In this document: positions 1 through 64,000 of the stretch, piece after piece | How positions within the stretch are numbered: the first letter of the stretch is position 1 | How the letters are laid out: each line of letters opens with the position of its first letter | Source: Vibrio rarus | GTDB taxonomy: Bacteria; Pseudomonadota; Gammaproteobacteria; Enterobacterales; Vibrionaceae | NCBI RefSeq assembly: GCF_024347075.1 | Contig: NZ_AP024900.1 | Coordinates: forward strand, 1,426,001-1,490,000 | Length of the DNA: 64,000 nt | Reading direction: 5' to 3' | The notes under the pieces: generated by a model | What the model was told of the DNA's origin: nothing | The model's database searches: none | The model's input: the letters and a program-made list of their open reading frames with translations, nothing else | Translations under genes and position numbers: made by a program

Positions 1-251
1 TCTCCTCACTAGCTTATTGCCTAGTTTGTGTTCTACCAACTCCATCTGTTTAAATTTTACTCTAGTTTTAATGCAACAGCATGGTAATATCTCATTAACC
101 TCTGAATTATTTTTATACGTTTTTCGTAACCTAACGTATTGAAAGTGATTTTTTATTTACTATTATGTACTTAGCGACCAAATATCGTATTGCTAGCAAG
201 TAAAGCTTCAATTTTGGTTGACAACAGTAACGGATTACTAGGGAGTACACC
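1..251. other. non-coding leader, no gene seen
   Basis: AT-rich sequence upstream of the TolC-like gene. No convincing open frame, RNA gene or clear sigma70 promoter was seen; a TTGACA-like hexamer near 218-223 has no -10 partner at the right distance. A purine-rich ribosome site (AGGGAG, about 240-245) lies just before the TTG start at 252. Confidence 0.4.
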
Positions 252-1556
252 TTGCACAAGTTTAAGGTAAGCACAATCACATTGGCGACGTTGCTTAGCA
301 CCCCTTTATCAGCACAGTCGTTAGAACAGGCGATCTCTCATACCCTGCAAACCAATCCAACTGTCAAAAGTTCGTACAATGAATTTATGTCTTATTTATA
401 TGACAATAAGTCAGCGGTTCGTGAGTACTACCCTAAAGTGGATTTAACGGCAGGTATAGGCTGGGAGAATTATCAAAATGACACCAATCGCGATGACGAT
501 TACACCGCTATTGATGCATCGATTCGACTGACTCAGTTAATTTGGGACGGTTCAAATACGCTCAACAATATGGACCGTACAGCGGCTGAAGCTGAGTCCT
601 TACGCTATAAAGTATTAAGTGACGCCTCAGACACCGCCTTAGAAGTCTCTAAAGTGTACCTTGATGCTTTAAAAGCATTTGAGATTCTGGCTCTTTCAGA
701 AAGCAACCTTGCCACGCACAAACGCATTTTTAAAGATATAAAGAAACGAACAGAATCAGGGATAGGCTCAACGGCCGATCTCTCGCAAGTAGAAGCGCGT
801 ATCGCGAAAGCCCATGGCAACTTGCTGGCCGCGCAAAACAATTTATTTGATACCCATACTCAGTTCACCCGCTTAGTTGGGCAATCACCACAAGGTTTGG
901 TTTTCCCTCGAGCCGATGTCACGAAAATCCCGTTAACCCTAACCGACGCCATTGATATTGCTATTGAAAAACATCCCGTCATTAAAACCGCACGGGTTGA
1001 TGTTGATGCGGCTAAATTTCAATATAAGCAATCAAACAGTCCTAATTTACCCACTTTCACCATAGATGCTGGCTATGACTACTATGACGACGCTGAAGGC
1101 GTTGCGGGTCGTCGTGATGAAATGAACGCGACTTTACGCATGAGATATAACCTGTTTAACGGTGGCGTGGATAGTGCTCAAAAAGACAAAGCAGCCTATC
1201 AAATGAATCAAGCAAAAGATCTTAGAGACAGGGCTTACCGAAATGTTGAAGAGAGTTTACGACTGTCTTGGAGCGCGTTAGATCTCACCTTACAGCAAAA
1301 AGAATTCTTAGCAGACCACGTTGATGCGGCTTCTGATACTGTAGTGGCTTATGACAAGCAGTACAAAATTGGTCGACGAACGCTGTTGGATTTGCTGAAT
1401 ACAGAAAACGAATTATTTGAGTCACGCAAAGGCTATGTGGATGCATTATATGCCGAACAATACGCAAAGTTCCGAGTATTGAATGCAACCGGTACCCTAC
1501 TTGAATCCCTATTGGTAGATGTTCCTGAAGAGTGGAACTCGGCGGTGGAGTACTAA
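252..1556 (+). CDS. TolC-family outer membrane efflux/secretion channel
   Basis: Outer membrane factor of the TolC family, the trimeric exit duct for type I secretion or tripartite efflux. The 434-residue product has a signal peptide (about residues 1-21, ending LSA) and two repeated helical OEP units (about 25-210 and 230-415), the normal length for the family. It starts with TTG, chosen because AGGGAG lies a few bases upstream and the signal peptide begins there. The stop is followed at once by an OmpA-like lipoprotein gene. TolC plus OmpA-lipoprotein pairs are typical of Vibrio type I secretion loci for large RTX adhesins, but no ABC or membrane-fusion component lies in the window, so the exported substrate is unknown. 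Confidence 0.9.
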   Translation: MHKFKVSTITLATLLSTPLSAQSLEQAISHTLQTNPTVKSSYNEFMSYLYDNKSAVREYYPKVDLTAGIGWENYQNDTNRDDDYTAIDASIRLTQLIWDGSNTLNNMDRTAAEAESLRYKVLSDASDTALEVSKVYLDALKAFEILALSESNLATHKRIFKDIKKRTESGIGSTADLSQVEARIAKAHGNLLAAQNNLFDTHTQFTRLVGQSPQGLVFPRADVTKIPLTLTDAIDIAIEKHPVIKTARVDVDAAKFQYKQSNSPNLPTFTIDAGYDYYDDAEGVAGRRDEMNATLRMRYNLFNGGVDSAQKDKAAYQMNQAKDLRDRAYRNVEESLRLSWSALDLTLQQKEFLADHVDAASDTVVAYDKQYKIGRRTLLDLLNTENELFESRKGYVDALYAEQYAKFRVLNATGTLLESLLVDVPEEWNSAVEY

Positions 1557-1557
1557 A

Positions 1558-2154
1558 ATGAAAAAACGAATTTTAGCATCGATAATCTCCGTAGTTTGTG
1601 TGGGGTGTGCCAATGATACTGACGACTACATTGAAACCCCCTTGCCACAACAACAAGCGGATCTGAGAGATTTTGACAGTGATGGCGTGATCAATGCTCG
1701 AGATAAATGTCCTGCTACCCCTTCAGGAGCAAGAGTCAATAACAATGGCTGTGAAGAGCTTATTGAAGTGGCCCAAGAGCAAACGCTGAAGATCCTCTTT
1801 GAAAATGATTCTGCAGAAATCAACCCAGTTTTTGCCGGTCAAATTGAAGGTATGGCCGAGTTTTTGAATCAATACCCAGAGACATCCATTGAAATTCAGG
1901 GGTTTGCAAGTAACCCAGGGAATAAAGAGTACAACTTAGAGTTGTCTCGTAACCGAGCATTATTTGTTCAAGATAAACTGATTGGTTTTGGTGTCGACCC
2001 CAATAGAGTGACCATTATCGGTTATGGTGAAGATGAAGTAGAAGATACAAACCCTACCGAAGAAGCACTTGAGCGACGCGTTGAAGCCACAGTGATCGGT
2101 TTCAAAGGTGACTTTATTCGAGAATGGACCATTTTTACTAAGTTACCCAAATAA
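1558..2154 (+). CDS. OmpA-family lipoprotein with a thrombospondin type 3 repeat
   Basis: A 198-residue envelope lipoprotein. The start at 1558 (MKKRILAS) is preferred over an upstream in-frame TTG at 1519 because it gives a clean lipoprotein signal with Cys17 (VCVGC; a loose lipobox). Residues about 38-64 form one calcium-binding thrombospondin type 3 motif (DSDGVINARDKCP). Residues about 75-175 are an OmpA C-terminal peptidoglycan-binding domain, with the usual IQGFAS and NLELSRNRA signatures. It begins one base after the TolC-like stop, so the two are translated from one message. Its likely role is to anchor the channel to peptidoglycan (inference). A rho-independent terminator follows. 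Confidence 0.88.
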   Translation: MKKRILASIISVVCVGCANDTDDYIETPLPQQQADLRDFDSDGVINARDKCPATPSGARVNNNGCEELIEVAQEQTLKILFENDSAEINPVFAGQIEGMAEFLNQYPETSIEIQGFASNPGNKEYNLELSRNRALFVQDKLIGFGVDPNRVTIIGYGEDEVEDTNPTEEALERRVEATVIGFKGDFIREWTIFTKLPK

Positions 2155-2234
2155 CCATTGACTAAGTCACTTTAATTTTGTCACCATTGCCACTAAATTA
2201 AAGTTACCCTGTAACTCAGTCTGTCCTCTATTAA

Positions 2235-2266
2235 CAAAAAAGCTGAATCTTATTCGGCTTTTTTTG
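2235..2266 (+). terminator. rho-independent terminator of the TolC/OmpA operon
   Basis: Stem GCTGAAT / ATTCGGC (one G-T pair) with a 3-base loop, preceded by A6 and followed by T7. It lies 80 bases after the OmpA-like stop. Confidence 0.85.
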
Positions 2267-2344
2267 CTATCAAACGCTAAATTGTGCCATGTCATCGCTA
2301 AGCGTGCTAAAATACTCGACATATCACACTGTTAGGAAAAAACC

Positions 2345-2695
2345 ATGAGCCAATTAAGCAACGATATTCAACAGAATCTAGATTTGTTTATTGAACAAAG
2401 CAAAAAAGACAATCGTGTTTGGGGTCTAAAGAATGAAGATGGCTGGTTAGCCTGTGATTCTAGTGAGTTTGAAGAGTGCGAAGTGATGCCATTTTGGTCT
2501 GACGAGGCTGATGCTAAATTCCACAATGTTGAAGAATGGTCTGACTTCGAAGTGACTGAAATTCCTCTTGATATCTTCGTAGAAGATTGGCTAATTACCC
2601 TTTCCGAAGATGGTGTGCTTATCGGCACAAACTGGAATGCTCAGCTTGAAGGCCAAGAATTAGAGCCTGAAGCATTGGCTAAACTGTACATCTAA
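2345..2695 (+). CDS. DUF2750 family protein
   Basis: A 116-residue acidic cytoplasmic protein with no signal peptide or membrane segment. It matches the DUF2750 pattern: tryptophan-rich, with VWGLKNEDGWL near the N-terminus and EDWLITLSEDG in the second half. The family has no assigned biochemical role. The start has an upstream AGGAAAA ribosome site. The gene is flanked by terminators on both sides, so it is probably monocistronic. Confidence 0.85.
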   Translation: MSQLSNDIQQNLDLFIEQSKKDNRVWGLKNEDGWLACDSSEFEECEVMPFWSDEADAKFHNVEEWSDFEVTEIPLDIFVEDWLITLSEDGVLIGTNWNAQLEGQELEPEALAKLYI

Positions 2696-2700
2696 TTATT

Positions 2701-2732
2701 AAAAACCCTATCGTTTACGGTAGGGTTTTTTC
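2701..2732 (+). terminator. rho-independent terminator
   Basis: Stem ACCCTATCG / CGGTAGGGT with a TTTA loop (one G-T pair), followed by a run of T. It closes the DUF2750 transcript. Confidence 0.9.
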
Positions 2733-2753
2733 TTGGAATGATGGTCTAACCCT

Positions 2754-3560
2754 ATGTATAAACTGATTGCCATCGATATGGATGGTACTTTACTCAATAC
2801 CGATAAAGTTATTTCACAAAGAAATATCCACGCTATTGCTCAAGCTAGACAACGGGGCATAACTGTTGTACTCGCCTCAGGCAGACCATTACAGGGCATG
2901 TTGCACAGTCTTTCTCAACTAGGCATGGACACTGAGCAAGATTACGTTATTTGTTATAATGCGGCCATCATTCAAAATATAGGCACCGGTGCCATACTAA
3001 AAGAAAGTCTCGTAACGGGCAAAGATGCCAAACGTATTGCTCAATTTGCCGAGCAACAAAAATGCCATTGTCACGCCTTTAGTAAAGTGCACGGTTTAAT
3101 CACACCTCGCAACAGCCACTATACTCAGCACGAAGCCAAAATTAATAATTTACCCGTCACCATCATGGATTTTGCAAAGCTCGATGACGATCATCCTATA
3201 ATTAAAACTATGCTGGTTGATCCTGTTGACATTATTCAGCCTATTGCAGAGGCTATCCCTGCAAGCCTAAAACAAGATTACTCGGTTGTACGCAGTGCCC
3301 CGTTTTTTCTTGAGTTTAACCACCCTTTAAGTAATAAAGGCGCTGGCGTACAAGCCTTAGCGGAGCATTTAGGTATAAAACGCAGTGAAGTGATGTGCAT
3401 CGGTGATGCCGGAAACGACCACGATATGTTGCGCTATGCAGGTCTTGCTGTTGTCATGGACAATGCCGACAATGAAACCAAAGCCTTTGCTGACTTTATT
3501 ACTGACAGCAACAATGAATCTGGTGTCGCTAAAGCCATTGAGCAATTTATATTGACCTAA
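2754..3560 (+). CDS. yidA: HAD-superfamily (Cof-type) sugar phosphatase, YidA-like
   Basis: A soluble phosphatase of the HAD Cof/IIB group, 268 residues against about 270 for E. coli YidA. Motif I is IDMDGTLLN near the N-terminus (nucleophile and acid/base aspartates), motif II is the Ser in LASGRP, motif III is the Lys in the SNKGAGV region, and motif IV is GDAGNDHDM. SAPFFLEF before the NKG segment also resembles YidA. The expected substrates are small phosphorylated sugars or similar metabolites; family members are promiscuous, so the exact substrate is not deducible. The gene converges on a minus-strand acetyltransferase gene across a shared hairpin. Confidence 0.85.
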   Translation: MYKLIAIDMDGTLLNTDKVISQRNIHAIAQARQRGITVVLASGRPLQGMLHSLSQLGMDTEQDYVICYNAAIIQNIGTGAILKESLVTGKDAKRIAQFAEQQKCHCHAFSKVHGLITPRNSHYTQHEAKINNLPVTIMDFAKLDDDHPIIKTMLVDPVDIIQPIAEAIPASLKQDYSVVRSAPFFLEFNHPLSNKGAGVQALAEHLGIKRSEVMCIGDAGNDHDMLRYAGLAVVMDNADNETKAFADFITDSNNESGVAKAIEQFILT

Positions 3561-3586
3561 ACAACCGCAGTGCTGCTGTTTAGGTC
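3554..3586. terminator. hairpin between convergent genes
   Basis: Perfect 10-base inverted repeat GACCTAAACA / TGTTTAGGTC overlapping the HAD gene stop. It lies between convergent transcripts and probably acts as a bidirectional terminator, although the T-run is weak. Confidence 0.55.
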
Positions 3587-3621
3587 AAAGATACTTTTTC
3601 TATAGTTTTAAGTCTTAGCTT

Positions 3622-4101
3622 TCACTCAATCTTTTTACTCATACAATGAAGGTGCGTGTTAAAGCCCAATGTAGCATAACTCTTTCGCGCCCCTTTATTG
3701 AAACTCCATACCTCAGCATCCATTCGTTCAACACCATGCGCTTTAAATTCCATTTGCAACTTTTCAAGCAGTGCATAGCCCATGCCCTGCCTTTGATAGC
3801 TTGGCTCTATAAACCAATGATCGATACTGCCGATATATTGCGATTTAGCCAGCGGTGAGGTAAGTTGATACAACTGCCCGCTGATGAACCCGCAAAGTGT
3901 TTGATCACGCTCAACCACAAACAACATACAGTCTGGGGCCGTAAAATAACCGTTCATTTCACTGGCAAGCTCCTCTTGGCAAGGCGCTTTTATAGACTCA
4001 GGACATTGTTGATGGTGCCATTGATAAAGGCCACGCCACAGTAATAACAGTGTGGCACGCTCACTTGGTATGGCTCTTCTTACCTTAAAAGTATCCGACA
4101 T
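3622..4101 (-). CDS. GNAT family N-acetyltransferase
   Basis: A 159-residue acetyl-CoA-dependent acetyltransferase with one GNAT fold. The acetyl-CoA loop is seen as YQRQGMGYALLEKL (the R/Q-x-x-G-x-G/A motif) around residues 110-123, followed by the typical AEVWSFNKGARKSYATLGF C-terminal motif. The substrate is not predictable. Its start overlaps the end of the upstream LysE-type gene by 17 bases, so the two are translationally coupled. GNAT and LysE exporter pairs are common and may detoxify or export amino-acid-like compounds (inference). Confidence 0.85.
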   Translation of the reverse strand: MSDTFKVRRAIPSERATLLLLWRGLYQWHHQQCPESIKAPCQEELASEMNGYFTAPDCMLFVVERDQTLCGFISGQLYQLTSPLAKSQYIGSIDHWFIEPSYQRQGMGYALLEKLQMEFKAHGVERMDAEVWSFNKGARKSYATLGFNTHLHCMSKKIE

Positions 4102-4711
4102 TTTGCCACACGACCCTCAAGGCTAAAGCCAATAAAATCACCCCTGATACTTGATCGATACGCTTGCCATTTTTGCGCAACGAATCCAATAAAAAAGAAC
4201 TCGAGAGGACAAAAGTGATCAAGGTATACCATAAACCATCCACCAACAGCGGGGTCAGTACCACGATGGCTTTGGCAGAATGACTCTCACCCACTGCAAC
4301 AAACTGGCTAAATAATGCGATGAAAAACAAAGCAATTTTAGGGTTCAGCAAAGAAATCAATAACCCTTCTTTGGCTGATTGTCTAACGCTGACTCGCTCT
4401 CCTGACTGTAAGGTTTGCGCTATTCCCCCTTTTGAGGTCAACGATTGCCAACCCAAGTAAGCAAGATAACACGCCCCTAACAGAGAAATTGTCACAAACA
4501 GTGCTTCAGATTTATGCAGCACGACCGCAAGACCAATGACGGAAATAAAGGCATAAAAACCAATACCCAAAGAGTGTGCCCATGCTGCGGCAACACCATT
4601 TAAGCGACCACCGGCTAAAGTGTGCTTTGTGACCGTGGCAAGACTTGGCCCTGGGGACATAGCACCCAGTAAACAGATAGAAAAAAGTGACAACCACAAA
4701 TGAAATGACAT
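4085..4711 (-). CDS. LysE/RhtB-family amino-acid exporter
   Basis: An inner-membrane exporter of 208 residues with about six hydrophobic segments. The family N-terminal signature GAMSPGPSLATVTKHTL and the LLNPKIALFFIALFSQF motif are both present. LysE/RhtB proteins export basic or neutral amino acids or homoserine lactone-like compounds; the substrate here cannot be told. It is the first gene of a two-gene minus-strand unit with the GNAT gene. It is not closely similar to the second LysE-type gene at 11282-11911. Confidence 0.88.
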   Translation of the reverse strand: MSFHLWLSLFSICLLGAMSPGPSLATVTKHTLAGGRLNGVAAAWAHSLGIGFYAFISVIGLAVVLHKSEALFVTISLLGACYLAYLGWQSLTSKGGIAQTLQSGERVSVRQSAKEGLLISLLNPKIALFFIALFSQFVAVGESHSAKAIVVLTPLLVDGLWYTLITFVLSSSFLLDSLRKNGKRIDQVSGVILLALALRVVWQNVGYF

Positions 4712-4852
4712 AGTTCAGCCCTTATAAAAACCTATCGCTATGCTAGCTATATTTTCATAGAGGTAAAGGATCTTATCACTCTATTTTTAAACTCTTAGTT
4801 ATTCCCTTTGCTGTGAATGTTGTGACAGCGTTATACAGGCGGTTAAACACCG

Positions 4853-5572
4853 CTATTCGCTATCAAAGCTCACCACTTTCGCTTGTTTGGCATCAATAGT
4901 CTGATCCAGGGTTTTCAAGCGATCTGATGCGGTTTGTTTACGAGAACACGAGTCCGATTTGGCATCCCAACTCTTTCCATCTTGATAGGTCTGGCACTCT
5001 TTAACCAAACTATTTAGGATGACTATCAGCTTTTCTCTTTGCACATGCAGCTTAGTCAACTCTCGCTGTAGAGCCATTTGTTGTTGGAAAAACGATTTCG
5101 AATCATTGAGTGTGGCTCTATGTTCATCCACCTGCTGTTGCAACTCTTGATTATCGGCACGCAACTGACTCTCTAATAACTGTTGCTGCTGAACAAGGCG
5201 TTGCTGTTGTTCTATTTTTTGTTGTAATTGCTTATGTTGCAGCCCTTGCTCAGTCATCCGCTTTTGCATGTCTCCCAAAGAGTGTGTGACTTTTTGTAAC
5301 TGCTGTTGGCTATGGGACGCCTCAGATTGACTCTGCTTTAGGGATTGTTCAAGGGTCTGGTTAAGCGACTGCAACTGAGTCAATTCATTGGCCTTTTGTT
5401 GCTGTGATTGTTGCTCTATCTGACGAATTTGTTGATGAGATTGAGTCAAATAAAAAGTGGTTGCCGTAATACCGACGGCAATACCAGCAAGGGCGGTTAA
5501 TAAATACAGTGCTACACCGCCACTATGAGTCGAACTAACGTGCTTCTTTTGCTCAATCACACACTTCTCCAT
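4853..5572 (-). CDS. membrane-anchored coiled-coil protein, function unknown
   Basis: A 239-residue protein not assigned to a named family. It has a short cytoplasmic N-terminus, one transmembrane helix (about residues 22-45, LYLLTALAGIAVGITATTFYL) and then about 140 residues of glutamine-rich coiled coil (repeated QQ, LQ and EQ patterns, about 47-185). The C-terminal tail has three cysteines. The start ATG overlaps the TAA stop of a small upstream membrane ORF (TAATG), so the two are coupled. A scaffold or envelope-spanning role is possible, but nothing in the sequence fixes it. Confidence 0.7.
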   Translation of the reverse strand: MEKCVIEQKKHVSSTHSGGVALYLLTALAGIAVGITATTFYLTQSHQQIRQIEQQSQQQKANELTQLQSLNQTLEQSLKQSQSEASHSQQQLQKVTHSLGDMQKRMTEQGLQHKQLQQKIEQQQRLVQQQQLLESQLRADNQELQQQVDEHRATLNDSKSFFQQQMALQRELTKLHVQREKLIVILNSLVKECQTYQDGKSWDAKSDSCSRKQTASDRLKTLDQTIDAKQAKVVSFDSE

Positions 5573-5730
5573 TAACGAAGTAATTCAGACACCATCAAAG
5601 AAATGGAATAAATAACAAAGGCACTGCACAGTACGATCACCACCCACTTTTGCAATTTCTCATTGGTATTATAACGAATAAATAAAAAGGCTAAGGTAAT
5701 TAAAATAACAATAGCTAACAATCGGGTCAT
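5572..5730 (-). CDS. small 52-residue membrane protein (unlisted short ORF)
   Basis: Short ORF read directly from the sequence. It begins MTRLLAIVILITLAFLFIRY and ends SLMVSELLR. It has two hydrophobic stretches (about residues 4-19 and 30-45) joined by a short polar turn (NTNEKLQK), so it should be a two-helix hairpin in the inner membrane. A GAGGG ribosome site lies about 5 bases before the ATG. Its TAA shares bases with the ATG of the downstream coiled-coil gene, which supports real translation and coupling. The function is unknown; a partner or assembly factor of the coiled-coil protein is a reasonable guess. Confidence 0.65.
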   Translation of the reverse strand: MTRLLAIVILITLAFLFIRYNTNEKLQKWVVIVLCSAFVIYSISLMVSELLR

Positions 5731-5910
5731 GTTACCCTCTCAATGACGACATTTAATGACGATAGAGGTCAGTTTAACAGTTAAGTATTTGTTTAGGTTA
5801 TTCATCAACAAAAGAATTTTCTAAGAGCCACTTGAATCTGTAACGAAATGTGATACTTTATCCACCTGTAAGTAATTTACTTACAGACCTGGCGTTTTTA
5901 CGTCAGTTCC

Positions 5911-6104
5911 GATGAAGACTGCAGGAGAATGACGTTTTATTACGTCTACCGAAGAAGTAAATCTTTCAGGTTCTTATTTTACCTAGTGTAAAAATAAGTG
6001 AGGACTGCAGTTGGAGGAATCTCTGGAGAGAGCCATTAAGTTGGCCGCCGAAGGAGCAAGCCCATTATGGGTGAAACTCTCAGGCAAAAGGACAGAGGAG
6101 TGAT
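5911..6104 (+). promoter_or_regulatory. tandem glycine riboswitch
   Basis: Two glycine aptamers in series. Aptamer I (about 5911-6012) is closed by a perfect ACTGCAG / CTGCAGT stem (5918-5924 with 6005-6011) and holds the core CCGAAGAAGTAAATCTTTCA. Aptamer II (about 6013-6104) has GGAGAG, CCGAAGGAGCAAG, AAACTCTCAGGCAAAAGGAC and the closing CAGAG. The short linker is typical of the cooperative tandem type. It precedes a sodium:alanine/glycine symporter, the known arrangement in Vibrio cholerae, where glycine binding alters expression of the downstream gene. The switching element must lie in 6105-6190; I did not resolve whether it acts on transcription or translation. Confidence 0.95.
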
Positions 6105-6190
6105 TCAGCGTTTAGCCACTTTGTTGTTAATTTTGTTCATTAGATCCGCGTTCACTCTTCTCCTTATATGTTGTTTATTAAGGGGAAATC

Positions 6191-7579
6191 ATGCAACTTT
6201 CACAATCTTCGTTACACTCAATTTTACTGTCTATCGATGGCTTCATTTGGGGCCCACCACTACTTATTTTATTAGTTGGCACAGGTGTCTACTTTACTTT
6301 TAGTCTCGGTCTCATACAGTTTAAACACCTACCTACTGCGCTAAAGATGGTTTTTAGCAAATCCGATCACAATCAATCTAAAGGTGACGTCACGGCATTT
6401 GCGGCCTTGTGTACTGCCCTTTCCGCTACAATCGGTACAGGTAACATCGTTGGTGTTGCTACCGCTATTAAACTGGGTGGTCCTGGTGCATTGTTTTGGA
6501 TGTGGTTAGCTGCACTATTTGGTATGGCCACTAAATACGCAGAATGTTTACTCGCGGTTAAGTACCGCACAACTGATGACAAAGGGGGCATGTTAGGTGG
6601 CCCAATGTATTACTTGCGTGATGGCGTTAAATCACCGGTATTAGCCACTTTGTTTGCTGTATTTGCTCTGGGTGTTGCCCTATTTGGTATTGGTACCTTC
6701 CCACAAGTTAATGCTATTTTAGATGCTTCAGAAGTGACTCTCGGTGCCGACCGTACTTATGCCGCTATCGTACTTACCTTGTTAGTCGCATTGGTGACAC
6801 TTGGCGGGATCAAGTCTATTTCTCGAGTGGCAGGTAAAGTGGTTCCGACTATGGCCGTCATTTATATTGTCGCCTGCTTAGGTATTCTCATTAATAATAG
6901 CCATCAGATTTTATCTGCTGTGGAATTGGTTATCGTTTCAGCGTTCACTCCTACAGCGGCCAGTGGTGGCTTCTTTGGTGCTAGCGTCATGCTTGCCATT
7001 CAATCGGGTATTGCACGCGGCGTATTCTCTAACGAATCCGGTTTAGGTAGTGCCCCTATGGCTGCCGCCGCCGCAAAAACGGATTCTTGTGCTCGCCAAG
7101 GTTTGATTTCAATGACAGGTACTTTCTTTGATACCTTGATCATTTGTACCATGACGGGTTTGGCTCTGATCATTACCGGTGCGTGGCAAACGGATCTTGC
7201 AGGGGCAATGATGACCACACACGCTTTTGCCGTTGGTCTTAACGCCGATGTGTTAGGTCCTATATTGGTTTCTGTTGGTCTACTGTTTTTTGCCTTTACC
7301 ACTATTTTAGGTTGGAACTACTACGGCGAACGTTGCGTGGTCTATCTATTTGGTACTAAAGCGATTATGCCTTATAAAGTGCTGTTCATTGCTTTGGTAT
7401 TCTCAGGGGCTTTCATGAAGCTTGACATGATTTGGATCATCGCCGATATCGTCAATGGTTTAATGGCCGTTCCTAACTTGATTGGTTTAATCGCACTGCG
7501 TAAAGTTGTCATATCAGAAACAAAACTGTTTTTTGAACACCACTTAATGGTAAAAAACACCTTAGCGCAAACTCACTAA
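6191..7579 (+). CDS. sodium:alanine/glycine symporter (AGCS family)
   Basis: A 462-residue inner-membrane symporter with about ten transmembrane helices that takes up alanine or glycine with sodium. Family signatures include ATIGTGNIVGVATAI, GGPGALFWMW, a GGPMYYL motif and FSNESGLGSAPMAAAAA. The start is preceded by AGGGGA. It sits 87 bases after a glycine riboswitch, so its expression should respond to glycine, which makes glycine a likely substrate. A strong terminator follows, so the unit is monocistronic. Confidence 0.93.
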   Translation: MQLSQSSLHSILLSIDGFIWGPPLLILLVGTGVYFTFSLGLIQFKHLPTALKMVFSKSDHNQSKGDVTAFAALCTALSATIGTGNIVGVATAIKLGGPGALFWMWLAALFGMATKYAECLLAVKYRTTDDKGGMLGGPMYYLRDGVKSPVLATLFAVFALGVALFGIGTFPQVNAILDASEVTLGADRTYAAIVLTLLVALVTLGGIKSISRVAGKVVPTMAVIYIVACLGILINNSHQILSAVELVIVSAFTPTAASGGFFGASVMLAIQSGIARGVFSNESGLGSAPMAAAAAKTDSCARQGLISMTGTFFDTLIICTMTGLALIITGAWQTDLAGAMMTTHAFAVGLNADVLGPILVSVGLLFFAFTTILGWNYYGERCVVYLFGTKAIMPYKVLFIALVFSGAFMKLDMIWIIADIVNGLMAVPNLIGLIALRKVVISETKLFFEHHLMVKNTLAQTH

Positions 7580-7589
7580 ACCTAAACTC

Positions 7590-7628
7590 AAACAATAAAG
7601 GCCGCATTTATGCGGCCTTTATTGTTTA
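7590..7628 (+). terminator. rho-independent terminator of the symporter gene
   Basis: Long near-perfect stem AACAATAAAGGCCGCA / TGCGGCCTTTATTGTT with a loop of only a few bases. Transcripts from the right (the minus-strand ABC operon) would meet the same hairpin. Confidence 0.92.
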
Positions 7629-7639
7629 TGAAAAGAGCT

Positions 7640-7800
7640 TATACCAATCACACTAAGTAAGCAGAAATAGCGCAGGAAAAAGGCTCGAAAACAAGGCAGA
7701 ATTTTTCGATAAGTCGTTATTCTACAATCAAAAATTCTAACGCAGTTATCGAGTATTTTAACAAGCTAGAATGATCAGTTATTTAGTACGATTGGTATTA
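7640..7800. repeat. MITE-like palindrome-ended intergenic repeat
   Basis: About 160 bases with terminal inverted repeats: ATACCAATCACACTAAGTAA on the left (from 7641) mirrors TTATTTAGTACGATTGGTAT on the right (to 7799), with a few mismatches. There is no coding frame inside. Elements with ends of this ACCAATC/GATTGGT type recur in Vibrionaceae intergenic regions (family knowledge). The right end supplies the stop codon of the ABC ATPase gene at 7798. Confidence 0.65.
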
Positions 7801-8571
7801 ATCCTTTACCGCTAAGATATTCGGGTTACCCGTATGCGCATTAATGGAAACCTGCACCTGATAAGGATACATGCCTTGAATAATATCTTGGGTTAACAGT
7901 TGTTGCGGGGTGCCGTCAGCCACTAAAGTGCCCTTGCCAAACAATAATAAACGATCGCAAAATTCTGCTGCTGTATTTAAATTATGTAGAGCTACTACGA
8001 CGGTTTTACCCTCTTGTGTAAGGCTCGACAGTATGTTCATTAATTGCGCTTCATGGCCAATATCTAAACTTGAACTCGGCTCATCAAGTAAGATTAACGG
8101 GGTATCTTGCAACAAGATTCGCGCTAGGTGCACTAACTGCTGCTCTCCTCCTGAAAGGTGATCAACCGTTCTCTCTTGCAAAGATTCAATGCCCAGTCGT
8201 TGCAGTACTTGGGTGATTTTGCTTTGTTTTTCTGGTGTAGACAAACAATGGCCATCTAACAGACCTAAAGAGACCATTTCCGACACTTTATAAGGAAACT
8301 CAACTCGGTTCGTTTGCGGTAAGTAACTGATTAATTTAGCCCGTTGCTGCGCAGGTAACGCACTGACTGATGTTCCTTGTAATAACACTTCCCCTTGCTG
8401 TGGAGAAAGGTAGCCACTCAAATGTTTCAATAAAGTGGATTTACCTGCACCATTTGGCCCAATAATACCCACTAAAGAACCTAAACCCAATTCAAATGAG
8501 ACATGGCGTAAAATGGTCTTTGTATTAACCATTGAACCAAGAGCGTTAACCTGAAGTAGTGGCTGACTCAT
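7798..8571 (-). CDS. ABC transporter ATP-binding protein (FecE/BtuD type)
   Basis: A 257-residue ATPase that energises the importer encoded upstream. Walker A is GPNGAGKS at residues 38-45. The signature motif is LSGGEQQ, Walker B is LILLDEP, and the switch histidine sits in VVALHNL. Its start overlaps the permease stop by 4 bases (ATGA), so it is the last gene of the operon. The stop codon falls inside the repeat at 7640-7800, so the last residues may have been altered by that insertion. Confidence 0.92.
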   Translation of the reverse strand: MSQPLLQVNALGSMVNTKTILRHVSFELGLGSLVGIIGPNGAGKSTLLKHLSGYLSPQQGEVLLQGTSVSALPAQQRAKLISYLPQTNRVEFPYKVSEMVSLGLLDGHCLSTPEKQSKITQVLQRLGIESLQERTVDHLSGGEQQLVHLARILLQDTPLILLDEPSSSLDIGHEAQLMNILSSLTQEGKTVVVALHNLNTAAEFCDRLLLFGKGTLVADGTPQQLLTQDIIQGMYPYQVQVSINAHTGNPNILAVKD

Positions 8572-9617
8572 AATAAACGCCCCTGTTTTTGTACTCGAAC
8601 CACGAGCAACAAGAAGTATAACCCGCCCACTATTGCGGTAATAATGCCCGCTTTTATTTCATAAGGAGCAATGACATAACGCCCCAACAAATCACAAGCA
8701 ATCAGGAACGTCGCGCCAAATAGAGCAGAAATAGGTAACAAACTTATATGATTTGCTCCCGTAAGCAGGCGCACTAGGTGTGGCACCATTAAACCAATAA
8801 AGCCAATGGGACCGGCTATCGCAATGGACATGGCCGTTAAAATAGCGGCACAAAACAGTAACAGAAAACGGCTACGAGCTACGTCCATTCCTAACCCATG
8901 GGCCGCCTCATCACCAATGGACAAGATATTGAGCCATTGCGCACGTCTTAACAACCAAATAGAAGCGATAATTATGATAGGTAATGGCCAAATGATGTGT
9001 TGCCATAAACGCCCTTCTAAGCCACCCATCGTCCAAAATACAAATTGGTTCACTTCATACTGCTGAGCAAATAATAGCACCCCCATCGTCGCGCCGCCCA
9101 GTAATGAAGATAAGGCTAAGCCCGCTAAGATCAAATAGAGTGTTTGCCCGCTACCGGCATTTCTTGCAATGATAAAAATAAACAGCGCACAAATTAATGC
9201 GCCTATACAGGCACTGACTGGGATCCACAATGGATGAACTATCGACAAGCCACTCGCAATTGCAATGACCGCGCCAAAGCTACTTCCTGCACTCACCCCT
9301 AATACGTCAGGGCTTGCCAATGGATTACGAAACAGTCCTTGAGTACATGCCCCTGCTAGCGCCAAGGCTCCACCTGCAGCAATCGCTGCAATAACTCGAG
9401 GTAAGCGAATATGAAGCACAATGGCCGAAACCATTGGGTATTGCGCACTGGCCGCGTCATATCCCTGCATGCACCACTGACCAATAAATGCAAAAAGGTG
9501 CGTCAATGGAATACTGACTGCACCTAAGGCTAGCGCAGCCCAACTGGTAAGGGCAAGAAGGAGGAAACCGCCAATACGATAACGTTGTAATTTCACGTAG
9601 TTAGACTCTGCTATCAT
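8568..9617 (-). CDS. ABC transporter permease (FecCD/BtuC family)
   Basis: A 349-residue permease with about nine or ten transmembrane helices. Family motifs are RLPRVIAAIAAGGALALAGA, FRNPLASPDVLGVSAG and, near the C-terminus, GPIGFIGLMVPHLVRLL. It works as a homodimer with two copies of the ATPase. FecCD permeases import iron-siderophores, heme or cobalamin. It overlaps both neighbours by 4 bases, giving the gene order binding protein, permease, ATPase. Confidence 0.93.
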   Translation of the reverse strand: MIAESNYVKLQRYRIGGFLLLALTSWAALALGAVSIPLTHLFAFIGQWCMQGYDAASAQYPMVSAIVLHIRLPRVIAAIAAGGALALAGACTQGLFRNPLASPDVLGVSAGSSFGAVIAIASGLSIVHPLWIPVSACIGALICALFIFIIARNAGSGQTLYLILAGLALSSLLGGATMGVLLFAQQYEVNQFVFWTMGGLEGRLWQHIIWPLPIIIIASIWLLRRAQWLNILSIGDEAAHGLGMDVARSRFLLLFCAAILTAMSIAIAGPIGFIGLMVPHLVRLLTGANHISLLPISALFGATFLIACDLLGRYVIAPYEIKAGIITAIVGGLYFLLLVVRVQKQGRLL

Positions 9618-10513
9618 GGCGCTGGCGCACCCAATACAGCTCGGTTTACAAATAAAATGGTATCCACAATATGTTGACTGAATGTACCACGTAAATTTTC
9701 AGGGATAGGATAGACACTGCCTTTTTGTATCGCTTGTAATGAGCGTAATGCAGGATCGCTCATCACTTGATTTAAAAAACTTTCGGTCTTTGACTTGTCT
9801 CCATAAGTCCAACCAGGAACAAACAAGACCTCTGGGTTCACTACCACTAGCAACTCTTTAGACATAGGGGTTTGTCCATATTTATCTGCATCTAAATCGG
9901 CAACGGCATTAATAAAACCGGCCTTTTTCACAATCAACTGCCAAGTGGAATGTCGAGTGCTTGAAGTGCCCCAGCGGTTATAATCGAGCACTTTGTATTT
10001 ATGACTGGTAAAAACAAGCCCTTGCTCAAGACGAATATCCATATTATTCACCACAGCCTCAGCCTTATCTTCTTCGCCAACCATCTTACCCACCAACTTG
10101 ATCAGCTTTTTGATGTCGTCATAACTGTGAGGGACGCCAATAAGAAAAACGTTAATACCCGCTGAGCGTAACTGTTGAATACGTCCACTATCGCTCCAAC
10201 TTCCTGCTAAGACTAAATCGGGTCTATTAGCAAGAATACGTTCAACGTTTAAATCCAAGCGAGGCACTGCTGCCGGCATTTTACCGACAACAGTAGAATA
10301 ATGAGGATCATCGACAAATTTAGTCACAGAGCTAAACCTTTCAGGAGCAATAAGATCAAGCAACACTTCATCACTAAACAGCGATTTAGAGGAGATCTTC
10401 TGCGGGGCCGATTCTAAAGTGATTTGAGTATTACTGGCATCTGTCACTGTGACGGGGAAATGAGCGAAAGCAATTGCGGAATAAAGATAAGCTAATAGTA
10501 CAAACGCGCGCAT
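9614..10513 (-). CDS. periplasmic binding protein of the iron/heme/cobalamin ABC importer
   Basis: A 299-residue exported solute receptor with a signal peptide of about 17 residues. It has the two-lobed helical-backbone fold of class III binding proteins: PVTVTDASNT at the mature N-terminus, a linker region around NRPDLVLAGSW, and a C-terminal SLQAIQKGSVYPIP segment. No Cys lipobox is present, so it is soluble in the periplasm. The ligand cannot be read directly. The neighbouring PduO-like gene hints at a corrinoid, but siderophore or heme is equally possible. No clear Fur box or cobalamin riboswitch was seen upstream. Confidence 0.88.
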   Translation of the reverse strand: MRAFVLLAYLYSAIAFAHFPVTVTDASNTQITLESAPQKISSKSLFSDEVLLDLIAPERFSSVTKFVDDPHYSTVVGKMPAAVPRLDLNVERILANRPDLVLAGSWSDSGRIQQLRSAGINVFLIGVPHSYDDIKKLIKLVGKMVGEEDKAEAVVNNMDIRLEQGLVFTSHKYKVLDYNRWGTSSTRHSTWQLIVKKAGFINAVADLDADKYGQTPMSKELLVVVNPEVLFVPGWTYGDKSKTESFLNQVMSDPALRSLQAIQKGSVYPIPENLRGTFSQHIVDTILFVNRAVLGAPAP

Positions 10514-10745
10514 AAAACTTCCTGCTGTATATTGATATATCTAGGTGCCCTAATAATACGCACCACACTGAGGGAACAGTTAGTGCAGACAATAGTAAAC
10601 GTCTCACAGTTTCTATCAATACTTTATTCAATAAATAGATGATTTTAATAAACAACAGTGTTTAGATAGACCCATAAGCGTTGCGACGCTAGGTTTCACC
10701 ACCGTTCATCTAGGTTTAAACGGTGCATTAACGTAAGGAATAAAC

Positions 10746-11285
10746 ATGAAATTCAGTGGTAACATTGATGAACTCGCCTATCCATTTATTTTTGAAGACA
10801 GTCCATTATGTGATTTCGAAATTTTAACGGATGAATTATGTACTCTCACGGGCCTTGCCATCAGCAACATTGACCACAGTGAAATTCGTCAATCCTTAGA
10901 GGCATTACAACCAAAGATATTCCATCTTAATGGTTCTATTCGTGGCAAAAACGGCATCTTTGAAACGGATATCCAACAACTGGCTAAACAGTACCACCAG
11001 TTTAGAGACTTAGTAGAAGATGACCAAAAGCGCTTCGTGCTACCTAGAGGAACAGGGCCTGTGATACTGCTCCATCAATGCCGCAGTTTATCCAAGAAGG
11101 TCGTGCGACAATTAGTGTTGGTTGAAAAATCCGGAAAAACCGTTCCACCAACATTGCCAAGATTTAGTAACTTATTAGTGAACTATTACTTTGCGCTCAC
11201 TCGTGTGCTCAACCAAGAAATGAACATTGCAGAGCCGGAATACATCAGCATCAACTACCCTGCAAAGCCTAAAGGTGATCATTAA
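10746..11285 (+). CDS. divergent PduO-type ATP:corrinoid adenosyltransferase homologue
   Basis: A 179-residue protein that resembles the PduO/MMAB adenosyltransferase fold in its second half: FVLPRGTGPVILLHQCR (97-113) matches the family FVLPGG...LHxAR motif, and FSNLLVNYYFALTRVLN (140-156) matches the final LNRLSDxLFxLAR helix. Key features are changed. The N-terminal TGDxGxT ATP loop is absent, and the catalytic RTxxRRAER segment reads RSLSKKVVR (113-121), losing the arginine pair and the glutamate. It may still bind corrinoid without adenosylating it. It is divergent from the ABC importer and convergent with the LysE gene, overlapping that gene by 4 bases. Confidence 0.65.
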   Translation: MKFSGNIDELAYPFIFEDSPLCDFEILTDELCTLTGLAISNIDHSEIRQSLEALQPKIFHLNGSIRGKNGIFETDIQQLAKQYHQFRDLVEDDQKRFVLPRGTGPVILLHQCRSLSKKVVRQLVLVEKSGKTVPPTLPRFSNLLVNYYFALTRVLNQEMNIAEPEYISINYPAKPKGDH

Positions 11286-11911
11286 AGAGATTCAACCACC
11301 AGCAACACACCTAAAGCCACTAACACCACGCTGCTGCACATTTGCAGACGATAATTAGTGCGGCCGTTAGATAACCAAGCTTTGGCTTTATCTAACGTGC
11401 TGGCCAAACCGCATTGCCATAGCATAGCCAAGCAAAAGTGAATGAACGCAAGCAACATGGACTGTAGCCATAAATTACCACTTTGGTCGATAAACTGCGG
11501 TAAAAATGCCAGATAAAAAACCGCCGTTTTAGGGTTCAGTACGTTGGATAAAAAGCCCTCTTTAATGGACGTTAACCTTGAAACAGATTTCGTGTTCGCC
11601 TCCATATTAAATGAGCTACTGCCATTTCGCAGAGAACGAATGCCCGACAGCCCTAACCAACACAAATACGCGGCTCCAACCAGTTTTATGCCATTAAACA
11701 AACTTGGGCTTTGACTGATAACAGCAGCAACACCAATCGCAGACCAAGTGGCATGCACAAATAAGCCTAAACAAATTCCAAGACTGGTAATGTACCCATC
11801 CACCTTGCCTCCGCGACTGGTGTTGCGAATTACCAAGACGGTATCTAAACCTGGAGTGACGGTTAATAAGGTCATTGCGGCTACAAAGGTATATAAATCA
11901 TTAATCTGCAT
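11282..11911 (-). CDS. LysE/RhtB-family amino-acid exporter (second copy)
   Basis: A 209-residue inner-membrane exporter with about six helices. Typical signatures are MTLLTVTPGLDTVLVIRNTS at the N-terminus and FLSNVLNPKTAVFYLAFLPQF in the middle. It is a separate lineage from the LysE-type gene at 4085-4711 (few identical stretches outside the family motifs). It is transcribed towards the PduO-like gene. The exported compound is unknown; neutral amino acids or homoserine lactone-type compounds are usual. Confidence 0.88.
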   Translation of the reverse strand: MQINDLYTFVAAMTLLTVTPGLDTVLVIRNTSRGGKVDGYITSLGICLGLFVHATWSAIGVAAVISQSPSLFNGIKLVGAAYLCWLGLSGIRSLRNGSSSFNMEANTKSVSRLTSIKEGFLSNVLNPKTAVFYLAFLPQFIDQSGNLWLQSMLLAFIHFCLAMLWQCGLASTLDKAKAWLSNGRTNYRLQMCSSVVLVALGVLLVVESL

Positions 11912-11988
11912 TGAATATCTACTACTAGCTAGGTGGAAAGCGCTAAGTTTGGTAGTCTAAACTACTTTCACAGACTTAAGGAAGTGAT

Positions 11989-13470
11989 ATGTCTGCATTG
12001 CAATCGCTAAAACAGCATTTTCAAAAAATTGATAACTTTAATCATCTCTCTTCAATATGCAACTGGGACGCTGCCGCCATGATGCCAAGTGGTGGTAATG
12101 AAGCACGCTCCCGTGCTATGGCTGATTTGTCCGTTCATATTCACCAATTAAAAACCGCGCCACAATTAGAAGAGTGGTTTGGCAAGGCCGCACAACAGAC
12201 ATTATCTGTTCAAGAAACGGCTGAATTGCGAGAAATGAAAAGAACATGGCAAATGGCCAACGTCTTACCTGTGTCGTTAATTGAGGCAAAATCGTTAGCC
12301 GGTTCTAAATGTGAACATGCTTGGCGCAGTCAACGAGTCAACAATGACTGGCAAGGCTTTGCTAAAAACTGGCAAGAGGTCGTCACACTATCACAGCAAG
12401 AAGCACAAATTCGCGCTGAAGCTACTGGCCTATCTCCTTATGATGCCATGCTTGATATTTACGAGCCGGGTACGAACAGCCACACACTCAGTCAAACGTT
12501 CGATAGCATCAAAAGCTGGTTGCCCTCGTTAATTGACGAGGTGGTCGAAAAACAGAGCCATCAGTCTATTATTCAGTCCAGTGGCACATTTGCAACCGCC
12601 AAACAAAAAGCTTTAGGCTTACAAGTAATGGAGCTGTTGCAGTTTGATTTTTCTCATGGTCGCCTTGACGAAAGTGTTCATCCATTCTGTGGTGGCGTTG
12701 CTTCAGACGTGCGCATTACGACTCGCTACAATGAACAAGAATTCATGCAAAGCTTAATGGGTATTGTCCACGAAACTGGTCACGCCCGCTATGAGCAAGG
12801 ATTGCCTGTTCATCTAGCTGGCACGCCTAGTGGAGAAGCTCGCTCTATGGGAATCCACGAATCACAATCGCTATTTTTTGAAATGCAGTTAGGGCGTAGC
12901 CAAGCTTTCATTAACCATTTGAGCCGCCTAGCAACACAACAGTTTACAGATCACGCCCCTGCACTGTTCGCTCCTGATAACCTAATAAAGCTCTACACTC
13001 AGGTGAAAAAAGACTTCATTCGCGTAGATGCTGATGAACTCACCTACCCTGCACACGTTATTCTACGTTTCGAAATTGAACGTGACCTAATCAACGGCAA
13101 CATATCCTACAAAGACGTTCCTGAACTGTGGGATAACAAAATGCAATCCTACTTAGGTTTGTCAACGGCGGGTAACTACAAAAATGGTTGCATGCAGGAC
13201 ATACACTGGACAGACGGAAGTTTTGGCTATTTCCCAAGCTACACCTTAGGCGCTATGAATGCGGCACAGTTTATGGCTGCAATGAAGCAAACCGTCAATG
13301 TCGATGAAACGATTCGTAGTGGAGATTTAACGCCAATCTTTAACTGGTTGTCTGAAAAAATCTGGAGCAAAGGCAGCCTACTTTCTACCGATGAACTCGT
13401 TAAACAAGCGACAGGTGAAACACTAAATCCACTGCACTTTCAAGAGCACTTACGTAGTCGTTACTTGTAA
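11989..13470 (+). CDS. M32-family carboxypeptidase (thermostable carboxypeptidase 1 type)
   Basis: A 493-residue cytoplasmic metallocarboxypeptidase of family M32. The zinc motif HETGH is at residues 261-265, with the third ligand in the GIHESQS segment about 27 residues later. Family motifs DVRITTRY and the C-terminal GYFPSYTLGAMNAAQ are present, and the length is normal. It releases C-terminal residues from peptides, probably in peptide turnover. It has a clear AAGGAAG ribosome site. It is the last backbone gene before the defence island. Confidence 0.94.
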   Translation: MSALQSLKQHFQKIDNFNHLSSICNWDAAAMMPSGGNEARSRAMADLSVHIHQLKTAPQLEEWFGKAAQQTLSVQETAELREMKRTWQMANVLPVSLIEAKSLAGSKCEHAWRSQRVNNDWQGFAKNWQEVVTLSQQEAQIRAEATGLSPYDAMLDIYEPGTNSHTLSQTFDSIKSWLPSLIDEVVEKQSHQSIIQSSGTFATAKQKALGLQVMELLQFDFSHGRLDESVHPFCGGVASDVRITTRYNEQEFMQSLMGIVHETGHARYEQGLPVHLAGTPSGEARSMGIHESQSLFFEMQLGRSQAFINHLSRLATQQFTDHAPALFAPDNLIKLYTQVKKDFIRVDADELTYPAHVILRFEIERDLINGNISYKDVPELWDNKMQSYLGLSTAGNYKNGCMQDIHWTDGSFGYFPSYTLGAMNAAQFMAAMKQTVNVDETIRSGDLTPIFNWLSEKIWSKGSLLSTDELVKQATGETLNPLHFQEHLRSRYL

Positions 13471-13489
13471 TCAGTCTAGATATAATTGT

Positions 13490-13572
13490 GTGCATAATAC
13501 TCAATTGTGATACGAGACAACATACCAAAAATTGAAGTGAAGCCCAAAATGGTGCATACTTCGCTCTATAAT
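13490..13572 (+). promoter_or_regulatory. candidate BREX promoter and operator
   Basis: The 120-base leader of the WYL regulator gene contains the heptamer GTGCATA twice (13490-13496 and 13552-13558), an AATTGTG repeat, and a TATAAT hexamer at 13567-13572 about 18 bases before the start codon. No good -35 is seen, as expected for a promoter that needs or is controlled by a DNA-binding regulator. BrxR-type WYL proteins are known to bind upstream of their own BREX operon; assigning these repeats as the operator is inference. Confidence 0.35.
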
Positions 13573-13590
13573 TAATTTAGCTAAGCTCGT

Positions 13591-14475
13591 ATGGATAACT
13601 TAAACTACGCACAACAGCAAAGACTTGCCTTCATCGACTTCAAGTTGATGTTTGTGGGTCACTTCACTCGTTCTGAAGTGGTCGAGCACTTCAGGATGGG
13701 GCTTTCCAATGCAACTCGTGATATCAATCTATACAAGGAGCTTGCACCCCAAAACCTGGTTTATGACAACGCAGAAAAACGCTACTTTCAAACCAACAAT
13801 TTCAAGCCAATCATCAACCACAACGCTAATGAAAGCCTGAATAAACTGGCGAGTCAGTTATCAGGTGAAGACAGCGTTATTAATAGCATGTCTATTCCAT
13901 TCGAAATGCCAAGCCAACTGATCGCTCCCGATGCGGATATCATTGCGGTACTAACCCAAGCAACGCTAAATAAGAAAGCGGTAAAGATTGGTTACGTCTC
14001 CTTAAGTAATGGAGAAAGTACAAGAACCATCGTTCCACACTCTATCGTAGATAATGGACTGCGTTGGCACATTCGAGCATTTGATTTCCAAAGCCATGAA
14101 TTTAGAGATTTTGTCATCTCCCGAATAGTCAAAGTACAACTGTCTGATAAAAAAGTTTCTGAGCAACACCAATCTATTTCAGACAAACAATGGATGCGCT
14201 TTGTGCCGTTAGAGTTAGTTCCTCATCCAAAGAATATCCAACACCCTAAAGCGATAGAATTAGACTATTCAATGACGGATGGAAAGCTGTTGTTAGAAGT
14301 CCGTGCAGCGCTGACTGGTTATGTACTAAGACAATGGAACGTTGATTGCTCAGAACACGCAACCCAGACAACACCAGAACACCATTTGTGGCTGGCAAAC
14401 AGACCCACACTATACGGTGTTGATAACCTACATTTAGCATCTGGCTATGAACAGCCAACCCAATCTCAAATTTAA
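13591..14475 (+). CDS. brxR: BrxR-type WYL-domain transcriptional regulator
   Basis: A 294-residue regulator at the head of the BREX locus. The N-terminus (about 1-70) is a winged helix-turn-helix (RSEVVEHFRMGLSNATRDINLY). The middle (about 120-195) is a WYL domain with VKIGYVSLSNG, IVPHSIVDNGLRWHIRAFD and FRDFVISRI, and the C-terminus is a WCX-like extension. BrxR/CapW proteins repress defence operons as dimers and sense an unknown nucleic-acid or nucleotide ligand through the WYL pocket. It is encoded on the same strand as brxA, 14 bases upstream, so it is probably autoregulated. Confidence 0.88.
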   Translation: MDNLNYAQQQRLAFIDFKLMFVGHFTRSEVVEHFRMGLSNATRDINLYKELAPQNLVYDNAEKRYFQTNNFKPIINHNANESLNKLASQLSGEDSVINSMSIPFEMPSQLIAPDADIIAVLTQATLNKKAVKIGYVSLSNGESTRTIVPHSIVDNGLRWHIRAFDFQSHEFRDFVISRIVKVQLSDKKVSEQHQSISDKQWMRFVPLELVPHPKNIQHPKAIELDYSMTDGKLLLEVRAALTGYVLRQWNVDCSEHATQTTPEHHLWLANRPTLYGVDNLHLASGYEQPTQSQI

Positions 14476-14489
14476 TCGGTTAATAAAAG

Positions 14490-15089
14490 ATGAAAGAACA
14501 TAAAAGATACTTAGGTGACTTGATTGGCGGAAGCCTGATGATTACAGAAGCCCAGTTGATCGCTGAACTCCTTTTAACCGAGCTATCAAAAGAGGATTGG
14601 GACTACGCTATTGTTGATCAAAACATTCTGCAAAAACGTTCTCCTGCCTCTGCAAAACGTAATGCAGCTACAGTCAAAAAACGCATTGGTTCACTCGAAA
14701 ATCGTTTTCTAACAAGCTTGGTTAACGCCAATCATGAAGAAGCTGCGCAACTAATGATGGCAGCAACACTCATGAACTCACCTCTTTTAGCTGAATTTAT
14801 GCGTACTGTGGTTATGGATGCAAAACGCATGTACCGAGACTCTATAGATATGAAAGACTGGAAAGAGTTTTGGGAAGACAAGTGTCGCCTATACCCAGAA
14901 CTGGCAGAAATGTCCGAAGCCTCAACTTACAAGATAGCCCAAGTAGCCTTTAAAGTAATGACTGATGGCGGCTTCCTTGAAAGCACCAAAACCAAGACTC
15001 TAACCAACATCTACATTGTTCCCGATGTCAGAGACCTACTGATTGAGATGAACCGTGAAGACATCATTCAAGCAATGGAGGTTTACTAA
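14490..15089 (+). CDS. brxA: BREX protein BrxA (DUF1819)
   Basis: A 199-residue BrxA-family protein, the usual length. Recognisable features are GGSLMITEAQLIAELLL near the N-terminus, the RSPASAKRNAATVKKRI basic segment and the C-terminal ALEVY-like end. BrxA proteins are small helical DNA-binding proteins of type 1 BREX; the exact task is unclear. Its TAA overlaps the ATG of brxB by one base (TAATG), so translation is coupled. Confidence 0.92.
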   Translation: MKEHKRYLGDLIGGSLMITEAQLIAELLLTELSKEDWDYAIVDQNILQKRSPASAKRNAATVKKRIGSLENRFLTSLVNANHEEAAQLMMAATLMNSPLLAEFMRTVVMDAKRMYRDSIDMKDWKEFWEDKCRLYPELAEMSEASTYKIAQVAFKVMTDGGFLESTKTKTLTNIYIVPDVRDLLIEMNREDIIQAMEVY

Positions 15090-15652
15090 TGCCTCAGTTA
15101 CAACAACGCCTAGATAAGATCCAGCCTCGTTTAGAGAGCGAAGAGTTTCTTAAAAACAAAGAACTTGGTGGTGAAATCGGCTTCTATGTGTTCGACTACA
15201 AGCCAGAATACGAGTTGAGAGTTCGCCAACACGTTTCAGTACTTGAAAAGAAACTTCAAAAGCGAGAGTACAAGTTTGCAAGCATTAATCTATTTGAAAT
15301 GATCATTAAAATGCTTGAGTCGGAAGAGATCTTAAAAAGCACTTTCGAGATGCAAACCAAACGCAGCGAACGCTTTTTCCAAAAAGCCCTGAAAGGTACT
15401 TTCGAGCAGAATCGTGTTGCTCAATTCATCATTGATGAAATGGATCTGGCTAACTGCGATTTTATTCTCATCCACGGTTTGGGTAGTGCGTGGCCAGTCG
15501 TAAGAGGACATTCACTCCTTAATGCACTTCATGCAAAAGTAGGGCTGGTGCCAACCGTATTATTTTACCCAGGCGTTTACAATAATGGTGAACTACAACC
15601 ATTCGGACGCTTAACGTCAGACAACTATTACCGAGCCTTCCAACTGGTTTAA
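15089..15652 (+). CDS. brxB: BREX protein BrxB (DUF1788)
   Basis: A 187-residue BrxB-family protein. Family features are GEIGFYVFDYKPEYELRVR (about 30-48) and the C-terminal LIHGLGSAWPVVRGHSLLNAL followed by VLFYPGVY. BrxB is required for type 1 BREX activity and is thought to assist assembly with BrxC and PglZ. It is coupled to brxA by a one-base overlap and followed after 51 bases by brxC. Confidence 0.92.
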   Translation: MPQLQQRLDKIQPRLESEEFLKNKELGGEIGFYVFDYKPEYELRVRQHVSVLEKKLQKREYKFASINLFEMIIKMLESEEILKSTFEMQTKRSERFFQKALKGTFEQNRVAQFIIDEMDLANCDFILIHGLGSAWPVVRGHSLLNALHAKVGLVPTVLFYPGVYNNGELQPFGRLTSDNYYRAFQLV

Positions 15653-15703
15653 CACCAAATTTGACAAGGCAACCTTTAAGTAATCGTTTAGCTAGGAAAT
15701 AAA

Positions 15704-18700
15704 ATGCAAGTAAAACAGCTATTTAACAAAGACATTACTCGCCAAATCAATGGCGTAGTTAAAGCAGATCAGCTCGGTAACGAAACAGTCTTTACAGAAT
15801 TAGATGAATACGTAGTGACATCTGAACTTCATGAACACATTACACAGTTCTTTGACTACTACATGCCATCTGTCGATAACCCTGATGAAGCATCAAAAAC
15901 TGGTAAGTCTGGCATCTGGGTATCTGGCTTCTTCGGTTCAGGTAAATCGCACTTCATTAAAATCATGTCTTACTTGCTTAAGAATGAGGCGACATCTCAC
16001 AGCGGTATCACCAAAAAAGCGATTGAGTTCTTTGAGGAAAAACTAAGCGAAGACCAAATGTTGCTTGGTGACATGCGTAGAGCTATCCAAAAAGATAACC
16101 ACGTGATCCTGTTTAACATAGACAGTCGTGCAGATACCGATGACAAAGAAGATGCGATCCTCAAGGTATTCCTAAAAGTATTTAACGAATATCTAGGTTA
16201 CTCATCAGATCACCCTCACCTAGCAAACCTAGAGCGTACCTTCGATCAACAAGGTCAGTTTGATGATTTTAAAGCGAAATTCAAAGAAATTTCGGGTAAA
16301 GAGTGGGTGGATGTACGACACAACTACTACCACTACTTGGATCAGTTAATTGATACCTTCTCTCACCTCACAGAACAGAGTGAAGAGTCGAGTGAACTGG
16401 CTATCGAAATGCTTGATGAGAACTTCACACTCGATATCCAAAATTTTTGTAAGTGGGTTAGCCAGTTCCTAGAGCAAAACCCAGAAAGTCGTATCAGCTT
16501 CTTCGTGGATGAGATCGGTCAGTTCATCGGTCAAAACACCCAAATGATGCTCAAACTTCAAACCATCACAGAGAACTTGGGTACACACTGTAATGGTAAA
16601 GCATGGGTTGTCGTGACATCTCAAGAAGATATCGATGCTGTACTAGGTAAGATGCAGGAAGGCTCACGTAAAAACGACTTTTCTCGTATCCAACAGCGTT
16701 TCCAACGTCTTTCTCTATCTAGTTCGAACGTAAACGAAGTTATCGAAAAACGTCTACTAGACAAAACTGAGCCTGCACAAGTTGCCCTAGCCTCTCTGTA
16801 TGAGCAGAAAGGTGATATTATCCGCAGTCAGCTTAGCTTTGAAAAAACCAATACCGCTGAATTTTCTAACTTCTCTGGTATAGATAACTTTGTTTCTAGC
16901 TATCCGTTTGCCCCTTATCAGTACAACCTGATTCAGAAAGTATTCTCTGGAATCAGTCAAACTGGTGCTGCTGGTACACACCTTGCTAAAGGTGAACGCT
17001 CACTGATTGAAGCTTTCCAAACCGCAACAAATCAATTCTCAGATGATGATATTGGTCGCCTAATTCCGCTTTACAGCTTCTATCCTTCCATCAAGAAGTT
17101 CTTGGATACGGCTGTAGTGCGTGACATTAACCACGCTGCTGAGAAAAGTTCGATCTCAGATTTCTCAGTAAAAGTTCTACAAACACTGTTCATGATCCGC
17201 TATGTGGAAGAGATGAAATCGACCATCGATAACATCGTAACTCTTTGTATCTCGGAGGTTGATCAAGATAAACGTGAACTGCGCATCAAGATTACAGATA
17301 GCCTAGATACTCTAGAGAATAACCTACTTATCTCTCGCCAGAATGACGAATACATTTTCCTGACCAATGAAGAAAAGGAAATTGAAAAAGAGATCCAGAA
17401 TACAGACATCGAAACGTCAGATGAAACACTGGAGTTAAGTAAGATTCTGTTTGACGAAATCCTAAAGAAAAGCAAAGTCTACCGTTACCCAGAAAACAAC
17501 CAAGACTTCCCTGCTTCCCGCTTCTGTAACGGTCAGCCTTTTGAAAAAGGTTCAACGGACAATGACCTATGCTTGAAGATCATCTCACCAATTGACGCAA
17601 GTTACGATGAAATGAGTGATGCGGTTTGTGGTAATGAATCAAAAGAAACGGTACTGATTAAACTTCAAGATCACCCACGCCTGTTCTCGGAGCTTCGTAC
17701 CTACATCCGCACCGCTAAATATACTCGTAAGAACTCTGGTCGTGATGCTGAAATGGAACTGCTTATTCGTGCCAAAGCAGCAGAGAACAGTGCGAGACGC
17801 AAACAAATTGTTATCGACCTTGAAGACATTATCAAAGAGTCTGACTTCTACCTGTTAGGTCAAAACTACAATGCAAAAGGCACATCCTCTACTGCAATTA
17901 TCGAGAACGCTTACCATCAGTTCATTGAAGACACGTTTGATAAACTGAAATACGTACAACCGTATAAAGGCAGCATCAGAGAGCAGATCCAACAAACCTT
18001 GATTGTTGACGATCTAAGCCAGATGAACATCGACCTTACTGATGTAGAAGCAAATCCAAGAGCACTACTAGAACTTGAGCAGCATATTTCGATCAGTGAT
18101 GAGTATAACCGTACTCTAACGGCTGGTGATTTAGTGAAGAAATTCTCTCGTAGACCGTTTGGCTGGCATGATAACGAAATCATTCTGATGATTGCCCGTC
18201 TTGCTGCATCTGACAAAATCAAGTTCCAGGCAAACCAACAACATGTACCACTTCGTGGAGCGTTTGAGCACCTTGATAAGCCAGCGAAGCGTGCAAACCT
18301 ACGAATTCGTAAGGTTCAAAAGCAATCAGATGCCAACCTAAAGAAAGCATCAAAACTGTATAAAGACGTATTTGAGAAAAACGCTCCAGCTTCAGAGAGT
18401 GAGTTACACACCCAAGCCATCAATGCATTTAAAGCTATTCTGGCTAAACTGAAAGACTTTAAGGCAAAATCAACGACTGGTCGCTACCCAGGTACTATCG
18501 TCATCGAAGAAGGCATCGATATGCTGAATATCCTAGTGGAGCAACAAGGCAGCTATAAGTTTATTGATGAGTTCCTACGTCAAGGCAATGACCTAGAAGA
18601 GTTCATCGAAGAGTACGAAGAGATCGAAGTCTTCTACGACAAACACTTCAACACTTGGCAAAACTTGGCAACAGCGTTAAATGTTGAGTTTGCAAAAAAC

Positions 18701-19423
18701 CGAAAACTACTTGAGACCTCTTCTGAAGCAAAAGCTGCATTAGAGAAGCTAGAAGCGATCTACAACAGCAAACAGCCTTATGGAAAGATCAAGCAGATTA
18801 AACCTCAAATAGACATCGTAGCGGGTGTTAATAACGACCTACTGAACGCTCGCAGAGCTGACGTAACAAGCAAGATTGAAACTGCCATCCTTGACGTACA
18901 GCAACATATTGCTGACTGTCATGCACCTGACACCATCAGTAATCAAGCACTGCGACCTTTACAATTATCTATTAAGCGCCTTGAAAGCCTGATGAGCATC
19001 GCTGAAATCAATGAAGAGTTACGTAGCTCCGACAACCTTGTGGAAGATGCCGAAGCCATTATTAACAGCTACATCGACCAGCAAGAAAAAGAAGCTAAGC
19101 GCTTAGAAGAGCAACGTAAAGCTGACGAAACGAAAAGTAACGAACCAAACTCCAATGGCTCACTAGGTTTAGACGAACCGAATAGCCATACAGGTTACAA
19201 CACGACTAACACAGGTGGTAAAGAGACTGGAACCATTAATGAGCCAACGCCAAGCAAACCTGCTGGTAAAAAAGTAGTGACCGTTAAACCAAGTACCATC
19301 TTCCAAGAGGTAGCGCATAGTGCTTACCTAGAAACCGAAGAAGAGCTTGATAAGTACCTAGCTGCGTTAAAGTCTGAACTCTCTGGGCTTATCGCTGCAA
19401 ACCACAAAGTGCGCATCAAATAA
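15704..19423 (+). CDS. brxC: BREX protein BrxC, AAA+ ATPase
   Basis: A 1239-residue AAA+ ATPase, the largest helper of the system. Walker A is GFFGSGKS at residues 75-82, and the Walker B/sensor region is SFFVDEIGQFIG (about 265). Long helical middle and C-terminal parts follow, with a low-complexity polar linker near residues 1145-1190 (SNEPNSNGSLG, TTNTGGKETG) and a final conserved helical tip. BrxC is essential for defence in type 1 BREX. A hairpin separates it from pglX, which may set the ratio of the two proteins. Confidence 0.95.
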   Translation: MQVKQLFNKDITRQINGVVKADQLGNETVFTELDEYVVTSELHEHITQFFDYYMPSVDNPDEASKTGKSGIWVSGFFGSGKSHFIKIMSYLLKNEATSHSGITKKAIEFFEEKLSEDQMLLGDMRRAIQKDNHVILFNIDSRADTDDKEDAILKVFLKVFNEYLGYSSDHPHLANLERTFDQQGQFDDFKAKFKEISGKEWVDVRHNYYHYLDQLIDTFSHLTEQSEESSELAIEMLDENFTLDIQNFCKWVSQFLEQNPESRISFFVDEIGQFIGQNTQMMLKLQTITENLGTHCNGKAWVVVTSQEDIDAVLGKMQEGSRKNDFSRIQQRFQRLSLSSSNVNEVIEKRLLDKTEPAQVALASLYEQKGDIIRSQLSFEKTNTAEFSNFSGIDNFVSSYPFAPYQYNLIQKVFSGISQTGAAGTHLAKGERSLIEAFQTATNQFSDDDIGRLIPLYSFYPSIKKFLDTAVVRDINHAAEKSSISDFSVKVLQTLFMIRYVEEMKSTIDNIVTLCISEVDQDKRELRIKITDSLDTLENNLLISRQNDEYIFLTNEEKEIEKEIQNTDIETSDETLELSKILFDEILKKSKVYRYPENNQDFPASRFCNGQPFEKGSTDNDLCLKIISPIDASYDEMSDAVCGNESKETVLIKLQDHPRLFSELRTYIRTAKYTRKNSGRDAEMELLIRAKAAENSARRKQIVIDLEDIIKESDFYLLGQNYNAKGTSSTAIIENAYHQFIEDTFDKLKYVQPYKGSIREQIQQTLIVDDLSQMNIDLTDVEANPRALLELEQHISISDEYNRTLTAGDLVKKFSRRPFGWHDNEIILMIARLAASDKIKFQANQQHVPLRGAFEHLDKPAKRANLRIRKVQKQSDANLKKASKLYKDVFEKNAPASESELHTQAINAFKAILAKLKDFKAKSTTGRYPGTIVIEEGIDMLNILVEQQGSYKFIDEFLRQGNDLEEFIEEYEEIEVFYDKHFNTWQNLATALNVEFAKNRKLLETSSEAKAALEKLEAIYNSKQPYGKIKQIKPQIDIVAGVNNDLLNARRADVTSKIETAILDVQQHIADCHAPDTISNQALRPLQLSIKRLESLMSIAEINEELRSSDNLVEDAEAIINSYIDQQEKEAKRLEEQRKADETKSNEPNSNGSLGLDEPNSHTGYNTTNTGGKETGTINEPTPSKPAGKKVVTVKPSTIFQEVAHSAYLETEEELDKYLAALKSELSGLIAANHKVRIK

Positions 19424-19450
19424 CTAAACGGAACAAATTATAGATTGAAG

Positions 19451-19475
19451 CCACGCTCATAGAGCGTGGATTTTC
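19451..19475 (+). terminator. hairpin between brxC and pglX
   Basis: Perfect 7-base stem CCACGCT / AGCGTGG with a CATAG loop, followed by ATTTTCT. It has the form of a weak rho-independent terminator or attenuator inside the operon, 20 bases before the pglX start. Confidence 0.55.
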
Positions 19476-19495
19476 TAACTGAATAGAGACTTAGA

Positions 19496-22400
19496 ATGAA
19501 TACAAACAAACTAAAAGCTTACGCACCAAAAGCTCGTATCGCTTTTATGGATGCAGTAGAGAAAAAAGCAGCTACGCTCGGTTTATACACTGATCGAATC
19601 GCAGACATGTCTACTGATGGCGATAACGCAGTAATTGAAGGGCGTATCTTCACTCGCAAGCAAGGTCAGCAGCGTAACCAGTTAGTAAGACGCATCAACG
19701 AGCTTGGTACTACGAATGGTAAGTTAGATTTAGAGCTAGGCTTTAAACAGTTCGTCAATGAAACCGCTTTTACTTGGTTTAACCGTTTAACAGCAATCCG
19801 TTTCATGGAAATCAACGACTACCTCGATCATGGCTACCGTGTATTGAGTAAAGGTGAAAACGCTTTATTTGGTGAAGGTTTTGAAATTCTTGGTGCTGCG
19901 GCAGATATTGCTGATGATTTAGGTTTAAACAAAGACCAAATCATCGACATGGTGCTCGATGGCGGCAAAGAAGAAGAGCTATACCGCACCATTCTGCTTG
20001 GTCAATGTCACCAGTTAAGTGGAGCAATGCCCCAAATTTTTGGTGGCATAGGGTTTGAGAAACTTGATGACGCAACAGAGCTTCTCCTACCTGACAACCT
20101 AACCAAGACGGATTCCATCTTAAAAGATCTGATCAATGAAGTACCAGAAGATAACTGGACTGAAATTGAAGTGATCGGTTGGCTTTACCAATTCTACATC
20201 TCGGAATACAAAGATACCGTCATCGGTAAAGTGGTAAAAACAGAAGATATCCCAGCGGCGACACAGTTATTCACGCCTAACTGGATTGTGAAATACATGG
20301 TCCATAACTCGCTTGGACGTAAGTGGTTGGCTACCTACCCAGACTCTGAACTAAAAGATAAAATGGAGTATTACATTAATCCCGCAGAGCAAAGCGAAGA
20401 GGTTATCGAGCAACTTAAAGCGATAACGCCAAAAAGCATTGATCCTGAAACCATCAAAGTGATCGATCCCGCTTGCGGAAGTGGACACATTCTGGTTGAA
20501 GTCTATGATGTTCTTCGTGAAATCTACCTTGAGCTAGACTACCGTCCTCGTGAAATTCCAGAGCTTATCTTAACCAAGAACATCTTTGCCCTTGATATTG
20601 ATGACAGGGCGGTTCAAATGGCAAGTTTCGCATTGCTAATGAAGGCTCGTGAAGATGATAAACGTATATTTAGTCGTGACATTACTCTTAATATCCACTC
20701 TATCCAGTCTACTGAAAGCTGGGATGTTAATCAGCTTTGGAATGATCTAGATCTAGAGGGTCAGAGGCAAACAGGCTCAACAGCTGATCTTTTCGCATCC
20801 AATGCTCCTGAAAGCATTAATTTGAGCGATAAGAGCAAGCGATATATCGAGTTGCTCAATTACCTTAAAGAAACCTTCATTGAAGCTAAAAGCTTGGGTT
20901 CATTAATTCAGATAGACGCTGGGTATTCCGAAACGGTAGAACAATTGAAGTCTGAGAGTTTGAAAAAATTATCTTCAAACTCTCAGGTTGCTGAGCTGGC
21001 TGCTCAGCAGGTACTGCCTGTTTTATATCAAGCACAACTTCTAGCTACTACGTATGATGTAACTGTGGCAAATCCACCTTATAACGGTAGTAAATACCAA
21101 ACACCAAAAATAAAAAAGTATCTTAAAGATAATTTTAAAGGCTATGAAAAAGATTTATTTTCTGCATTTATAGCTCGAAATCTACAACTAACTAATAAAC
21201 ATGGTGAATTAGGGTTTATGACACCATTCGTTTGGATGTTTATATCAAGCTATGAAAAGCTTAGATCTAATTTGATTAATAAAGAGATAATATCAACACT
21301 AGTACAGCTTGAATATTCTGGTTTTGATGGAGCAACGGTACCGATTTGTACTTTCACTTTGACAAAAGGCCATATTCCCAATTACAAAGGCTCTTATATT
21401 CGTCTATCTGAGTTTAAAGGTGCTGCAAACCAAGGACCAAAAACGCTTGAAGCAATACATTACTCTAAATGTAACTATCTTTTTGAAGCAAAGTCTGATG
21501 ATTTCAGTCGCATACCAGGTAACCCTATAGCCTATTGGGCTTCAGAATCTACCTTCAGTCAGTTTGGCAAAAGTTCATTAGGTGAAATAGGAAAAGTTAG
21601 ACAAGGACTATTAACCTCGAATAATGATCGTTTTCTACGAAGATGGACTGAAGTTTCAATATCTAAAACTGGATTAAACTTAGATAGAGAGTCTGCTCGA
21701 TTAAGTGGAAAAAAATGGTTTCCAATCAACAAAGGGGGGGACTACCGAAGATGGTATGGAAATCTTGAATTTGTTGTTAATTGGGAAAATGATGGTGAAG
21801 AACTACATAACTTTATCATATCAAAATATGATTATTTAAATGGAAATTCAGGTCTTGTACTTAAAAGAGGGAATCCCTACTTTGAGCCTGCCGTGACTTG
21901 GACCGATATTAGTAGTTCATATTTTGGTGCTAGATATATGCCTAAAGGAATGCTTTATGAGAAAGGTGGATCATGTGCTTATTACAACAACAATAAAGTA
22001 CTGTTAGCATGTTTATGTTCAAATGTTACAACTCACTTTCTCAGATTTTTAAGTCCCACTCTTCATTATCAAGTAGGAGACATTGCAAACCTTCCAGTAA
22101 TTGATGATATCGACTTAGATACTACCAATGAAATAGAAATGATACATGATAGAATCGTTAATATTTCTAAGTTGGACTGGGATAGCCAGGAAACTTCTTG
22201 GGATTTTAATACTTTACCTCTTGTGAACTATGTAGATGATAAAAACCTGGAAGAAAACTACAATGCTCTTATTAATGACCAAAATAACAGCTTATACGAA
22301 TTAAAGAACCTTGAAGAACGAAACAATACAATTTTTACGATGCTATTTGGTTTAACGGATGAACTTGAATGTGAAATGCAGTTAAAGAGCTTAACTCTTT

Positions 22401-23251
22401 CTACCAATCCACACTTTAACGGAAAAAGAACAGACTCGGATTCTGCCAAAGAACTAATTAGGCAATCAAAGACTTTCATTGAACTACTTTCTTTTTGCAT
22501 AGGATGCATAATGGGTCGCTACTCACTAGACACTGGCGGCCTACTTTATGCTAATTCAGGAAATAGTGGTTTCAAAGAACTTGTCTCTGAACATGCATAT
22601 AAAAGCTATGCTGTTGACGATGATGGTATTGTACCACTAGCGGATGAAGAGTGGATCTTCGAAGATGATGCTACTATTCGCTTCCGTGAATTTGTAAAAA
22701 CCGTTTGGGGAGAAGAACATCTTCAAGAAAACTTAGATTTTGTTGCAGAAAGCCTGTGCTTAGATGCTATCAAAGCCAAGAAAAATGAAAGCTCTATGGA
22801 TACCATTAGACGCTACTTCTCAACACAGTTCTTTAAAGACCATGTGAAGACCTATAAGAAGCGCCCTATCTACTGGCTATTCAGTTCTGGTAAGGCTAAG
22901 GCATTTGAATGTTTAGTTTACCTACACCGTTACAATGAAAGTACGCTGTCACGCATGCGGACTGAATATGTAACACCACTGATGGGTAAACTGGAGAGTC
23001 ATAAAGGCATTCTTGAGGATTCCAAGCCGACAGCTTCAGGTGCTGAGCTTCGAGCTATCGACAAAGAACTAAAAACCATCGAGAAGAAACAAGCTGAACT
23101 AGCCACTTTCGATGAAGAGTTGAAGCACTTGTCAGAGATGAAGATCTCCCTTGATCTTGATAATGGCGTAAAAGAAAACTACGGTAAATTTGGTAACTTA
23201 CTCGCAGATGCTAAAGCCATTCACGGCAAGAAGCCTGCCGAAATCAAATAA
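19496..23251 (+). CDS. pglX: BREX DNA adenine methyltransferase PglX
   Basis: A 1251-residue site-specific N6-adenine methyltransferase that marks host DNA and is needed for BREX defence. The SAM motif is DPACGSGH at residues 324-331 and the catalytic motif is NPPY at 526-529. An N-terminal helical domain precedes the methylase. The middle and later part (about residues 400-1050) should hold the target recognition region, and a coiled-coil tail ends the protein. The DNA from about 20.7 to 22.6 kb is clearly AT-richer than either end of the gene, which suggests exchange of the specificity region. Hairpins flank the gene on both sides. The recognition sequence cannot be inferred here. Confidence 0.95.
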   Translation: MNTNKLKAYAPKARIAFMDAVEKKAATLGLYTDRIADMSTDGDNAVIEGRIFTRKQGQQRNQLVRRINELGTTNGKLDLELGFKQFVNETAFTWFNRLTAIRFMEINDYLDHGYRVLSKGENALFGEGFEILGAAADIADDLGLNKDQIIDMVLDGGKEEELYRTILLGQCHQLSGAMPQIFGGIGFEKLDDATELLLPDNLTKTDSILKDLINEVPEDNWTEIEVIGWLYQFYISEYKDTVIGKVVKTEDIPAATQLFTPNWIVKYMVHNSLGRKWLATYPDSELKDKMEYYINPAEQSEEVIEQLKAITPKSIDPETIKVIDPACGSGHILVEVYDVLREIYLELDYRPREIPELILTKNIFALDIDDRAVQMASFALLMKAREDDKRIFSRDITLNIHSIQSTESWDVNQLWNDLDLEGQRQTGSTADLFASNAPESINLSDKSKRYIELLNYLKETFIEAKSLGSLIQIDAGYSETVEQLKSESLKKLSSNSQVAELAAQQVLPVLYQAQLLATTYDVTVANPPYNGSKYQTPKIKKYLKDNFKGYEKDLFSAFIARNLQLTNKHGELGFMTPFVWMFISSYEKLRSNLINKEIISTLVQLEYSGFDGATVPICTFTLTKGHIPNYKGSYIRLSEFKGAANQGPKTLEAIHYSKCNYLFEAKSDDFSRIPGNPIAYWASESTFSQFGKSSLGEIGKVRQGLLTSNNDRFLRRWTEVSISKTGLNLDRESARLSGKKWFPINKGGDYRRWYGNLEFVVNWENDGEELHNFIISKYDYLNGNSGLVLKRGNPYFEPAVTWTDISSSYFGARYMPKGMLYEKGGSCAYYNNNKVLLACLCSNVTTHFLRFLSPTLHYQVGDIANLPVIDDIDLDTTNEIEMIHDRIVNISKLDWDSQETSWDFNTLPLVNYVDDKNLEENYNALINDQNNSLYELKNLEERNNTIFTMLFGLTDELECEMQLKSLTLSTNPHFNGKRTDSDSAKELIRQSKTFIELLSFCIGCIMGRYSLDTGGLLYANSGNSGFKELVSEHAYKSYAVDDDGIVPLADEEWIFEDDATIRFREFVKTVWGEEHLQENLDFVAESLCLDAIKAKKNESSMDTIRRYFSTQFFKDHVKTYKKRPIYWLFSSGKAKAFECLVYLHRYNESTLSRMRTEYVTPLMGKLESHKGILEDSKPTASGAELRAIDKELKTIEKKQAELATFDEELKHLSEMKISLDLDNGVKENYGKFGNLLADAKAIHGKKPAEIK

Positions 23252-23260
23252 GTAGAAGTC

Positions 23261-23282
23261 ATAGCAGCCTTCGGGCTGCTAT
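23261..23282 (+). terminator. UUCG-loop hairpin after pglX
   Basis: Perfect 9-base stem ATAGCAGCC / GGCTGCTAT closed by a TTCG tetraloop in a C(UUCG)G context, an extra-stable hairpin, 10 bases after the pglX stop. There is no immediate T-run, so it may act as a partial terminator, an mRNA 3'-end stabiliser or a processing barrier. Confidence 0.6.
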
Positions 23283-23380
23283 GTTGCCTATTAAGGCTCG
23301 GTTTTTATCCCTCAACCTCTCTCGCTGAGTTCCGTTAAATGATACAATTAACTCAGAGAAAAATTCTAAGTAAGGTCAGC

Positions 23381-24523
23381 ATGATACAGTCCGTTAGCAT
23401 CGATAATTTCAAGTCATTAGTAGACTTCAACATCGAGTTGTCAAACTTCAACGTATTAGTCGGTTTAAATGGTGCGGGTAAGTCTACCGTACTCCAAGGT
23501 ATCGATTTATTGTCGCAAATGATGCAAGGCGAAATCGACCAATGGCTGACTCAGAGACAATGGGAAAGCTCAGATCTAAACTCTAAGCTAAGCAGCAAGA
23601 AGAACATTGCTTTCACTGTAAAGTTTGCACTTAACCCAGAGCAGACTTTAACGTGGACTGGTAGCTTCAATCTTACTTCCCTACACTGCACAACTGAAAC
23701 CGTAAAGCTTGGAGTAGATACACTTCTTCAAGTTCAGAAAGGCACAGTGAAGTACCTTTCTAACAAGGGTAAATCAAGCCAATCTGACATTATGTTCACC
23801 TACCAAGGCTCTATTCTTTCAGCTTTAAAAGAGCATAACCTAGACGACTCACTATTAAGCTTCAAACAAAGCTTACTTAATGTTCGCTCGCTAGATCTGC
23901 TTTCACCAGAACAACTTAGAGCAAAATCCATTTCAGCTAATGGCAAATTAGGCTTAGGTGGTGAAAGGCTATCAGCTTTCTTGCATGAGATTAAAGCCGA
24001 TGAAAAGAACAAGATAAGCAGTGAGCTAAAAAAAGTTTATTCGCAGCTAGCAAGCTTTAAAACCAAAGCTCTCTCAAATGGTGAGAAGCAACTCGATGTT
24101 ACGGAGAAGTTCGGTGAAAAAGACATCACGACATCTGCTCGACATCTAAACGATGGCATGCTGCGACTCTTGGCTGTCCTATCTCAGATCGGATTAAAAG
24201 ACGATTTTTTGCTATTTGATGAAATAGAAAACGGCATCAACCCAGAGCTTATTGAGTTTCTCATTGATCACTTAGTTAATGCTAAACAGCAAGTTATGCT
24301 GACCACTCACAGCCCTCTCGTTCTTAACTTTATTGAAGACGATGTAGCCAAACAGAGCGTGACTTATCTGTACAAGACCTCGGAGGGTAAGACAAAAGCC
24401 ATCAAGCTATTTGATATACCTTCTATTGCCGAAAAGCTGAGTTTCATGGGTCCTGGGGAGGCATTTATCGATACAGATATGCTTTCTATCTGGAAAGAAA
24501 TAGTTCAAATATCTGAGGGTTAA
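23381..24523 (+). CDS. ABC-type (OLD/RecF-like) AAA ATPase embedded in the BREX operon
   Basis: A 380-residue ATPase with an SMC/OLD-type head. Walker A is GLNGAGKST at residues 28-36, Walker B is LLFDE with Asp280-Glu281, and a switch-type TTHSPLVLNF motif follows. The start at 23381 is preferred over an in-frame ATG at 23339 because AAGG lies just upstream and the domain begins directly with MIQSVSIDNFKSL. No nuclease domain is fused; the next gene, 2 bases away, encodes a TOPRIM-like protein. ATPase plus TOPRIM is the layout of OLD, Gabija GajA and PARIS defence modules. It is not a core BREX gene. Its role here as an added defence effector is inference. Confidence 0.82.
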   Translation: MIQSVSIDNFKSLVDFNIELSNFNVLVGLNGAGKSTVLQGIDLLSQMMQGEIDQWLTQRQWESSDLNSKLSSKKNIAFTVKFALNPEQTLTWTGSFNLTSLHCTTETVKLGVDTLLQVQKGTVKYLSNKGKSSQSDIMFTYQGSILSALKEHNLDDSLLSFKQSLLNVRSLDLLSPEQLRAKSISANGKLGLGGERLSAFLHEIKADEKNKISSELKKVYSQLASFKTKALSNGEKQLDVTEKFGEKDITTSARHLNDGMLRLLAVLSQIGLKDDFLLFDEIENGINPELIEFLIDHLVNAKQQVMLTTHSPLVLNFIEDDVAKQSVTYLYKTSEGKTKAIKLFDIPSIAEKLSFMGPGEAFIDTDMLSIWKEIVQISEG

Positions 24524-24525
24524 AC

Positions 24526-25272
24526 ATGCACTTTATGTTTAGTGGTGAAGGTCCTACAGATATGGGAAAGTGCTTCCCTGCTGCTGATGTATGTACAGGG
24601 GCGAACTATGTTCCAGGTGAAATGGCGCACATTGTCGACAAGTTGACAAATAATTGGCTTATCCAAAATAGGCAATACGAGCTTTCACATCTCGATTTCC
24701 ACATGGTGACATTTGTATCAAAATCACACCTAGTAAACTCTAAACCACCAGCTAAAAGTAAAAAAAGCATGGGGCTTCGAGGAAAAGGAACACCACCAGA
24801 AACCAAATACTACTACGCAAATGCACGAGCACTTGCACAACTTGCAAAACAAAAAGCTGCTGAGCTAAATGATGATGTTGTTGCCGTACTTTTTCGAGAT
24901 GCTGATGGTACGGCTTCAGCAGGACGTGGTATGTGGAAAGACAAATGGGATTCGATGGTCTTAGGATTTACCGCAGAAAACTACGAAGATAAAAGTGTTC
25001 CGATGATCCCAATGCCTAAATCAGAGGCATGGCTTTTGTGCGCATTGAAAAACAACTACCAAAATTGTAATGCGCTTGAGCAAGCTTCAGGTAATGACAA
25101 AGTCGAAAACTCACTAAAAAAGCAACTCGAAATTGTCATTGATGACCAAGACATCACAGACCCGCTTGTTGACCTAATCAAAGATGATCGTATTGACGCT
25201 TCAAAGATCAACATGGACTCCTTTGACCACTTCAAAGCTCATCTACACAAAGTATTAGCGAATGTATTGTAA
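24526..25272 (+). CDS. TOPRIM-like (DUF4276-type) partner of the embedded ATPase
   Basis: A 248-residue protein that begins with a TOPRIM-like first strand and acidic motif (FSGEGPTDMG, Glu8 and Asp12). A second acidic motif, FRDADG (Asp125, Asp127), and a late conserved PKSEAWLLCAL segment follow. The E...DxD spacing suggests a metal-dependent nuclease, as in AriB or the OLD TOPRIM domain, but homology to a named family is only by motif. It sits 2 bases after the ATPase stop and 3 bases before pglZ, so the pair is built into the BREX message. It could be a tRNA- or DNA-cleaving effector controlled by the ATPase. Confidence 0.7.
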   Translation: MHFMFSGEGPTDMGKCFPAADVCTGANYVPGEMAHIVDKLTNNWLIQNRQYELSHLDFHMVTFVSKSHLVNSKPPAKSKKSMGLRGKGTPPETKYYYANARALAQLAKQKAAELNDDVVAVLFRDADGTASAGRGMWKDKWDSMVLGFTAENYEDKSVPMIPMPKSEAWLLCALKNNYQNCNALEQASGNDKVENSLKKQLEIVIDDQDITDPLVDLIKDDRIDASKINMDSFDHFKAHLHKVLANVL

Positions 25273-25275
25273 CGT

Positions 25276-28050
25276 ATGAATATCGAAAAAATTAAACAAG
25301 CACTGAACAAAAAGTTCAAACAAGAAAACGGGCGCATCGTTTTTTGGCTAGATGTTGATAATGAGTTTAACGACTTAGTCGATACCTTAGAACTTGAATC
25401 GAATTATGACGATACACAGACCATCCATATTGATGCTCTATCCCACTTTGAAGTGAAGTATAGAATTGAGTTGCTAGAGCCGAACACAGCTTTCTTACTC
25501 TACTCAAACAAGAAGCCTAGTGAACCGACTCGTGACTGGTTATATGACATTCGACTATACGCAGAGGAGTTCTTTGCAGATAGAAGCTCGATGATCCTTA
25601 ACGAAATTGGCATGAAAATGGAGTTCCGCTCTGTTATTGCTAAGTACAAGAATTTCTTCAATAGCGATCAACGCACAGCACGTTTACTCAAAGTTCTACC
25701 GCCAAACTCTGCAACTGAGCAGCAATTGGAGTTAGCTCTTATTGCTGCAACGTTAAAGCTTGATACAGCAACTTTTACTTCGATCCTGCAAACTCTGCTT
25801 TCCAAACTCTCTGATGATTTTGATTCTGATTCTGATTCTGATTCTGATTCTGATTCTGATTCTGATTCTGAAGAGATCTTAGCTGAACTGGATAAATACA
25901 ACCTCACCAGCGCATTCTGGTCTTTCGCCAATAGTGAGATGGGTTATATCGTAGAGTCAAAAGAGGATGATGAAGTTAAACGCTCACCGACCCTTCAAGA
26001 CTTTACCGTTAAACTGCTATTCACTGAGTGTTATCAGTCACTGCTCAATAGTAACTGTACTAACGATGATGAAGTGGTAAGTCGTTTCAAAGCTCACCTT
26101 CTTCCGATTCCGACACTAGAGCAAATTGAAGCGGGTTATTCAGCCGACAGAATTGGACTCAACTCACCAAGAAGAGCGCAAGTTGTAAGCTTTATCTCAC
26201 AGCTTCGTGAAAGTCGCAGCTATCAAGATCAATACAACAAATTAGCTCACCGCATTGAGACGGATTATGAAATTGCATCGAAGCTGAAACTGGTAGAACG
26301 TGCAGATAAACTGACTCAAGTGGAGACCTTTGAGTTTGCCGATAAGCAACTATCTGTCCTTCTCGCTAAGAACATCGACACCTATGATCAAGAAGAACTC
26401 AATGCGATAGTAGCTCACCGTTTAGAAACTCACTGGTGTCATGTTAAGCCTGAATCTGCTGACACTAGCTACACCAGTGTTTACGAAGCAATTAAAACGG
26501 CTAAACAGCTATTTACCCTGAAAGCTAAGTATATCGATGGTCTAAATTTTGACTCGGCTAAATCACTTTACCGAGCTTACGAAAGTGACCTTTATCAATT
26601 TGATTCTGCATATCGTTCATTTACCGAACATGCAAACTACGTAGCCCATCACGGCTCTGATATTCTAAAGAAATTAAAACTGGTTGATACAATTGAAGAC
26701 CTTTACGTGAACTGGTACTTACATGACTTAGCGATTGAATGGGGTAAGCATGTAGATAATGACCAGTTGCTTGAAAAGTGGAATATTCCAGGTGTTCTCC
26801 GTCAATCAGACTTTTACAAAAACGAAGTTGAACGCATCTTCCAAACCAGTCAGGTCAAGCGTGTATTTGTCATCATTAGTGATGCTCTTCGTTATGAAGT
26901 TGCTCATGAAGTCCATGAACAAGTTAATAAACAGCCTCGCTCAAAATCGACCATCACCAGTCAATTAGGTGTAGTACCGAGCTATACACAATTGGGAATG
27001 GCTTCTCTACTACCTCATAAAGAGTTAACGGCACATCTGGGTAATGACGTTAAGTACAAAGCTGATGGATTGAGCACACATGGGCTTGAAAATCGCAATG
27101 CCGTTCTAGGAAAATATCAGGGAATGGCAGTTAAGTCTTCTGATGTGCTGAACTGGACAAACGAAGAAGGACGTAAAGCGGTAGCTGATGCCAGAGTAGT
27201 ATACATTTACCATGACCACATTGATGCAATCGGTGACAAGTCTGCAACAGAAAACAGCACTTTCGAAGCGTGCTCTGATGCCATTGAGCAAGTTAAATTA
27301 CTGATTGACCGTATCATTAACAAGCTCAACGGTAATAGAATTTTAGTGACTGCTGATCATGGTTTCTTATTTAAATCGAGTGAGTTACAAGAGTCAGACA
27401 AAACACCTCTTTCAGTTAAACCTGTTGGAACAGTGGAAGCGAAAAAACGTTACTTAATTGGACAACAGTTGCCTGAAGAAAGCTTCTACTGGCGTGGAAG
27501 CTTAGCTACTACTGCCAATTTATCTAGCAATGGAGATGATGCTGAGTTCATCATTCCACGAGGAACGAACCGATTTAATTTTGTTGGTGGGGCTAAATTT
27601 ATTCATGGCGGTATCATGCCACAAGAAATTTGTGTGCCTGTTCTTCGTATTGAACACTTAAAAACGACCAAGCAAAAGAGCACTGCGAAACAGAAAGTTG
27701 GTGTTGTTCCACTAACAAACGGGTTAAGGATGGTCACGATCAGCGAAAAGATTCCATTCTTGCAAACTAATGCTATCGGTGACGATTACAAAGAACGTCA
27801 ATTGGGTATCTGGATTGAAGATCAGGAAGGTAACTTGCTTTCCAACAAGGCACCAGTGCTCTTTAACTCAACGTCTACCAACTCTGATGACCGTACTCGC
27901 AGCGTAATTCTCACCCTAAATGGTGCGAGTTTTGATCGTACCGCAACCTACAAGATGATCATGTGGGATACAGAGCAAGACGATTTATATGCTACTCATT
28001 CAGTAACTATCGATCTTGCCATTCAAGACGACTTTGATGATTTTTTCTAA
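25276..28050 (+). CDS. pglZ: BREX phosphatase-like protein PglZ (type A)
   Basis: A 924-residue member of the alkaline phosphatase superfamily, a required BREX component. The metal-binding motifs are the Asp536 region (ISDALRYEVAHE) and Asp694-His695 in TADHGFLF. The N-terminal half is helical and probably contacts BrxB and PglX. Residues 183-198 are (Asp-Ser)8, encoded by eight perfect GATTCT copies, an unusual acidic linker not expected in the family. It is preceded by the TOPRIM-like gene and followed 12 bases later by brxL. Confidence 0.94.
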   Translation: MNIEKIKQALNKKFKQENGRIVFWLDVDNEFNDLVDTLELESNYDDTQTIHIDALSHFEVKYRIELLEPNTAFLLYSNKKPSEPTRDWLYDIRLYAEEFFADRSSMILNEIGMKMEFRSVIAKYKNFFNSDQRTARLLKVLPPNSATEQQLELALIAATLKLDTATFTSILQTLLSKLSDDFDSDSDSDSDSDSDSDSEEILAELDKYNLTSAFWSFANSEMGYIVESKEDDEVKRSPTLQDFTVKLLFTECYQSLLNSNCTNDDEVVSRFKAHLLPIPTLEQIEAGYSADRIGLNSPRRAQVVSFISQLRESRSYQDQYNKLAHRIETDYEIASKLKLVERADKLTQVETFEFADKQLSVLLAKNIDTYDQEELNAIVAHRLETHWCHVKPESADTSYTSVYEAIKTAKQLFTLKAKYIDGLNFDSAKSLYRAYESDLYQFDSAYRSFTEHANYVAHHGSDILKKLKLVDTIEDLYVNWYLHDLAIEWGKHVDNDQLLEKWNIPGVLRQSDFYKNEVERIFQTSQVKRVFVIISDALRYEVAHEVHEQVNKQPRSKSTITSQLGVVPSYTQLGMASLLPHKELTAHLGNDVKYKADGLSTHGLENRNAVLGKYQGMAVKSSDVLNWTNEEGRKAVADARVVYIYHDHIDAIGDKSATENSTFEACSDAIEQVKLLIDRIINKLNGNRILVTADHGFLFKSSELQESDKTPLSVKPVGTVEAKKRYLIGQQLPEESFYWRGSLATTANLSSNGDDAEFIIPRGTNRFNFVGGAKFIHGGIMPQEICVPVLRIEHLKTTKQKSTAKQKVGVVPLTNGLRMVTISEKIPFLQTNAIGDDYKERQLGIWIEDQEGNLLSNKAPVLFNSTSTNSDDRTRSVILTLNGASFDRTATYKMIMWDTEQDDLYATHSVTIDLAIQDDFDDFF
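25822..25869 (+). repeat. hexanucleotide microsatellite (GATTCT)8 inside pglZ
   Basis: Eight perfect tandem copies, in frame, encoding (Asp-Ser)8 at PglZ residues 183-198. Copy-number change by slippage would lengthen or shorten the linker by two residues per unit without shifting frame. Confidence 0.97.
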
Positions 28051-28062
28051 CGGAATTTACTA

Positions 28063-30135
28063 ATGACGACAAATGAAGAACAAATTGCACAAGAAATTAG
28101 TGATGTGAAAGACATGACTCTTGATGACCTCATGACAACTGAGTTTAAGGGACGTGTGGTTAGAAAAGACCTAACAAAACAGTTGAAGGAAGGAGCAAAC
28201 GTTCCAGTCTATGTACTTGAGTACCTACTCGGTATGTATTGTTCTGCGACTGATGAAGAGCTTATCGAACAGGGTATGGAGCGTGTTAAGAAGATCCTGA
28301 CTGATAACTATGTTCGTCCCGATGAAGCGGAAAAAGTAAAATCAATGATCCGTGAACGTGGCACTCATAAAGTCATTGATAAGATCTCTGTAAGACTCAA
28401 TCAGAAGAAAGACGTTTACGAAGCAACCCTATCTAACTTGGGAATCAAAGACGCTGTAATCCCTGCCAAAATGGTCAAAGATAATGAGAAACTGTTAACG
28501 GGCGGTATCTGGTGTATTGTCACGTTGAGTTACTTCTTTGAAGAAGGGCAAAAAACTTCCCCGTTCTCTGTGCTTGGACTGAAAGCGATTCAAATGCCCT
28601 CTATGAACATGGAAGAAGTGTTTAATGCTCGCAGAAACTTCAGCATAGACCAGTGGTTGGATTTACTTCTACGCTCTATTGGTATGGAGCCTGCGAACCT
28701 TGAGCAACGTGCAAAGTGGCATATCCTCGCTCGGATGATTCCATTCGTAGAAAACAACTACAACGTGTGTGAACTGGGTCCTCGTGGTACTGGTAAATCA
28801 CACGTCTACAAAGAGTGTTCGCCAAACTCCCTACTTGTTTCAGGTGGTCAGACAACAGTTGCTAACCTTTTCTACAACATGTCGAGTCGTCAAGTTGGTT
28901 TGGTTGGTATGTGGGATATCGTTGCCTTCGATGAAGTAGCAGGTATTCGTTTTAAAGACAAAGATGGTGTTCAGATAATGAAAGACTACATGGCTTCTGG
29001 GTCATTTAGTCGTGGGCGAGACTCTATCGAAGCTAAAGCATCGATGGTGTTTGTCGGTAACATTGATCAAAGTGTCGAAACGTTGGTTAAGACAAGCCAC
29101 CTTCTGGCTCCCTTCCCCACAGAAATGATTGATTCTGCATTTTTTGATCGTTTTCATGCTTACATTCCAGGGTGGGAAATTCCAAAAATGCGCCCTGAGT
29201 TTTTCACTAATCGCTTCGGCTTGATCACTGACTATCTTGCTGAGTATATGCGTGAAATGCGAAAACACGCCTTTGCAGATGCTATCGATAAGTTCTTTAA
29301 GCTCGGTAACAACTTAAACCAGCGTGACGTTATTGCTGTGCGCAGAACAATATCAGGCTTACTTAAGTTGCTTGTCCCTAACGGTGAGTATGACAAAGAA
29401 GATGTACGTACCTGCCTTACCTATGCTCTTGAAGTAAGAAGACGAGTAAAGGAACAGCTCAAGAAAATTGGTGGTATGGAGTTTTTCGATGTGAACTTCT
29501 CGTACATCGATAACGAAACGCTAGAAGAATTTTTCGTTAATGTACCAGAGCAAGGTGGTTCTCAGATCATTCCTCCTGGCACACCAAACGCAGGCGTTAT
29601 TCACTTTGTAAGCCCAGGAGCAAACGGTAAACTTGGTGTCTTCCGTATCGAGACTCAAAAGACTGCGGGTAACGGCAAGCTAACCACTTCTGGGTTAGGT
29701 TCGGATACTGGAGCGAAAGAGCAAGTGAAAGTCGGCTTTGAATATTTTAAAGGCAACCTATCACGCATTGCCGCAAATACTCAATTCTCGGATTTTGAGT
29801 TCCACCTGCACTTTGTTGATCTTCAAATGTCTGGCAACTCTCACACCTCAAGCCTTGCTTCGCTAATCGCTAACTGTTCGACCCTGTTAGGGAAACCAAT
29901 GCAAGAATCGATGGTGGTTTTAGGCTCAATGACATTAGGTGGAGTGCTAAATCCCGTTCAGGATTTAGCAAGCTCTATGCAGGTGGCTCTTGAAGCTGGT
30001 GCAACTAAGATCTTGATACCTATGGCTTCTGCTACGGATATTCCGACTGTGCCAGCAGAGACATTTACGAAATTTCAAGTTAGCTTTTACAGTGATCCCG
30101 TTGATGCGGTTTATAAAGCACTAGGAGTCAATTAA
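28063..30135 (+). CDS. brxL: BREX protein BrxL (AAA+/Lon-like)
   Basis: A 690-residue BrxL protein, the type 1 BREX hallmark. The AAA+ core carries Walker A GPRGTGKS at residues 239-246 and a Walker B-like WDIVAFDEVAG. The C-terminal Lon-like domain (about 500-690) ends FYSDPVDAVYKALGVN. BrxL forms DNA-binding ring assemblies and is needed for phage restriction but usually not for methylation. It is the last BREX gene; a 13-base-pair hairpin lies 56 bases downstream. Confidence 0.95.
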   Translation: MTTNEEQIAQEISDVKDMTLDDLMTTEFKGRVVRKDLTKQLKEGANVPVYVLEYLLGMYCSATDEELIEQGMERVKKILTDNYVRPDEAEKVKSMIRERGTHKVIDKISVRLNQKKDVYEATLSNLGIKDAVIPAKMVKDNEKLLTGGIWCIVTLSYFFEEGQKTSPFSVLGLKAIQMPSMNMEEVFNARRNFSIDQWLDLLLRSIGMEPANLEQRAKWHILARMIPFVENNYNVCELGPRGTGKSHVYKECSPNSLLVSGGQTTVANLFYNMSSRQVGLVGMWDIVAFDEVAGIRFKDKDGVQIMKDYMASGSFSRGRDSIEAKASMVFVGNIDQSVETLVKTSHLLAPFPTEMIDSAFFDRFHAYIPGWEIPKMRPEFFTNRFGLITDYLAEYMREMRKHAFADAIDKFFKLGNNLNQRDVIAVRRTISGLLKLLVPNGEYDKEDVRTCLTYALEVRRRVKEQLKKIGGMEFFDVNFSYIDNETLEEFFVNVPEQGGSQIIPPGTPNAGVIHFVSPGANGKLGVFRIETQKTAGNGKLTTSGLGSDTGAKEQVKVGFEYFKGNLSRIAANTQFSDFEFHLHFVDLQMSGNSHTSSLASLIANCSTLLGKPMQESMVVLGSMTLGGVLNPVQDLASSMQVALEAGATKILIPMASATDIPTVPAETFTKFQVSFYSDPVDAVYKALGVN

Positions 30136-30190
30136 ACTAAGAAATAAACACTTTTAATACAAAGTTTTACTCTTCCATTTCGTTTGTTGG

Positions 30191-30220
30191 TAGATAATCA
30201 CGGGAAACCGTGGTTATCTA
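30191..30220 (+). terminator. hairpin ending the BREX operon
   Basis: 13-base-pair stem TAGATAATCACGG / CCGTGGTTATCTA (one G-T pair) with a GAAA tetraloop, 56 bases after the brxL stop. There is no T-run, so termination may need rho. Confidence 0.6.
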
Positions 30221-30386
30221 TATTCGCAAAAGAAATATACAAAACTCAACACATATCTATACAAGCTGTATGGTCTTTTCTTAGGTTGTAGATACTATTC
30301 TTTATTTAAATATTGAACGCCCTCTCGTCCAGATCTTCTCTTTAGCCGGTAATCCCCCCATTAATAATTGCATTCAATCGTAGAAT

Positions 30387-31211
30387 CTATGCTGCAACTT
30401 GTAGTGGTGGGTACCCTCCATTAGCTAAATGTGGACGCTGGTGATTGTAGAACCATAGCCACTGAGTTGCTTGATCTTGAACCTCTTCTAAGCTGTCGAA
30501 CAGGTACTTACTCACCAAGCTGAACCTTACGGTTCGATTAAATCTTTCGATATACGCATTTTGTTGTGGGTTCCCTGGCTGAATATAGTCTATTCGGATG
30601 CCATGCTTGTCTGCCCACTTTGTAAATAAGTGGCTAATAAATTCGGGACCATTATCACAACGTATCGCTATCGGTTTCTGACGTTGTTCAATTAGGTTAT
30701 CTAAGATCCTTGTGACGCGCTCTGCTGGCATCGAAAAATCAGGCTCTGCGGCTAAACCCTCACGTTTGTAGTCATCTATCACATTGAATAAGCGATATTT
30801 CCGCCCATCCGATAGTTGGTCATGCATAAAATCGACCGACCACACTTGGTTCGCTTTGATGGGTTCCTTGAGTGGCTCAGGTGCATGACGATTTAGGCGA
30901 CGCTTAGGCTTGATACGTAAATTCAATGACAACTCACAGTAGATCCGATAAACCCGCTTGTGGTTCCATTTATACCCTTCCAAATGGCGAAGATGATGGA
31001 AGCACATGCCAAATCCCCAGTCGGATCTTTCCTCGCTGTTGCACAGCTCTAGGAGCAAGTTAGCAATGTGCTCATTCTCTGATTGCAACTTAGGCTCATA
31101 GCGATAGCACGTCTCACTAATTTTAAACCAGCGACAGGCATTTCTAATACTGACATGTTGATTCGCCACTGAATTCTGAGCCATCAAACGACGCTCACAG
31201 GGCTTCACCAC
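30387..31211 (-). CDS. IS3-family transposase OrfB (DDE integrase)
   Basis: 274 residues with the rve integrase core. The catalytic triad is Asp127 (WSVDFMHD), Asp186 (IRCDNGPEF) and Glu222 (NAYIERFNRTVR), with the expected 35 residues between the last two. An HTH_21-type region precedes the core. The listed start is a GTG inside the overlap; the functional product is probably the OrfAB fusion made by -1 frameshifting at 31211-31217. No internal stop, so it appears intact. Confidence 0.93.
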   Translation of the reverse strand: MVKPCERRLMAQNSVANQHVSIRNACRWFKISETCYRYEPKLQSENEHIANLLLELCNSEERSDWGFGMCFHHLRHLEGYKWNHKRVYRIYCELSLNLRIKPKRRLNRHAPEPLKEPIKANQVWSVDFMHDQLSDGRKYRLFNVIDDYKREGLAAEPDFSMPAERVTRILDNLIEQRQKPIAIRCDNGPEFISHLFTKWADKHGIRIDYIQPGNPQQNAYIERFNRTVRFSLVSKYLFDSLEEVQDQATQWLWFYNHQRPHLANGGYPPLQVAA

Positions 31212-31471
31212 TTTTTTGCCATAGCTTCGGAGATAACTTCAGCTTTGAGGCGTTCCTCTGCATACATTTTCTTGAGCCGTCGATTCTCTTCTTCAAGCTC
31301 TTTCATTCGAGTCATAAGAGATGCATCCATACCACCGTATTTAGATCGCCACTTGTAGAATGTGGCGGTGCTCATGCCATGTTCTCGACAAAGCTCTTGA
31401 ATAGGGGCTCCAGCCTCTGCTTGCTTTAAGATCGCTAAGATCTGACTGTCCGTGTAACGTGATTTTTTCAT
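31205..31471 (-). CDS. IS3-family transposase OrfA (helix-turn-helix)
   Basis: 88 residues of the HTH_8 transposase type: an N-terminal RYTDSQILAILKQAE helix-turn-helix with CREHGMSTATFYKWRSKYGG, then a leucine-zipper-like coiled coil (LEEENRRLKKMYAEERLKAE). The frame ends in the slippery heptamer A AAA AAG (31217-31211 on the minus strand) shortly before its TGA, which moves ribosomes into OrfB. It binds the element ends and regulates transposition. Confidence 0.92.
   Translation of the reverse strand: MKKSRYTDSQILAILKQAEAGAPIQELCREHGMSTATFYKWRSKYGGMDASLMTRMKELEEENRRLKKMYAEERLKAEVISEAMAKKW
31211..31217 (-). promoter_or_regulatory. programmed -1 ribosomal frameshift site
   Basis: Heptamer A AAA AAG in the OrfA reading frame, 3 bases before the OrfA stop codon. 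It is the classic bacterial -1 slippery sequence and would fuse OrfA to OrfB. Confidence 0.85.
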
Positions 31472-31566
31472 AGTGAATCTCCTGTATAAATCATACGAGA
31501 AAATTCTACTTTTTCATGCTGTTATTTTTCGGGGGGATTACCCCCCTATTACAGCCACTTTACAGT

Positions 31567-31716
31567 TTACTTATCTAGATCGTAAGAGCGTGTCGATGTG
31601 GTTTTATTTTTCGTCACAAGCTCTTTCCAACGATTATAAAATTTGGGCGTCGAGATTATCTGGGAAACGAAAGCTTTAACTCGCTCAACGAAGTTTCTAG
31701 CCCTTTGAGCATCATA
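31567..31716 (-). pseudogene. decayed C-terminal gene fragment next to the insertion sequence
   Basis: A 49-codon open stretch without a start codon, reading for example RARNFVERVKAFVSQIISTP, KFYNRWKELVTKN and ending SYDLDK. Its composition looks like a real basic helical protein end. An in-frame TAG sits at once upstream (31717-31719), so it cannot be translated as it stands. No family was recognised. It is probably the remnant of an accessory gene that once followed the PcfJ-domain gene. Confidence 0.3.
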
Positions 31717-31775
31717 CTATTAATATATTTATGTACCTATTTAACCTAAACAAACGAACGACTAATCTTCGCTCC

Positions 31776-31883
31776 TTAATACATAGCTTTTGCCAACTGT
31801 GCTGTTTTGTATTGGTTATCTTCTTCAATAATCACGTCCTGACTTACGCCACTTGGAAACTAAATACGCCCTTTAATCCTTTC
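31776..31883 (-). pseudogene. decayed gene fragment after the PcfJ-domain gene
   Basis: A minus-strand frame reads ERIKGRI, an in-frame TAG (31860-31862), then FPSGVSQDVIIEEDNQYKTA and QLAKAMY before TAA at 31776-31778. The text on both sides of the TAG is protein-like, which suggests a small or truncated gene broken by a nonsense mutation. The family is not recognised. Together with the fragment at 31567-31716, this accounts for most of the 355-base gap between the insertion sequence and the PcfJ-domain gene. Confidence 0.35.
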
Positions 31884-31897
31884 TCATTTTATTAATT

Positions 31898-33061
31898 CTA
31901 TTGCTTGCTACTTAAAAATGGTAATTCGCTAGATCTTGCCTTTTCGTTTTGCTTACATTGCTCAAACCAAATATGAATCAAGGCTTTACTTTCTGCTGTC
32001 GGTAGCCTATTCCTCTTTCCGCAAATTTGATCGATTTCAAACGGAAAGATCCCTTGAGGTTTTCGCCTGATTCCGATGGTTAGTCGCTGTGGTTGATGCA
32101 TTTGAAATGCGAGATACCTCCCTCCTTTAATTCGGTGGTGATATACAGCAATGCAATGCATTTGTTCTTTTCCTTCTTTATGTAGCTGACGATAATTGAT
32201 GATCGGTTTTATCAAATCATTACCGTTCAGAGATACCTCGTAAGGAGCATCCCAATCTATATCACCTTCACTCTCTACTTGAGAAGCCCACCGATTATGA
32301 CGAATAGCCCAGCGGTCATGCAGCTCTCTAAATCTGTCTAAATTACGTTGGTTACTTATTACATCTACTGGGTTATCAACACCTAGTGCAACACCTAGCT
32401 GAATTGCATCTTGAAATTCCGATAAACGCACTCTCTGAGCTATTGAGCCTTGCTCGATAAGAGAGCCTCCAAGTCGGCTACCACTCAAGAATGGGAAAAT
32501 TTGGTCAAGGCGAAGAGCTGTATAGTCAACCGTAGAGTAATGGCGCAGCTTAAGGTAACGCTGTTCTAGAGGGCTAAGCATGCGCTTTACCTGCTCTACT
32601 TCGTCGCCTTTAGTAAAGTCTAGAGTCAGTTTATCAATAAACTTCAGAGAGGCTTTAGTCCCATCAAGCCCTAACTCAGCCAGGATTTGCTTTTGCCCTA
32701 AATGGCACATAGCTAACGCCTGATCGTTATCAACGCTATGCCTATTACACACTAAAGCAAGGAGTATTGGCCTTGTTTCTAATAGTTGTTTTGCTGCCTG
32801 GCTATTAGCCGCAAGCCAGAGCATTTGATATTGGAATTCTGGAAAATCCTCTGTCGCTTTTAATAAATCTTGAGGAATAGTGTCCGTCCAACCATTGTCG
32901 TCATATTGACGTAAATAATTGAAGCCTACTCCTATACCTCCATCCAGAGGGATACGCCATTGACCTGCTGTTCTATATCCCTGAAGTTTCTGATTCCATG
33001 CTTCTAATTCAAGGTCATACTCAAAACCAAGTTCAGTGGTTGGGATGGTTAGTACTGTCAT
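31898..33061 (-). CDS. PcfJ-domain protein of the accessory island
   Basis: A 387-residue protein, probably cytoplasmic. The C-terminal third (about 285-375) matches the PcfJ-like pattern: EGKEQMHCIAVYHHRI (Met301-His302-Cys303), then GGRYLAFQM, PQRLTIGI, EIDQICGKRNRLP and a final helix with ALIHIWF. The N-terminal two thirds are helical and not recognised. PcfJ-like proteins occur on plasmids and mobile islands; their biochemical function is not established. It follows a small acidic-protein gene on the same strand (69-base gap), and its own downstream region is decayed. A role in defence is suggested only by location. Confidence 0.6.
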   Translation of the reverse strand: MTVLTIPTTELGFEYDLELEAWNQKLQGYRTAGQWRIPLDGGIGVGFNYLRQYDDNGWTDTIPQDLLKATEDFPEFQYQMLWLAANSQAAKQLLETRPILLALVCNRHSVDNDQALAMCHLGQKQILAELGLDGTKASLKFIDKLTLDFTKGDEVEQVKRMLSPLEQRYLKLRHYSTVDYTALRLDQIFPFLSGSRLGGSLIEQGSIAQRVRLSEFQDAIQLGVALGVDNPVDVISNQRNLDRFRELHDRWAIRHNRWASQVESEGDIDWDAPYEVSLNGNDLIKPIINYRQLHKEGKEQMHCIAVYHHRIKGGRYLAFQMHQPQRLTIGIRRKPQGIFPFEIDQICGKRNRLPTAESKALIHIWFEQCKQNEKARSSELPFLSSKQ

Positions 33062-33130
33062 CTATTTAACTTCCTCAGTCAGGTTCTCAGGACACCAATC
33101 AGATAAATTCTCATCCTCTGATTCATCTCA

Positions 33131-33370
33131 TCAATCTTCATCATATTCCCAGTCTTCTTCAAAGTTATCGTCAAATTCAGAAGCTTCGTCATCATCAAGA
33201 AATGCATGTTCATCTTCATCGTTCTCACTGAAAGCTGCACCAAATGATTTGATTGCCAACCAACTGAACAAACAACCTAAAAGCCAGTCTTCATCTTCAT
33301 CGTTCCCAAAAAATGATTCGATTGCCAGCCAACTGAACAAACCACCTAAAAATAAATAAACAATAAACAT
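33131..33370 (-). CDS. small acidic protein with duplicated hydrophobic segment
   Basis: 79 residues from the ATG at 33370 (a GTG at 33373 is possible, but the AGGAG site is better spaced for the ATG). It holds two copies of one unit, LFSWLAI plus a following acidic NDEDE patch (LFSWLAI at 11-17 and 34-40, acidic patches at about 23-28 and 50-54), and ends in a very acidic tail rich in Asp, Glu and Trp. The duplication is visible in the DNA too. The hydrophobic segments could insert in a membrane or form a compact helical pair. Its function is unknown. It sits directly upstream of the PcfJ-domain gene, probably in the same transcript. Confidence 0.6.
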   Translation of the reverse strand: MFIVYLFLGGLFSWLAIESFFGNDEDEDWLLGCLFSWLAIKSFGAAFSENDEDEHAFLDDDEASEFDDNFEEDWEYDED

Positions 33371-33379
33371 CACTATCTC

Positions 33380-33632
33380 CTACTTACGCTTTGCTTTTTT
33401 TGCTAGTTTACGCTTATTCTTCACTTTCTCAGCCGAGTGGGTGTAATGTGAAGTGCTCCCCTAGCTCATGACAGCAAGTTCAACAAATAACCGTATCTTC
33501 GCCATACTCGATTGAGTCTGTAAAATAGTAACGCTTAGCTAAAACGGCTTGTTTATATAGCTCCCCCGAACCCTCTTTTAGAAAAGCGAAGTTATCTTTA
33601 TTTCCATGATCAAAGTGTGGTTGTGGTTGCAT
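33380..33632 (-). pseudogene. broken small gene with a premature stop and a frameshift
   Basis: An ORF starts at 33632 (MQPQPHFDHG) and runs 50 codons to EYGEDTVIC, then meets TGA at 33480-33482. The same frame continues as TCCHELG, and a one-step frame change near 33455 opens a basic tail, STSHYTHSAEKV then KNKRKLAKKAKRK, ending in TAG at 33380. Joined, these would make one small protein of about 84 residues with a C-x-x-C-type cluster and a Lys/Arg tail, which resembles a zinc-ribbon protein. Either the gene has decayed or the sequence has two errors. The 50-residue form could still be made. Confidence 0.45.
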
Positions 33633-33728
33633 TTTTGCGCTCTTAATTACGGTCTATGAACGTTATACTAAATAGACAGGCGACAATTATTATCGCTTAT
33701 GATGTTTATTTTTCATCAAGAGGAAAAT

Positions 33729-34742
33729 ATGAGTAAGCAGATACTGAGATATCAAAAAATACTAGAGTCCATACCTTGCTATCCAGATTCTATATCTAGC
33801 TTAGAGTTACGAGATACGTTGATTTCCTATGGGTTGTTAGCGACTGATACGGATGATAAAAGCCAACTTCGAACTGTTCAACGCTATATTAATAAGGTCG
33901 TTGAAGATAACACCAGCATTGAAACTGAAGATGATTGTCGCCCATATCGCTACCAAATAGCTCAGGGACATCGTCATCCCATTAAGCCTGATGGGATGTC
34001 CTCCGTTGTATCATTACAAGTCATTGAGAAAGAGATTAAGTCGATGCTACCGCCAACGTTGCGCTCTGATGTCGATGCTATATTTTCTTCACTAAAGCAA
34101 GAAGACACCAAGCAAACAAAACTATGGAGTGAACGATTTTGCTATTTCCAACAAGAGCTACCGTTAGAAGCTCCACACGTAGGTAACGAGTTTTTTAAGC
34201 AGATTGAACAAGCGCTCCTCAATAGAAAAGATATCGAGTTCTGCTATCAAAAACGTGGAGCAACAGAACCAAAAGCTTATGAATTAACCCCACTAGGTCT
34301 CTTTCTTCACGGTAACAGCTTTTACCTGATAGGCATGACTCCAAACCAACCGAATAACATTCGCACCTATGCCCTGCATCGGATACACACATTAAAGGTT
34401 GGTTTTAGTAGTCACAACACTTTGGATAAGTTTAACGTCAAAGAATATGTAGAAAAAAACGCTCGTCACTTCTCTGGAGGAAACATGCAAACTGTCATAC
34501 TGAAGATAGATAACCTAAATGGTTTACACCTTATTGAAGAAACTCGGCTGTCGCCCACCCAAAAAATAATCGACCAAGATGAAAAGTACACGACTGTTGA
34601 AACTGAGGTTCGCGACAGTCTGACCTTTGAATGGTGGCTGATGAAGAATGCCAATATTGTGGAGGTTATTTCTCCTATCCCGTTACGAAACAAAATTATA
34701 CAAACTCTGCATGCTAGCTTAAGGTTTTACGGTCAGAGTTAG
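33729..34742 (+). CDS. WYL-domain transcriptional regulator (second)
   Basis: A 337-residue regulator. The start at 33729 (MSKQILRYQK) is preferred over an upstream in-frame ATG at 33699 because of the AAGAGGAAAAT ribosome site. The N-terminus is a winged helix-turn-helix (about 1-75, with LRTVQRYINKVV). The WYL domain is about 155-235 (IEFCYQKRGA, ELTPLGLFLHGNSFYLIG, YALHRIHTL), and a WCX-like end follows. It is divergent from the small-gene/PcfJ module, so it probably regulates that module. It is distinct from the BrxR-type regulator at 13591, so the island carries two separate WYL controls. Confidence 0.88.
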   Translation: MSKQILRYQKILESIPCYPDSISSLELRDTLISYGLLATDTDDKSQLRTVQRYINKVVEDNTSIETEDDCRPYRYQIAQGHRHPIKPDGMSSVVSLQVIEKEIKSMLPPTLRSDVDAIFSSLKQEDTKQTKLWSERFCYFQQELPLEAPHVGNEFFKQIEQALLNRKDIEFCYQKRGATEPKAYELTPLGLFLHGNSFYLIGMTPNQPNNIRTYALHRIHTLKVGFSSHNTLDKFNVKEYVEKNARHFSGGNMQTVILKIDNLNGLHLIEETRLSPTQKIIDQDEKYTTVETEVRDSLTFEWWLMKNANIVEVISPIPLRNKIIQTLHASLRFYGQS

Positions 34743-34800
34743 TCGTCAATGTCTATCGTTTGGGTATACCTGTTAAATAGAACGTACACTTTCTCTGGAG

Positions 34801-35868
34801 TTATTTAGTTATCAAGCCTTTACATTGCCCAATACTTATCAATCCAGAATGTGAATAATTACCTATAGTGTCAATTAGAGGTAATGATTTATCATTAGTG
34901 TCGTGAAATAAAATTACCCCTCTTCTTTTTAATAGCATCAATGATATAACGCGATCAGAAACTAAGTTTGAAGTCATACTTTTATGCCAGTCTTGACTAT
35001 CTATATTCCACAGAACAATAGGGATATCAAGAGCTTGTAATTCCAAAGATGTTTTTTTACTCCTCATACCATAAGGAGGTCTAAATGCATGTTTTTCATT
35101 CAAGCGTTCATAGCCTTCAACTAGTTTATTCGTCCTACGAACTGACTTTATTGTTGCTGCAGTTTCGGCATGAATATTGTGTTCAAAACCATGACTGTAC
35201 AGACAGTTATCTTTGTAAATACTGTTCGGCTTTCTTAACTTATACCCCAAAGCAAAAAAGCTAGCTGTTAAGTCGTTCTTCCTGAGTGAGGAAATAACTT
35301 TAGGGGTCACATTATCGTCCATACCATCATCATACGTTAGATAAAAAACGAGATCTGGAAAGTCATCCCCAGAAATTTCATTTTGTGAAAGCAACTTAAT
35401 TTCGCTACTTACTTTTGAAGATAAAATAAATAGCCTTAGTTGCTCGCGTATATAACTAGTATGAAATCGAATTGAATTGACTTTTGAGTTAATGTCTTCT
35501 CTTGCTATAGCTTTATAAATTAAATCACTCCATTCAAGACTATTCCCAGATGCATAGGAATAGTTGTTCAATAGCATTTTCTTCTGTATTTCAACCCATT
35601 CGCGTGATACTTCACTATCGACGTCCATGTCAAAATCTAGAGAGTGAAAATTTTCTTTCTCTAGTTTGTTTAGCACAAAAGCATGAATTAGAATTTCGGT
35701 TTCAGAAGCTTTATTGAATTCATCTATTGAAGAAATATTATAAATACGTTCATCTTGCTCAATTATAGCAGGCGAGTCAAAAACCAACTTTGCCACCCCT
35801 TGGGATGGCAAAGTAAATAATATAAATACCAATAGTATCGTTATTTTATTGTTCTTCTGCATATTCAC
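34801..35868 (-). CDS. exported polysaccharide deacetylase (NodB domain) with long N-terminal region
   Basis: A 355-residue protein with a signal peptide (about 1-26). Residues 27-170 are an unrecognised helical region. The NodB domain covers about 172-340, with all catalytic motifs: TYDDG (178-182, Asp180 and Asp181), SHGFEH (His226 and His230 as metal ligands), RPPYG (263-267), LWNIDSQDW and LFHDT (His322). It should remove acetyl groups from a surface polysaccharide or peptidoglycan in the periplasm. Its start overlaps the end of the LprI-like gene by 23 bases. The DNA is much AT-richer than the backbone, which suggests horizontal transfer. Confidence 0.82.
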   Translation of the reverse strand: MNMQKNNKITILLVFILFTLPSQGVAKLVFDSPAIIEQDERIYNISSIDEFNKASETEILIHAFVLNKLEKENFHSLDFDMDVDSEVSREWVEIQKKMLLNNYSYASGNSLEWSDLIYKAIAREDINSKVNSIRFHTSYIREQLRLFILSSKVSSEIKLLSQNEISGDDFPDLVFYLTYDDGMDDNVTPKVISSLRKNDLTASFFALGYKLRKPNSIYKDNCLYSHGFEHNIHAETAATIKSVRRTNKLVEGYERLNEKHAFRPPYGMRSKKTSLELQALDIPIVLWNIDSQDWHKSMTSNLVSDRVISLMLLKRRGVILFHDTNDKSLPLIDTIGNYSHSGLISIGQCKGLITK

Positions 35869-36286
35869 TCAGTAAAGCTGAAAAATCATTAGGGTTTTCG
35901 ATAATTTCCCATAAATATACAATACTTGTAAGAGTTGCTTTTTTTGCACAGGTTAAATTCATAATCACAGAGTCACTTGTCACTGAAGCACAATTATCAT
36001 CTCTATTCCTAATCCATTTTTTCTGAACGTTTTTTAGAGCATTTCTTTGATTTTTATTTATAACCCTTCTAGCATTACTGTATGATTCGTTCAATTCTTC
36101 ATCAAGAATTGAATATATTTTTGCAGAGCAATACACTTCGTCATAGTACGTTTTAGGTGATTTACAATTAGGGAGTTCCTGTTCTATTATTATATTCTCT
36201 ACACTTCTAAGCTCGCTATTTCTTACGCCAGCATTAACTGTCGAAGAAAGCAGTGCTATAAGTAAAACACTTAAGCATTTTTTCAT
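35846..36286 (-). CDS. LprI/DUF1311-family secreted protein
   Basis: 146 residues from the ATG at 36286 (MKKCLSVLL), which gives a standard signal peptide of about 19 residues; an upstream in-frame ATG at 36298 is less likely. The mature part has the DUF1311/LprI pattern: YYDEVYCSAK, then LDEELNESY, then ALKNVQKKWIRNRDDNC and a last Cys in NLTCAKKA. Paired cysteines imply disulfides. LprI-like domains are known as lysozyme inhibitors in some bacteria. It is co-transcribed with and overlaps the deacetylase gene, so both may act against lysozyme-type attack or on the same glycan. Confidence 0.75.
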   Translation of the reverse strand: MKKCLSVLLIALLSSTVNAGVRNSELRSVENIIIEQELPNCKSPKTYYDEVYCSAKIYSILDEELNESYSNARRVINKNQRNALKNVQKKWIRNRDDNCASVTSDSVIMNLTCAKKATLTSIVYLWEIIENPNDFSALLSEYAEEQ

Positions 36287-36666
36287 TATTAATTCCATTT
36301 ATTGAAAGGTTAAAAATCACGAAGAGTATACTAACTCATTAATATATTACGCCATGAAATCAATTTAATATTGTGAACACTATCACTACTAAAAGCTATT
36401 AAATATAAAATAACTTTTAATTATTAAGGTATTGTTAGTGCGTTGTTATGCATATCACAATATATTGATGCGTTCTTGAATATTTAGAGTTGAGTTATCG
36501 AATAAACGGCAAATAGAGAATACCGAAGGATATTTGAAATGTTTACATTCGCCTTTGCAATGCTGCTCTAGTCAGAAAAACACCTGACTAGAGAGCACAT
36601 GGCATATAAAAAAGCGGCTGCGTCAAAATAAGAGATGGGCTATTTATAGCTATGCTTCAAACACTA
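36287..36666. other. AT-rich intergenic region at the island's right edge
   Basis: 380 bases without a supported gene. It contains the minus-strand promoter region of the LprI-like gene and a perfect 10-base-pair hairpin (CTCTAGTCAG / CTGACTAGAG, 36566-36593) downstream of the dehydrogenase gene. No attachment-site repeat shared with the left edge (13471-13590) was seen. Confidence 0.5.
36566..36593 (-). terminator. hairpin downstream of the dehydrogenase gene
   Basis: Perfect stem CTCTAGTCAG / CTGACTAGAG with an 8-base loop, about 75 bases past the dehydrogenase stop. There is no T-run on the minus strand, so its role as a terminator is uncertain. Confidence 0.45.
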
Positions 36667-37620
36667 TTAATGGTGCAATCCTGTCCCTTTGGCCACGGAC
36701 GCCACGTCTTGTTGGATATTTTCGGCTATATTAGCTAATACTGCTAACTCTTGAGTGGTGAATGGATGAATTAACACAGACTCTCGCCCATTTTTACCCA
36801 CAACCGTAGGTAGACTCATCACTACATTGTGTAATCCATACTCGCCATCAATCATAGTGGCAATAGGAAGTACTGAACGTTCATCTATCATGATCGATTG
36901 GATAATGCGAAACACACTAGCGGCAATACCGTGAGAGGTGTTTTGCTTACGCTTAAAAATCTCAAACCCAACATGTTTTACTGATTCCAGTAATTCGTCG
37001 GCATCAATTCGATCTAACTGGTTGGTATCACAATAGTAATCTGCGGGTTGACCGGCAATACTGATGAGGCTTTTCGGTGTAAAACAGTTGCTACCGTGCT
37101 CTCCTAGCACGTAACCAAAGACGTTCTTAGGATCTAGGTTGACGCGACTCGCTACAATGGACATTAAGCGTGCTGTATCTATCACACAGCCACTACTGAT
37201 CACCTTACTGGCGGCAAAGTCGGTATTTTTGACAATGAAATGAGTGACAATGTCACAAGGATTACTGACTACAATTAAGGTGGTATTGGGGGCGACAAGG
37301 TTCACTTGCTGCGCAATATCTACACCAATCTTGGCATTAATCTCTGCCAGATCCATACGAGTCTGACCTTGTTTAATTTGCGCACCTGCGGTGATCACAA
37401 CAATGTCTGCATTCTTAAGGGACTGGTAATCATCACTTCCAATAATTTGAGTATTTTTAGAAAAGGTCAGCGCCGCCGTATGGCGAAAATCAAGCACTTC
37501 CCCTTCTGCTCTCTGTAAGTTTTGATCCAGCACCACCAACTCACTCACACTCCCCAGTGTCAGTAAATAATTACAGATCCCAACACCGACCGAACCTGCG
37601 CCTATCACACCAATTTTCAT
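36667..37620 (-). CDS. L-lactate/L-2-hydroxyacid dehydrogenase (LDH/MDH superfamily)
   Basis: A 317-residue NAD-dependent 2-hydroxyacid dehydrogenase. The ATG at 37620 is chosen over a GTG at 37626 because GGAG lies 5 bases before it. The Rossmann motif GAGSVGVG is at the N-terminus. The catalytic residues are Arg in GQTRMDL, Asp and Arg in the DTARL segment, and His in GEHGSN. The position that selects substrate (Gln in lactate, Arg in malate enzymes) appears to be Ile82 in AQIKQGQTR, so a bulkier 2-oxoacid, as in L-hydroxyisocaproate dehydrogenase, is plausible. It has its own ribosome site and probably its own promoter. Confidence 0.82.
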   Translation of the reverse strand: MKIGVIGAGSVGVGICNYLLTLGSVSELVVLDQNLQRAEGEVLDFRHTAALTFSKNTQIIGSDDYQSLKNADIVVITAGAQIKQGQTRMDLAEINAKIGVDIAQQVNLVAPNTTLIVVSNPCDIVTHFIVKNTDFAASKVISSGCVIDTARLMSIVASRVNLDPKNVFGYVLGEHGSNCFTPKSLISIAGQPADYYCDTNQLDRIDADELLESVKHVGFEIFKRKQNTSHGIAASVFRIIQSIMIDERSVLPIATMIDGEYGLHNVVMSLPTVVGKNGRESVLIHPFTTQELAVLANIAENIQQDVASVAKGTGLHH

Positions 37621-37858
37621 CGTCACTCCATGATTTAAACTATTAGAAATTAGTCTATTTTACTAACAGCAAGCGCAAAAACACCAACTTTATTTTAGCT
37701 TTTAAAATTAATTAAGTGTTATGTGCTGACTACTGACTAAAACTTAGAATATAACGATGAGCAGTAGGCAAATATTCTCCTTGTACACTAGCACTGCTAC
37801 CTTTTAATTTCGCATAAAGAGGAGAAGTGCCAGCCAGCAAAACAGTACGTTATGGCTT

Positions 37859-38407
37859 TTACGCTTGTTTAAGCGATAGCGGCAAGCCTGCCACGACTAA
37901 GGTTACGTTATCCGCTTTCTGCGCTATCGCTTGGTTGAGCCAACCGGCTTCATCGGCAAAGCGGCGAGTTAACTCCCCTAATGGTACAATGCCAGAGCCG
38001 ACCTCATTACTGATAAAAATAACCTCGCCTTTCAGCTGAGGTAAACACGCTAATAACGCCTGCTTTTGTTGTTGCCATAGTGCATCACAAGCTTGTGAAT
38101 CTTCACTGGCGATAAGGTGATTGGTCAGATATAAGGTGAGACAATCGACTAAAATAACGCAGTCATCGGCGCTGTGTTGCTGTAATGTGCTGGCCAATGC
38201 CATGGGGGTTTCAATTAATTGCCAATCAAGTTTTGAGTCCATTCTATCTTGTTGGTGTCTGGCGATGCGCTCGGCCATCTCTCCATCTAAGGCGGTGGCC
38301 GTTGCAATGTAAATACAGCGCAAGCCTTGCTCTGCATACTGTTTGGCCATGGATTCCCCATAGCGACTTTTTCCCGAACGCGCCCCCCCTAATACCAGAT
38401 GGATCAT
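37859..38407 (-). CDS. cobU: adenosylcobinamide kinase / guanylyltransferase CobU
   Basis: 182 residues from the ATG at 38407, which overlaps the cobS stop by 4 bases (ATGA); an upstream in-frame start at 38443 lies inside cobS and is less likely. The P-loop GGARSGKS is at the N-terminus, and ISNEVGSGIVP and the ADEAGWLNQ segment are typical of CobU/CobP. It phosphorylates adenosylcobinamide and then forms adenosylcobinamide-GDP, activating it for nucleotide-loop assembly. It is the last gene of the cobC-cobT-cobS-cobU operon. Confidence 0.94.
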   Translation of the reverse strand: MIHLVLGGARSGKSRYGESMAKQYAEQGLRCIYIATATALDGEMAERIARHQQDRMDSKLDWQLIETPMALASTLQQHSADDCVILVDCLTLYLTNHLIASEDSQACDALWQQQKQALLACLPQLKGEVIFISNEVGSGIVPLGELTRRFADEAGWLNQAIAQKADNVTLVVAGLPLSLKQA

Positions 38408-39231
38408 GATGATAAACCTATAGTTAAAATGATGATGTAACACACCAGTTCGCTGACTTGTTGCGCAGCGCCTAATGTATCACCGGTATAGCCCCCGATT
38501 TGGCGATGAAATCCCCATACCAGAAGCTGTCTTGTGACCACTAATGTCAGCAACAAGATACACGACAACGTCAGCGTCAATATACCGCTTAAACCCCCTA
38601 ACACAATAAGACCCGTTACGCATAAAATGAGGAGATCATTGATGTGCTGAAATTGTGCTAACGGCTTGGATTTACTTCCATTATCTTCGCTGACGTATTG
38701 CTCAGAGTAAATGATACTGGCGGCCACTACGCGACTTAAACAATGCGCTGCAATTAACGCAACCACCGCATACACCGGATTAAAAGCCGCAATTTCCACC
38801 AACAGTTGCCACTTTAACAGTAAGGTGAGCCCTACCGATAAAGTGCCGTAAGTGCCTATGCGTGAATCTTTCATAATGCGCAATTTGTCAGCCACTTCCC
38901 AGCCACCGCCAAACCCATCGGCGGTATCGGCAAGGCCATCTTCATGGAAACCGCCCGTCACCATTACGCTGGCCATCATAGCTAAAACGACACTGACCCC
39001 ATTAGGTAACACATATTGGCAAAGCCAAAATACGGCGGCGCTGACTAGACCAACCAACAAACCCACCACAGCAAAATATCGGCTGGCCTTATTGAGTTTA
39101 TCACCATCAAATTCCACCCATTTTGGAATAGGTATTCGGGTAAAAAAGCTCACCGCAATCAACAATAAATTGAGCTGTGTTTTAAACCAATGAGGCTTTG
39201 TTACTGAACCCGATTGCTGCGACATGATCAT
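38404..39231 (-). CDS. cobS: adenosylcobinamide-GDP ribazoletransferase CobS
   Basis: 275-residue inner-membrane cobalamin synthase that joins adenosylcobinamide-GDP to alpha-ribazole. The family pattern is clear: FFTRIPIP near the N-terminus, GGFHEDGLADTADGFGGG and RIMKDSRIGTYGTL in the middle, and GYTGDTLGAAQQ near the C-terminus, with about six membrane segments. The start could also be the in-frame ATG at 39225. It overlaps cobU by 4 bases. Confidence 0.95.
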   Translation of the reverse strand: MIMSQQSGSVTKPHWFKTQLNLLLIAVSFFTRIPIPKWVEFDGDKLNKASRYFAVVGLLVGLVSAAVFWLCQYVLPNGVSVVLAMMASVMVTGGFHEDGLADTADGFGGGWEVADKLRIMKDSRIGTYGTLSVGLTLLLKWQLLVEIAAFNPVYAVVALIAAHCLSRVVAASIIYSEQYVSEDNGSKSKPLAQFQHINDLLILCVTGLIVLGGLSGILTLTLSCILLLTLVVTRQLLVWGFHRQIGGYTGDTLGAAQQVSELVCYIIILTIGLSS

Positions 39232-39298
39232 CCTTGCTTATATAACTGATTATTCTAATTTTATGGCTCATTAACCTGACTCACTAGCCAGTATGCCG

Positions 39299-40348
39299 TT
39301 ACACCACATTGCTCACGCCGGCATGTTCAAAACTGGCCATTTCGTTATAAAAGTTTACCGCAGCTTGAACAATGGGCAACGAAAGTGCGGCTCCCGTCCC
39401 CTCACCTAAGCGCAATCCTAATGATAACAAGGGGCTAGCTTGTAGTGATTGCAACATTTTTTGGTGTCCTTGCTCATCAGATTGATGGGCATAGATAAGA
39501 TAATCTTTACAGTTTTCCTGTAATGCTACCGCCACGAGCGCAGCCGATGTGGCAATAAAGCCATCAATGACCACCAGCATTTTCTTTTCTGCCGCGGCTA
39601 AAATGGCTCCCGTCATTTGGACTATTTCAAAGCCCCCTAAGCAGGCCAACACATTCATTGGATCGCTAATGTTCTCTTGATGCAAGTCCATTGCTTGGCT
39701 TAGCAGTTCACGCTTAATGGAAAGTGACTCGTCATCGATTCCTGTACCGCGCCCAACGCACTCTTTAACATCTAAGTGAAGCATAGCGGCCATAATGGCA
39801 GACGCGGGTGACGTATTACCAATACCCATCTCCCCTAAAGCAATGAAGTTACAACCTGCATCAAAATGGCGTTGTACCGCATCACGGGCGAACAAAAAGC
39901 CCTGTTCAACGGTCTGCCGATCCATTGCTGGCTGTTGATGAATGGCTTGTGTGCCTGAGCCTAATCTATGGTTGGTCACGCTAGGATGATCCCATGGGGT
40001 TAACATGCCGCAATCGATGACTTCTAATTTCAGCCCCATTTGACGACAAAAAACATTCACCGCCGCCCCGCCGCTGGCAAAGTTCATCACCATTTGCTTG
40101 GTCACTTCACTTGGGGCAATGGATACGCCATGTTTGGCAATGCCATGATCGCCAGCAAACACCAACATCGCAGGCTTGTTGATGGCTAATTGCGCAGTGG
40201 GATCAAATGTATCACCCAACTGCACTCGTGCAATCTGCATAGCGAGTGACTCTAACTCACCTAATGCACCTAATGGTTTGGTTTTTTGGTCAATTTTATG
40301 TTGGATTTGCTCATCCAATTGATGATTAACGGGATCGACTGCAAACAT
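39299..40348 (-). CDS. cobT: nicotinate-nucleotide--dimethylbenzimidazole phosphoribosyltransferase CobT
   Basis: 349 residues from the ATG at 40348, chosen because GGAGAA lies 8 bases upstream and it gives normal CobT length; the frame is open to 40483 but that part is inside cobC. Motifs [37 protein letters not shown] and [14 protein letters not shown] are present, the last holding the catalytic glutamate. It makes alpha-ribazole phosphate from dimethylbenzimidazole and nicotinate mononucleotide. A nicotinate phosphoribosyltransferase, which makes the second substrate, is encoded nearby. Confidence 0.95.
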
Positions 40349-40403
40349 ACTTGTTCTCCAAAATACGCCCAAATGGCGTAGACATAAAAATAATAAAAAC
40401 AGA

Positions 40404-41162
40404 TTACCAGTGAAGCCTAAATTTAGGCTCCTTTTCCTCATCAACCCAAAAAAGTGAGATGGATACCGTCGCGGCATATTCAATGGCTAAGGTATCGTAA
40501 ATACCTCGGCACTGTTTCAGCCCTAGCACTAAGGAAATAATGGCGCGAATAACACCGCCATGGGTAACAATAATCGCCATGGGCTCTTGGCTTTGTTGAG
40601 AGACTTTTTGAGGAAGGTGGTCTAACTCAAGTTGGTTTATCCATTGACGCAATTGATTACACGCTTTATAAAATCCACTGGCTACTCTTTGCTCAAAATG
40701 CTGCATGGTTTCAGCATTTGGCGGCGTGTGTTGCCATGGATTTTGCCAATATTGATTCATACTGTCGCCAAACTCAGCATATAAGCGTTCAAAAGAGAGT
40801 CCGTCCCAGTCACCAAAATCAATCTCTGCCAACTCCGGCATTAATTGCAGTGCGGGCAACGTTAACCCATCACCCTGGCTAAGGTTGTCATTAGGATTGG
40901 GGGTTAAAGACGAACTCGAGACGGAAGGCTCCCTTAAATCAGATAACAGCTGCTCAGCAAACTGGCTACAGCGGTTTAATGGAGAGCTGAACACTTGGAT
41001 TTGTGGCCAGTGCGGTTTAAAATCCAACTGTTGGATGCTACTGCGCATCTTCGCAAACCCTTGCTCGGTAAGCTCAACATCAATTTTGCCACGTAAAATA
41101 TTACCCCCTTGGCATTGACCATGGCGTAATAACACAATTTTAGCTTGCCTTATTTTCGTCAC
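40404..41162 (-). CDS. cobC: histidine-phosphatase, CobC-like alpha-ribazole phosphatase
   Basis: A 252-residue phosphoglycerate-mutase-fold phosphatase. The nucleophile motif is [10 protein letters not shown], and the second histidine is in [24 protein letters not shown] is typical of CobC. It removes phosphate from alpha-ribazole phosphate or adenosylcobalamin phosphate. It is longer than the usual about 200 residues because of a polar insert around 75-110 ([17 protein letters not shown]). It is the first gene of the operon; no cobalamin riboswitch was recognised upstream. Confidence 0.88.
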
Positions 41163-41624
41163 TTAACCAGCCCTCCCTATGGCTTAGGCACTCACATCAT
41201 TCGCTGAATATCATGCCCATTATCTTGTGATCTACTACAAGCACACATTGCTGAGGGAAGTGTATTGGATTTAATTGCCCTTTTACACAGTAAATCAAGA
41301 TATGCTTATTTTTTATCAATTAATTCTATGGTTTACAAAGGAAAATCACGGGTAACAGGCGCTGGAAGCACCAAGCCTACATGAACTAGTTATTGGATAA
41401 ACTTAGGATTTGATCAACCAAAACACACTTATGAGGGAAATAGACGTAAAGTTACCGCATAATTAGCGTTTTTTGGGTCAATCATAGCAGCTTCGACTTG
41501 ATAGTTTCGTATGACTTGTTGAAAGTAGATGAGGTTCATTTCAAGCGACTCAAAGAATAGGAGATACTCTATCTTTAACTAATTCAAAAACGACTGGATC
41601 ATTACAATCGCCACGGTCAATATC
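41163..41624. other. 462-base intergenic region with a possible short ORF
   Basis: This is the leader of the minus-strand cob operon and the tail of the nicotinate phosphoribosyltransferase gene. I see no B12-box riboswitch. A small hairpin (GGTGCT/AGCGCC type) lies near 41364-41378. One minus-strand ORF (41429-41539, ATG start, 36 codons: MNLIYFQQVIRNYQ, ending LRLFPS) looks protein-like but lacks a ribosome site. Otherwise nothing is recognised. Confidence 0.4.
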
Positions 41625-42599
41625 TCAACCTTTCAACGAAAAAGGCTTATACCCTCGCCCTACTTTAGCGATCTCTTTACCGTCAATACGCACGGCGTCA
41701 GCGGTAAAAGTATTATGGATAGTGAGTAAGGATGCGCCAACCCCATAGATGTCCACAGGGGCGTTGTGCTGTTCAAACCGTTTAATTTTAGCCACATCAA
41801 AACCAGAAGAAACAATAATTTTGACGTGTGCGCCGTTATGTTTATCCAGTGCTTCTCTTAACTTGGTCACCATATTAGGGGTCACACCAAACTCTTCATC
41901 ATTGGTAAACATTGCATCGGACATGTTAGCGGAAGTGTCTACTCGCACCGAAACAAGACGCTTCCCAAATGCGGCTAATGCTTTTAGTGAGTCTTGAATA
42001 ACATCATTGTTAAAATCAACCAATGCACTGAGGTCTTCATCGGGGAAAGTTTCATGGTATGCATGTAATGCTGCCACTAAATCCCCTTCAAACATTTGAA
42101 TCAATGCATGAGGAATGGTACCCACTGCGTTTCCGTCATGTCTCGACACTTGCGCATCGGTAACTTGGGTTTTGATCCCGCCTAGAGCAATGGCATAGCC
42201 ATCTAGTTCTTGATTAAGATAATGGTCAGCTCTATCACCCATAAAAATGACTTTTTTGCCGTTGGCCACTTGCATCACTTGGTGAGCGTTAGTTGCCAAA
42301 GAAGTATTTCGGGAAAGGATGCCATCAATAATGCCTTCATATTCCCCAAATAAGGAATAGTGCCCTTGCAACTCAAGCACCACCTCACCTTTAGCAATAT
42401 GCGCCCCTTCATTTAAATGCTTAATTGAGTAGCTTGCAGTATTCGTCTGACTGTTTAGCAGTTGCAACACTTCATTCATGCCACCTAAGATTGAATCATC
42501 TAAGCGCTGAAAAAATTGTAAAGTGACCACCGAGTTCGGTTTGTGCTTACTCACTATTCTTGACGTTTTATCAAAGTATTTAGCCGAATACTTAAGCAT
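41625..42599 (-). CDS. nicotinate phosphoribosyltransferase-like protein
   Basis: A 324-residue member of the nicotinate/quinolinate phosphoribosyltransferase family, which converts nicotinic acid to nicotinate mononucleotide for NAD salvage. Recognisable parts are SRNTSLATNAHQVMQVANGK, FMGDRADHYLN, VGTIPHALIQMFEGD and SSGFDVAKIKRF. It is shorter than the enteric PncB (about 400) and closer to the compact archaeal-type enzymes. It may also feed nicotinate mononucleotide to the adjacent CobT reaction (inference). It stands alone on the minus strand. Confidence 0.82.
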   Translation of the reverse strand: MLKYSAKYFDKTSRIVSKHKPNSVVTLQFFQRLDDSILGGMNEVLQLLNSQTNTASYSIKHLNEGAHIAKGEVVLELQGHYSLFGEYEGIIDGILSRNTSLATNAHQVMQVANGKKVIFMGDRADHYLNQELDGYAIALGGIKTQVTDAQVSRHDGNAVGTIPHALIQMFEGDLVAALHAYHETFPDEDLSALVDFNNDVIQDSLKALAAFGKRLVSVRVDTSANMSDAMFTNDEEFGVTPNMVTKLREALDKHNGAHVKIIVSSGFDVAKIKRFEQHNAPVDIYGVGASLLTIHNTFTADAVRIDGKEIAKVGRGYKPFSLKG

Positions 42600-42756
42600 T
42601 TTGACTTCCTTTAAAAGAGGGGCTAGGCGTGGTTGACTGTTGCATTTTTATGCACATTTAACCGCCACCTTTAAAACAGTGCCACATTAGCAACTTAATA
42701 GTGCAAGGTAAATGACTGCCGATGCAATCGTCTATAAACAGAGCAAAGATGCACTA

Positions 42757-42996
42757 TTATTGCTGTTTTAAGGACAATTTTGCCGAAAATGTCTCAGGAT
42801 TTGCCTTATAGGCCGTAATGCATGATAAGCAAATACAAGATTTACCCTGAAATTGCGTCGGCAGCAGCTGCAATAATTCTGCCGGTATATGAATATTTTG
42901 ACACCAACACGGCATCAAAGACTTTGCCGTGCAGGCATTCAACTCCTGACAAAAAGGGCAACGCTGCTCATTTATGTTGTTGTTCATTTTATGCAC
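42757..42996 (-). CDS. cysteine-rich CWC family protein
   Basis: A 79-residue protein with the CWC pattern: CPFCQELNAC, the PCWC motif in LMPCWCQNI, and CICLSC near the C-terminus, six or more cysteines expected to bind zinc. These small proteins are common in gamma-proteobacteria and have no proven role. The start could also be the in-frame ATG at 42987. Confidence 0.85.
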   Translation of the reverse strand: MHKMNNNINEQRCPFCQELNACTAKSLMPCWCQNIHIPAELLQLLPTQFQGKSCICLSCITAYKANPETFSAKLSLKQQ

Positions 42997-43117
42997 TTAT
43001 CTTCATCATCTATCATAGGAGCGACCTTGGGTTCAAAAAAAAGGCAGAGTGTTATTGAATAACATCGCTGTACTCAATAAACGCTCCACCCCTTTATGAA
43101 TAGGGAACGGTTAACTC

Positions 43118-43609
43118 TTACAAGAAATGGAAAGTCGCATTTAATGTAAATGAATCCACATTGCCGTCACCTACCTCAAAGTTTTGGTAGCCAGCACCAA
43201 CAGAAACCATGTCAATGACAAAGTATTCAACGCCAACACCGTACATAATATCAAAACCATCGTCGTCTTTAACTGCGCCAGACTTACCATTTAGGTCATA
43301 GTTATGAGCGCCTAAACGACCGTATAGGTGCACAGGGCCAAGATCGATACTTGGTTTAATACCTGCATAAAACGTTTGGAAATCGTATTTTTCCGGACCG
43401 TTTTCAAAGGTACCTAATTTCCAGTAACCTGCTTCTAAACCAATAATAGGTAAGATGCCTGTACCTACATGAAAACCAAAGGTAGAGGTGTTGTCACTTT
43501 TAAAAGAAGACTGCCCTACAGAGCCCCCAGCGTACAGCCAAGAATCTGCAGCTGCCATTGATGAAACACCCATTAGGCCAATGGCAAGAGCATATTTAAC
43601 GTACTTCAT
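43118..43609 (-). CDS. outer membrane beta-barrel protein
   Basis: A 163-residue outer membrane protein with a signal peptide (about 1-21, ending AAA) and an eight-strand barrel pattern with alternating hydrophobic residues. The chain ends NATFHFL, with the terminal aromatic/Leu type that BamA recognises. It resembles the small OmpA-transmembrane/OmpX-like porin group. No substrate is evident. It is separated from hrpA by a short gap and probably has its own promoter. Confidence 0.82.
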   Translation of the reverse strand: MKYVKYALAIGLMGVSSMAAADSWLYAGGSVGQSSFKSDNTSTFGFHVGTGILPIIGLEAGYWKLGTFENGPEKYDFQTFYAGIKPSIDLGPVHLYGRLGAHNYDLNGKSGAVKDDDGFDIMYGVGVEYFVIDMVSVGAGYQNFEVGDGNVDSFTLNATFHFL

Positions 43610-43683
43610 TCTAACTTCCCGTTTAATTATTTCTTTAGAATCATATTATTATGTATCACAAATAAGAGTTTCGCAGTAAAGAT

Positions 43684-46600
43684 TTACACATTATCTATCG
43701 CATTTCTTATTCGTTTGTCCGAAATCGGATACGGAGTGCCTAATTGTTGTGCAAAAAAGCTCACTCGTAGCTCTTGTAGCATCCAATGGATCTCTTTTAC
43801 CGACTCTGGCACCACAGCCCCTTTCGGGATCTTGTTCTTCAACTCTTGATAGTCTCTGTTCACCGATTCTATCTTAAGAAGTTGCACACGGTCGCGATTA
43901 GGATCAATCGGCAGTTTCTCCATGCGTCTTTCTATTGCACGCATGTAACGTAAAATATCCGGTAATTTTTTCCAACCGCAATCGGTAGCAAAACCGCGAT
44001 ATATCAGTCCTTCCACTTGCGCTTTAATATCCGATAAAGCAAAGGCCATGCTTAAGTCTACTCGCCCTTTCAGTTTTTTGTTAATGTTGAAAGCGGTAGT
44101 TAAAATGGTCTCTACTTGCTTTGCAATATCCACTACTGTATCGCCTAACTCGGCGCGCACATGCTCTTTTAGCGCTTCAAATTGTTCTGATTGCCACACT
44201 AATCCGCCGCGCTGCTCAATAAGTTTATCCACCCCACAAGCAATGCAATCATCAATAAGATCTAATACTTTGCCATAAGGGTTAAAGTACAAACCCAGTT
44301 TTGATTTGTTCGGTAAATTTTGGTGCAGGTATTTCACCGGCGACGGCACATTGAGTAGCACCAAGCGGCGCTGACCGGCTTGCATTGCTTGCTGTTGCTC
44401 GTACTCAGTCTCAAACAGTTTAATTGCAACGCTTTGCTTGGCATCGACAATGGCTGGATAGGCTTTTACTTGATAACCCCCACGCTTTTGCTCATACACT
44501 TTCGGGATCTCGCCAAAGCTCCAAGTATGCAAGTCTTTCTGCTCTATATCATCGTCGGCCACTTTAGATAGCGTCTGTTGCACTTTCTCTTTTAAAGCGT
44601 CTTTCAGTTCATACAAATCCCCATGCTCTTTAAGCTTACGATGACGGTGATCCACCGCGCGGTAAGTCACTTTAAGATGTTCAGGGATCTGCTCTAACTT
44701 CCAATCATCTCGCACCACTTCAACCCCGGTCATACGGCGTAACTCTTTTTCTAGGCTGTCTAATAACGGCGCTTCAAGGGGAGTTACGCGGGATAAAAAT
44801 GCATCGGCATAATTTGGCGCCGGTACAAAGTTACGGCGTAAGGTTTTCGGTAATGACTTGATTAAACTGACCACCAATTCATGGCGTAAGCCTGGGATCT
44901 GCCAATCAAAGCCTTCAGGTTTCACTTGGTTTAATACCGGTAGCGGTATGTGCACTGTGACACCGTCATTGTCATCCCCTGGCTCAAATTGATAGCTGAG
45001 TTTCAGTTTCAATCCGTTTTGATGCCAAAAATTAGGGTAGTCCAACTCAGTAACATGAGAGGCATCGCTTCTAAACAGCATCGCCTTTTCAAAGTTCAAT
45101 AGCTCGGCATTGCTTTTACGCTCTTTATTCCACCAGCTATCAAAATGACGCCCAGAAATGGCCTCGGTAGACACTCGTTGGTCATAAAAGTCAAACAGCT
45201 CATCATCGTCCACCAAAATATCGCGGCGACGAGACTTATGCTCTAGCTCTTCCACTTCTCGTAATAATTTGCGGTTTTGCTTAAAGAAGTGGTGTTTAGT
45301 TTCCCAATCCCCTTCCACCATCGCCGAACGAATAAAGATTTCGCGGCATAAAGTAGAATCAATAGGCCCATAATTAACGGTGCGTTTTGCCACAATGGGG
45401 ATCCCATACAGGGTCACTTTTTCATGAGCCTGTACCGCAGCCGATTTTTTCGACCAGTGCGGTTCGCTATAGCTGCGCTTAATTAAATGTCCTGCCAGAG
45501 GCTCAATCCATTCAGGCTGAATTTTAGCGACAATTCGACCCCACAAGCGTGAGGTTTCCACCAACTCTGCGGTCATCACCCATTTAGGCTGTTTCTTAAA
45601 CAGTCCTGAGCCGGGGAAAATATGAAAACGAGCGTTACGCGCCCCTTGGTATTCATTTTTTTCTTGGTCTTTCACACCGATGTGCGACAACATACCACTG
45701 AGCAATGCGCAATGTATGGCTTCGTAGTTAGCCGGCTCTTGGTTTACTTTAATGTCTAGCTCACGCAATGACTGACTTAATTGGAAGTACAAGTCTTGCC
45801 ATTCGCGCACGCGTAAATAGTTAAGATAATCTTGCTTACACTGGCGACGGAACTGATTGGAAGACAATTGTTGTTGCTGATCGATTAGGTAATCCCAAAG
45901 ATTAACAAAACTGACAAAATCCGACTCTTTGTCCATAAAACGGCGGTGCTTTTCATCGGAGGCTTGCTGCTTGTCACTTGGGCGCTCTCTAGGATCTTGA
46001 ATAGACAACGCAGACGCGATCACCATCACCTCTTTTGCGCAACCAAGGCGTGGCGCTTCAATGACCATACGTCCTAAACGCGGGTCAATAGGCAAACGAG
46101 CCAATTTACGGCCAATGGCGGTTAAGCGTTTACGAGGATCGGAAGCGGAACCATTAATGGCCCCCAACTCTTCAAGCAAGCGTACCCCATCTTGAATATT
46201 TCGACGGTCGGGTTTTTCAACAAATGGGAACGCTTCAATGTCACCGAGCCCTAGGGCGGTCATTTGCAAAATAACCGAGGCTAAGTTGGTTCGTAAAATT
46301 TCCGGATCGGTAAACTCTGGACGAGATAGAAAATCCTCCTCATCGTACAGACGAATACAGATACCCTCTGCCACACGTCCACAACGACCTTTACGCTGGT
46401 TGGCACTGGCCTGAGAAACCGGCTCTATAGGCAAGCGTTGCACTTTGGTACGATAAGAGTAACGACTAATACGCGCACTACCGGGGTCGATAACATAGCG
46501 AATACCCGGTACCGTTAATGACGTTTCTGCCACGTTCGTCGCCAGCACAATGCGACGACCGGTGTGCGATTGGAAGATACGGTTTTGTTCAGAGGAAGAT

Positions 46601-47589
46601 AGCCTTGCATATAAAGGCACTACCTCAGTATCTCTAAGGTTTCGTTTATTTAACGCATCGGCGGTATCACGAATTTCTCGTTCACCGTTCATAAAGATCA
46701 GGATATCCCCCAACCCTTCATCGCACAGTTCATCCACCGCATCAAAAATGCCTTGTAGCTGATCTCGATCTTCATCGTCATCACCAGAAAGTGGACGATA
46801 ACGGGTATCGACAGGATAAGTGCGCCCGGAGACTTCTATAATTGGCGCGTTATTAAAGTGTTTAGAAAACCGCTCGGGATCGATGGTTGCCGAGGTAATA
46901 ATCACTTTTAAATCGGGGCGTTTCGGTAAGATATTTCTTAGGTAGCCTAAGATAAAATCGATATTGAGGCTGCGCTCGTGCGCCTCATCTATGATGATGG
47001 TGTCGTATTGATTTAAATAGCGGTCGTGTTGTATTTCCGCTAATAAGATACCGTCTGTCATCAGCTTAATTTGCGTATTTTCGCTGATCTTATCGTTAAA
47101 ACGAACCTTATAGCCGACAAACTCACCCAATTGCGTTTGCATTTCTTCGGCAATGCGACTGGCCACTGATCGCGCAGCTAATCGTCGTGGCTGAGTATGG
47201 CCAATAAGCCCATTTTTGCCACGCCCTAACTCTGCGCAAATTTTCGGAAGCTGAGTGGTTTTACCCGACCCCGTTTCACCGGCCACTATCACTACTTGAT
47301 GATGAGCAATGGCATCACTGATATCTTGTCTTTTTTGGCTAACCGGTAATATTTCCGGATAGTCTATATGGGGAGTGTTAGCACGACGGGATTCTACCGT
47401 CATCATTGACTTGGCAATGTCTAAAGCGATTTCATCAAACACCGCACTTTTGGCGCTCTCTTTTTTGATGCGACTGGCACCTTGAATGCGTTTAAAGAGG
47501 CGAAAGCGATCCTTAATCATGCACTCATTGAGGGCTGATTTTAATGAAGATGCGGTGTTTGTCTGTTTGTGAGGATGAGATTGGGTCAA
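43684..47589 (-). CDS. hrpA: ATP-dependent RNA helicase HrpA
   Basis: A 1301-residue DEAH-box helicase, the normal HrpA length. Walker A GETGSGKT is at residues 104-111. The DEAH box (DEAHERS) and motif III (SAT) follow, and QRKGRCGRV is motif VI. The C-terminal half has HA2, OB-fold and the long DUF3418 region (HLKVTYRAVDHRHRKLKEHG). It resolves stalled or colliding ribosomes on mRNA in E. coli and influences some fimbrial messages. No operon partner is seen. Confidence 0.96.
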   Translation of the reverse strand: MTQSHPHKQTNTASSLKSALNECMIKDRFRLFKRIQGASRIKKESAKSAVFDEIALDIAKSMMTVESRRANTPHIDYPEILPVSQKRQDISDAIAHHQVVIVAGETGSGKTTQLPKICAELGRGKNGLIGHTQPRRLAARSVASRIAEEMQTQLGEFVGYKVRFNDKISENTQIKLMTDGILLAEIQHDRYLNQYDTIIIDEAHERSLNIDFILGYLRNILPKRPDLKVIITSATIDPERFSKHFNNAPIIEVSGRTYPVDTRYRPLSGDDDEDRDQLQGIFDAVDELCDEGLGDILIFMNGEREIRDTADALNKRNLRDTEVVPLYARLSSSEQNRIFQSHTGRRIVLATNVAETSLTVPGIRYVIDPGSARISRYSYRTKVQRLPIEPVSQASANQRKGRCGRVAEGICIRLYDEEDFLSRPEFTDPEILRTNLASVILQMTALGLGDIEAFPFVEKPDRRNIQDGVRLLEELGAINGSASDPRKRLTAIGRKLARLPIDPRLGRMVIEAPRLGCAKEVMVIASALSIQDPRERPSDKQQASDEKHRRFMDKESDFVSFVNLWDYLIDQQQQLSSNQFRRQCKQDYLNYLRVREWQDLYFQLSQSLRELDIKVNQEPANYEAIHCALLSGMLSHIGVKDQEKNEYQGARNARFHIFPGSGLFKKQPKWVMTAELVETSRLWGRIVAKIQPEWIEPLAGHLIKRSYSEPHWSKKSAAVQAHEKVTLYGIPIVAKRTVNYGPIDSTLCREIFIRSAMVEGDWETKHHFFKQNRKLLREVEELEHKSRRRDILVDDDELFDFYDQRVSTEAISGRHFDSWWNKERKSNAELLNFEKAMLFRSDASHVTELDYPNFWHQNGLKLKLSYQFEPGDDNDGVTVHIPLPVLNQVKPEGFDWQIPGLRHELVVSLIKSLPKTLRRNFVPAPNYADAFLSRVTPLEAPLLDSLEKELRRMTGVEVVRDDWKLEQIPEHLKVTYRAVDHRHRKLKEHGDLYELKDALKEKVQQTLSKVADDDIEQKDLHTWSFGEIPKVYEQKRGGYQVKAYPAIVDAKQSVAIKLFETEYEQQQAMQAGQRRLVLLNVPSPVKYLHQNLPNKSKLGLYFNPYGKVLDLIDDCIACGVDKLIEQRGGLVWQSEQFEALKEHVRAELGDTVVDIAKQVETILTTAFNINKKLKGRVDLSMAFALSDIKAQVEGLIYRGFATDCGWKKLPDILRYMRAIERRMEKLPIDPNRDRVQLLKIESVNRDYQELKNKIPKGAVVPESVKEIHWMLQELRVSFFAQQLGTPYPISDKRIRNAIDNV

Positions 47590-47650
47590 AACAATTCCGA
47601 ACTGATAACTGTGAAAGGTGAAACTGGGTAAAGTGTATCACAACAATCAT

Positions 47651-47680
47651 AAAAAAAGCGCAGAGCATTTGCCTGCGCCT
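47651..47680 (-). terminator. rho-independent terminator of the MipA-like gene
   Basis: On the minus strand, stem GCGCAG / CTGCGC with further inner pairing, followed by T7. It lies about 55 bases after the MipA-like stop. Confidence 0.85.
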
Positions 47681-47734
47681 TAATAGCGAACTGAGTTGAG
47701 CTAATAATTTTATGTACAATCAAAACATACGGCG

Positions 47735-49153
47735 CTAAAAATCAAATTGTACGTACACCGAATTATAATTACTGCCCCCTTTGATGCGGCCATATTGTGA
47801 GGATTTTTCAAAAATCGCAGAGCGGTGATGAATAGAATATCCTAACCACACCTTATCCATTGACCGAGCGTTAAACATTGAGCCTAAATTCACATCCAAT
47901 GAAAAGTCTAAGTAGTTTAAGAAGTTATTAGGTTCATAGTTTTTATCAGCAAACTCGTTTTTCTCTAATGAGTTAATCTTCGAGGTATAAGACATGCCCT
48001 CAGCTACCCCAAAACGCCAATCAAACGGCCAGGTAAAGGTGTAATAGGCTTTAATGGCTAAGATATACTCTTGACTTGAGGCTTGATCTTGATGGCTCCA
48101 GTGCCATGCAAAGCCTGGCGTTAAGTAGATGTCCAGCGGCAAACCAAACAAACTGTCAGTAAGCGGGTGTCCATAAAATAGTGAAGTAAGCTGACTGTTA
48201 TAGGGATCATCTTCAATATCACCCCCAATAATATCCCCTAAATTGGATGGCGTGCCCCAACCATGGGCCACTCTCAAGTAAGGTTTATTGGATAAATGGG
48301 ATTTGCGCTTTTTATCGGGGTTATTGAAAAAACCAACTCCTAAGTAATATTCCGTCTGTAACTGGCTATCAATGATAAAGGCATCCTTGGCGTTGTTATC
48401 CAAAACATGCACATTGACTGCCCCCAATAAATACAGATTGGACACCACATGATAATTGGCTCGAATGCCGGCAAAATAATCCACTCCAGCATCCACTTCT
48501 TCAAGGCCAAGGCCATAATAGGCGCTGTTAAAATCGCGGCTTTTCAAACGCAAACTGGCATGGGGTTGCAGGGTCACATCCCCAAATACATATTCTCCTT
48601 CCGTGCCAAGCGTTGTATACCAATTACCGTGTTTTTCTGTCATTAACTCGGAATAAGCAAACCAATCTTCACTGTATTGGTATTGGGCACGAATCCCCAT
48701 ATCAAACTCATCTGCACCATATTCATTCTGGATTTCCGCAGGGATATCAACAAAGCGCAGCCGTCCCAATAGCGATACATTCCAATCACTGTGTTGCGGT
48801 TTATATACATACCCCCCGACAGTAAGTCCTTTTACGTAGATATAGTCATTTTCAAAATAGAGCATTGGAATAAAAGTGCTGACCCGTTCGGCATCATCTA
48901 AACCGAGCACATTCACATACGGCACAGAAGCTGAGCGGACGATGCCAGCCAAACCCCATGTTTGCTCGGGGTTTGGGGATGCTATGGGGGTATCATGCTC
49001 TAAGGGCAAGGCATTGTCTGTTTCTTCGGCCATCACTGGGGAAAAACTCACAAGCGCTGAACTGACCAGCATTGAGCGCATAAACTTTGCATGAGTACAC
49101 TTTAAATAAGTAAGCCTTAAATTATAAAACGTAGAGGGTGTCACTGTATTCAT
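47735..49153 (-). CDS. MipA/OmpV-family outer membrane protein
   Basis: An outer membrane barrel protein of about 470 residues, ending in VYVQFDF with a terminal Phe. The frame is open to 49213; an ATG at 49153 or the one before MRSMLVSSALVSFSPVMA (about 49084) gives a usable signal peptide, so the start is uncertain. MipA/OmpV pattern: a VPYVNVLGLDDAERVSTFIP start to the barrel, followed by GGYVYKPQHSD and many repeated amphipathic strands. MipA proteins connect peptidoglycan synthases and hydrolases in E. coli; here only an outer membrane role is certain. A terminator follows. Confidence 0.78.
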   Translation of the reverse strand: MNTVTPSTFYNLRLTYLKCTHAKFMRSMLVSSALVSFSPVMAEETDNALPLEHDTPIASPNPEQTWGLAGIVRSASVPYVNVLGLDDAERVSTFIPMLYFENDYIYVKGLTVGGYVYKPQHSDWNVSLLGRLRFVDIPAEIQNEYGADEFDMGIRAQYQYSEDWFAYSELMTEKHGNWYTTLGTEGEYVFGDVTLQPHASLRLKSRDFNSAYYGLGLEEVDAGVDYFAGIRANYHVVSNLYLLGAVNVHVLDNNAKDAFIIDSQLQTEYYLGVGFFNNPDKKRKSHLSNKPYLRVAHGWGTPSNLGDIIGGDIEDDPYNSQLTSLFYGHPLTDSLFGLPLDIYLTPGFAWHWSHQDQASSQEYILAIKAYYTFTWPFDWRFGVAEGMSYTSKINSLEKNEFADKNYEPNNFLNYLDFSLDVNLGSMFNARSMDKVWLGYSIHHRSAIFEKSSQYGRIKGGSNYNSVYVQFDF

Positions 49154-49252
49154 AGCATCCTTGCCAATAGCATTGAGATTAACATCACTACCAGTATAGG
49201 CACTGTTGTGCATAAAGTTGTGTTTTATTACTATTTAATCATTAACTTAGGA

Positions 49253-49984
49253 TCAAAAAAGCCCTTGCCAAATGGCATAGCTACCACTGACAGCACACAA
49301 CAGTAATGAACAGCGTCTCATCCATACCTTTGATAAATACTTCACACAACGCATTGCGCTCCAGTAGCCCAAAAATGCGCTGGGTATCAAGGGGATCGTC
49401 ATAATGAGATGTTGCTGTGTAAATCGCCCTACCGCCATTAATACCAACAAAGAAATAATCGAACTGAAAACAAAAAAGGCCGATAAATTGCCCCGTAGGT
49501 TATTGGCATCTTGATGCTGCAACAAAAGCGCCATAGGCGGACCACCAATACCTGAACTGGTTCCCATAAATCCAGACAGAAAACCCGCCACTAACATACG
49601 CTTACCCGTAGGTTCCATCCGAAATGGCAAGGCACTGATTAATACAGCCATAAGTACAAAGACACCCAATGCCAGTGACAGCATACTGGCTGAAACGTAA
49701 AGCAAGATGATACCGCCAACAATGGAGCCTGGCACCCGAGCGTATAACGCCATTTTTAAACCACCAATACTGATATTAGTGCGATATTTAAGGGCGGTAA
49801 TCACCGAAATAAACAACCCAACCAAACAAATTGGTGTGGGTATATACTCTACAGATAGATGAAATAGCAAGGGCGCGGACACTATGGCTAAGCCAAAACC
49901 AATTGAGGTCTGAACGAATGCGCCAAGAAAGATCAACAGCATGGCTAAAAGGGTTGAGGTTTCAAATAAACCTAACGGCGGCAT
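49253..49984 (-). CDS. TauE/SafE-family membrane permease
   Basis: A 243-residue protein with about eight transmembrane segments, of the TauE/SafE sulfite/sulfonate exporter family. It includes GAFVQTSIGFGLAIVSAP and GFLSGFMGTSSGIGGPPMALLL, the family glycine-rich motifs. The ATG at 49984 has GGAG 6 bases upstream and is preferred over a TTG at 49996. The substrate is probably a small anion such as sulfite or a sulfonate. It is divergent from the TerB-like gene, with shared promoter space. Confidence 0.85.
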   Translation of the reverse strand: MPPLGLFETSTLLAMLLIFLGAFVQTSIGFGLAIVSAPLLFHLSVEYIPTPICLVGLFISVITALKYRTNISIGGLKMALYARVPGSIVGGIILLYVSASMLSLALGVFVLMAVLISALPFRMEPTGKRMLVAGFLSGFMGTSSGIGGPPMALLLQHQDANNLRGNLSAFFVFSSIISLLVLMAVGRFTQQHLIMTIPLIPSAFLGYWSAMRCVKYLSKVWMRRCSLLLCAVSGSYAIWQGLF

Positions 49985-50081
49985 GACTGACTCCAAAATA
50001 GTTTTGCAATTTTCGTTATTGACTTCATTCCCTTTCCTACTGCATATAATAAGGTGTTACTACAAGTTACGAGGAAAACGT

Positions 50082-50531
50082 ATGTTTAATACGCTTCAAT
50101 CTGTATTTAAAAAGCTGTTAGATGGCAACGATCTTGCTGGGCATAGTAAAGCACAACCAAAATTAGCCATGGCGGCACTACTGTGCGAGGTCACCGCTGC
50201 CGATCATACGCAAGATCCCAGTGAAATTACGGCTGAGCGACAAATGTTGCAAAAGTTATTAGATCTTTCTACTGAAGAAACGACCGCTTTGTTAGCCAAC
50301 GCACGTCAACAAGCGGAGCAATCCGTATCACTGTACGACTTCACTTCTCAATTAAGAGATTTGCCTCGTGAGCAGCGCAACGAATTAATCAAAGCGATGT
50401 GGACTGTGGCCTATGCTGATGGGGTGCTCGATCCCATTGAAGAGTCGGTCATTAGGAAAGCGGCTGAGCTTATCTATGTGGATCATAGCGATTTTGTGAA
50501 AACCAAACTCGAAGTGCAACCGCCTCTTTAA
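50082..50531 (+). CDS. TerB-family (tellurite resistance-like) protein
   Basis: A 149-residue helical protein of the TerB fold. AALLCEVTAADHTQDPSEITAE and MWTVAYADGVLDPIEESVIRK each carry the acidic TerB helical motif. The start at 50082 has a strong GAGGAAAA site and replaces a longer frame that begins inside the divergent gene. TerB-like proteins bind metals or associate with stress-response modules; tellurite resistance itself is not implied, as no other ter genes are present. Confidence 0.85.
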   Translation: MFNTLQSVFKKLLDGNDLAGHSKAQPKLAMAALLCEVTAADHTQDPSEITAERQMLQKLLDLSTEETTALLANARQQAEQSVSLYDFTSQLRDLPREQRNELIKAMWTVAYADGVLDPIEESVIRKAAELIYVDHSDFVKTKLEVQPPL

Positions 50532-50596
50532 GTGTCTCACCATGCTTCATTTATGATGCTTGGTGCGAGTGAGTAATACAGAGCATTCGTCATGTT

Positions 50597-51127
50597 TTAC
50601 AACATCACTAAGGCAATTTTTGCAAGATTGTAAGCGTCAACATAACCAGAATGTTGACGCCCTTCCCAATCAATATTAAGGGCTTGTTGCGCCGCTTTGT
50701 GCCCTATGCGTTTATCTTTAAGACGATGTTGCATGCGATATAAAGTGGCCAGATTGACAAACTCAACAAAGGGAAAGTCTATGCCTTTTGCCAAACATTC
50801 TTCTTTAAAGATGAGGTCGTCTCGTCCCCAACTGGCATAAATTTTATTGGCGCCGCCAAAGTTTTTCACCATAGATTTCATCACCGCTTGCAAAGGGCGT
50901 CCCTGCTTTTCTATGGTGCGAGGGGTGATACCGGTGAGCTCAACACAAAATTTGGAGACTTCATCGTGATCAGGCTTCACATAATATTGAGCACGTTTTA
51001 CTATTTCTTGCTTGGCGAGGTCGATTTCAGCTAGGCCAATTTCGATGATTTCACCAGTTATGCCCTTGCCGTTTTCATTCCAGCAACACATTTCTAAATC
51101 AAAACAAACAACTCGGTTATAGTTCAT
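50597..51127 (-). CDS. DEDDh 3'-5' exonuclease (KapD/ERI1-like)
   Basis: 176 residues from the ATG at 51127 (MNYNRVVCFDLEM); the frame is open to 51184 with a GTG start, so a longer form is possible. The DEDDh motifs are CFDLEMCCWNE (Asp and Glu), WGRDDLIF (Asp) and the final HSGYVDAYNLA (His and Asp). It is an RNase-T/ERI1-type exonuclease likely to trim RNA. It stands alone and no partner is seen. Confidence 0.82.
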   Translation of the reverse strand: MNYNRVVCFDLEMCCWNENGKGITGEIIEIGLAEIDLAKQEIVKRAQYYVKPDHDEVSKFCVELTGITPRTIEKQGRPLQAVMKSMVKNFGGANKIYASWGRDDLIFKEECLAKGIDFPFVEFVNLATLYRMQHRLKDKRIGHKAAQQALNIDWEGRQHSGYVDAYNLAKIALVML

Positions 51128-51288
51128 TAAATCTTGTTCATAATCGGGTTTAATTGTCGCTAAGTTTACCTTAATTTGACACACTCAATCACCAACTAAA
51201 TTCATTTAACACCTTGAATTTCTCTTAGTTAACCCGCACATTTAGAGCAATTACCTTTTCCATTACCTTATCTAATGAGACTGAAATC

Positions 51289-51921
51289 ATGATCATCGAC
51301 CTATCCGTGCCACTGACTACGTTTGATATGCTGCATGCAGGTTTGGCTGCGTCCAGTGTTGTCCTACTTGCTATTGCCATTGCACGTAAGCCAAAGACCA
51401 TAGAAAAGATCGTCGAAAAACCGGTTGAGAAAATCGTCGAAGTAGAAAAACCGGTCGAAAAAATTGTCGAAATTGAAAAAATTGTTGAAGTTGAAAAAGT
51501 GGTTGAGAAAGTTGTTGAAGTGGAATCAAAGCTGAAAACAGCCTCAACGGACTCGGCACTGCAATTGTTGTCTCTTTTACAACAAGAAGCGCGTCTTGTG
51601 GATTTCCTAAAAGAAGACATCTCCTCTTTTGCCGATGACGAAGTAGGTGCGGCGGCGCGTGTTATCCATAGCGGTGGCCAAAAAGTACTGAAAGATTATG
51701 TGTCACTGTCTCCTGTACGCAGTGAATCAGAAGAAAGCAACATTCACATTGTTGAGGGTTTTGATCCTCAGCAAATTCGTTTGGTGGGTAACGTGACAGG
51801 TAGTGCACCTTTCAATGGCGTGCTCATCCATAAAGGTTGGAAAGCGGATAAAATTGAGCTTCCAAAACTTGCAGAAAACTATAACGCAACAATTATTGCG
51901 CCAGCTGAGGTTGAGCTTTAA
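51289..51921 (+). CDS. DUF2760 protein with a repeated Lys-Val-Glu stalk
   Basis: A 210-residue protein: one N-terminal transmembrane segment (about 14-32), then a stalk (about 36-82) of degenerate repeats such as EKIVEKPVEKIVEVEK, then the DUF2760 domain (about 90-210, LLSLLQQEARLVDFLKEDI, then SALQ/GFDP motifs). The stalk should be an extended or coiled rod holding the domain away from the membrane. The stop overlaps the ATG of the first Hsp70 gene by one base (TAATG), so they are coupled. The Hsp70 pair probably acts on or is recruited by this protein (inference). Confidence 0.85.
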   Translation: MIIDLSVPLTTFDMLHAGLAASSVVLLAIAIARKPKTIEKIVEKPVEKIVEVEKPVEKIVEIEKIVEVEKVVEKVVEVESKLKTASTDSALQLLSLLQQEARLVDFLKEDISSFADDEVGAAARVIHSGGQKVLKDYVSLSPVRSESEESNIHIVEGFDPQQIRLVGNVTGSAPFNGVLIHKGWKADKIELPKLAENYNATIIAPAEVEL

Positions 51922-53765
51922 TGACTGAATCTTCAAAATATATCGTTGGTATCGATTTAGGTACTACTCATAGTGTGTTGTCGTTTGTTGATAAGCAACA
52001 ACAAGACGGCAAAGTTCAAGTGATGCCTATCGCCCAACTGAGTGCGCCAGGGCAAGTAGAAAATCACAACCAACTGGGCTCATTTATTTACCAGCCTAGC
52101 GAACACGAAATGGGCGCAGGCTCACGTACACTGCCATGGACAGACTCTCCGGAAGCTCTAGTCGGTTCGGTGGCAAGAAAATTGGGCAGCAAGACCCCTA
52201 TTCGTTTAGTTGCGAGCGCAAAATCTTGGCTTGGACATGCTGCCGTTAACCGACGTGAAGCCTTCTTACCCGCGGGCAGTCCTGAAGAAATAAGTAAAAT
52301 TTCGCCTTTGCGCGCTACAGAGCTTTATCTTGAGCACTTGATGCAAGCTTGGAATCATCAGCATCCTGAACACTTATTGCAAGATCAAGATGTTACCATT
52401 ACCGTTCCCGCCTCTTTTGACCCTGCAGCCCGGGATCTCACAGCAGAAGCGGCACGTAATCTAAACCTGCATCATCTCACCCTGCTAGAAGAGCCACAAG
52501 CGGCGCTGTATAACTGGATTGAAAAGACCGGTGACGACTGGCGCAACCAATTGAGCGTTGGCGATGTGGTTCTAGTGGTCGATGTGGGTGGCGGTACTAC
52601 CGATTTATCTTTAGTAGCGGTGACCGAAGAAGACGGCAACTTAACTCTAGAACGTGTCGCTGTTGGTGAGCATATCTTACTGGGCGGTGACAACATGGAT
52701 CTCGCTTTAGCTTACCGCATAAAAGTGAAAATGGCGCAGCAAGGTAAAGATCTACAACCTTGGCAAATTCAAGCCATAGTCCACGCCTGTCGTGATGCCA
52801 AAGAAGCCCTATTAAACGACAAAGAGCTAAACTCTGTGCCGATTGTTATCCCAAGTCGTGGCTCAAAGCTAATGGGTAGCACATTAAAAACAGAGCTAAC
52901 CGGTGAAGAGGTACAGCAAACTTTAGTTGATGGTTTCTTCCCTGTTGTGGATATTGATGAACATCCTAAACAGGCGCGTCGCGGCGCATTAACTCAAATG
53001 GGTCTACCTTACGCTCAAGATGCCGGCGTAACACGTCACATTGCCGCTTTCCTTAGCAAACAAGCGGAATCAACGGCCGATGTCTTTGGCGGCATGTTTG
53101 GCTCTGATAAGCCTGAGTTTATTAAGCCTACCGCTATTTTATTTAATGGTGGCGTATTAAAAGCCGACGCCCTTTCTGAGCGTTTATTTGAAGTCATTAA
53201 CCTTTGGTTATCTGGCGCTGACGCACCGCAAGCGAAACTTTTACTGGGTTCTGATCTTGATCTCGCCGTATCATCAGGCGCGGCTTATTACGGTCAAGTG
53301 CGTCTCGGTAACGGCGTTCGCATTCGCGGCGGTATCGCTTCTAGCTATTATGTGGGTATTGAAAGCGCCATGCCGGCTATTCCAGGAATGGCTCCGCCGA
53401 TGGAAGCCCTTTGTGTGGCACCATTTGGTATGGAAGAAGGTTCCGCGGCAGACGTACCGAGTCAAGAGTTTGGCTTGGTAATTGGTCAGCCTGTGCATTT
53501 TCAGTTTTACGGCTCCACCGTGCGTCGTGATGACAATGCGGGTACCCATTTGGATTATTGGCAAGATAATGAGTTGGATGAGTTGCCTGAAATTCAAGTC
53601 ACTTTAGATGCTCAAGAAGGTCGTGAAGTGGGTGAAATTGTAGCGGTGAAACTGGCTTCTCGCGTTACCGAACTTGGCACCTTGTATCTTGAAGCTATCG
53701 CTCAAGATAATGGACAGAAATGGCATGTAGAGTTTAGCGTTCGTGAAGAATCCCCTTCTGTTTAG
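51921..53765 (+). CDS. Hsp70-family chaperone (first of a tandem pair)
   Basis: A 614-residue Hsp70/actin-fold protein. The nucleotide-binding domain has VGIDLGTTHSVLSFV at the N-terminus and VVDVGGGTTDLSL (about 215), with the family EEPQAALYNW. A substrate-binding part follows, but it is shorter and more divergent than DnaK, without the C-terminal lid. It is not DnaK, since no DnaJ or GrpE gene is nearby. It is preceded by DUF2760 with a one-base overlap and followed, after a hairpin, by a second Hsp70 gene. Confidence 0.9.
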   Translation: MTESSKYIVGIDLGTTHSVLSFVDKQQQDGKVQVMPIAQLSAPGQVENHNQLGSFIYQPSEHEMGAGSRTLPWTDSPEALVGSVARKLGSKTPIRLVASAKSWLGHAAVNRREAFLPAGSPEEISKISPLRATELYLEHLMQAWNHQHPEHLLQDQDVTITVPASFDPAARDLTAEAARNLNLHHLTLLEEPQAALYNWIEKTGDDWRNQLSVGDVVLVVDVGGGTTDLSLVAVTEEDGNLTLERVAVGEHILLGGDNMDLALAYRIKVKMAQQGKDLQPWQIQAIVHACRDAKEALLNDKELNSVPIVIPSRGSKLMGSTLKTELTGEEVQQTLVDGFFPVVDIDEHPKQARRGALTQMGLPYAQDAGVTRHIAAFLSKQAESTADVFGGMFGSDKPEFIKPTAILFNGGVLKADALSERLFEVINLWLSGADAPQAKLLLGSDLDLAVSSGAAYYGQVRLGNGVRIRGGIASSYYVGIESAMPAIPGMAPPMEALCVAPFGMEEGSAADVPSQEFGLVIGQPVHFQFYGSTVRRDDNAGTHLDYWQDNELDELPEIQVTLDAQEGREVGEIVAVKLASRVTELGTLYLEAIAQDNGQKWHVEFSVREESPSV

Positions 53766-53792
53766 CCTATAATTATTATCTATAATTCCTCC

Positions 53793-53819
53793 AACAGCAC
53801 TGGTTCATTCAGTGCTGTT
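53793..53819 (+). terminator. hairpin between the two Hsp70 genes
   Basis: Perfect 10-base stem AACAGCACTG / CAGTGCTGTT with a 7-base loop, 28 bases after the first Hsp70 stop. There is no strong T-run, so it may attenuate or protect transcripts rather than terminate. Confidence 0.5.
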
Positions 53820-53845
53820 CATTCTATTCTGGCTTTGAGTTAACT

Positions 53846-56671
53846 ATGGCACCGTCAAAAAAATCTCGCTTTCTGGTCGGCATCGATCTTGGCACCACCA
53901 ACACTGTGGTTGCCTTTTGTGAAAACAGTGAACCTTTAAAAGATTCACCCCTGCAACTATTTGAAATTGACCAATTAGTGGGGCAAGGTGAAGTGGCTCG
54001 TCGCCCTCAGCTGCCCTCTTTTCGCTTTCATGCTACCCCTTCGCAATTTTCACAAGATGCCCTGCAACTGCCATGGACACAGCCTGCGGTTGATGGTGAT
54101 ATTGAGCATGTCATCATTGGTGAGTGGGCTCGGGAACTGGGCTCTCAAGTAGAAGGTCGTCAAGTATGCAGTGCCAAGAGTTGGCTCTCCCATAACAATG
54201 TGGATCGCGAGTCTGACATCTTACCTTGGGCAGGTGCTGATGATGTCGAAAAAGTCTCCCCTGTGATTGCCAGTGCCAGTTACTTAAATCATATTCGCCA
54301 CGCATGGAATCATCGCAATCCCAGTCATCCTTTAGAAGAGCAAGAAGTGGTGATCACCGTTCCGGCCTCTTTTGATGAAACGGCGCGTAACTTAACTCTC
54401 AAAGCGGCCAAGCTTGCCAATCTAAGTCACGTTCTATTACTTGAAGAGCCACAAGCGGCTTGCTATGACTGGTATGCCCGCTTCGAACAGCAAGATAATC
54501 CCGATCTTTCTGATATCCCACTCATCTTAATTTGTGATGTGGGTGGCGGTACTACGGATCTTAGTTTGATCAAAGCCAACTATACCGATGGTCAGTTAAG
54601 CCTAAGCCGTATTGGTGTAGGTGAGCATTTAATGCTGGGTGGCGATAATATTGATTTGGCGCTAGCGCACATCAGCGAGCAAAAACTCAACAATAAAACC
54701 CCGATGAAAGCTCAAGCATTAGGCAAACTCATCTCACAAACCCGAGCGGTAAAAGAGAGTTTACTTAGCCTAGATGCTCCAGAAGAAGGTAAAGTCACTA
54801 TTTTGGGTGGCGGTTCGCGTTTAATTGGTGGTGCGCGCAGCGTTGCTATTAGCAAACAAGAAGTGCAACAACTTGGTTTAGAAGGTTTTTTCCCTAATAT
54901 TGAATTGGATCAACTGCCTAGCCATAAACGCAGTGCCGTGGTTGAATTTGGCTTGCCTTATGTGTCTGATCCTGCGGTGACTAAACATGTGGCACAGTTT
55001 TTAACACAGCACCAAGCCGCTTGCCAAGATGCACTCAATGCTCAATCACAAAAGACCCTGTCACAAAATACCCAGGCAATCCCCGTTGCCCTCTTGGTTA
55101 ATGGCGGTGCATTTAATAGCCCGTTAATCAAGCAACGTATGCTCGGTGTGCTAGAACATTGGCGCGGTGATGCGGTCACGCTGTTAGATAACCCGCATCC
55201 AGATTATGCCGTTGCCTATGGCGCTGTGGCTTACAGTAAAGCCCGTCGCGGGGCACAACTAAAAATCGGTGGTGGTAGTCCCCGCTCTTATTTTTTACAT
55301 CTACCAAGTAAAAAAAGCCAAGCACTCTGTTTACTTGGTAAAGGGGCCGAAGAAGGCACTGAAATCCGTTTAACGGGAAGACGTTTTGCCCTCACTTTAG
55401 ATCAGCCCGTGCGCTTTAACTTGCTCACCACCACAGTAGATGCTCTCAGTGATGCGTCCATTCCCAACAATGGCTCACTGCATGGGGTTGATAGTGATTT
55501 AATGCAAGCACTGCCCCCTTATGTCGCCTCGCTAGACAGTGGAAATGATGAGCACTTATCTGCAAATCAAAAACGGCGTGTGGAAGTGCAACTCAGTAGT
55601 AAACTCACCGAAGTGGGAACCCTACAACTTGAGTGTGTTGACATCAACAACGATGAAAACCGCTGGCAAGTAGAGTTTGAAGTGCGCAATCAGAAGACGG
55701 TGAAAGAGCAGGAGATCCCTGTCAATTTACAACAATCAAAAGCTCTGATTTCCACTTTATATAGCGGCAGTAAAAAACAGACCGACACCAAACAAATCAA
55801 ACTGTTACCTAAACAATTAGAACGCAATTTAGGTAAACGCGAGCAGTGGGATCTCATGACCTCTCGCCATCTGTTTGATGCTTTAGCCTTGGGTAAAAAA
55901 CGTCGCCGTCGCTCTGAACCTCATGAAAAGAACTGGCTTCGTCTTGCTGGATTTAGCCTAAGACCGGGCTTTGGTGACCCTGTAGACTCATGGCGTATGG
56001 AACAAGTTTGGCCGTTATACCAGCAAGGTATCCAGTTTAAGAATCAACAAGGTTGGAGTGATTGGTGGGTATTCTGGCGCCGTGTCAGTGGCGGTTTAAA
56101 TCAAGAGCAACAAGAGAACATTCTTGCTGACATTGCTAAATACTTACACCCTGGTGCATTGAAAAACCCGCAATCAGCCAAAACCGCCCATGAACATGGC
56201 TATGAAGGTATGGTGAGATTATCGGCTTCTCTGGAGCGCTTGCACTTTGAAGATAAAACCCTGCTGGCAAATTGGTTTATGAGTAAAGCCACTCATAATG
56301 AACAGTACCGCGATGCACATTGGTGGGCGTTAGCGCGTCTAGGCAACCGACGCCCGTTATACGGCAGTCAACACAATGTCATTCCAGTTGCTGAAGTACA
56401 AGCGTGGATTGTGCGCTTACTGGAGCTTGATTGGAATAAGCAAACCATGGCGGCTTTTGCAGCTGTGATGATGGGTGGTAAAACGGGTGATAGAACACTG
56501 GATATTCCAGCTGAGCTTCGCGCGGACATAGTGGCAAAAATCACGCACAGTAAAGTTCCGCAAACTTGGCTGCAGTTACTTGAAACCAAACAAGATTTTA
56601 ACCAAGAAGAAGCACAAAAAGCCTTTGGCGATACCCTGCCAGCTGGTCTACAACTGCTTCGAGATGAGTAA
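53846..56671 (+). CDS. large Hsp70-family protein with a DUF3731-like C-terminal extension
   Basis: A 941-residue protein. Residues 1-650 are an Hsp70-like core (VGIDLGTTNTVVAFC at the start, CDVGGGTTDLSL at about 230, EEPQAACYDW). The C-terminal 250 residues are a helical, tryptophan-rich extension (DSWRMEQVWPLYQQG, HWWALARLGNRRPLYG) of the DUF3731 type seen in such tandem Hsp70 operons. It is unusually large for the family. It is encoded 80 bases after the first Hsp70 and ends at a perfect hairpin. Confidence 0.88.
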   Translation: MAPSKKSRFLVGIDLGTTNTVVAFCENSEPLKDSPLQLFEIDQLVGQGEVARRPQLPSFRFHATPSQFSQDALQLPWTQPAVDGDIEHVIIGEWARELGSQVEGRQVCSAKSWLSHNNVDRESDILPWAGADDVEKVSPVIASASYLNHIRHAWNHRNPSHPLEEQEVVITVPASFDETARNLTLKAAKLANLSHVLLLEEPQAACYDWYARFEQQDNPDLSDIPLILICDVGGGTTDLSLIKANYTDGQLSLSRIGVGEHLMLGGDNIDLALAHISEQKLNNKTPMKAQALGKLISQTRAVKESLLSLDAPEEGKVTILGGGSRLIGGARSVAISKQEVQQLGLEGFFPNIELDQLPSHKRSAVVEFGLPYVSDPAVTKHVAQFLTQHQAACQDALNAQSQKTLSQNTQAIPVALLVNGGAFNSPLIKQRMLGVLEHWRGDAVTLLDNPHPDYAVAYGAVAYSKARRGAQLKIGGGSPRSYFLHLPSKKSQALCLLGKGAEEGTEIRLTGRRFALTLDQPVRFNLLTTTVDALSDASIPNNGSLHGVDSDLMQALPPYVASLDSGNDEHLSANQKRRVEVQLSSKLTEVGTLQLECVDINNDENRWQVEFEVRNQKTVKEQEIPVNLQQSKALISTLYSGSKKQTDTKQIKLLPKQLERNLGKREQWDLMTSRHLFDALALGKKRRRRSEPHEKNWLRLAGFSLRPGFGDPVDSWRMEQVWPLYQQGIQFKNQQGWSDWWVFWRRVSGGLNQEQQENILADIAKYLHPGALKNPQSAKTAHEHGYEGMVRLSASLERLHFEDKTLLANWFMSKATHNEQYRDAHWWALARLGNRRPLYGSQHNVIPVAEVQAWIVRLLELDWNKQTMAAFAAVMMGGKTGDRTLDIPAELRADIVAKITHSKVPQTWLQLLETKQDFNQEEAQKAFGDTLPAGLQLLRDE

Positions 56672-56710
56672 CAGTTACCCATTACGGTTACTTTCATATT
56701 GAACTTATGC

Positions 56711-56735
56711 TTACCCTGTCAACGTGACAGGGTAA
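56711..56735 (+). terminator. hairpin after the Hsp70 operon
   Basis: Perfect 11-base stem TTACCCTGTCA / TGACAGGGTAA with a 3-base ACG loop, 40 bases after the stop. There is no immediate T-run, so the termination mode is uncertain. Confidence 0.6.
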
Positions 56736-56878
56736 CTAAGTATTTTCCCCTCATTTCAATCTCGCTCCCCTTTCCCTTCGTATACCTGAAAACTACACTC
56801 AATTTATTGGCATGAAATTTTTTGTCGATTGCAGCGTTCTAATATAAAGACAACTTACGCAAGGGATACGAGGTTTGT

Positions 56879-58033
56879 ATGAAACGACTGTATAGCACAC
56901 TGTTAGCCATTATCATTGCTTCACCATTTATTTGGCTGATACCGGCAAGCACTTTAGCCAAAGACAGTACATCGACAACAGCAATGGACACTGCCACCAA
57001 TATTGAAACCGCCACACTGGCCGGTGGTTGCTTTTGGTGTACTGAGTCTGACTTAGAAAAATTGCCCGGCGTCATCAATGTAATTTCAGGCTATGCTGGT
57101 GGCACTCAAACAAACCCAACCTACAAACAAGTGTCCGCCGGAAAAACGCAACATATTGAAGCCATTCAGCTCACCTTTGATGCCGATAAACTCAGTTATA
57201 GGCAAGTGCTCGATCAACTCTTTCGTCATATGGACCCAACCGATGACCAAGGTTCATTTGTGGATCGTGGTCGCCACTATCGCCCTGCCGTTTTCTATCA
57301 TAACCAACAACAATACGATATCGCGGCCAAATTTATCAAAGACGTGGATGCGTTAGGGGTATTTAAAAAGCCTTTAAAAACAGAGCTCATTCCATACAGC
57401 ACATTTTGGAAGGCAGAAGAGTATCACCAAGATTATTACAAGAAAAACCCCATTCGATATAAATACTATCGACATGCATCGGGCCGAGATAACTACCTAG
57501 ACTCGATTTTTGGTAAAGACCGACAAAGCAATGGCGTCACCTTAATATCAATGATTGATGGTGCAGCAGCCGTGCAAAGTCCATCTTCTCGCGCTAAAAA
57601 ATACAGTAAGCCAAGTGATGCGCAATTAAAACAGCAGTTAAGCAAGGTGCAATATTACGTGACGCAACAAGATGGCACTGAGCGCCCTTTTAAAAACCCA
57701 TATTGGGATAATAAAAAACCAGGCATCTATGTGGATATCGTATCCGGTGAACCCCTTTTCAGCTCCACCGATAAATACCGCTCTGGCACAGGTTGGCCAA
57801 GCTTTACTAAACCCATAGACAAGCAATTCATCACCGAGCACAAGGATAAATCTCTATTTTATACTCGCATTGAGCTTAGAAGCCGCTTTGGGGATTCCCA
57901 TCTAGGGCACGTATTTGAAGATGGCCCTGAGCCAACGGGTTTACGATATTGCATCAACTCAGCGGCACTTAAATTTATACCTAAAGAGCAGTTAGCTGAA
58001 ATGGGATATGGGGAGTATGTGTCGCTGTTTTAA
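56879..58033 (+). CDS. msrAB: periplasmic bifunctional methionine sulfoxide reductase MsrAB
   Basis: A 384-residue fusion that repairs oxidised methionine. An N-terminal hydrophobic signal (about 1-27) sends it to the periplasm. The MsrA domain (about 45-220) has the catalytic Cys51 in GGCFWCTE and the GYAGG motif. The MsrB domain (about 245-384) has SGTGWPSF and the catalytic Cys in RYCINSAAL; a zinc-binding CxxC pair is not obvious. It reduces both sulfoxide diastereomers in exported proteins. It is preceded by a GGATACGAGG-like site. It is probably monocistronic. Confidence 0.93.
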
Positions 58034-58044
58034 CTGACAATATA

Positions 58045-58094
58045 AACAGCTAGCCAACCGCCTTCATTAGGGTGATTACGGTTGTCTGGCTGTT
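58045..58094 (+). terminator. inverted repeat downstream of msrAB
   Basis: Sixteen-base arms (AACAGCTAGCCAACCG and CGGTTGTCTGGCTGTT) that pair at 14 of 16 positions around an 18-base loop, just after the msrAB stop and before the convergent DUF2947 gene. A second palindrome (ACAGTGT / ACACTGT) lies near 58128. Probable terminators for convergent transcripts. Confidence 0.5.
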
Positions 58095-58201
58095 TGTTTC
58101 ACCTAGTATTTGCCATCCGTATTTTACAGTGTGTTTTTTCATAAACACTGTACGCATTGTACGCAGTAGCTTCTATGCCGTCACTACAGCTATAAACTCA
58201 C

Positions 58202-58684
58202 TTAAGGGCGATTGCCTAATTTAACTTGCCCATCGGTGCTAAACCACAAGGCTTGTTTGCGACGGCGACCGAGTAGGATTGGGCCATCATCGAAAAATAG
58301 GAAGTTCTTCCAATGTTTTTTGAATATCGCCCATGTTGTTTGCACTACGTTGTATTTTTCGTAGCAAAAATAGACGGTGACATCATCTTGCCAATCGATG
58401 TGTTCGGTAATCTCTGTTGGCAACTCTTCGTTATCCGACTCCCATTGGCTCATCCAGTTAACCGAATTGGACCAGTTTGCGTCTCTGGTTGGCCAATCTT
58501 GGCTACTCATGCGTTCGGCGTCTGGACTTTGCTTGCTGACGTTATCTTTCCAGAACTGCGCACTTTTACCTTGGCTCATAGGCAGAATGGCGGCTAAATC
58601 TTGCTCTGGAATAGGCATGGATTGGTGGGTAAAGATCCACTTACGGGAATAGTCATCTAAAGATATATAGTCCATATTACTCAT
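58202..58684 (-). CDS. DUF2947 family protein
   Basis: A 160-residue soluble protein with no signal or membrane segment and many tryptophans and aspartates. It matches the DUF2947 pattern (SRKWIFTHQSMPI at the N-terminus, WKNFLFFDDGPILLGRRRKQ at the C-terminus). The role is unknown. It overlaps the HD-domain gene upstream by 8 bases, so it is coupled to it. Confidence 0.85.
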   Translation of the reverse strand: MSNMDYISLDDYSRKWIFTHQSMPIPEQDLAAILPMSQGKSAQFWKDNVSKQSPDAERMSSQDWPTRDANWSNSVNWMSQWESDNEELPTEITEHIDWQDDVTVYFCYEKYNVVQTTWAIFKKHWKNFLFFDDGPILLGRRRKQALWFSTDGQVKLGNRP

Positions 58685-59267
58685 CTTTTAACCAGCCGTT
58701 TTCCACGGCTTCGTCTATTATTTGTAGCGCTTTCTGCCATAGGGTTTCGGAGCCCTGCTGAATGCGACTATTAATGGCGATCACTTGGCTGCGCTTCACT
58801 TGATGCTCAACCCAGCTTTGCCCTTGATTATGATAGTTCAAAAACATTGGAATAAAGCGATCTAATGCTTTAGCAAACTTAGCATCATCGGAAATGGCAG
58901 CTTCGAACTCATCCCATATACTGCGTAATTCTATGCTCTGATCATCCGGTAAAAAACGAAACAGTCTATCGGCAGCCTGCAACTCATTTTGTTGTTGTTC
59001 TTTGGATGCGACGGCGTCATACACAAAGGTATCTCCCGCATCGATTTCCACAATATCATGCAAAAGTAACATTTTGAGTACGCGGCTGATATCCACCTGA
59101 CTATTGGCGTGCTCTTGAGTTAATAGCGCCATGGTGGCCACATGCCAGCTGTGCTCGGCACTATTTTCTAAGCGGCCTTGAGCGCTTTTCACTCGGGTAC
59201 GTCTTAGAACATTTTTTAATTGGTCGATCTCTTTCAACATTTCTAACTGCTGATTTAATCTTTGCAT
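58677..59267 (-). CDS. HD-domain hydrolase (YfbR/HDDC2-like 5'-nucleotidase)
   Basis: 196 residues from the ATG at 59267 (MQRLNQQLEM), preferred over 59279 because a GGAAG site lies upstream. HD motifs: ENSAEHSWHVATMALLT (His), LLLHDIVEIDAGDT (His-Asp with an EID extension) and the late Asp in AKALDRFIPMFLNY. It resembles YfbR, a 5'-deoxynucleotidase. It is coupled with DUF2947 and the upstream acetyltransferase gene by short overlaps. Confidence 0.85.
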   Translation of the reverse strand: MQRLNQQLEMLKEIDQLKNVLRRTRVKSAQGRLENSAEHSWHVATMALLTQEHANSQVDISRVLKMLLLHDIVEIDAGDTFVYDAVASKEQQQNELQAADRLFRFLPDDQSIELRSIWDEFEAAISDDAKFAKALDRFIPMFLNYHNQGQSWVEHQVKRSQVIAINSRIQQGSETLWQKALQIIDEAVENGWLKDE

Positions 59268-59848
59268 GCTTCTTCCCAATGTTGATTAATTAATGATGAC
59301 TGCACATGGTCCTGCCAGTGGCCATCGATCAAAAGGTACTGCCTTGCTACCCCTTCTTCTTCAAAGCCTACGCGCTTTAATACATTTGCACTTCGTTGAT
59401 TTTGACTAAGATAAGAGGCCTGAATTCTATGCACGTTAAAAGAGCGGAAAACATAATCGCAAGCCATTTTCAGACTGTAGTTCATCAGCCCTTTCCCTTG
59501 CGCCTGTTCATCTAAAGAGTAGCCAAGATGACAGCTATGATAAGGATAACCAATGATCTGACTAAAAATCACCACACCCAATACCTTACTTTCCAGCGGG
59601 TCAAGGATCAGCACAAACAAGCCTTGCTGGTTTTCCTCCAATTCTTTTAATAGGGTAATTTTATGTTTCCACCCTGAAACTGTATGAAAATGTTCATCTC
59701 TAACAGGATCCCAAGGTTTAAAGAATTCTCGGTTACGTACAAAGTAGTCACACAGCATTTTAGCATCACTATGCCCTACAGCGCGTAACGTGGGCTCTGA
59801 TATGGAAGTACTTTGGTGAATAATGGTCGGTTCAAAACTACAAAACAT
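59255..59848 (-). CDS. RimJ/RimL-type GNAT acetyltransferase
   Basis: About 197 residues from the ATG at 59848 (MFCSFEPTI); longer in-frame starts (59872, 59911) lie in or beyond the tyrR end. The pattern is that of ribosomal-protein-type acetyltransferases: LRAVGHSDAKML, CHLGYSLDEQAQGKGLMNYSLKMA (acetyl-CoA loop QGKG), and ASYLSQNQRSANVLKRVGFEEEG. It acetylates an N-terminal or side-chain amine of a protein or a small molecule. It sits 5 bases after the tyrR stop. Confidence 0.82.
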   Translation of the reverse strand: MFCSFEPTIIHQSTSISEPTLRAVGHSDAKMLCDYFVRNREFFKPWDPVRDEHFHTVSGWKHKITLLKELEENQQGLFVLILDPLESKVLGVVIFSQIIGYPYHSCHLGYSLDEQAQGKGLMNYSLKMACDYVFRSFNVHRIQASYLSQNQRSANVLKRVGFEEEGVARQYLLIDGHWQDHVQSSLINQHWEEACKD

Positions 59849-59852
59849 TCCC

Positions 59853-61397
59853 TTACTTTTTCCCAATATCATAATCACGAAGCTTATTGGCAATGGAGGT
59901 ATGAGACACATTTAAACGTTTAGCCAGCTTTCTACTTGATGGAAATGCTTGATACAGTTTGTCTAGCACCTGAGACTCATGACGTTTCATAATTTGCTCA
60001 AGGGAGCCTTCCATATCAATCTTCCCTTGCCCATGATGTAAATTATCTAAAGTAGGCAAATGAAAATGGTGAGTGGTGAGTTCAATTCCGTCAAGTTCGG
60101 TCAATGCGCGAAGAGCGGCGTTGTCTAGCTCGCGTATATTACCCGGCCACATGTAGCTGTTTAAGGCATCCATCAGGCTTGCTGAACATGTGGGCTTTTC
60201 AATGCCCAATTGGCTACTGTGTTTAAGCAATAGCATATCAAGCAGTGGCGCTATGTCGGAGGTACGCTCTCGTAATGGAGGTATATTTAAATTGAGCACA
60301 TTCAGTCTAAAGTACAAATCTTGACGGAAAGTACCTAGCTCCATCAACTGCTCTAAAGTATGCTTGGTTGAGGCTATCACCCGCACATCCACACTCACTT
60401 CATTGTCTTCACCGACACGCCTAAACGTGCCATCTTGTAAAAAGCGCAATAACTTGCTTTGCAGATGCGCGGACATTTCGCCAATTTCATCCAAAAATAC
60501 GGTGCCACCATCGGCATTTTCAAAAATACCTTTATGAGGTTTTCCTTGATTCAGCGCCCCTTCCGCATGACCAAACAGTTCGGTTTCGGCCACATCATCT
60601 GGCATAGATGCACAGCTTAATACAATAAACGGATTATTGGCTCGGTGTGAGCGAGCGTGACAGGCACGGGCTAACATCTCTTTGCCAGTGCCCGTATCCC
60701 CTTCAATGAGTAAAGGTTGATCTAACATAGACAGTTTTTTAGCTTGTGTTATCAACGCTTTGTGGCGATTTGACACCCCCACAAAATGTTCAAAGCCAAG
60801 AGGGTCATGATCGGCGACTGACTCAATGTTTCCCATATTATGACGCGATGGTCTGAGTTGAAAAACGGTGCTGGTATGAACGGCGGTGTCGTTATTTTGT
60901 TGTAAATGAACAGGAATCACTTCCAGTAGATAATCGATGCCAGAGACAACGATGTTATGCTTTTCTCTGGTTGCAGATTCATCTAGCCACGATTGATAAG
61001 GGAATTTAGGTAAGATCTGCCCAATCGTTCCCCCCACTAACGACGGCACGAAACTGTGAAACAGCTGTTTGGCCTTTTGATTGGCCATAGCAATTTGACC
61101 ATTAAGGCTCACAGAAAGCAGCGCCTCAGACAAATTATCCAACACAGCGGTCAGTTCTGTATTTTTTCGTTCACTGGGCATAAATTGAATGCGTCTCACA
61201 TCGGAGACACCATCAATTCGCCTAATTTGCGCCATTAAACTGCTAAAAGAGTCAAAATCGAGTTCGGGACAATTTAGGTAGATAATGCCTATGGGGTCAA
61301 TATCTATCCCTCGCAAGTCCAAATTTTGTGAGGTCAATATATCTAATAGTTCGCGAGTTAAACCTAAGCGATCTTCACACAATACTTCTAAACGCAC
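59853..61397 (-). CDS. tyrR: transcriptional regulator TyrR
   Basis: 514 residues from the GTG at 61397 (RLEVLCEDRLGLTRELL follows), which matches the E. coli TyrR start and length (513); a TTG at 61418 would add 7 residues. The order is an ACT domain (1-75), a PAS domain (about 75-190), a sigma54-type AAA domain (GDTGTGKEM, about 230-450) and a TyrR-type helix-turn-helix at the end (RKLAKRLNVSHTSIANKLRDYD). It senses aromatic amino acids and controls their transport and synthesis genes. Order with ycjX and ycjF is as in E. coli. Confidence 0.95.
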   Translation of the reverse strand: MRLEVLCEDRLGLTRELLDILTSQNLDLRGIDIDPIGIIYLNCPELDFDSFSSLMAQIRRIDGVSDVRRIQFMPSERKNTELTAVLDNLSEALLSVSLNGQIAMANQKAKQLFHSFVPSLVGGTIGQILPKFPYQSWLDESATREKHNIVVSGIDYLLEVIPVHLQQNNDTAVHTSTVFQLRPSRHNMGNIESVADHDPLGFEHFVGVSNRHKALITQAKKLSMLDQPLLIEGDTGTGKEMLARACHARSHRANNPFIVLSCASMPDDVAETELFGHAEGALNQGKPHKGIFENADGGTVFLDEIGEMSAHLQSKLLRFLQDGTFRRVGEDNEVSVDVRVIASTKHTLEQLMELGTFRQDLYFRLNVLNLNIPPLRERTSDIAPLLDMLLLKHSSQLGIEKPTCSASLMDALNSYMWPGNIRELDNAALRALTELDGIELTTHHFHLPTLDNLHHGQGKIDMEGSLEQIMKRHESQVLDKLYQAFPSSRKLAKRLNVSHTSIANKLRDYDIGKK

Positions 61398-61489
61398 GTC
61401 CGACTCTCTAGTGTTCAATAATGTTTACATGAGTGTCTAGCAGAAGGCCGTTTCAGTCAAGTAATATCAAGTTTTATAAGGGTTTAACC

Positions 61490-62632
61490 CTAGTCAGAGC
61501 TCTCAGAATTTTGTAAACGATGCTTAACAGAAAGAAAAACCTGATCGCGTACATCTTTAAGGCGCAATTGGTTTCCCTCAGAAAATGGGATGGGTCTCAT
61601 CAATTGTACCGCTTTTATTCCCAATCGAGCGGTCAATAACCCCACCCCAACACCTTGAGCGGCGCGACTTGATAATTTTGCGGTTAAATCCATCGATAGC
61701 AGATCCATTCCTGCATCCAGAGCCAGCTCCGTGCCCCCTGCGGCAGCCATATTCATCAAGGTTAATCGTAATAACTGAATACGCGACCAGTAACCCAACT
61801 CAACACCGTACTCTTTGGCGATTCGGTTAATTAATGAAATATTACGCCACGCAACCAGCATCATATCTACAGCGGCTAATGGGCTAACTGCCACCATGAC
61901 CGCCGCTTCCGACGAATATTTAGCAATGGCTTTATTCACTTTTTCATCAATTGGCGACAACACATAGCCCTGATACAGCTCAAGAGTGTCACGGTCGGAG
62001 TGGTTATCGGTGCAGTGTTGTGACCACTGCGATAAGCCTACATTTTCCACACCTTTCGCCGTTAAGCTACGAGATAAGGCATCACAAAATGCACTGGCCT
62101 TACCATAACCATTTTCATCAAAGATCTGTTGCGCTTTCATCACAGTATCACCCTGACGGCGTAAACGGCGCATTTTGATAAGTTCGCCAAGCAGTGCGCC
62201 TGCACCAATGAGCGCGCCACCACTTAATAAGGCGCTCCATGCGAGCCCTAAATAATCCATTGATTGAAAGGAATGAATCACTGAATCCACTAACTGCCAT
62301 GCGCTCAAAGTGCCCAAGGTAGCAAATAATAATTTCCATTTAAGGGGCACTTTCTTTTTAGTAAATAAGGTCTGTACTTTCTCTTCAATGTCATCTGCAG
62401 CGCCCTCTTGCTGTGAGGCAACTAAGGGGTCACTTTTAATAAACTCATGCTCGGCAAACGTTTGTTTTGCACTTAAATCTGGCTCAGGCTGCGTATTGGC
62501 ACCATCAGCAAATAAGTCATCACCGAATTGGCGGGGATCCTCTTTAGACGAAGCCGGTTGCTTCGCACTTTTTTGCGACGAAAACGCATCAGACGTTGCC
62601 GAAAAAACTTGTTTTTGTTTATATTCGCTCAC
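61490..62632 (-). CDS. ycjF: YcjF-family inner membrane protein (UPF0283)
   Basis: A 380-residue protein with a charged, low-complexity N-terminal part (about 1-95), two or three membrane segments (about 98-150) and a long C-terminal region (the TIGR01620 pattern, KALKA-like and AAAGGTELALDAG stretches). The function is unknown. The start is 4 bases after the ycjX stop, so the two are coupled. The pair is expected to work with the P-loop protein YcjX. Confidence 0.92.
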   Translation of the reverse strand: MSEYKQKQVFSATSDAFSSQKSAKQPASSKEDPRQFGDDLFADGANTQPEPDLSAKQTFAEHEFIKSDPLVASQQEGAADDIEEKVQTLFTKKKVPLKWKLLFATLGTLSAWQLVDSVIHSFQSMDYLGLAWSALLSGGALIGAGALLGELIKMRRLRRQGDTVMKAQQIFDENGYGKASAFCDALSRSLTAKGVENVGLSQWSQHCTDNHSDRDTLELYQGYVLSPIDEKVNKAIAKYSSEAAVMVAVSPLAAVDMMLVAWRNISLINRIAKEYGVELGYWSRIQLLRLTLMNMAAAGGTELALDAGMDLLSMDLTAKLSSRAAQGVGVGLLTARLGIKAVQLMRPIPFSEGNQLRLKDVRDQVFLSVKHRLQNSESSD

Positions 62633-62636
62633 AGCG

Positions 62637-64000
62637 CTACCTTAATTTATCACCTAATAAAAACTGCATCACTTTATCCATACCTATATGAGGTAATGGT
62701 TGTGTTTCTAGCGCATCTTTTGGTCTGAAACTTGAAAAATCAAAGCCTTGTTTTTGCCAAAAATCCGCTTTCGGCAACGTCGCTGGCACCTCACCTGGGT
62801 ACAAAGTCACAGACTCCCCCTCCAATGTGGTGCCATGTATCACCGGCGTTGCCCCTGATTTTTGCTCAACAAACCCTGTATCGGTGGATTGAATAGAGGC
62901 AAATGGAATGCACTCCATCGCAACACTTTCAAAAGAAACATGCTGCCAAATGGGTTGCACCAAATGGCGCAGTAACAAATTCAAGTTAGCGTGCTGATCT
63001 GGGGTAATGTGGTCGGCTTTGGTGGCAGCAAACAGCAATTTATCCGTGCGTGGGGAAAACAAACGGCGCAGCAAACCATTTTTACCATAGCTAAAGCTTT
63101 TCATGATTTCTGTTAATGCGATTTGCATGTCACAAAAAGCGTGCTCCCCTTGGTTGAGTGGCGTTAGGACATCCACCAGCAAAATCTGCCGATCAAATGA
63201 CGAGAAGTAATCACGATAAAACGGCTTAATCACTTGTGATTGGTACTCTTGATAACGCTTAACCAACAAACTAAGCGCGCAGCCCTTGGCGGGCTTTTCT
63301 TCACTCACATAAGGGAAAAACAGCACGACTGGTGCCTCGGCAAGTTCACCCGGTAACACAAATCGTCCCGGTTGAATGAGCTGATAACCTTGAGATTTTA
63401 GGCTCAGCAGTAATTGGGTAAATTCTGTTGCTACACGATTAATTAACTTATCGTCTTGTTCGGCGAGTAAATCCAGTGTTGCAGCACGCTCAAGCCAAGC
63501 CTTTACCTCAGGCAAGTCTATTTGCCGTAAACGGTGAATCTGTTGTTGTGACCAATGAGTAAAGTCCATATCTAACATAGGAAGATCAAGCAACCACTCT
63601 CCTGGGTAATCCACTAGATCAAGATATAAAGTGGCGTTACGACTGAGTAATTTGCGGGCTTTACTGCGTGGTTTGTATTTGATGGCAATGCGAATCTCAC
63701 TCACGTCACGAGTGGGCGTAGGCCACTGAGGGGGCGTCGCCCGTAGCGACTCATAAGAAGCATCGAGATTAAAGCGGGCCGTAAGCAAGTTTTTTTGCGG
63801 TACTCGTCTTGCACCTAGTAATCGTCCATCACGACTTGCGGTAAGTAGCGGTAGGTTATCATGGGTCGAAGTGTGCAACAGTTGATCGACAAATGAGGTG
63901 ATAAAGGCGGTTTTTCCGGCACGAGAAAGGCCGGTGACACCAATTCTAAGGTGTGCATCCAGCCCTCTATTAAGTAATTGTTTTGCTTCGCTTGTTATTT
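62637..64000 (-). CDS. ycjX: YcjX-family P-loop GTPase-like protein (5' end cut by window edge)
   Basis: The frame is open past the right edge of the window. Upstream of the TTG at 63878 the reading continues without a stop and contains the P-loop GLSRAGKT (about 63930-63950), so the true start lies beyond 64000. YcjX (DUF463) proteins are about 460 residues; roughly 455 codons are visible here. Typical features further on are LVDYPGEWLLDLP (a switch-like DxPG motif), FAATKADHI and the final HIGMDKVMQFLLGDK. It is probably a cytoplasmic stress-related GTPase-like protein working with YcjF. Confidence 0.92.
   Translation of the reverse strand, partial: ITSEAKQLLNRGLDAHLRIGVTGLSRAGKTAFITSFVDQLLHTSTHDNLPLLTASRDGRLLGARRVPQKNLLTARFNLDASYESLRATPPQWPTPTRDVSEIRIAIKYKPRSKARKLLSRNATLYLDLVDYPGEWLLDLPMLDMDFTHWSQQQIHRLRQIDLPEVKAWLERAATLDLLAEQDDKLINRVATEFTQLLLSLKSQGYQLIQPGRFVLPGELAEAPVVLFFPYVSEEKPAKGCALSLLVKRYQEYQSQVIKPFYRDYFSSFDRQILLVDVLTPLNQGEHAFCDMQIALTEIMKSFSYGKNGLLRRLFSPRTDKLLFAATKADHITPDQHANLNLLLRHLVQPIWQHVSFESVAMECIPFASIQSTDTGFVEQKSGATPVIHGTTLEGESVTLYPGEVPATLPKADFWQKQGFDFSSFRPKDALETQPLPHIGMDKVMQFLLGDKLR

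Follow-up and report, generated by a model that had tools for sequence, protein, structure and literature searches.

In Vibrio rarus, a type 1 BREX operon carries two genes between pglX and pglZ that do not belong to the BREX core. What are they, and does their place inside the operon mean that they act together with BREX? We examined the locus in a 64,000-nucleotide stretch of contig NZ_AP024900.1 (the window) and compared it with related loci in genomes, plasmids, and viral contigs.

A complete BREX operon with two additional genes

The window carries a complete type 1 BREX operon: a WYL-domain regulator gene is followed by brxA, brxB, brxC, pglX, the pair, pglZ type A, and brxL, the core genes standing in the order of type 1 systems. 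Both genes of the pair are open on the forward strand at the place originally predicted, and their neighbors are BREX-1 core genes. They match the PDC-M25A and PDC-M25B families, PDC being short for phage defence candidate. The features are the following:

13591-14475, + strand: WYL-domain regulator, BrxR-like by position (Pfam WYL, 6.1e-12)
14490-15089, + strand: brxA (Pfam BrxA, 5.9e-43)
15089-15652, + strand: brxB (Pfam BrxB, 9.5e-35)
15704-19423, + strand: brxC (NF033441, 1092.8 bits)
19496-23251, + strand: pglX, methyltransferase of BREX-1, bounding the slot upstream (NCBIfam NF033452, 1380 bits)
23252-23380, + strand: gap between pglX and the pair, with a hairpin at 23260-23283
23381-24523, + strand: ATPase gene (PDC-M25A) encoding a 380-aa SMC/Rad50/PtuA-like ABC ATPase head; its frame is already open at 23339 (394 aa)
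24526-25272, + strand: probable effector (PDC-M25B), 248-aa TOPRIM-like protein related to DUF4276 (PADLOC PDC-M25B, E 7.2e-88)
25276-28050, + strand: pglZ, type A PglZ of BREX-1, bounding the slot downstream (TIGR02687, E 2.5e-229)
28063-30135, + strand: brxL (TIGR02653, 1212.5 bits)

Two bases separate the stop of the ATPase gene from the start of the second gene, and three separate the stop of the latter from pglZ (25276), in agreement with the original prediction. Translation of the pair together with the BREX genes, which had also been proposed, is supported on the downstream side, where the pair is tightly spaced with pglZ. Upstream, 129 bases with a strong hairpin lie between the pglX stop (23251) and position 23381, so that a single message with the upstream half of the operon is not certain. 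The pair is probably co-expressed with pglZ and brxL.

The hairpin consists of a 10-bp perfect stem with a TTCG loop; its folding z is −2.83 and none of 200 shuffles folds as well. Hairpins of other sequence occur at the same place after pglX in two loci of the same genus (L114 and L116) and in a V. parahaemolyticus plasmid (L125), and the one in L116 is followed by five T, like a terminator. Perfect stems of at least 8 bp follow pglX in six of the 34 BREX loci compared (the window, L019, L048, L114, L116, and L125); such a hairpin is thus not a general BREX feature. A scan of positions 13300-30400 for promoters listed no sigma-70-like site between pglX and the pair. Across the same interval, terminator-like sites number 10 versus 12.8 in shuffles, and the pglX hairpin is listed for the minus strand only. 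As the operon shows no excess of such sites over shuffles, we treat the hairpin as a lead only. In the same gap, TGATACAAT at 23340-23348 was spotted by eye only.

The two proteins of the pair

The first protein had been described as an SMC/OLD-type ATPase, and this description stands: the Walker A motif GLNGAGKST occupies residues 28-36 and D280-E281 follows as claimed. Together with the signature and the H-loop, Walker A and the Walker B DE place it among OLD-type ABC ATPases. It matches PDC-M25A of PADLOC-DB 2023 over residues 1-378 (E 9.4e-157, 520 bits); in Pfam, it matches only generic AAA families. Ten residues (G28, G33, K34, Q39, D258, G259, R262, D280, E281, and H310) are invariant in all 57 aligned ATPases.

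The 248-residue partner does contain the predicted acidic motifs, Glu8 and Asp125-x-Asp127, and matches PDC-M25B of PADLOC-DB 2023 over residues 1-247 (E 7.2e-88, 292.5 bits). In an alignment of 66 partners, made of the window, 62 of the 80 genome loci described below, and three viral loci, E8, D12, D125, D127, and E167 are invariant throughout. With key residues conserved in 57/57 ATPases and 66/66 partners, the motifs of the two proteins are not due to chance.

The core of a TOPRIM domain has the topology β1-α1-β2-α2-β3-α3-β4. The AlphaFold model of the partner (pLDDT 91.2, pTM 0.90) displays the same order (strand 2-7, helix 32-47, strand 61-65, helix 92-114, strand 118-123, helix 135-150, strand 157-160), with three short strands inserted after β1 and one short helix after β2; such a Rossmann-like order also occurs outside TOPRIM. 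The acidic residues lie where a TOPRIM domain would have them, E8 after the first core strand and D125/D127 after the third. Profile comparisons tentatively link the family to TOPRIM in two steps. M25B aligns with DUF4276 at hhalign P 2.1e-6, versus a lowest P of 0.022 among 16 control families, using 32 DUF4276 rows assembled after a 7-row alignment had given only P 0.024. DUF4276 in turn aligns with the OLD TOPRIM at P 5.3e-5, versus P 0.36 to 0.42 for the top four among 16 controls. The direct comparison of M25B with the OLD TOPRIM gives P 0.28. Agreement between motifs was favored by the selection of rows, as the frame with an early EG motif was chosen at the five DUF4276 loci with two open frames and OLD rows were retained only if their EG motif was early (19/30). 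The Pfam DUF4276 model (PF14103) scores the partner at 13.6 bits (E 0.083), below its gathering score of 30.2, and at the level of profiles the relation between M25B and DUF4276 appears distant only.

Sequence searches against solved structures gave no relevant match. The partner profile A3 matched none of 177,635 sequences at E ≤ 10; the 7-row DUF4276 profile had one chance-level match in the PDB (E 1.7), and all eight matches of a 3-row DUF4435 profile were to unrelated proteins (the best at E 0.0084). PDB fold searches with the partner did not decide the matter; in one of them no AriB, Gabija, or Septu chain stood out, and nothing is excluded thereby. A regular expression for the family matches 72 of 85 M25B ORFs and one of 846 other ORFs of at least 150 aa, that one a DUF4276 protein; as it was composed after both families had been seen, it is descriptive only. 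The original prediction of a TOPRIM-like protein, made by motif, is thus joined by predicted topology, motif placement, and the two-step profile link through DUF4276 to the OLD-type TOPRIM, and the partner is probably TOPRIM-like. Its invariant acids and predicted fold suggest that it is probably a nuclease.

Association with restriction systems and exchange of cargo

A scan of genome contigs yielded 128 relatives, and 80 loci were taken in. The ATPase gene adjoins the B gene in 79 of them, the exception (L073) starting at a contig edge, and in the three loci found in viral contigs. Counted from the first possible start codon, the gap is at most 14 nt in 83 of 84 adjacent ORF pairs (89 loci), most commonly a 4-nt overlap.

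BREX-1 genes stand beside the pair in 26 of the 80 loci. The pair directly follows pglX, or is fused to it, in 13 of these and directly precedes pglX in two. The fusion, seen in one of the 26 (L096, Candidatus Laterigemmans baculatus), is a single 1571-aa frame of a whole PglX followed by the ATPase, with the partner gene next; it may stem from loss of a stop or from an error in the sequence. BREX-2 genes flank the pair in three loci (L080 and L083 according to PADLOC models of neighbors, L090 by gene clusters only), where it lies directly before pglY. Several genes, including PDC-M28B and PDC-M28C in L080, separate it from pglX in L080 and L090, and no pglX is seen upstream in L083. Four further loci are associated with type I restriction–modification (R-M), as judged from HsdS and HsdR domains (L021), an HsdR-type gene (L078), or gene clusters (L086 and L063). 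In L078, the pair has a fused M/S-type gene on one side and hsdR on the other; in L086, it stands between hsdR and a cut gene of the same M/S-type cluster; and in L021, it comes after hsdR and one further gene, not an M or S gene. Among 226 other genomes of the genus, six carry a relative (36–39% identical), all downstream of hsdR-hsdM-hsdS-type genes and directly after the hsdS-type gene; these hsd-type genes were read from sequence and cluster with the Pfam-confirmed genes of L021 and L078.

Other pairs have a different context. In the tree of the pairs, 42 rows bear no BREX-1, BREX-2, or type I R-M label; at least 5 kb are available on both sides in 21 of these (20 genome loci and one viral contig), the remaining 21 having shorter flanks or flanks not measured. 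One pair lies downstream of a glmS-like SIS/GATase gene (L029), and another downstream of a phage GPA gene (L020), both with no visible BREX or type I R-M. BREX-1 itself is rare, the PglZ cut-off being reached in eight of 227 genomes of the genus and seven of 369 of the class. The B gene was found in seven of 72,556 plasmid records, of which five were inspected. The pair lies between pglX and pglZ in Acinetobacter and Azotobacter, and between brxC and pglX in an Oceanisphaera plasmid and one Moellerella plasmid; a Hydrogenimonas plasmid has no BREX near it. Phage records gave no tblastn match at 1e-5, and E. coli genomes no DNA match.

For the tree, 84 of 95 loci were usable (ten were skipped for breaks or short length and one lacked the ATPase), and removal of two long branches (L101 and L012) left 82 concatenated pairs. 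Counted on 62 of these rows, the other 20 being unlabelled, the BREX-1 label needs 13 changes, 12 of them forced by well-supported branches, and the type I R-M label three; BREX-2 forms one clade. The 13 changes indicate that the pair entered or left BREX-1 many times, gain and loss being indistinguishable. The pair keeps re-associating with restriction systems of three kinds: BREX-1, BREX-2, and type I R-M.

In other type 1 BREX operons, the content of the pglX–pglZ slot varies, and the identified pieces are mostly known or candidate defence genes. These include a TrlF/Ppl-like ATPase with a 410-aa gene giving weaker pAgo-type PADLOC matches (L114), a TrlF family ATPase with a protein annotated as having an RNA-binding domain (plasmid L125), HEC-01A/B (E. 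coli plasmid L131), PDC-S02 (PD-DExK-like) with Shedu (L119), RecQ-DprA-DUF262 (L127), a nucleotidyltransferase-HEPN gene pair accompanied by further genes (L130), and a PARIS-like ATPase/DUF4435 pair (L010, Oceanisphaera). Other slots hold a 456-aa protein of no recognized family (L128), a 148-aa ORF (L117), or ORFs with no assigned family (L120 and L121), and seven are empty (L011, L112, L113, L116, L122, L126, and L129). In L115, whose contig starts there with pglX out of view, JukA and JukB (E 1.5e-115 and 8.4e-141) directly precede pglZ. The PglZ of this locus is the closest to that of the window (73% over tree columns) in a tree of 42 hand-chosen rows, which are not a random sample; L028 and L058 were left out of this tree for their short length.

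Comparison of close relatives locates the borders of the slot. Four Acinetobacter operons, one with M25 (L008), two with other content (L127 and L128), and one empty (L129), share long blocks of 89–95% DNA identity that comprise brxC where present in the sequence, the two ends of pglX, pglZ, and brxL. Homology is lost within the middle of pglX, presumably its target-recognition part; two of four comparisons show a block of 78–85% inside this break. It is lost again between the pglX end and the pglZ start and resumes at 14,730-14,750 of L008, where pglZ starts at 14,738. A Marinobacter operon carrying GmrSD and M25 (L024) behaves alike when compared with an empty one of the same genus (L113; outer blocks 93% and 86%, pglX end 83%), as do L125 and L117. 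BREX operons with long flanking blocks of 86–97% DNA identity thus carry different cargo. Close relatives exchange it, and the borders of the exchange fall near the pglX stop and the pglZ start. Related operons fill this slot with quite different defence genes, so that the pair likely serves as an exchangeable second line of protection. What looked like an isolated curiosity becomes a testable pattern: some BREX operons have a sharp-bordered slot whose cargo is swapped among close relatives.

Possible roles of the pair and comparison with known systems

We favor, with moderate confidence, the reading that the pair is a mobile, self-contained two-gene anti-phage cassette (PDC-M25A/B), an ATPase sensor or gate with a TOPRIM-like nuclease effector, plugged into the pglX–pglZ slot of BREX-1. 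The SMC/Rad50/PtuA-like ABC ATPase would sense or gate; on a phage cue, it would release or activate its partner, a putative metal-dependent, DUF4276-related nuclease, which would cut nucleic acid and so stop phage growth or the cell. Both the activation by the ATPase and an anti-phage effect are probable. It is very improbable that the cassette persists merely by linkage or by a toxin–antitoxin-like effect, with no phage protection of its own. The pair is mobile and patchy, and ATPase partners of nucleases can restrain those nucleases, as such a reading would have it; against it, most identified cargo of the same slot consists of known or candidate defence genes, several pieces having no identity, and the active-site residues are invariant across hosts of several phyla. 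A role in tuning BREX itself, through methylation or PglZ activity and with no separate defence, would suit the 2- to 3-base spacing within the pair and to pglZ, as well as the fusion in L096. We consider it improbable, given pairs with no BREX in sight or in type I R-M operons and closely related BREX operons that lack the pair (L129 and L113).

In the original prediction, the pair was perhaps set off when phage disable BREX. As such a guard of restriction, the ATPase would monitor the methyltransferase complex of BREX, or inhibitors of that complex, and would release the nuclease once BREX has been put out of action by a phage protein, as PARIS does with Ocr. Its neighbors argue for such a role. 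The pair recurs in three kinds of modification-based system, often beside a methyltransferase or specificity gene: directly after or fused to pglX in half of the BREX-1 loci and directly before it in two, directly after hsdS-type genes in the six loci of the same genus, and between hsdR and an M/S-type gene (cut in L086) in two others. The natural PglX–ATPase fusion points the same way, although a single case among 26 loci may be an artifact. Other features speak against it, namely the unrelated cassettes taken by the same slot (PDC-S02 with Shedu, HEC-01, and RecQ-DprA-GmrSD, with JukAB before pglZ), the position before pglY rather than beside pglX in BREX-2, the place of the pair in L021, and those pairs that have neither BREX nor type I R-M in view.

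Ocr activates PARIS and is itself a BREX inhibitor (PMC12839542; PMC11341690), and OrbA is a vibriophage inhibitor of BREX (PMC11580459). PARIS embedded in the BREX system of Salmonella D23580, however, was not activated by Ocr or Gp5 in the conditions tried, and its deletion did not weaken defence (PMC11341690). Overall, we think it rather unlikely that the pair guards BREX. Still more doubtful is the broader idea that PDC-M25 is a general guard of DNA-modification systems, whose ATPase would dock on the methyltransferase or specificity subunit, namely PglX for BREX-1 and the HsdM/HsdS core for type I systems, and whose nuclease would fire when a phage anti-restriction protein occupies it. 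Were it true, the slot would be a plug-in socket where BREX trades backups, and the fusion would tell which protein is guarded. BREX failure is a possible trigger of the favored cassette, for which embedding alone is weak evidence, as the slot holds unrelated cassettes and some pairs have no visible BREX or type I R-M. As a guard, the pair would join PARIS as a second family that monitors restriction for sabotage; otherwise, the slot still offers a simple route to new defence systems and a caution that embedding need not mean functional coupling. OLD-ABC ATPases with nuclease-type partners can work alone, as shown by WonAB, whose partner is of the PD-(D/E)xK type and which acts against phages in V. 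cholerae and E. coli (PMC12137116).

As a family, the pair is not new. Both proteins match the catalogued candidate PDC-M25A/B of PADLOC-DB over their full length, adjacent and on the same strand, with the gene order of their relatives and no structural difference. PDCs are candidates found by "guilt by embedding", for which a preprint by Payne et al. 2024 is cited, and validation is pending for most of those in the core defensome (PMC12988326). We found no study of PDC-M25 or DUF4276 by name in the literature searched, preprints and most subscription papers lying outside the search. HEC-01A/B, an ATPase with a DUF4276 protein, has the same layout and also lies between pglX and pglZ in plasmid L131. 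The ATPases are related (HEC-01A, E 1.6e-29) and the partners distantly so (hhalign P 2.1e-6, as above). M25B is longer (248 aa vs. 189 aa for the HEC-01 partner in L131) and, by eye, has SEAW and DxD where six of seven DUF4276 proteins of the same genus have HE(Y/F)EA-like motifs and DxY, respectively.

The original prediction likened the layout to those of OLD, Gabija, and PARIS. This is right for an SMC/OLD-type ABC ATPase with a TOPRIM-like partner, but the pair is neither Gabija nor PARIS proper. From OLD and the GajA of Gabija, it differs in being two separate proteins with no ATPase–TOPRIM fusion; no gene for the helicase GajB is present, the neighbors being pglX and pglZ. With PARIS (AriA/AriB), it shares an ABC ATPase and a separate TOPRIM-type gene, and PARIS too occurs within BREX. 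Membership was rejected: the ATPase scores 520 bits with M25A versus 85 with the best AriA model, no AriB model is among the seven PADLOC matches of M25B at E ≤ 0.01, and M25B has no DUF4435 profile match and aligns with eight DUF4435 rows at P 0.53.

Embedding as such has been described. PARIS, in Salmonella D23580, and BrxU are embedded in BREX, and among roughly 9,000 genomes in which pglZ and pglX occur together, some 7,000 carry one or more genes between them (Went et al. 2024; PMC11341690). OLD-ABC ATPases with TOPRIM and other nucleases have been presented as backups across BREX systems in a layered model (Rakesh and Krishnan 2026; PMC12839542), so that the two-layer idea of the original prediction is already in print as a hypothesis. 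M25 in BREX belongs to the same class of arrangement. In the passages drawn on here, these two papers mention neither M25 under that name nor sharp borders of exchange nor a PglX–ATPase fusion. What our analysis adds is the probable TOPRIM-like assignment, the spread over three restriction architectures, the borders of the exchange, and the PglX–ATPase fusion.

Repeats and a hairpin in the window

A near-perfect repeat of the hexamer TGATTC (9.5 copies, window 25815-25871) lies in frame within pglZ and encodes a Ser-Asp tract near residues 180-198 of PglZ. Changes in copy number would keep the reading frame. Tandem repeats were also observed at window 51415-51519, within an ORF at 51289-51921, with units such as GAAAAAATTGTTGAAATT.

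Immediately 3' of pglX, a hairpin is found at window 23260-23283. Hairpins differing from this one, one of which is followed by a T run, occupy the equivalent place in L125, a Vibrio parahaemolyticus plasmid locus, and in the same-genus loci L114 and L116. The window hairpin is a possible attenuator, or possibly a message end separating the two halves of the operon. Two ORFs immediately 3' of brxL (window 30387-31471) look by eye like an IS3-type transposase.

Cargo of the pglX-pglZ slot in other loci

Other BREX loci carry diverse genes in the slot between pglX and pglZ. In L115 (53-1710), whose PglZ is the nearest relative of that of the window, JukA and JukB are encoded immediately 5' of pglZ. 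The slot of L025 (14374-18186) harbors two dynamin-like GTPase genes, and there the M25 pair, an ABC ATPase with a TOPRIM-like partner, is located between brxC and pglX. The BREX of an Acinetobacter pittii plasmid (L128:7634-9004) encodes a 456-aa slot protein for which neither Pfam nor PADLOC gave a match within the thresholds applied. In L120 (8157-11972), pglX appears to be in several pieces and two ORFs are still present in the slot. PglX and the M25 ATPase are fused in a single 1571-aa frame in Candidatus Laterigemmans baculatus (L096:5284-9996).

Loci stacking M25 with further cassettes

Four BREX loci combine M25 with a second ATPase-based pair.

Second pair in BREX loci carrying M25
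L010 and L093: PARIS-like, with DUF4435
L058: PARIS-like, with DUF4435 as a fragment at the contig edge
L033: ATPase and DUF4276

In the BREX-2 locus L080 (5896-8761), genes for PDC-M28B and PDC-M28C separate pglX from the M25 pair, so the stacking of candidate cassettes extends to BREX-2.
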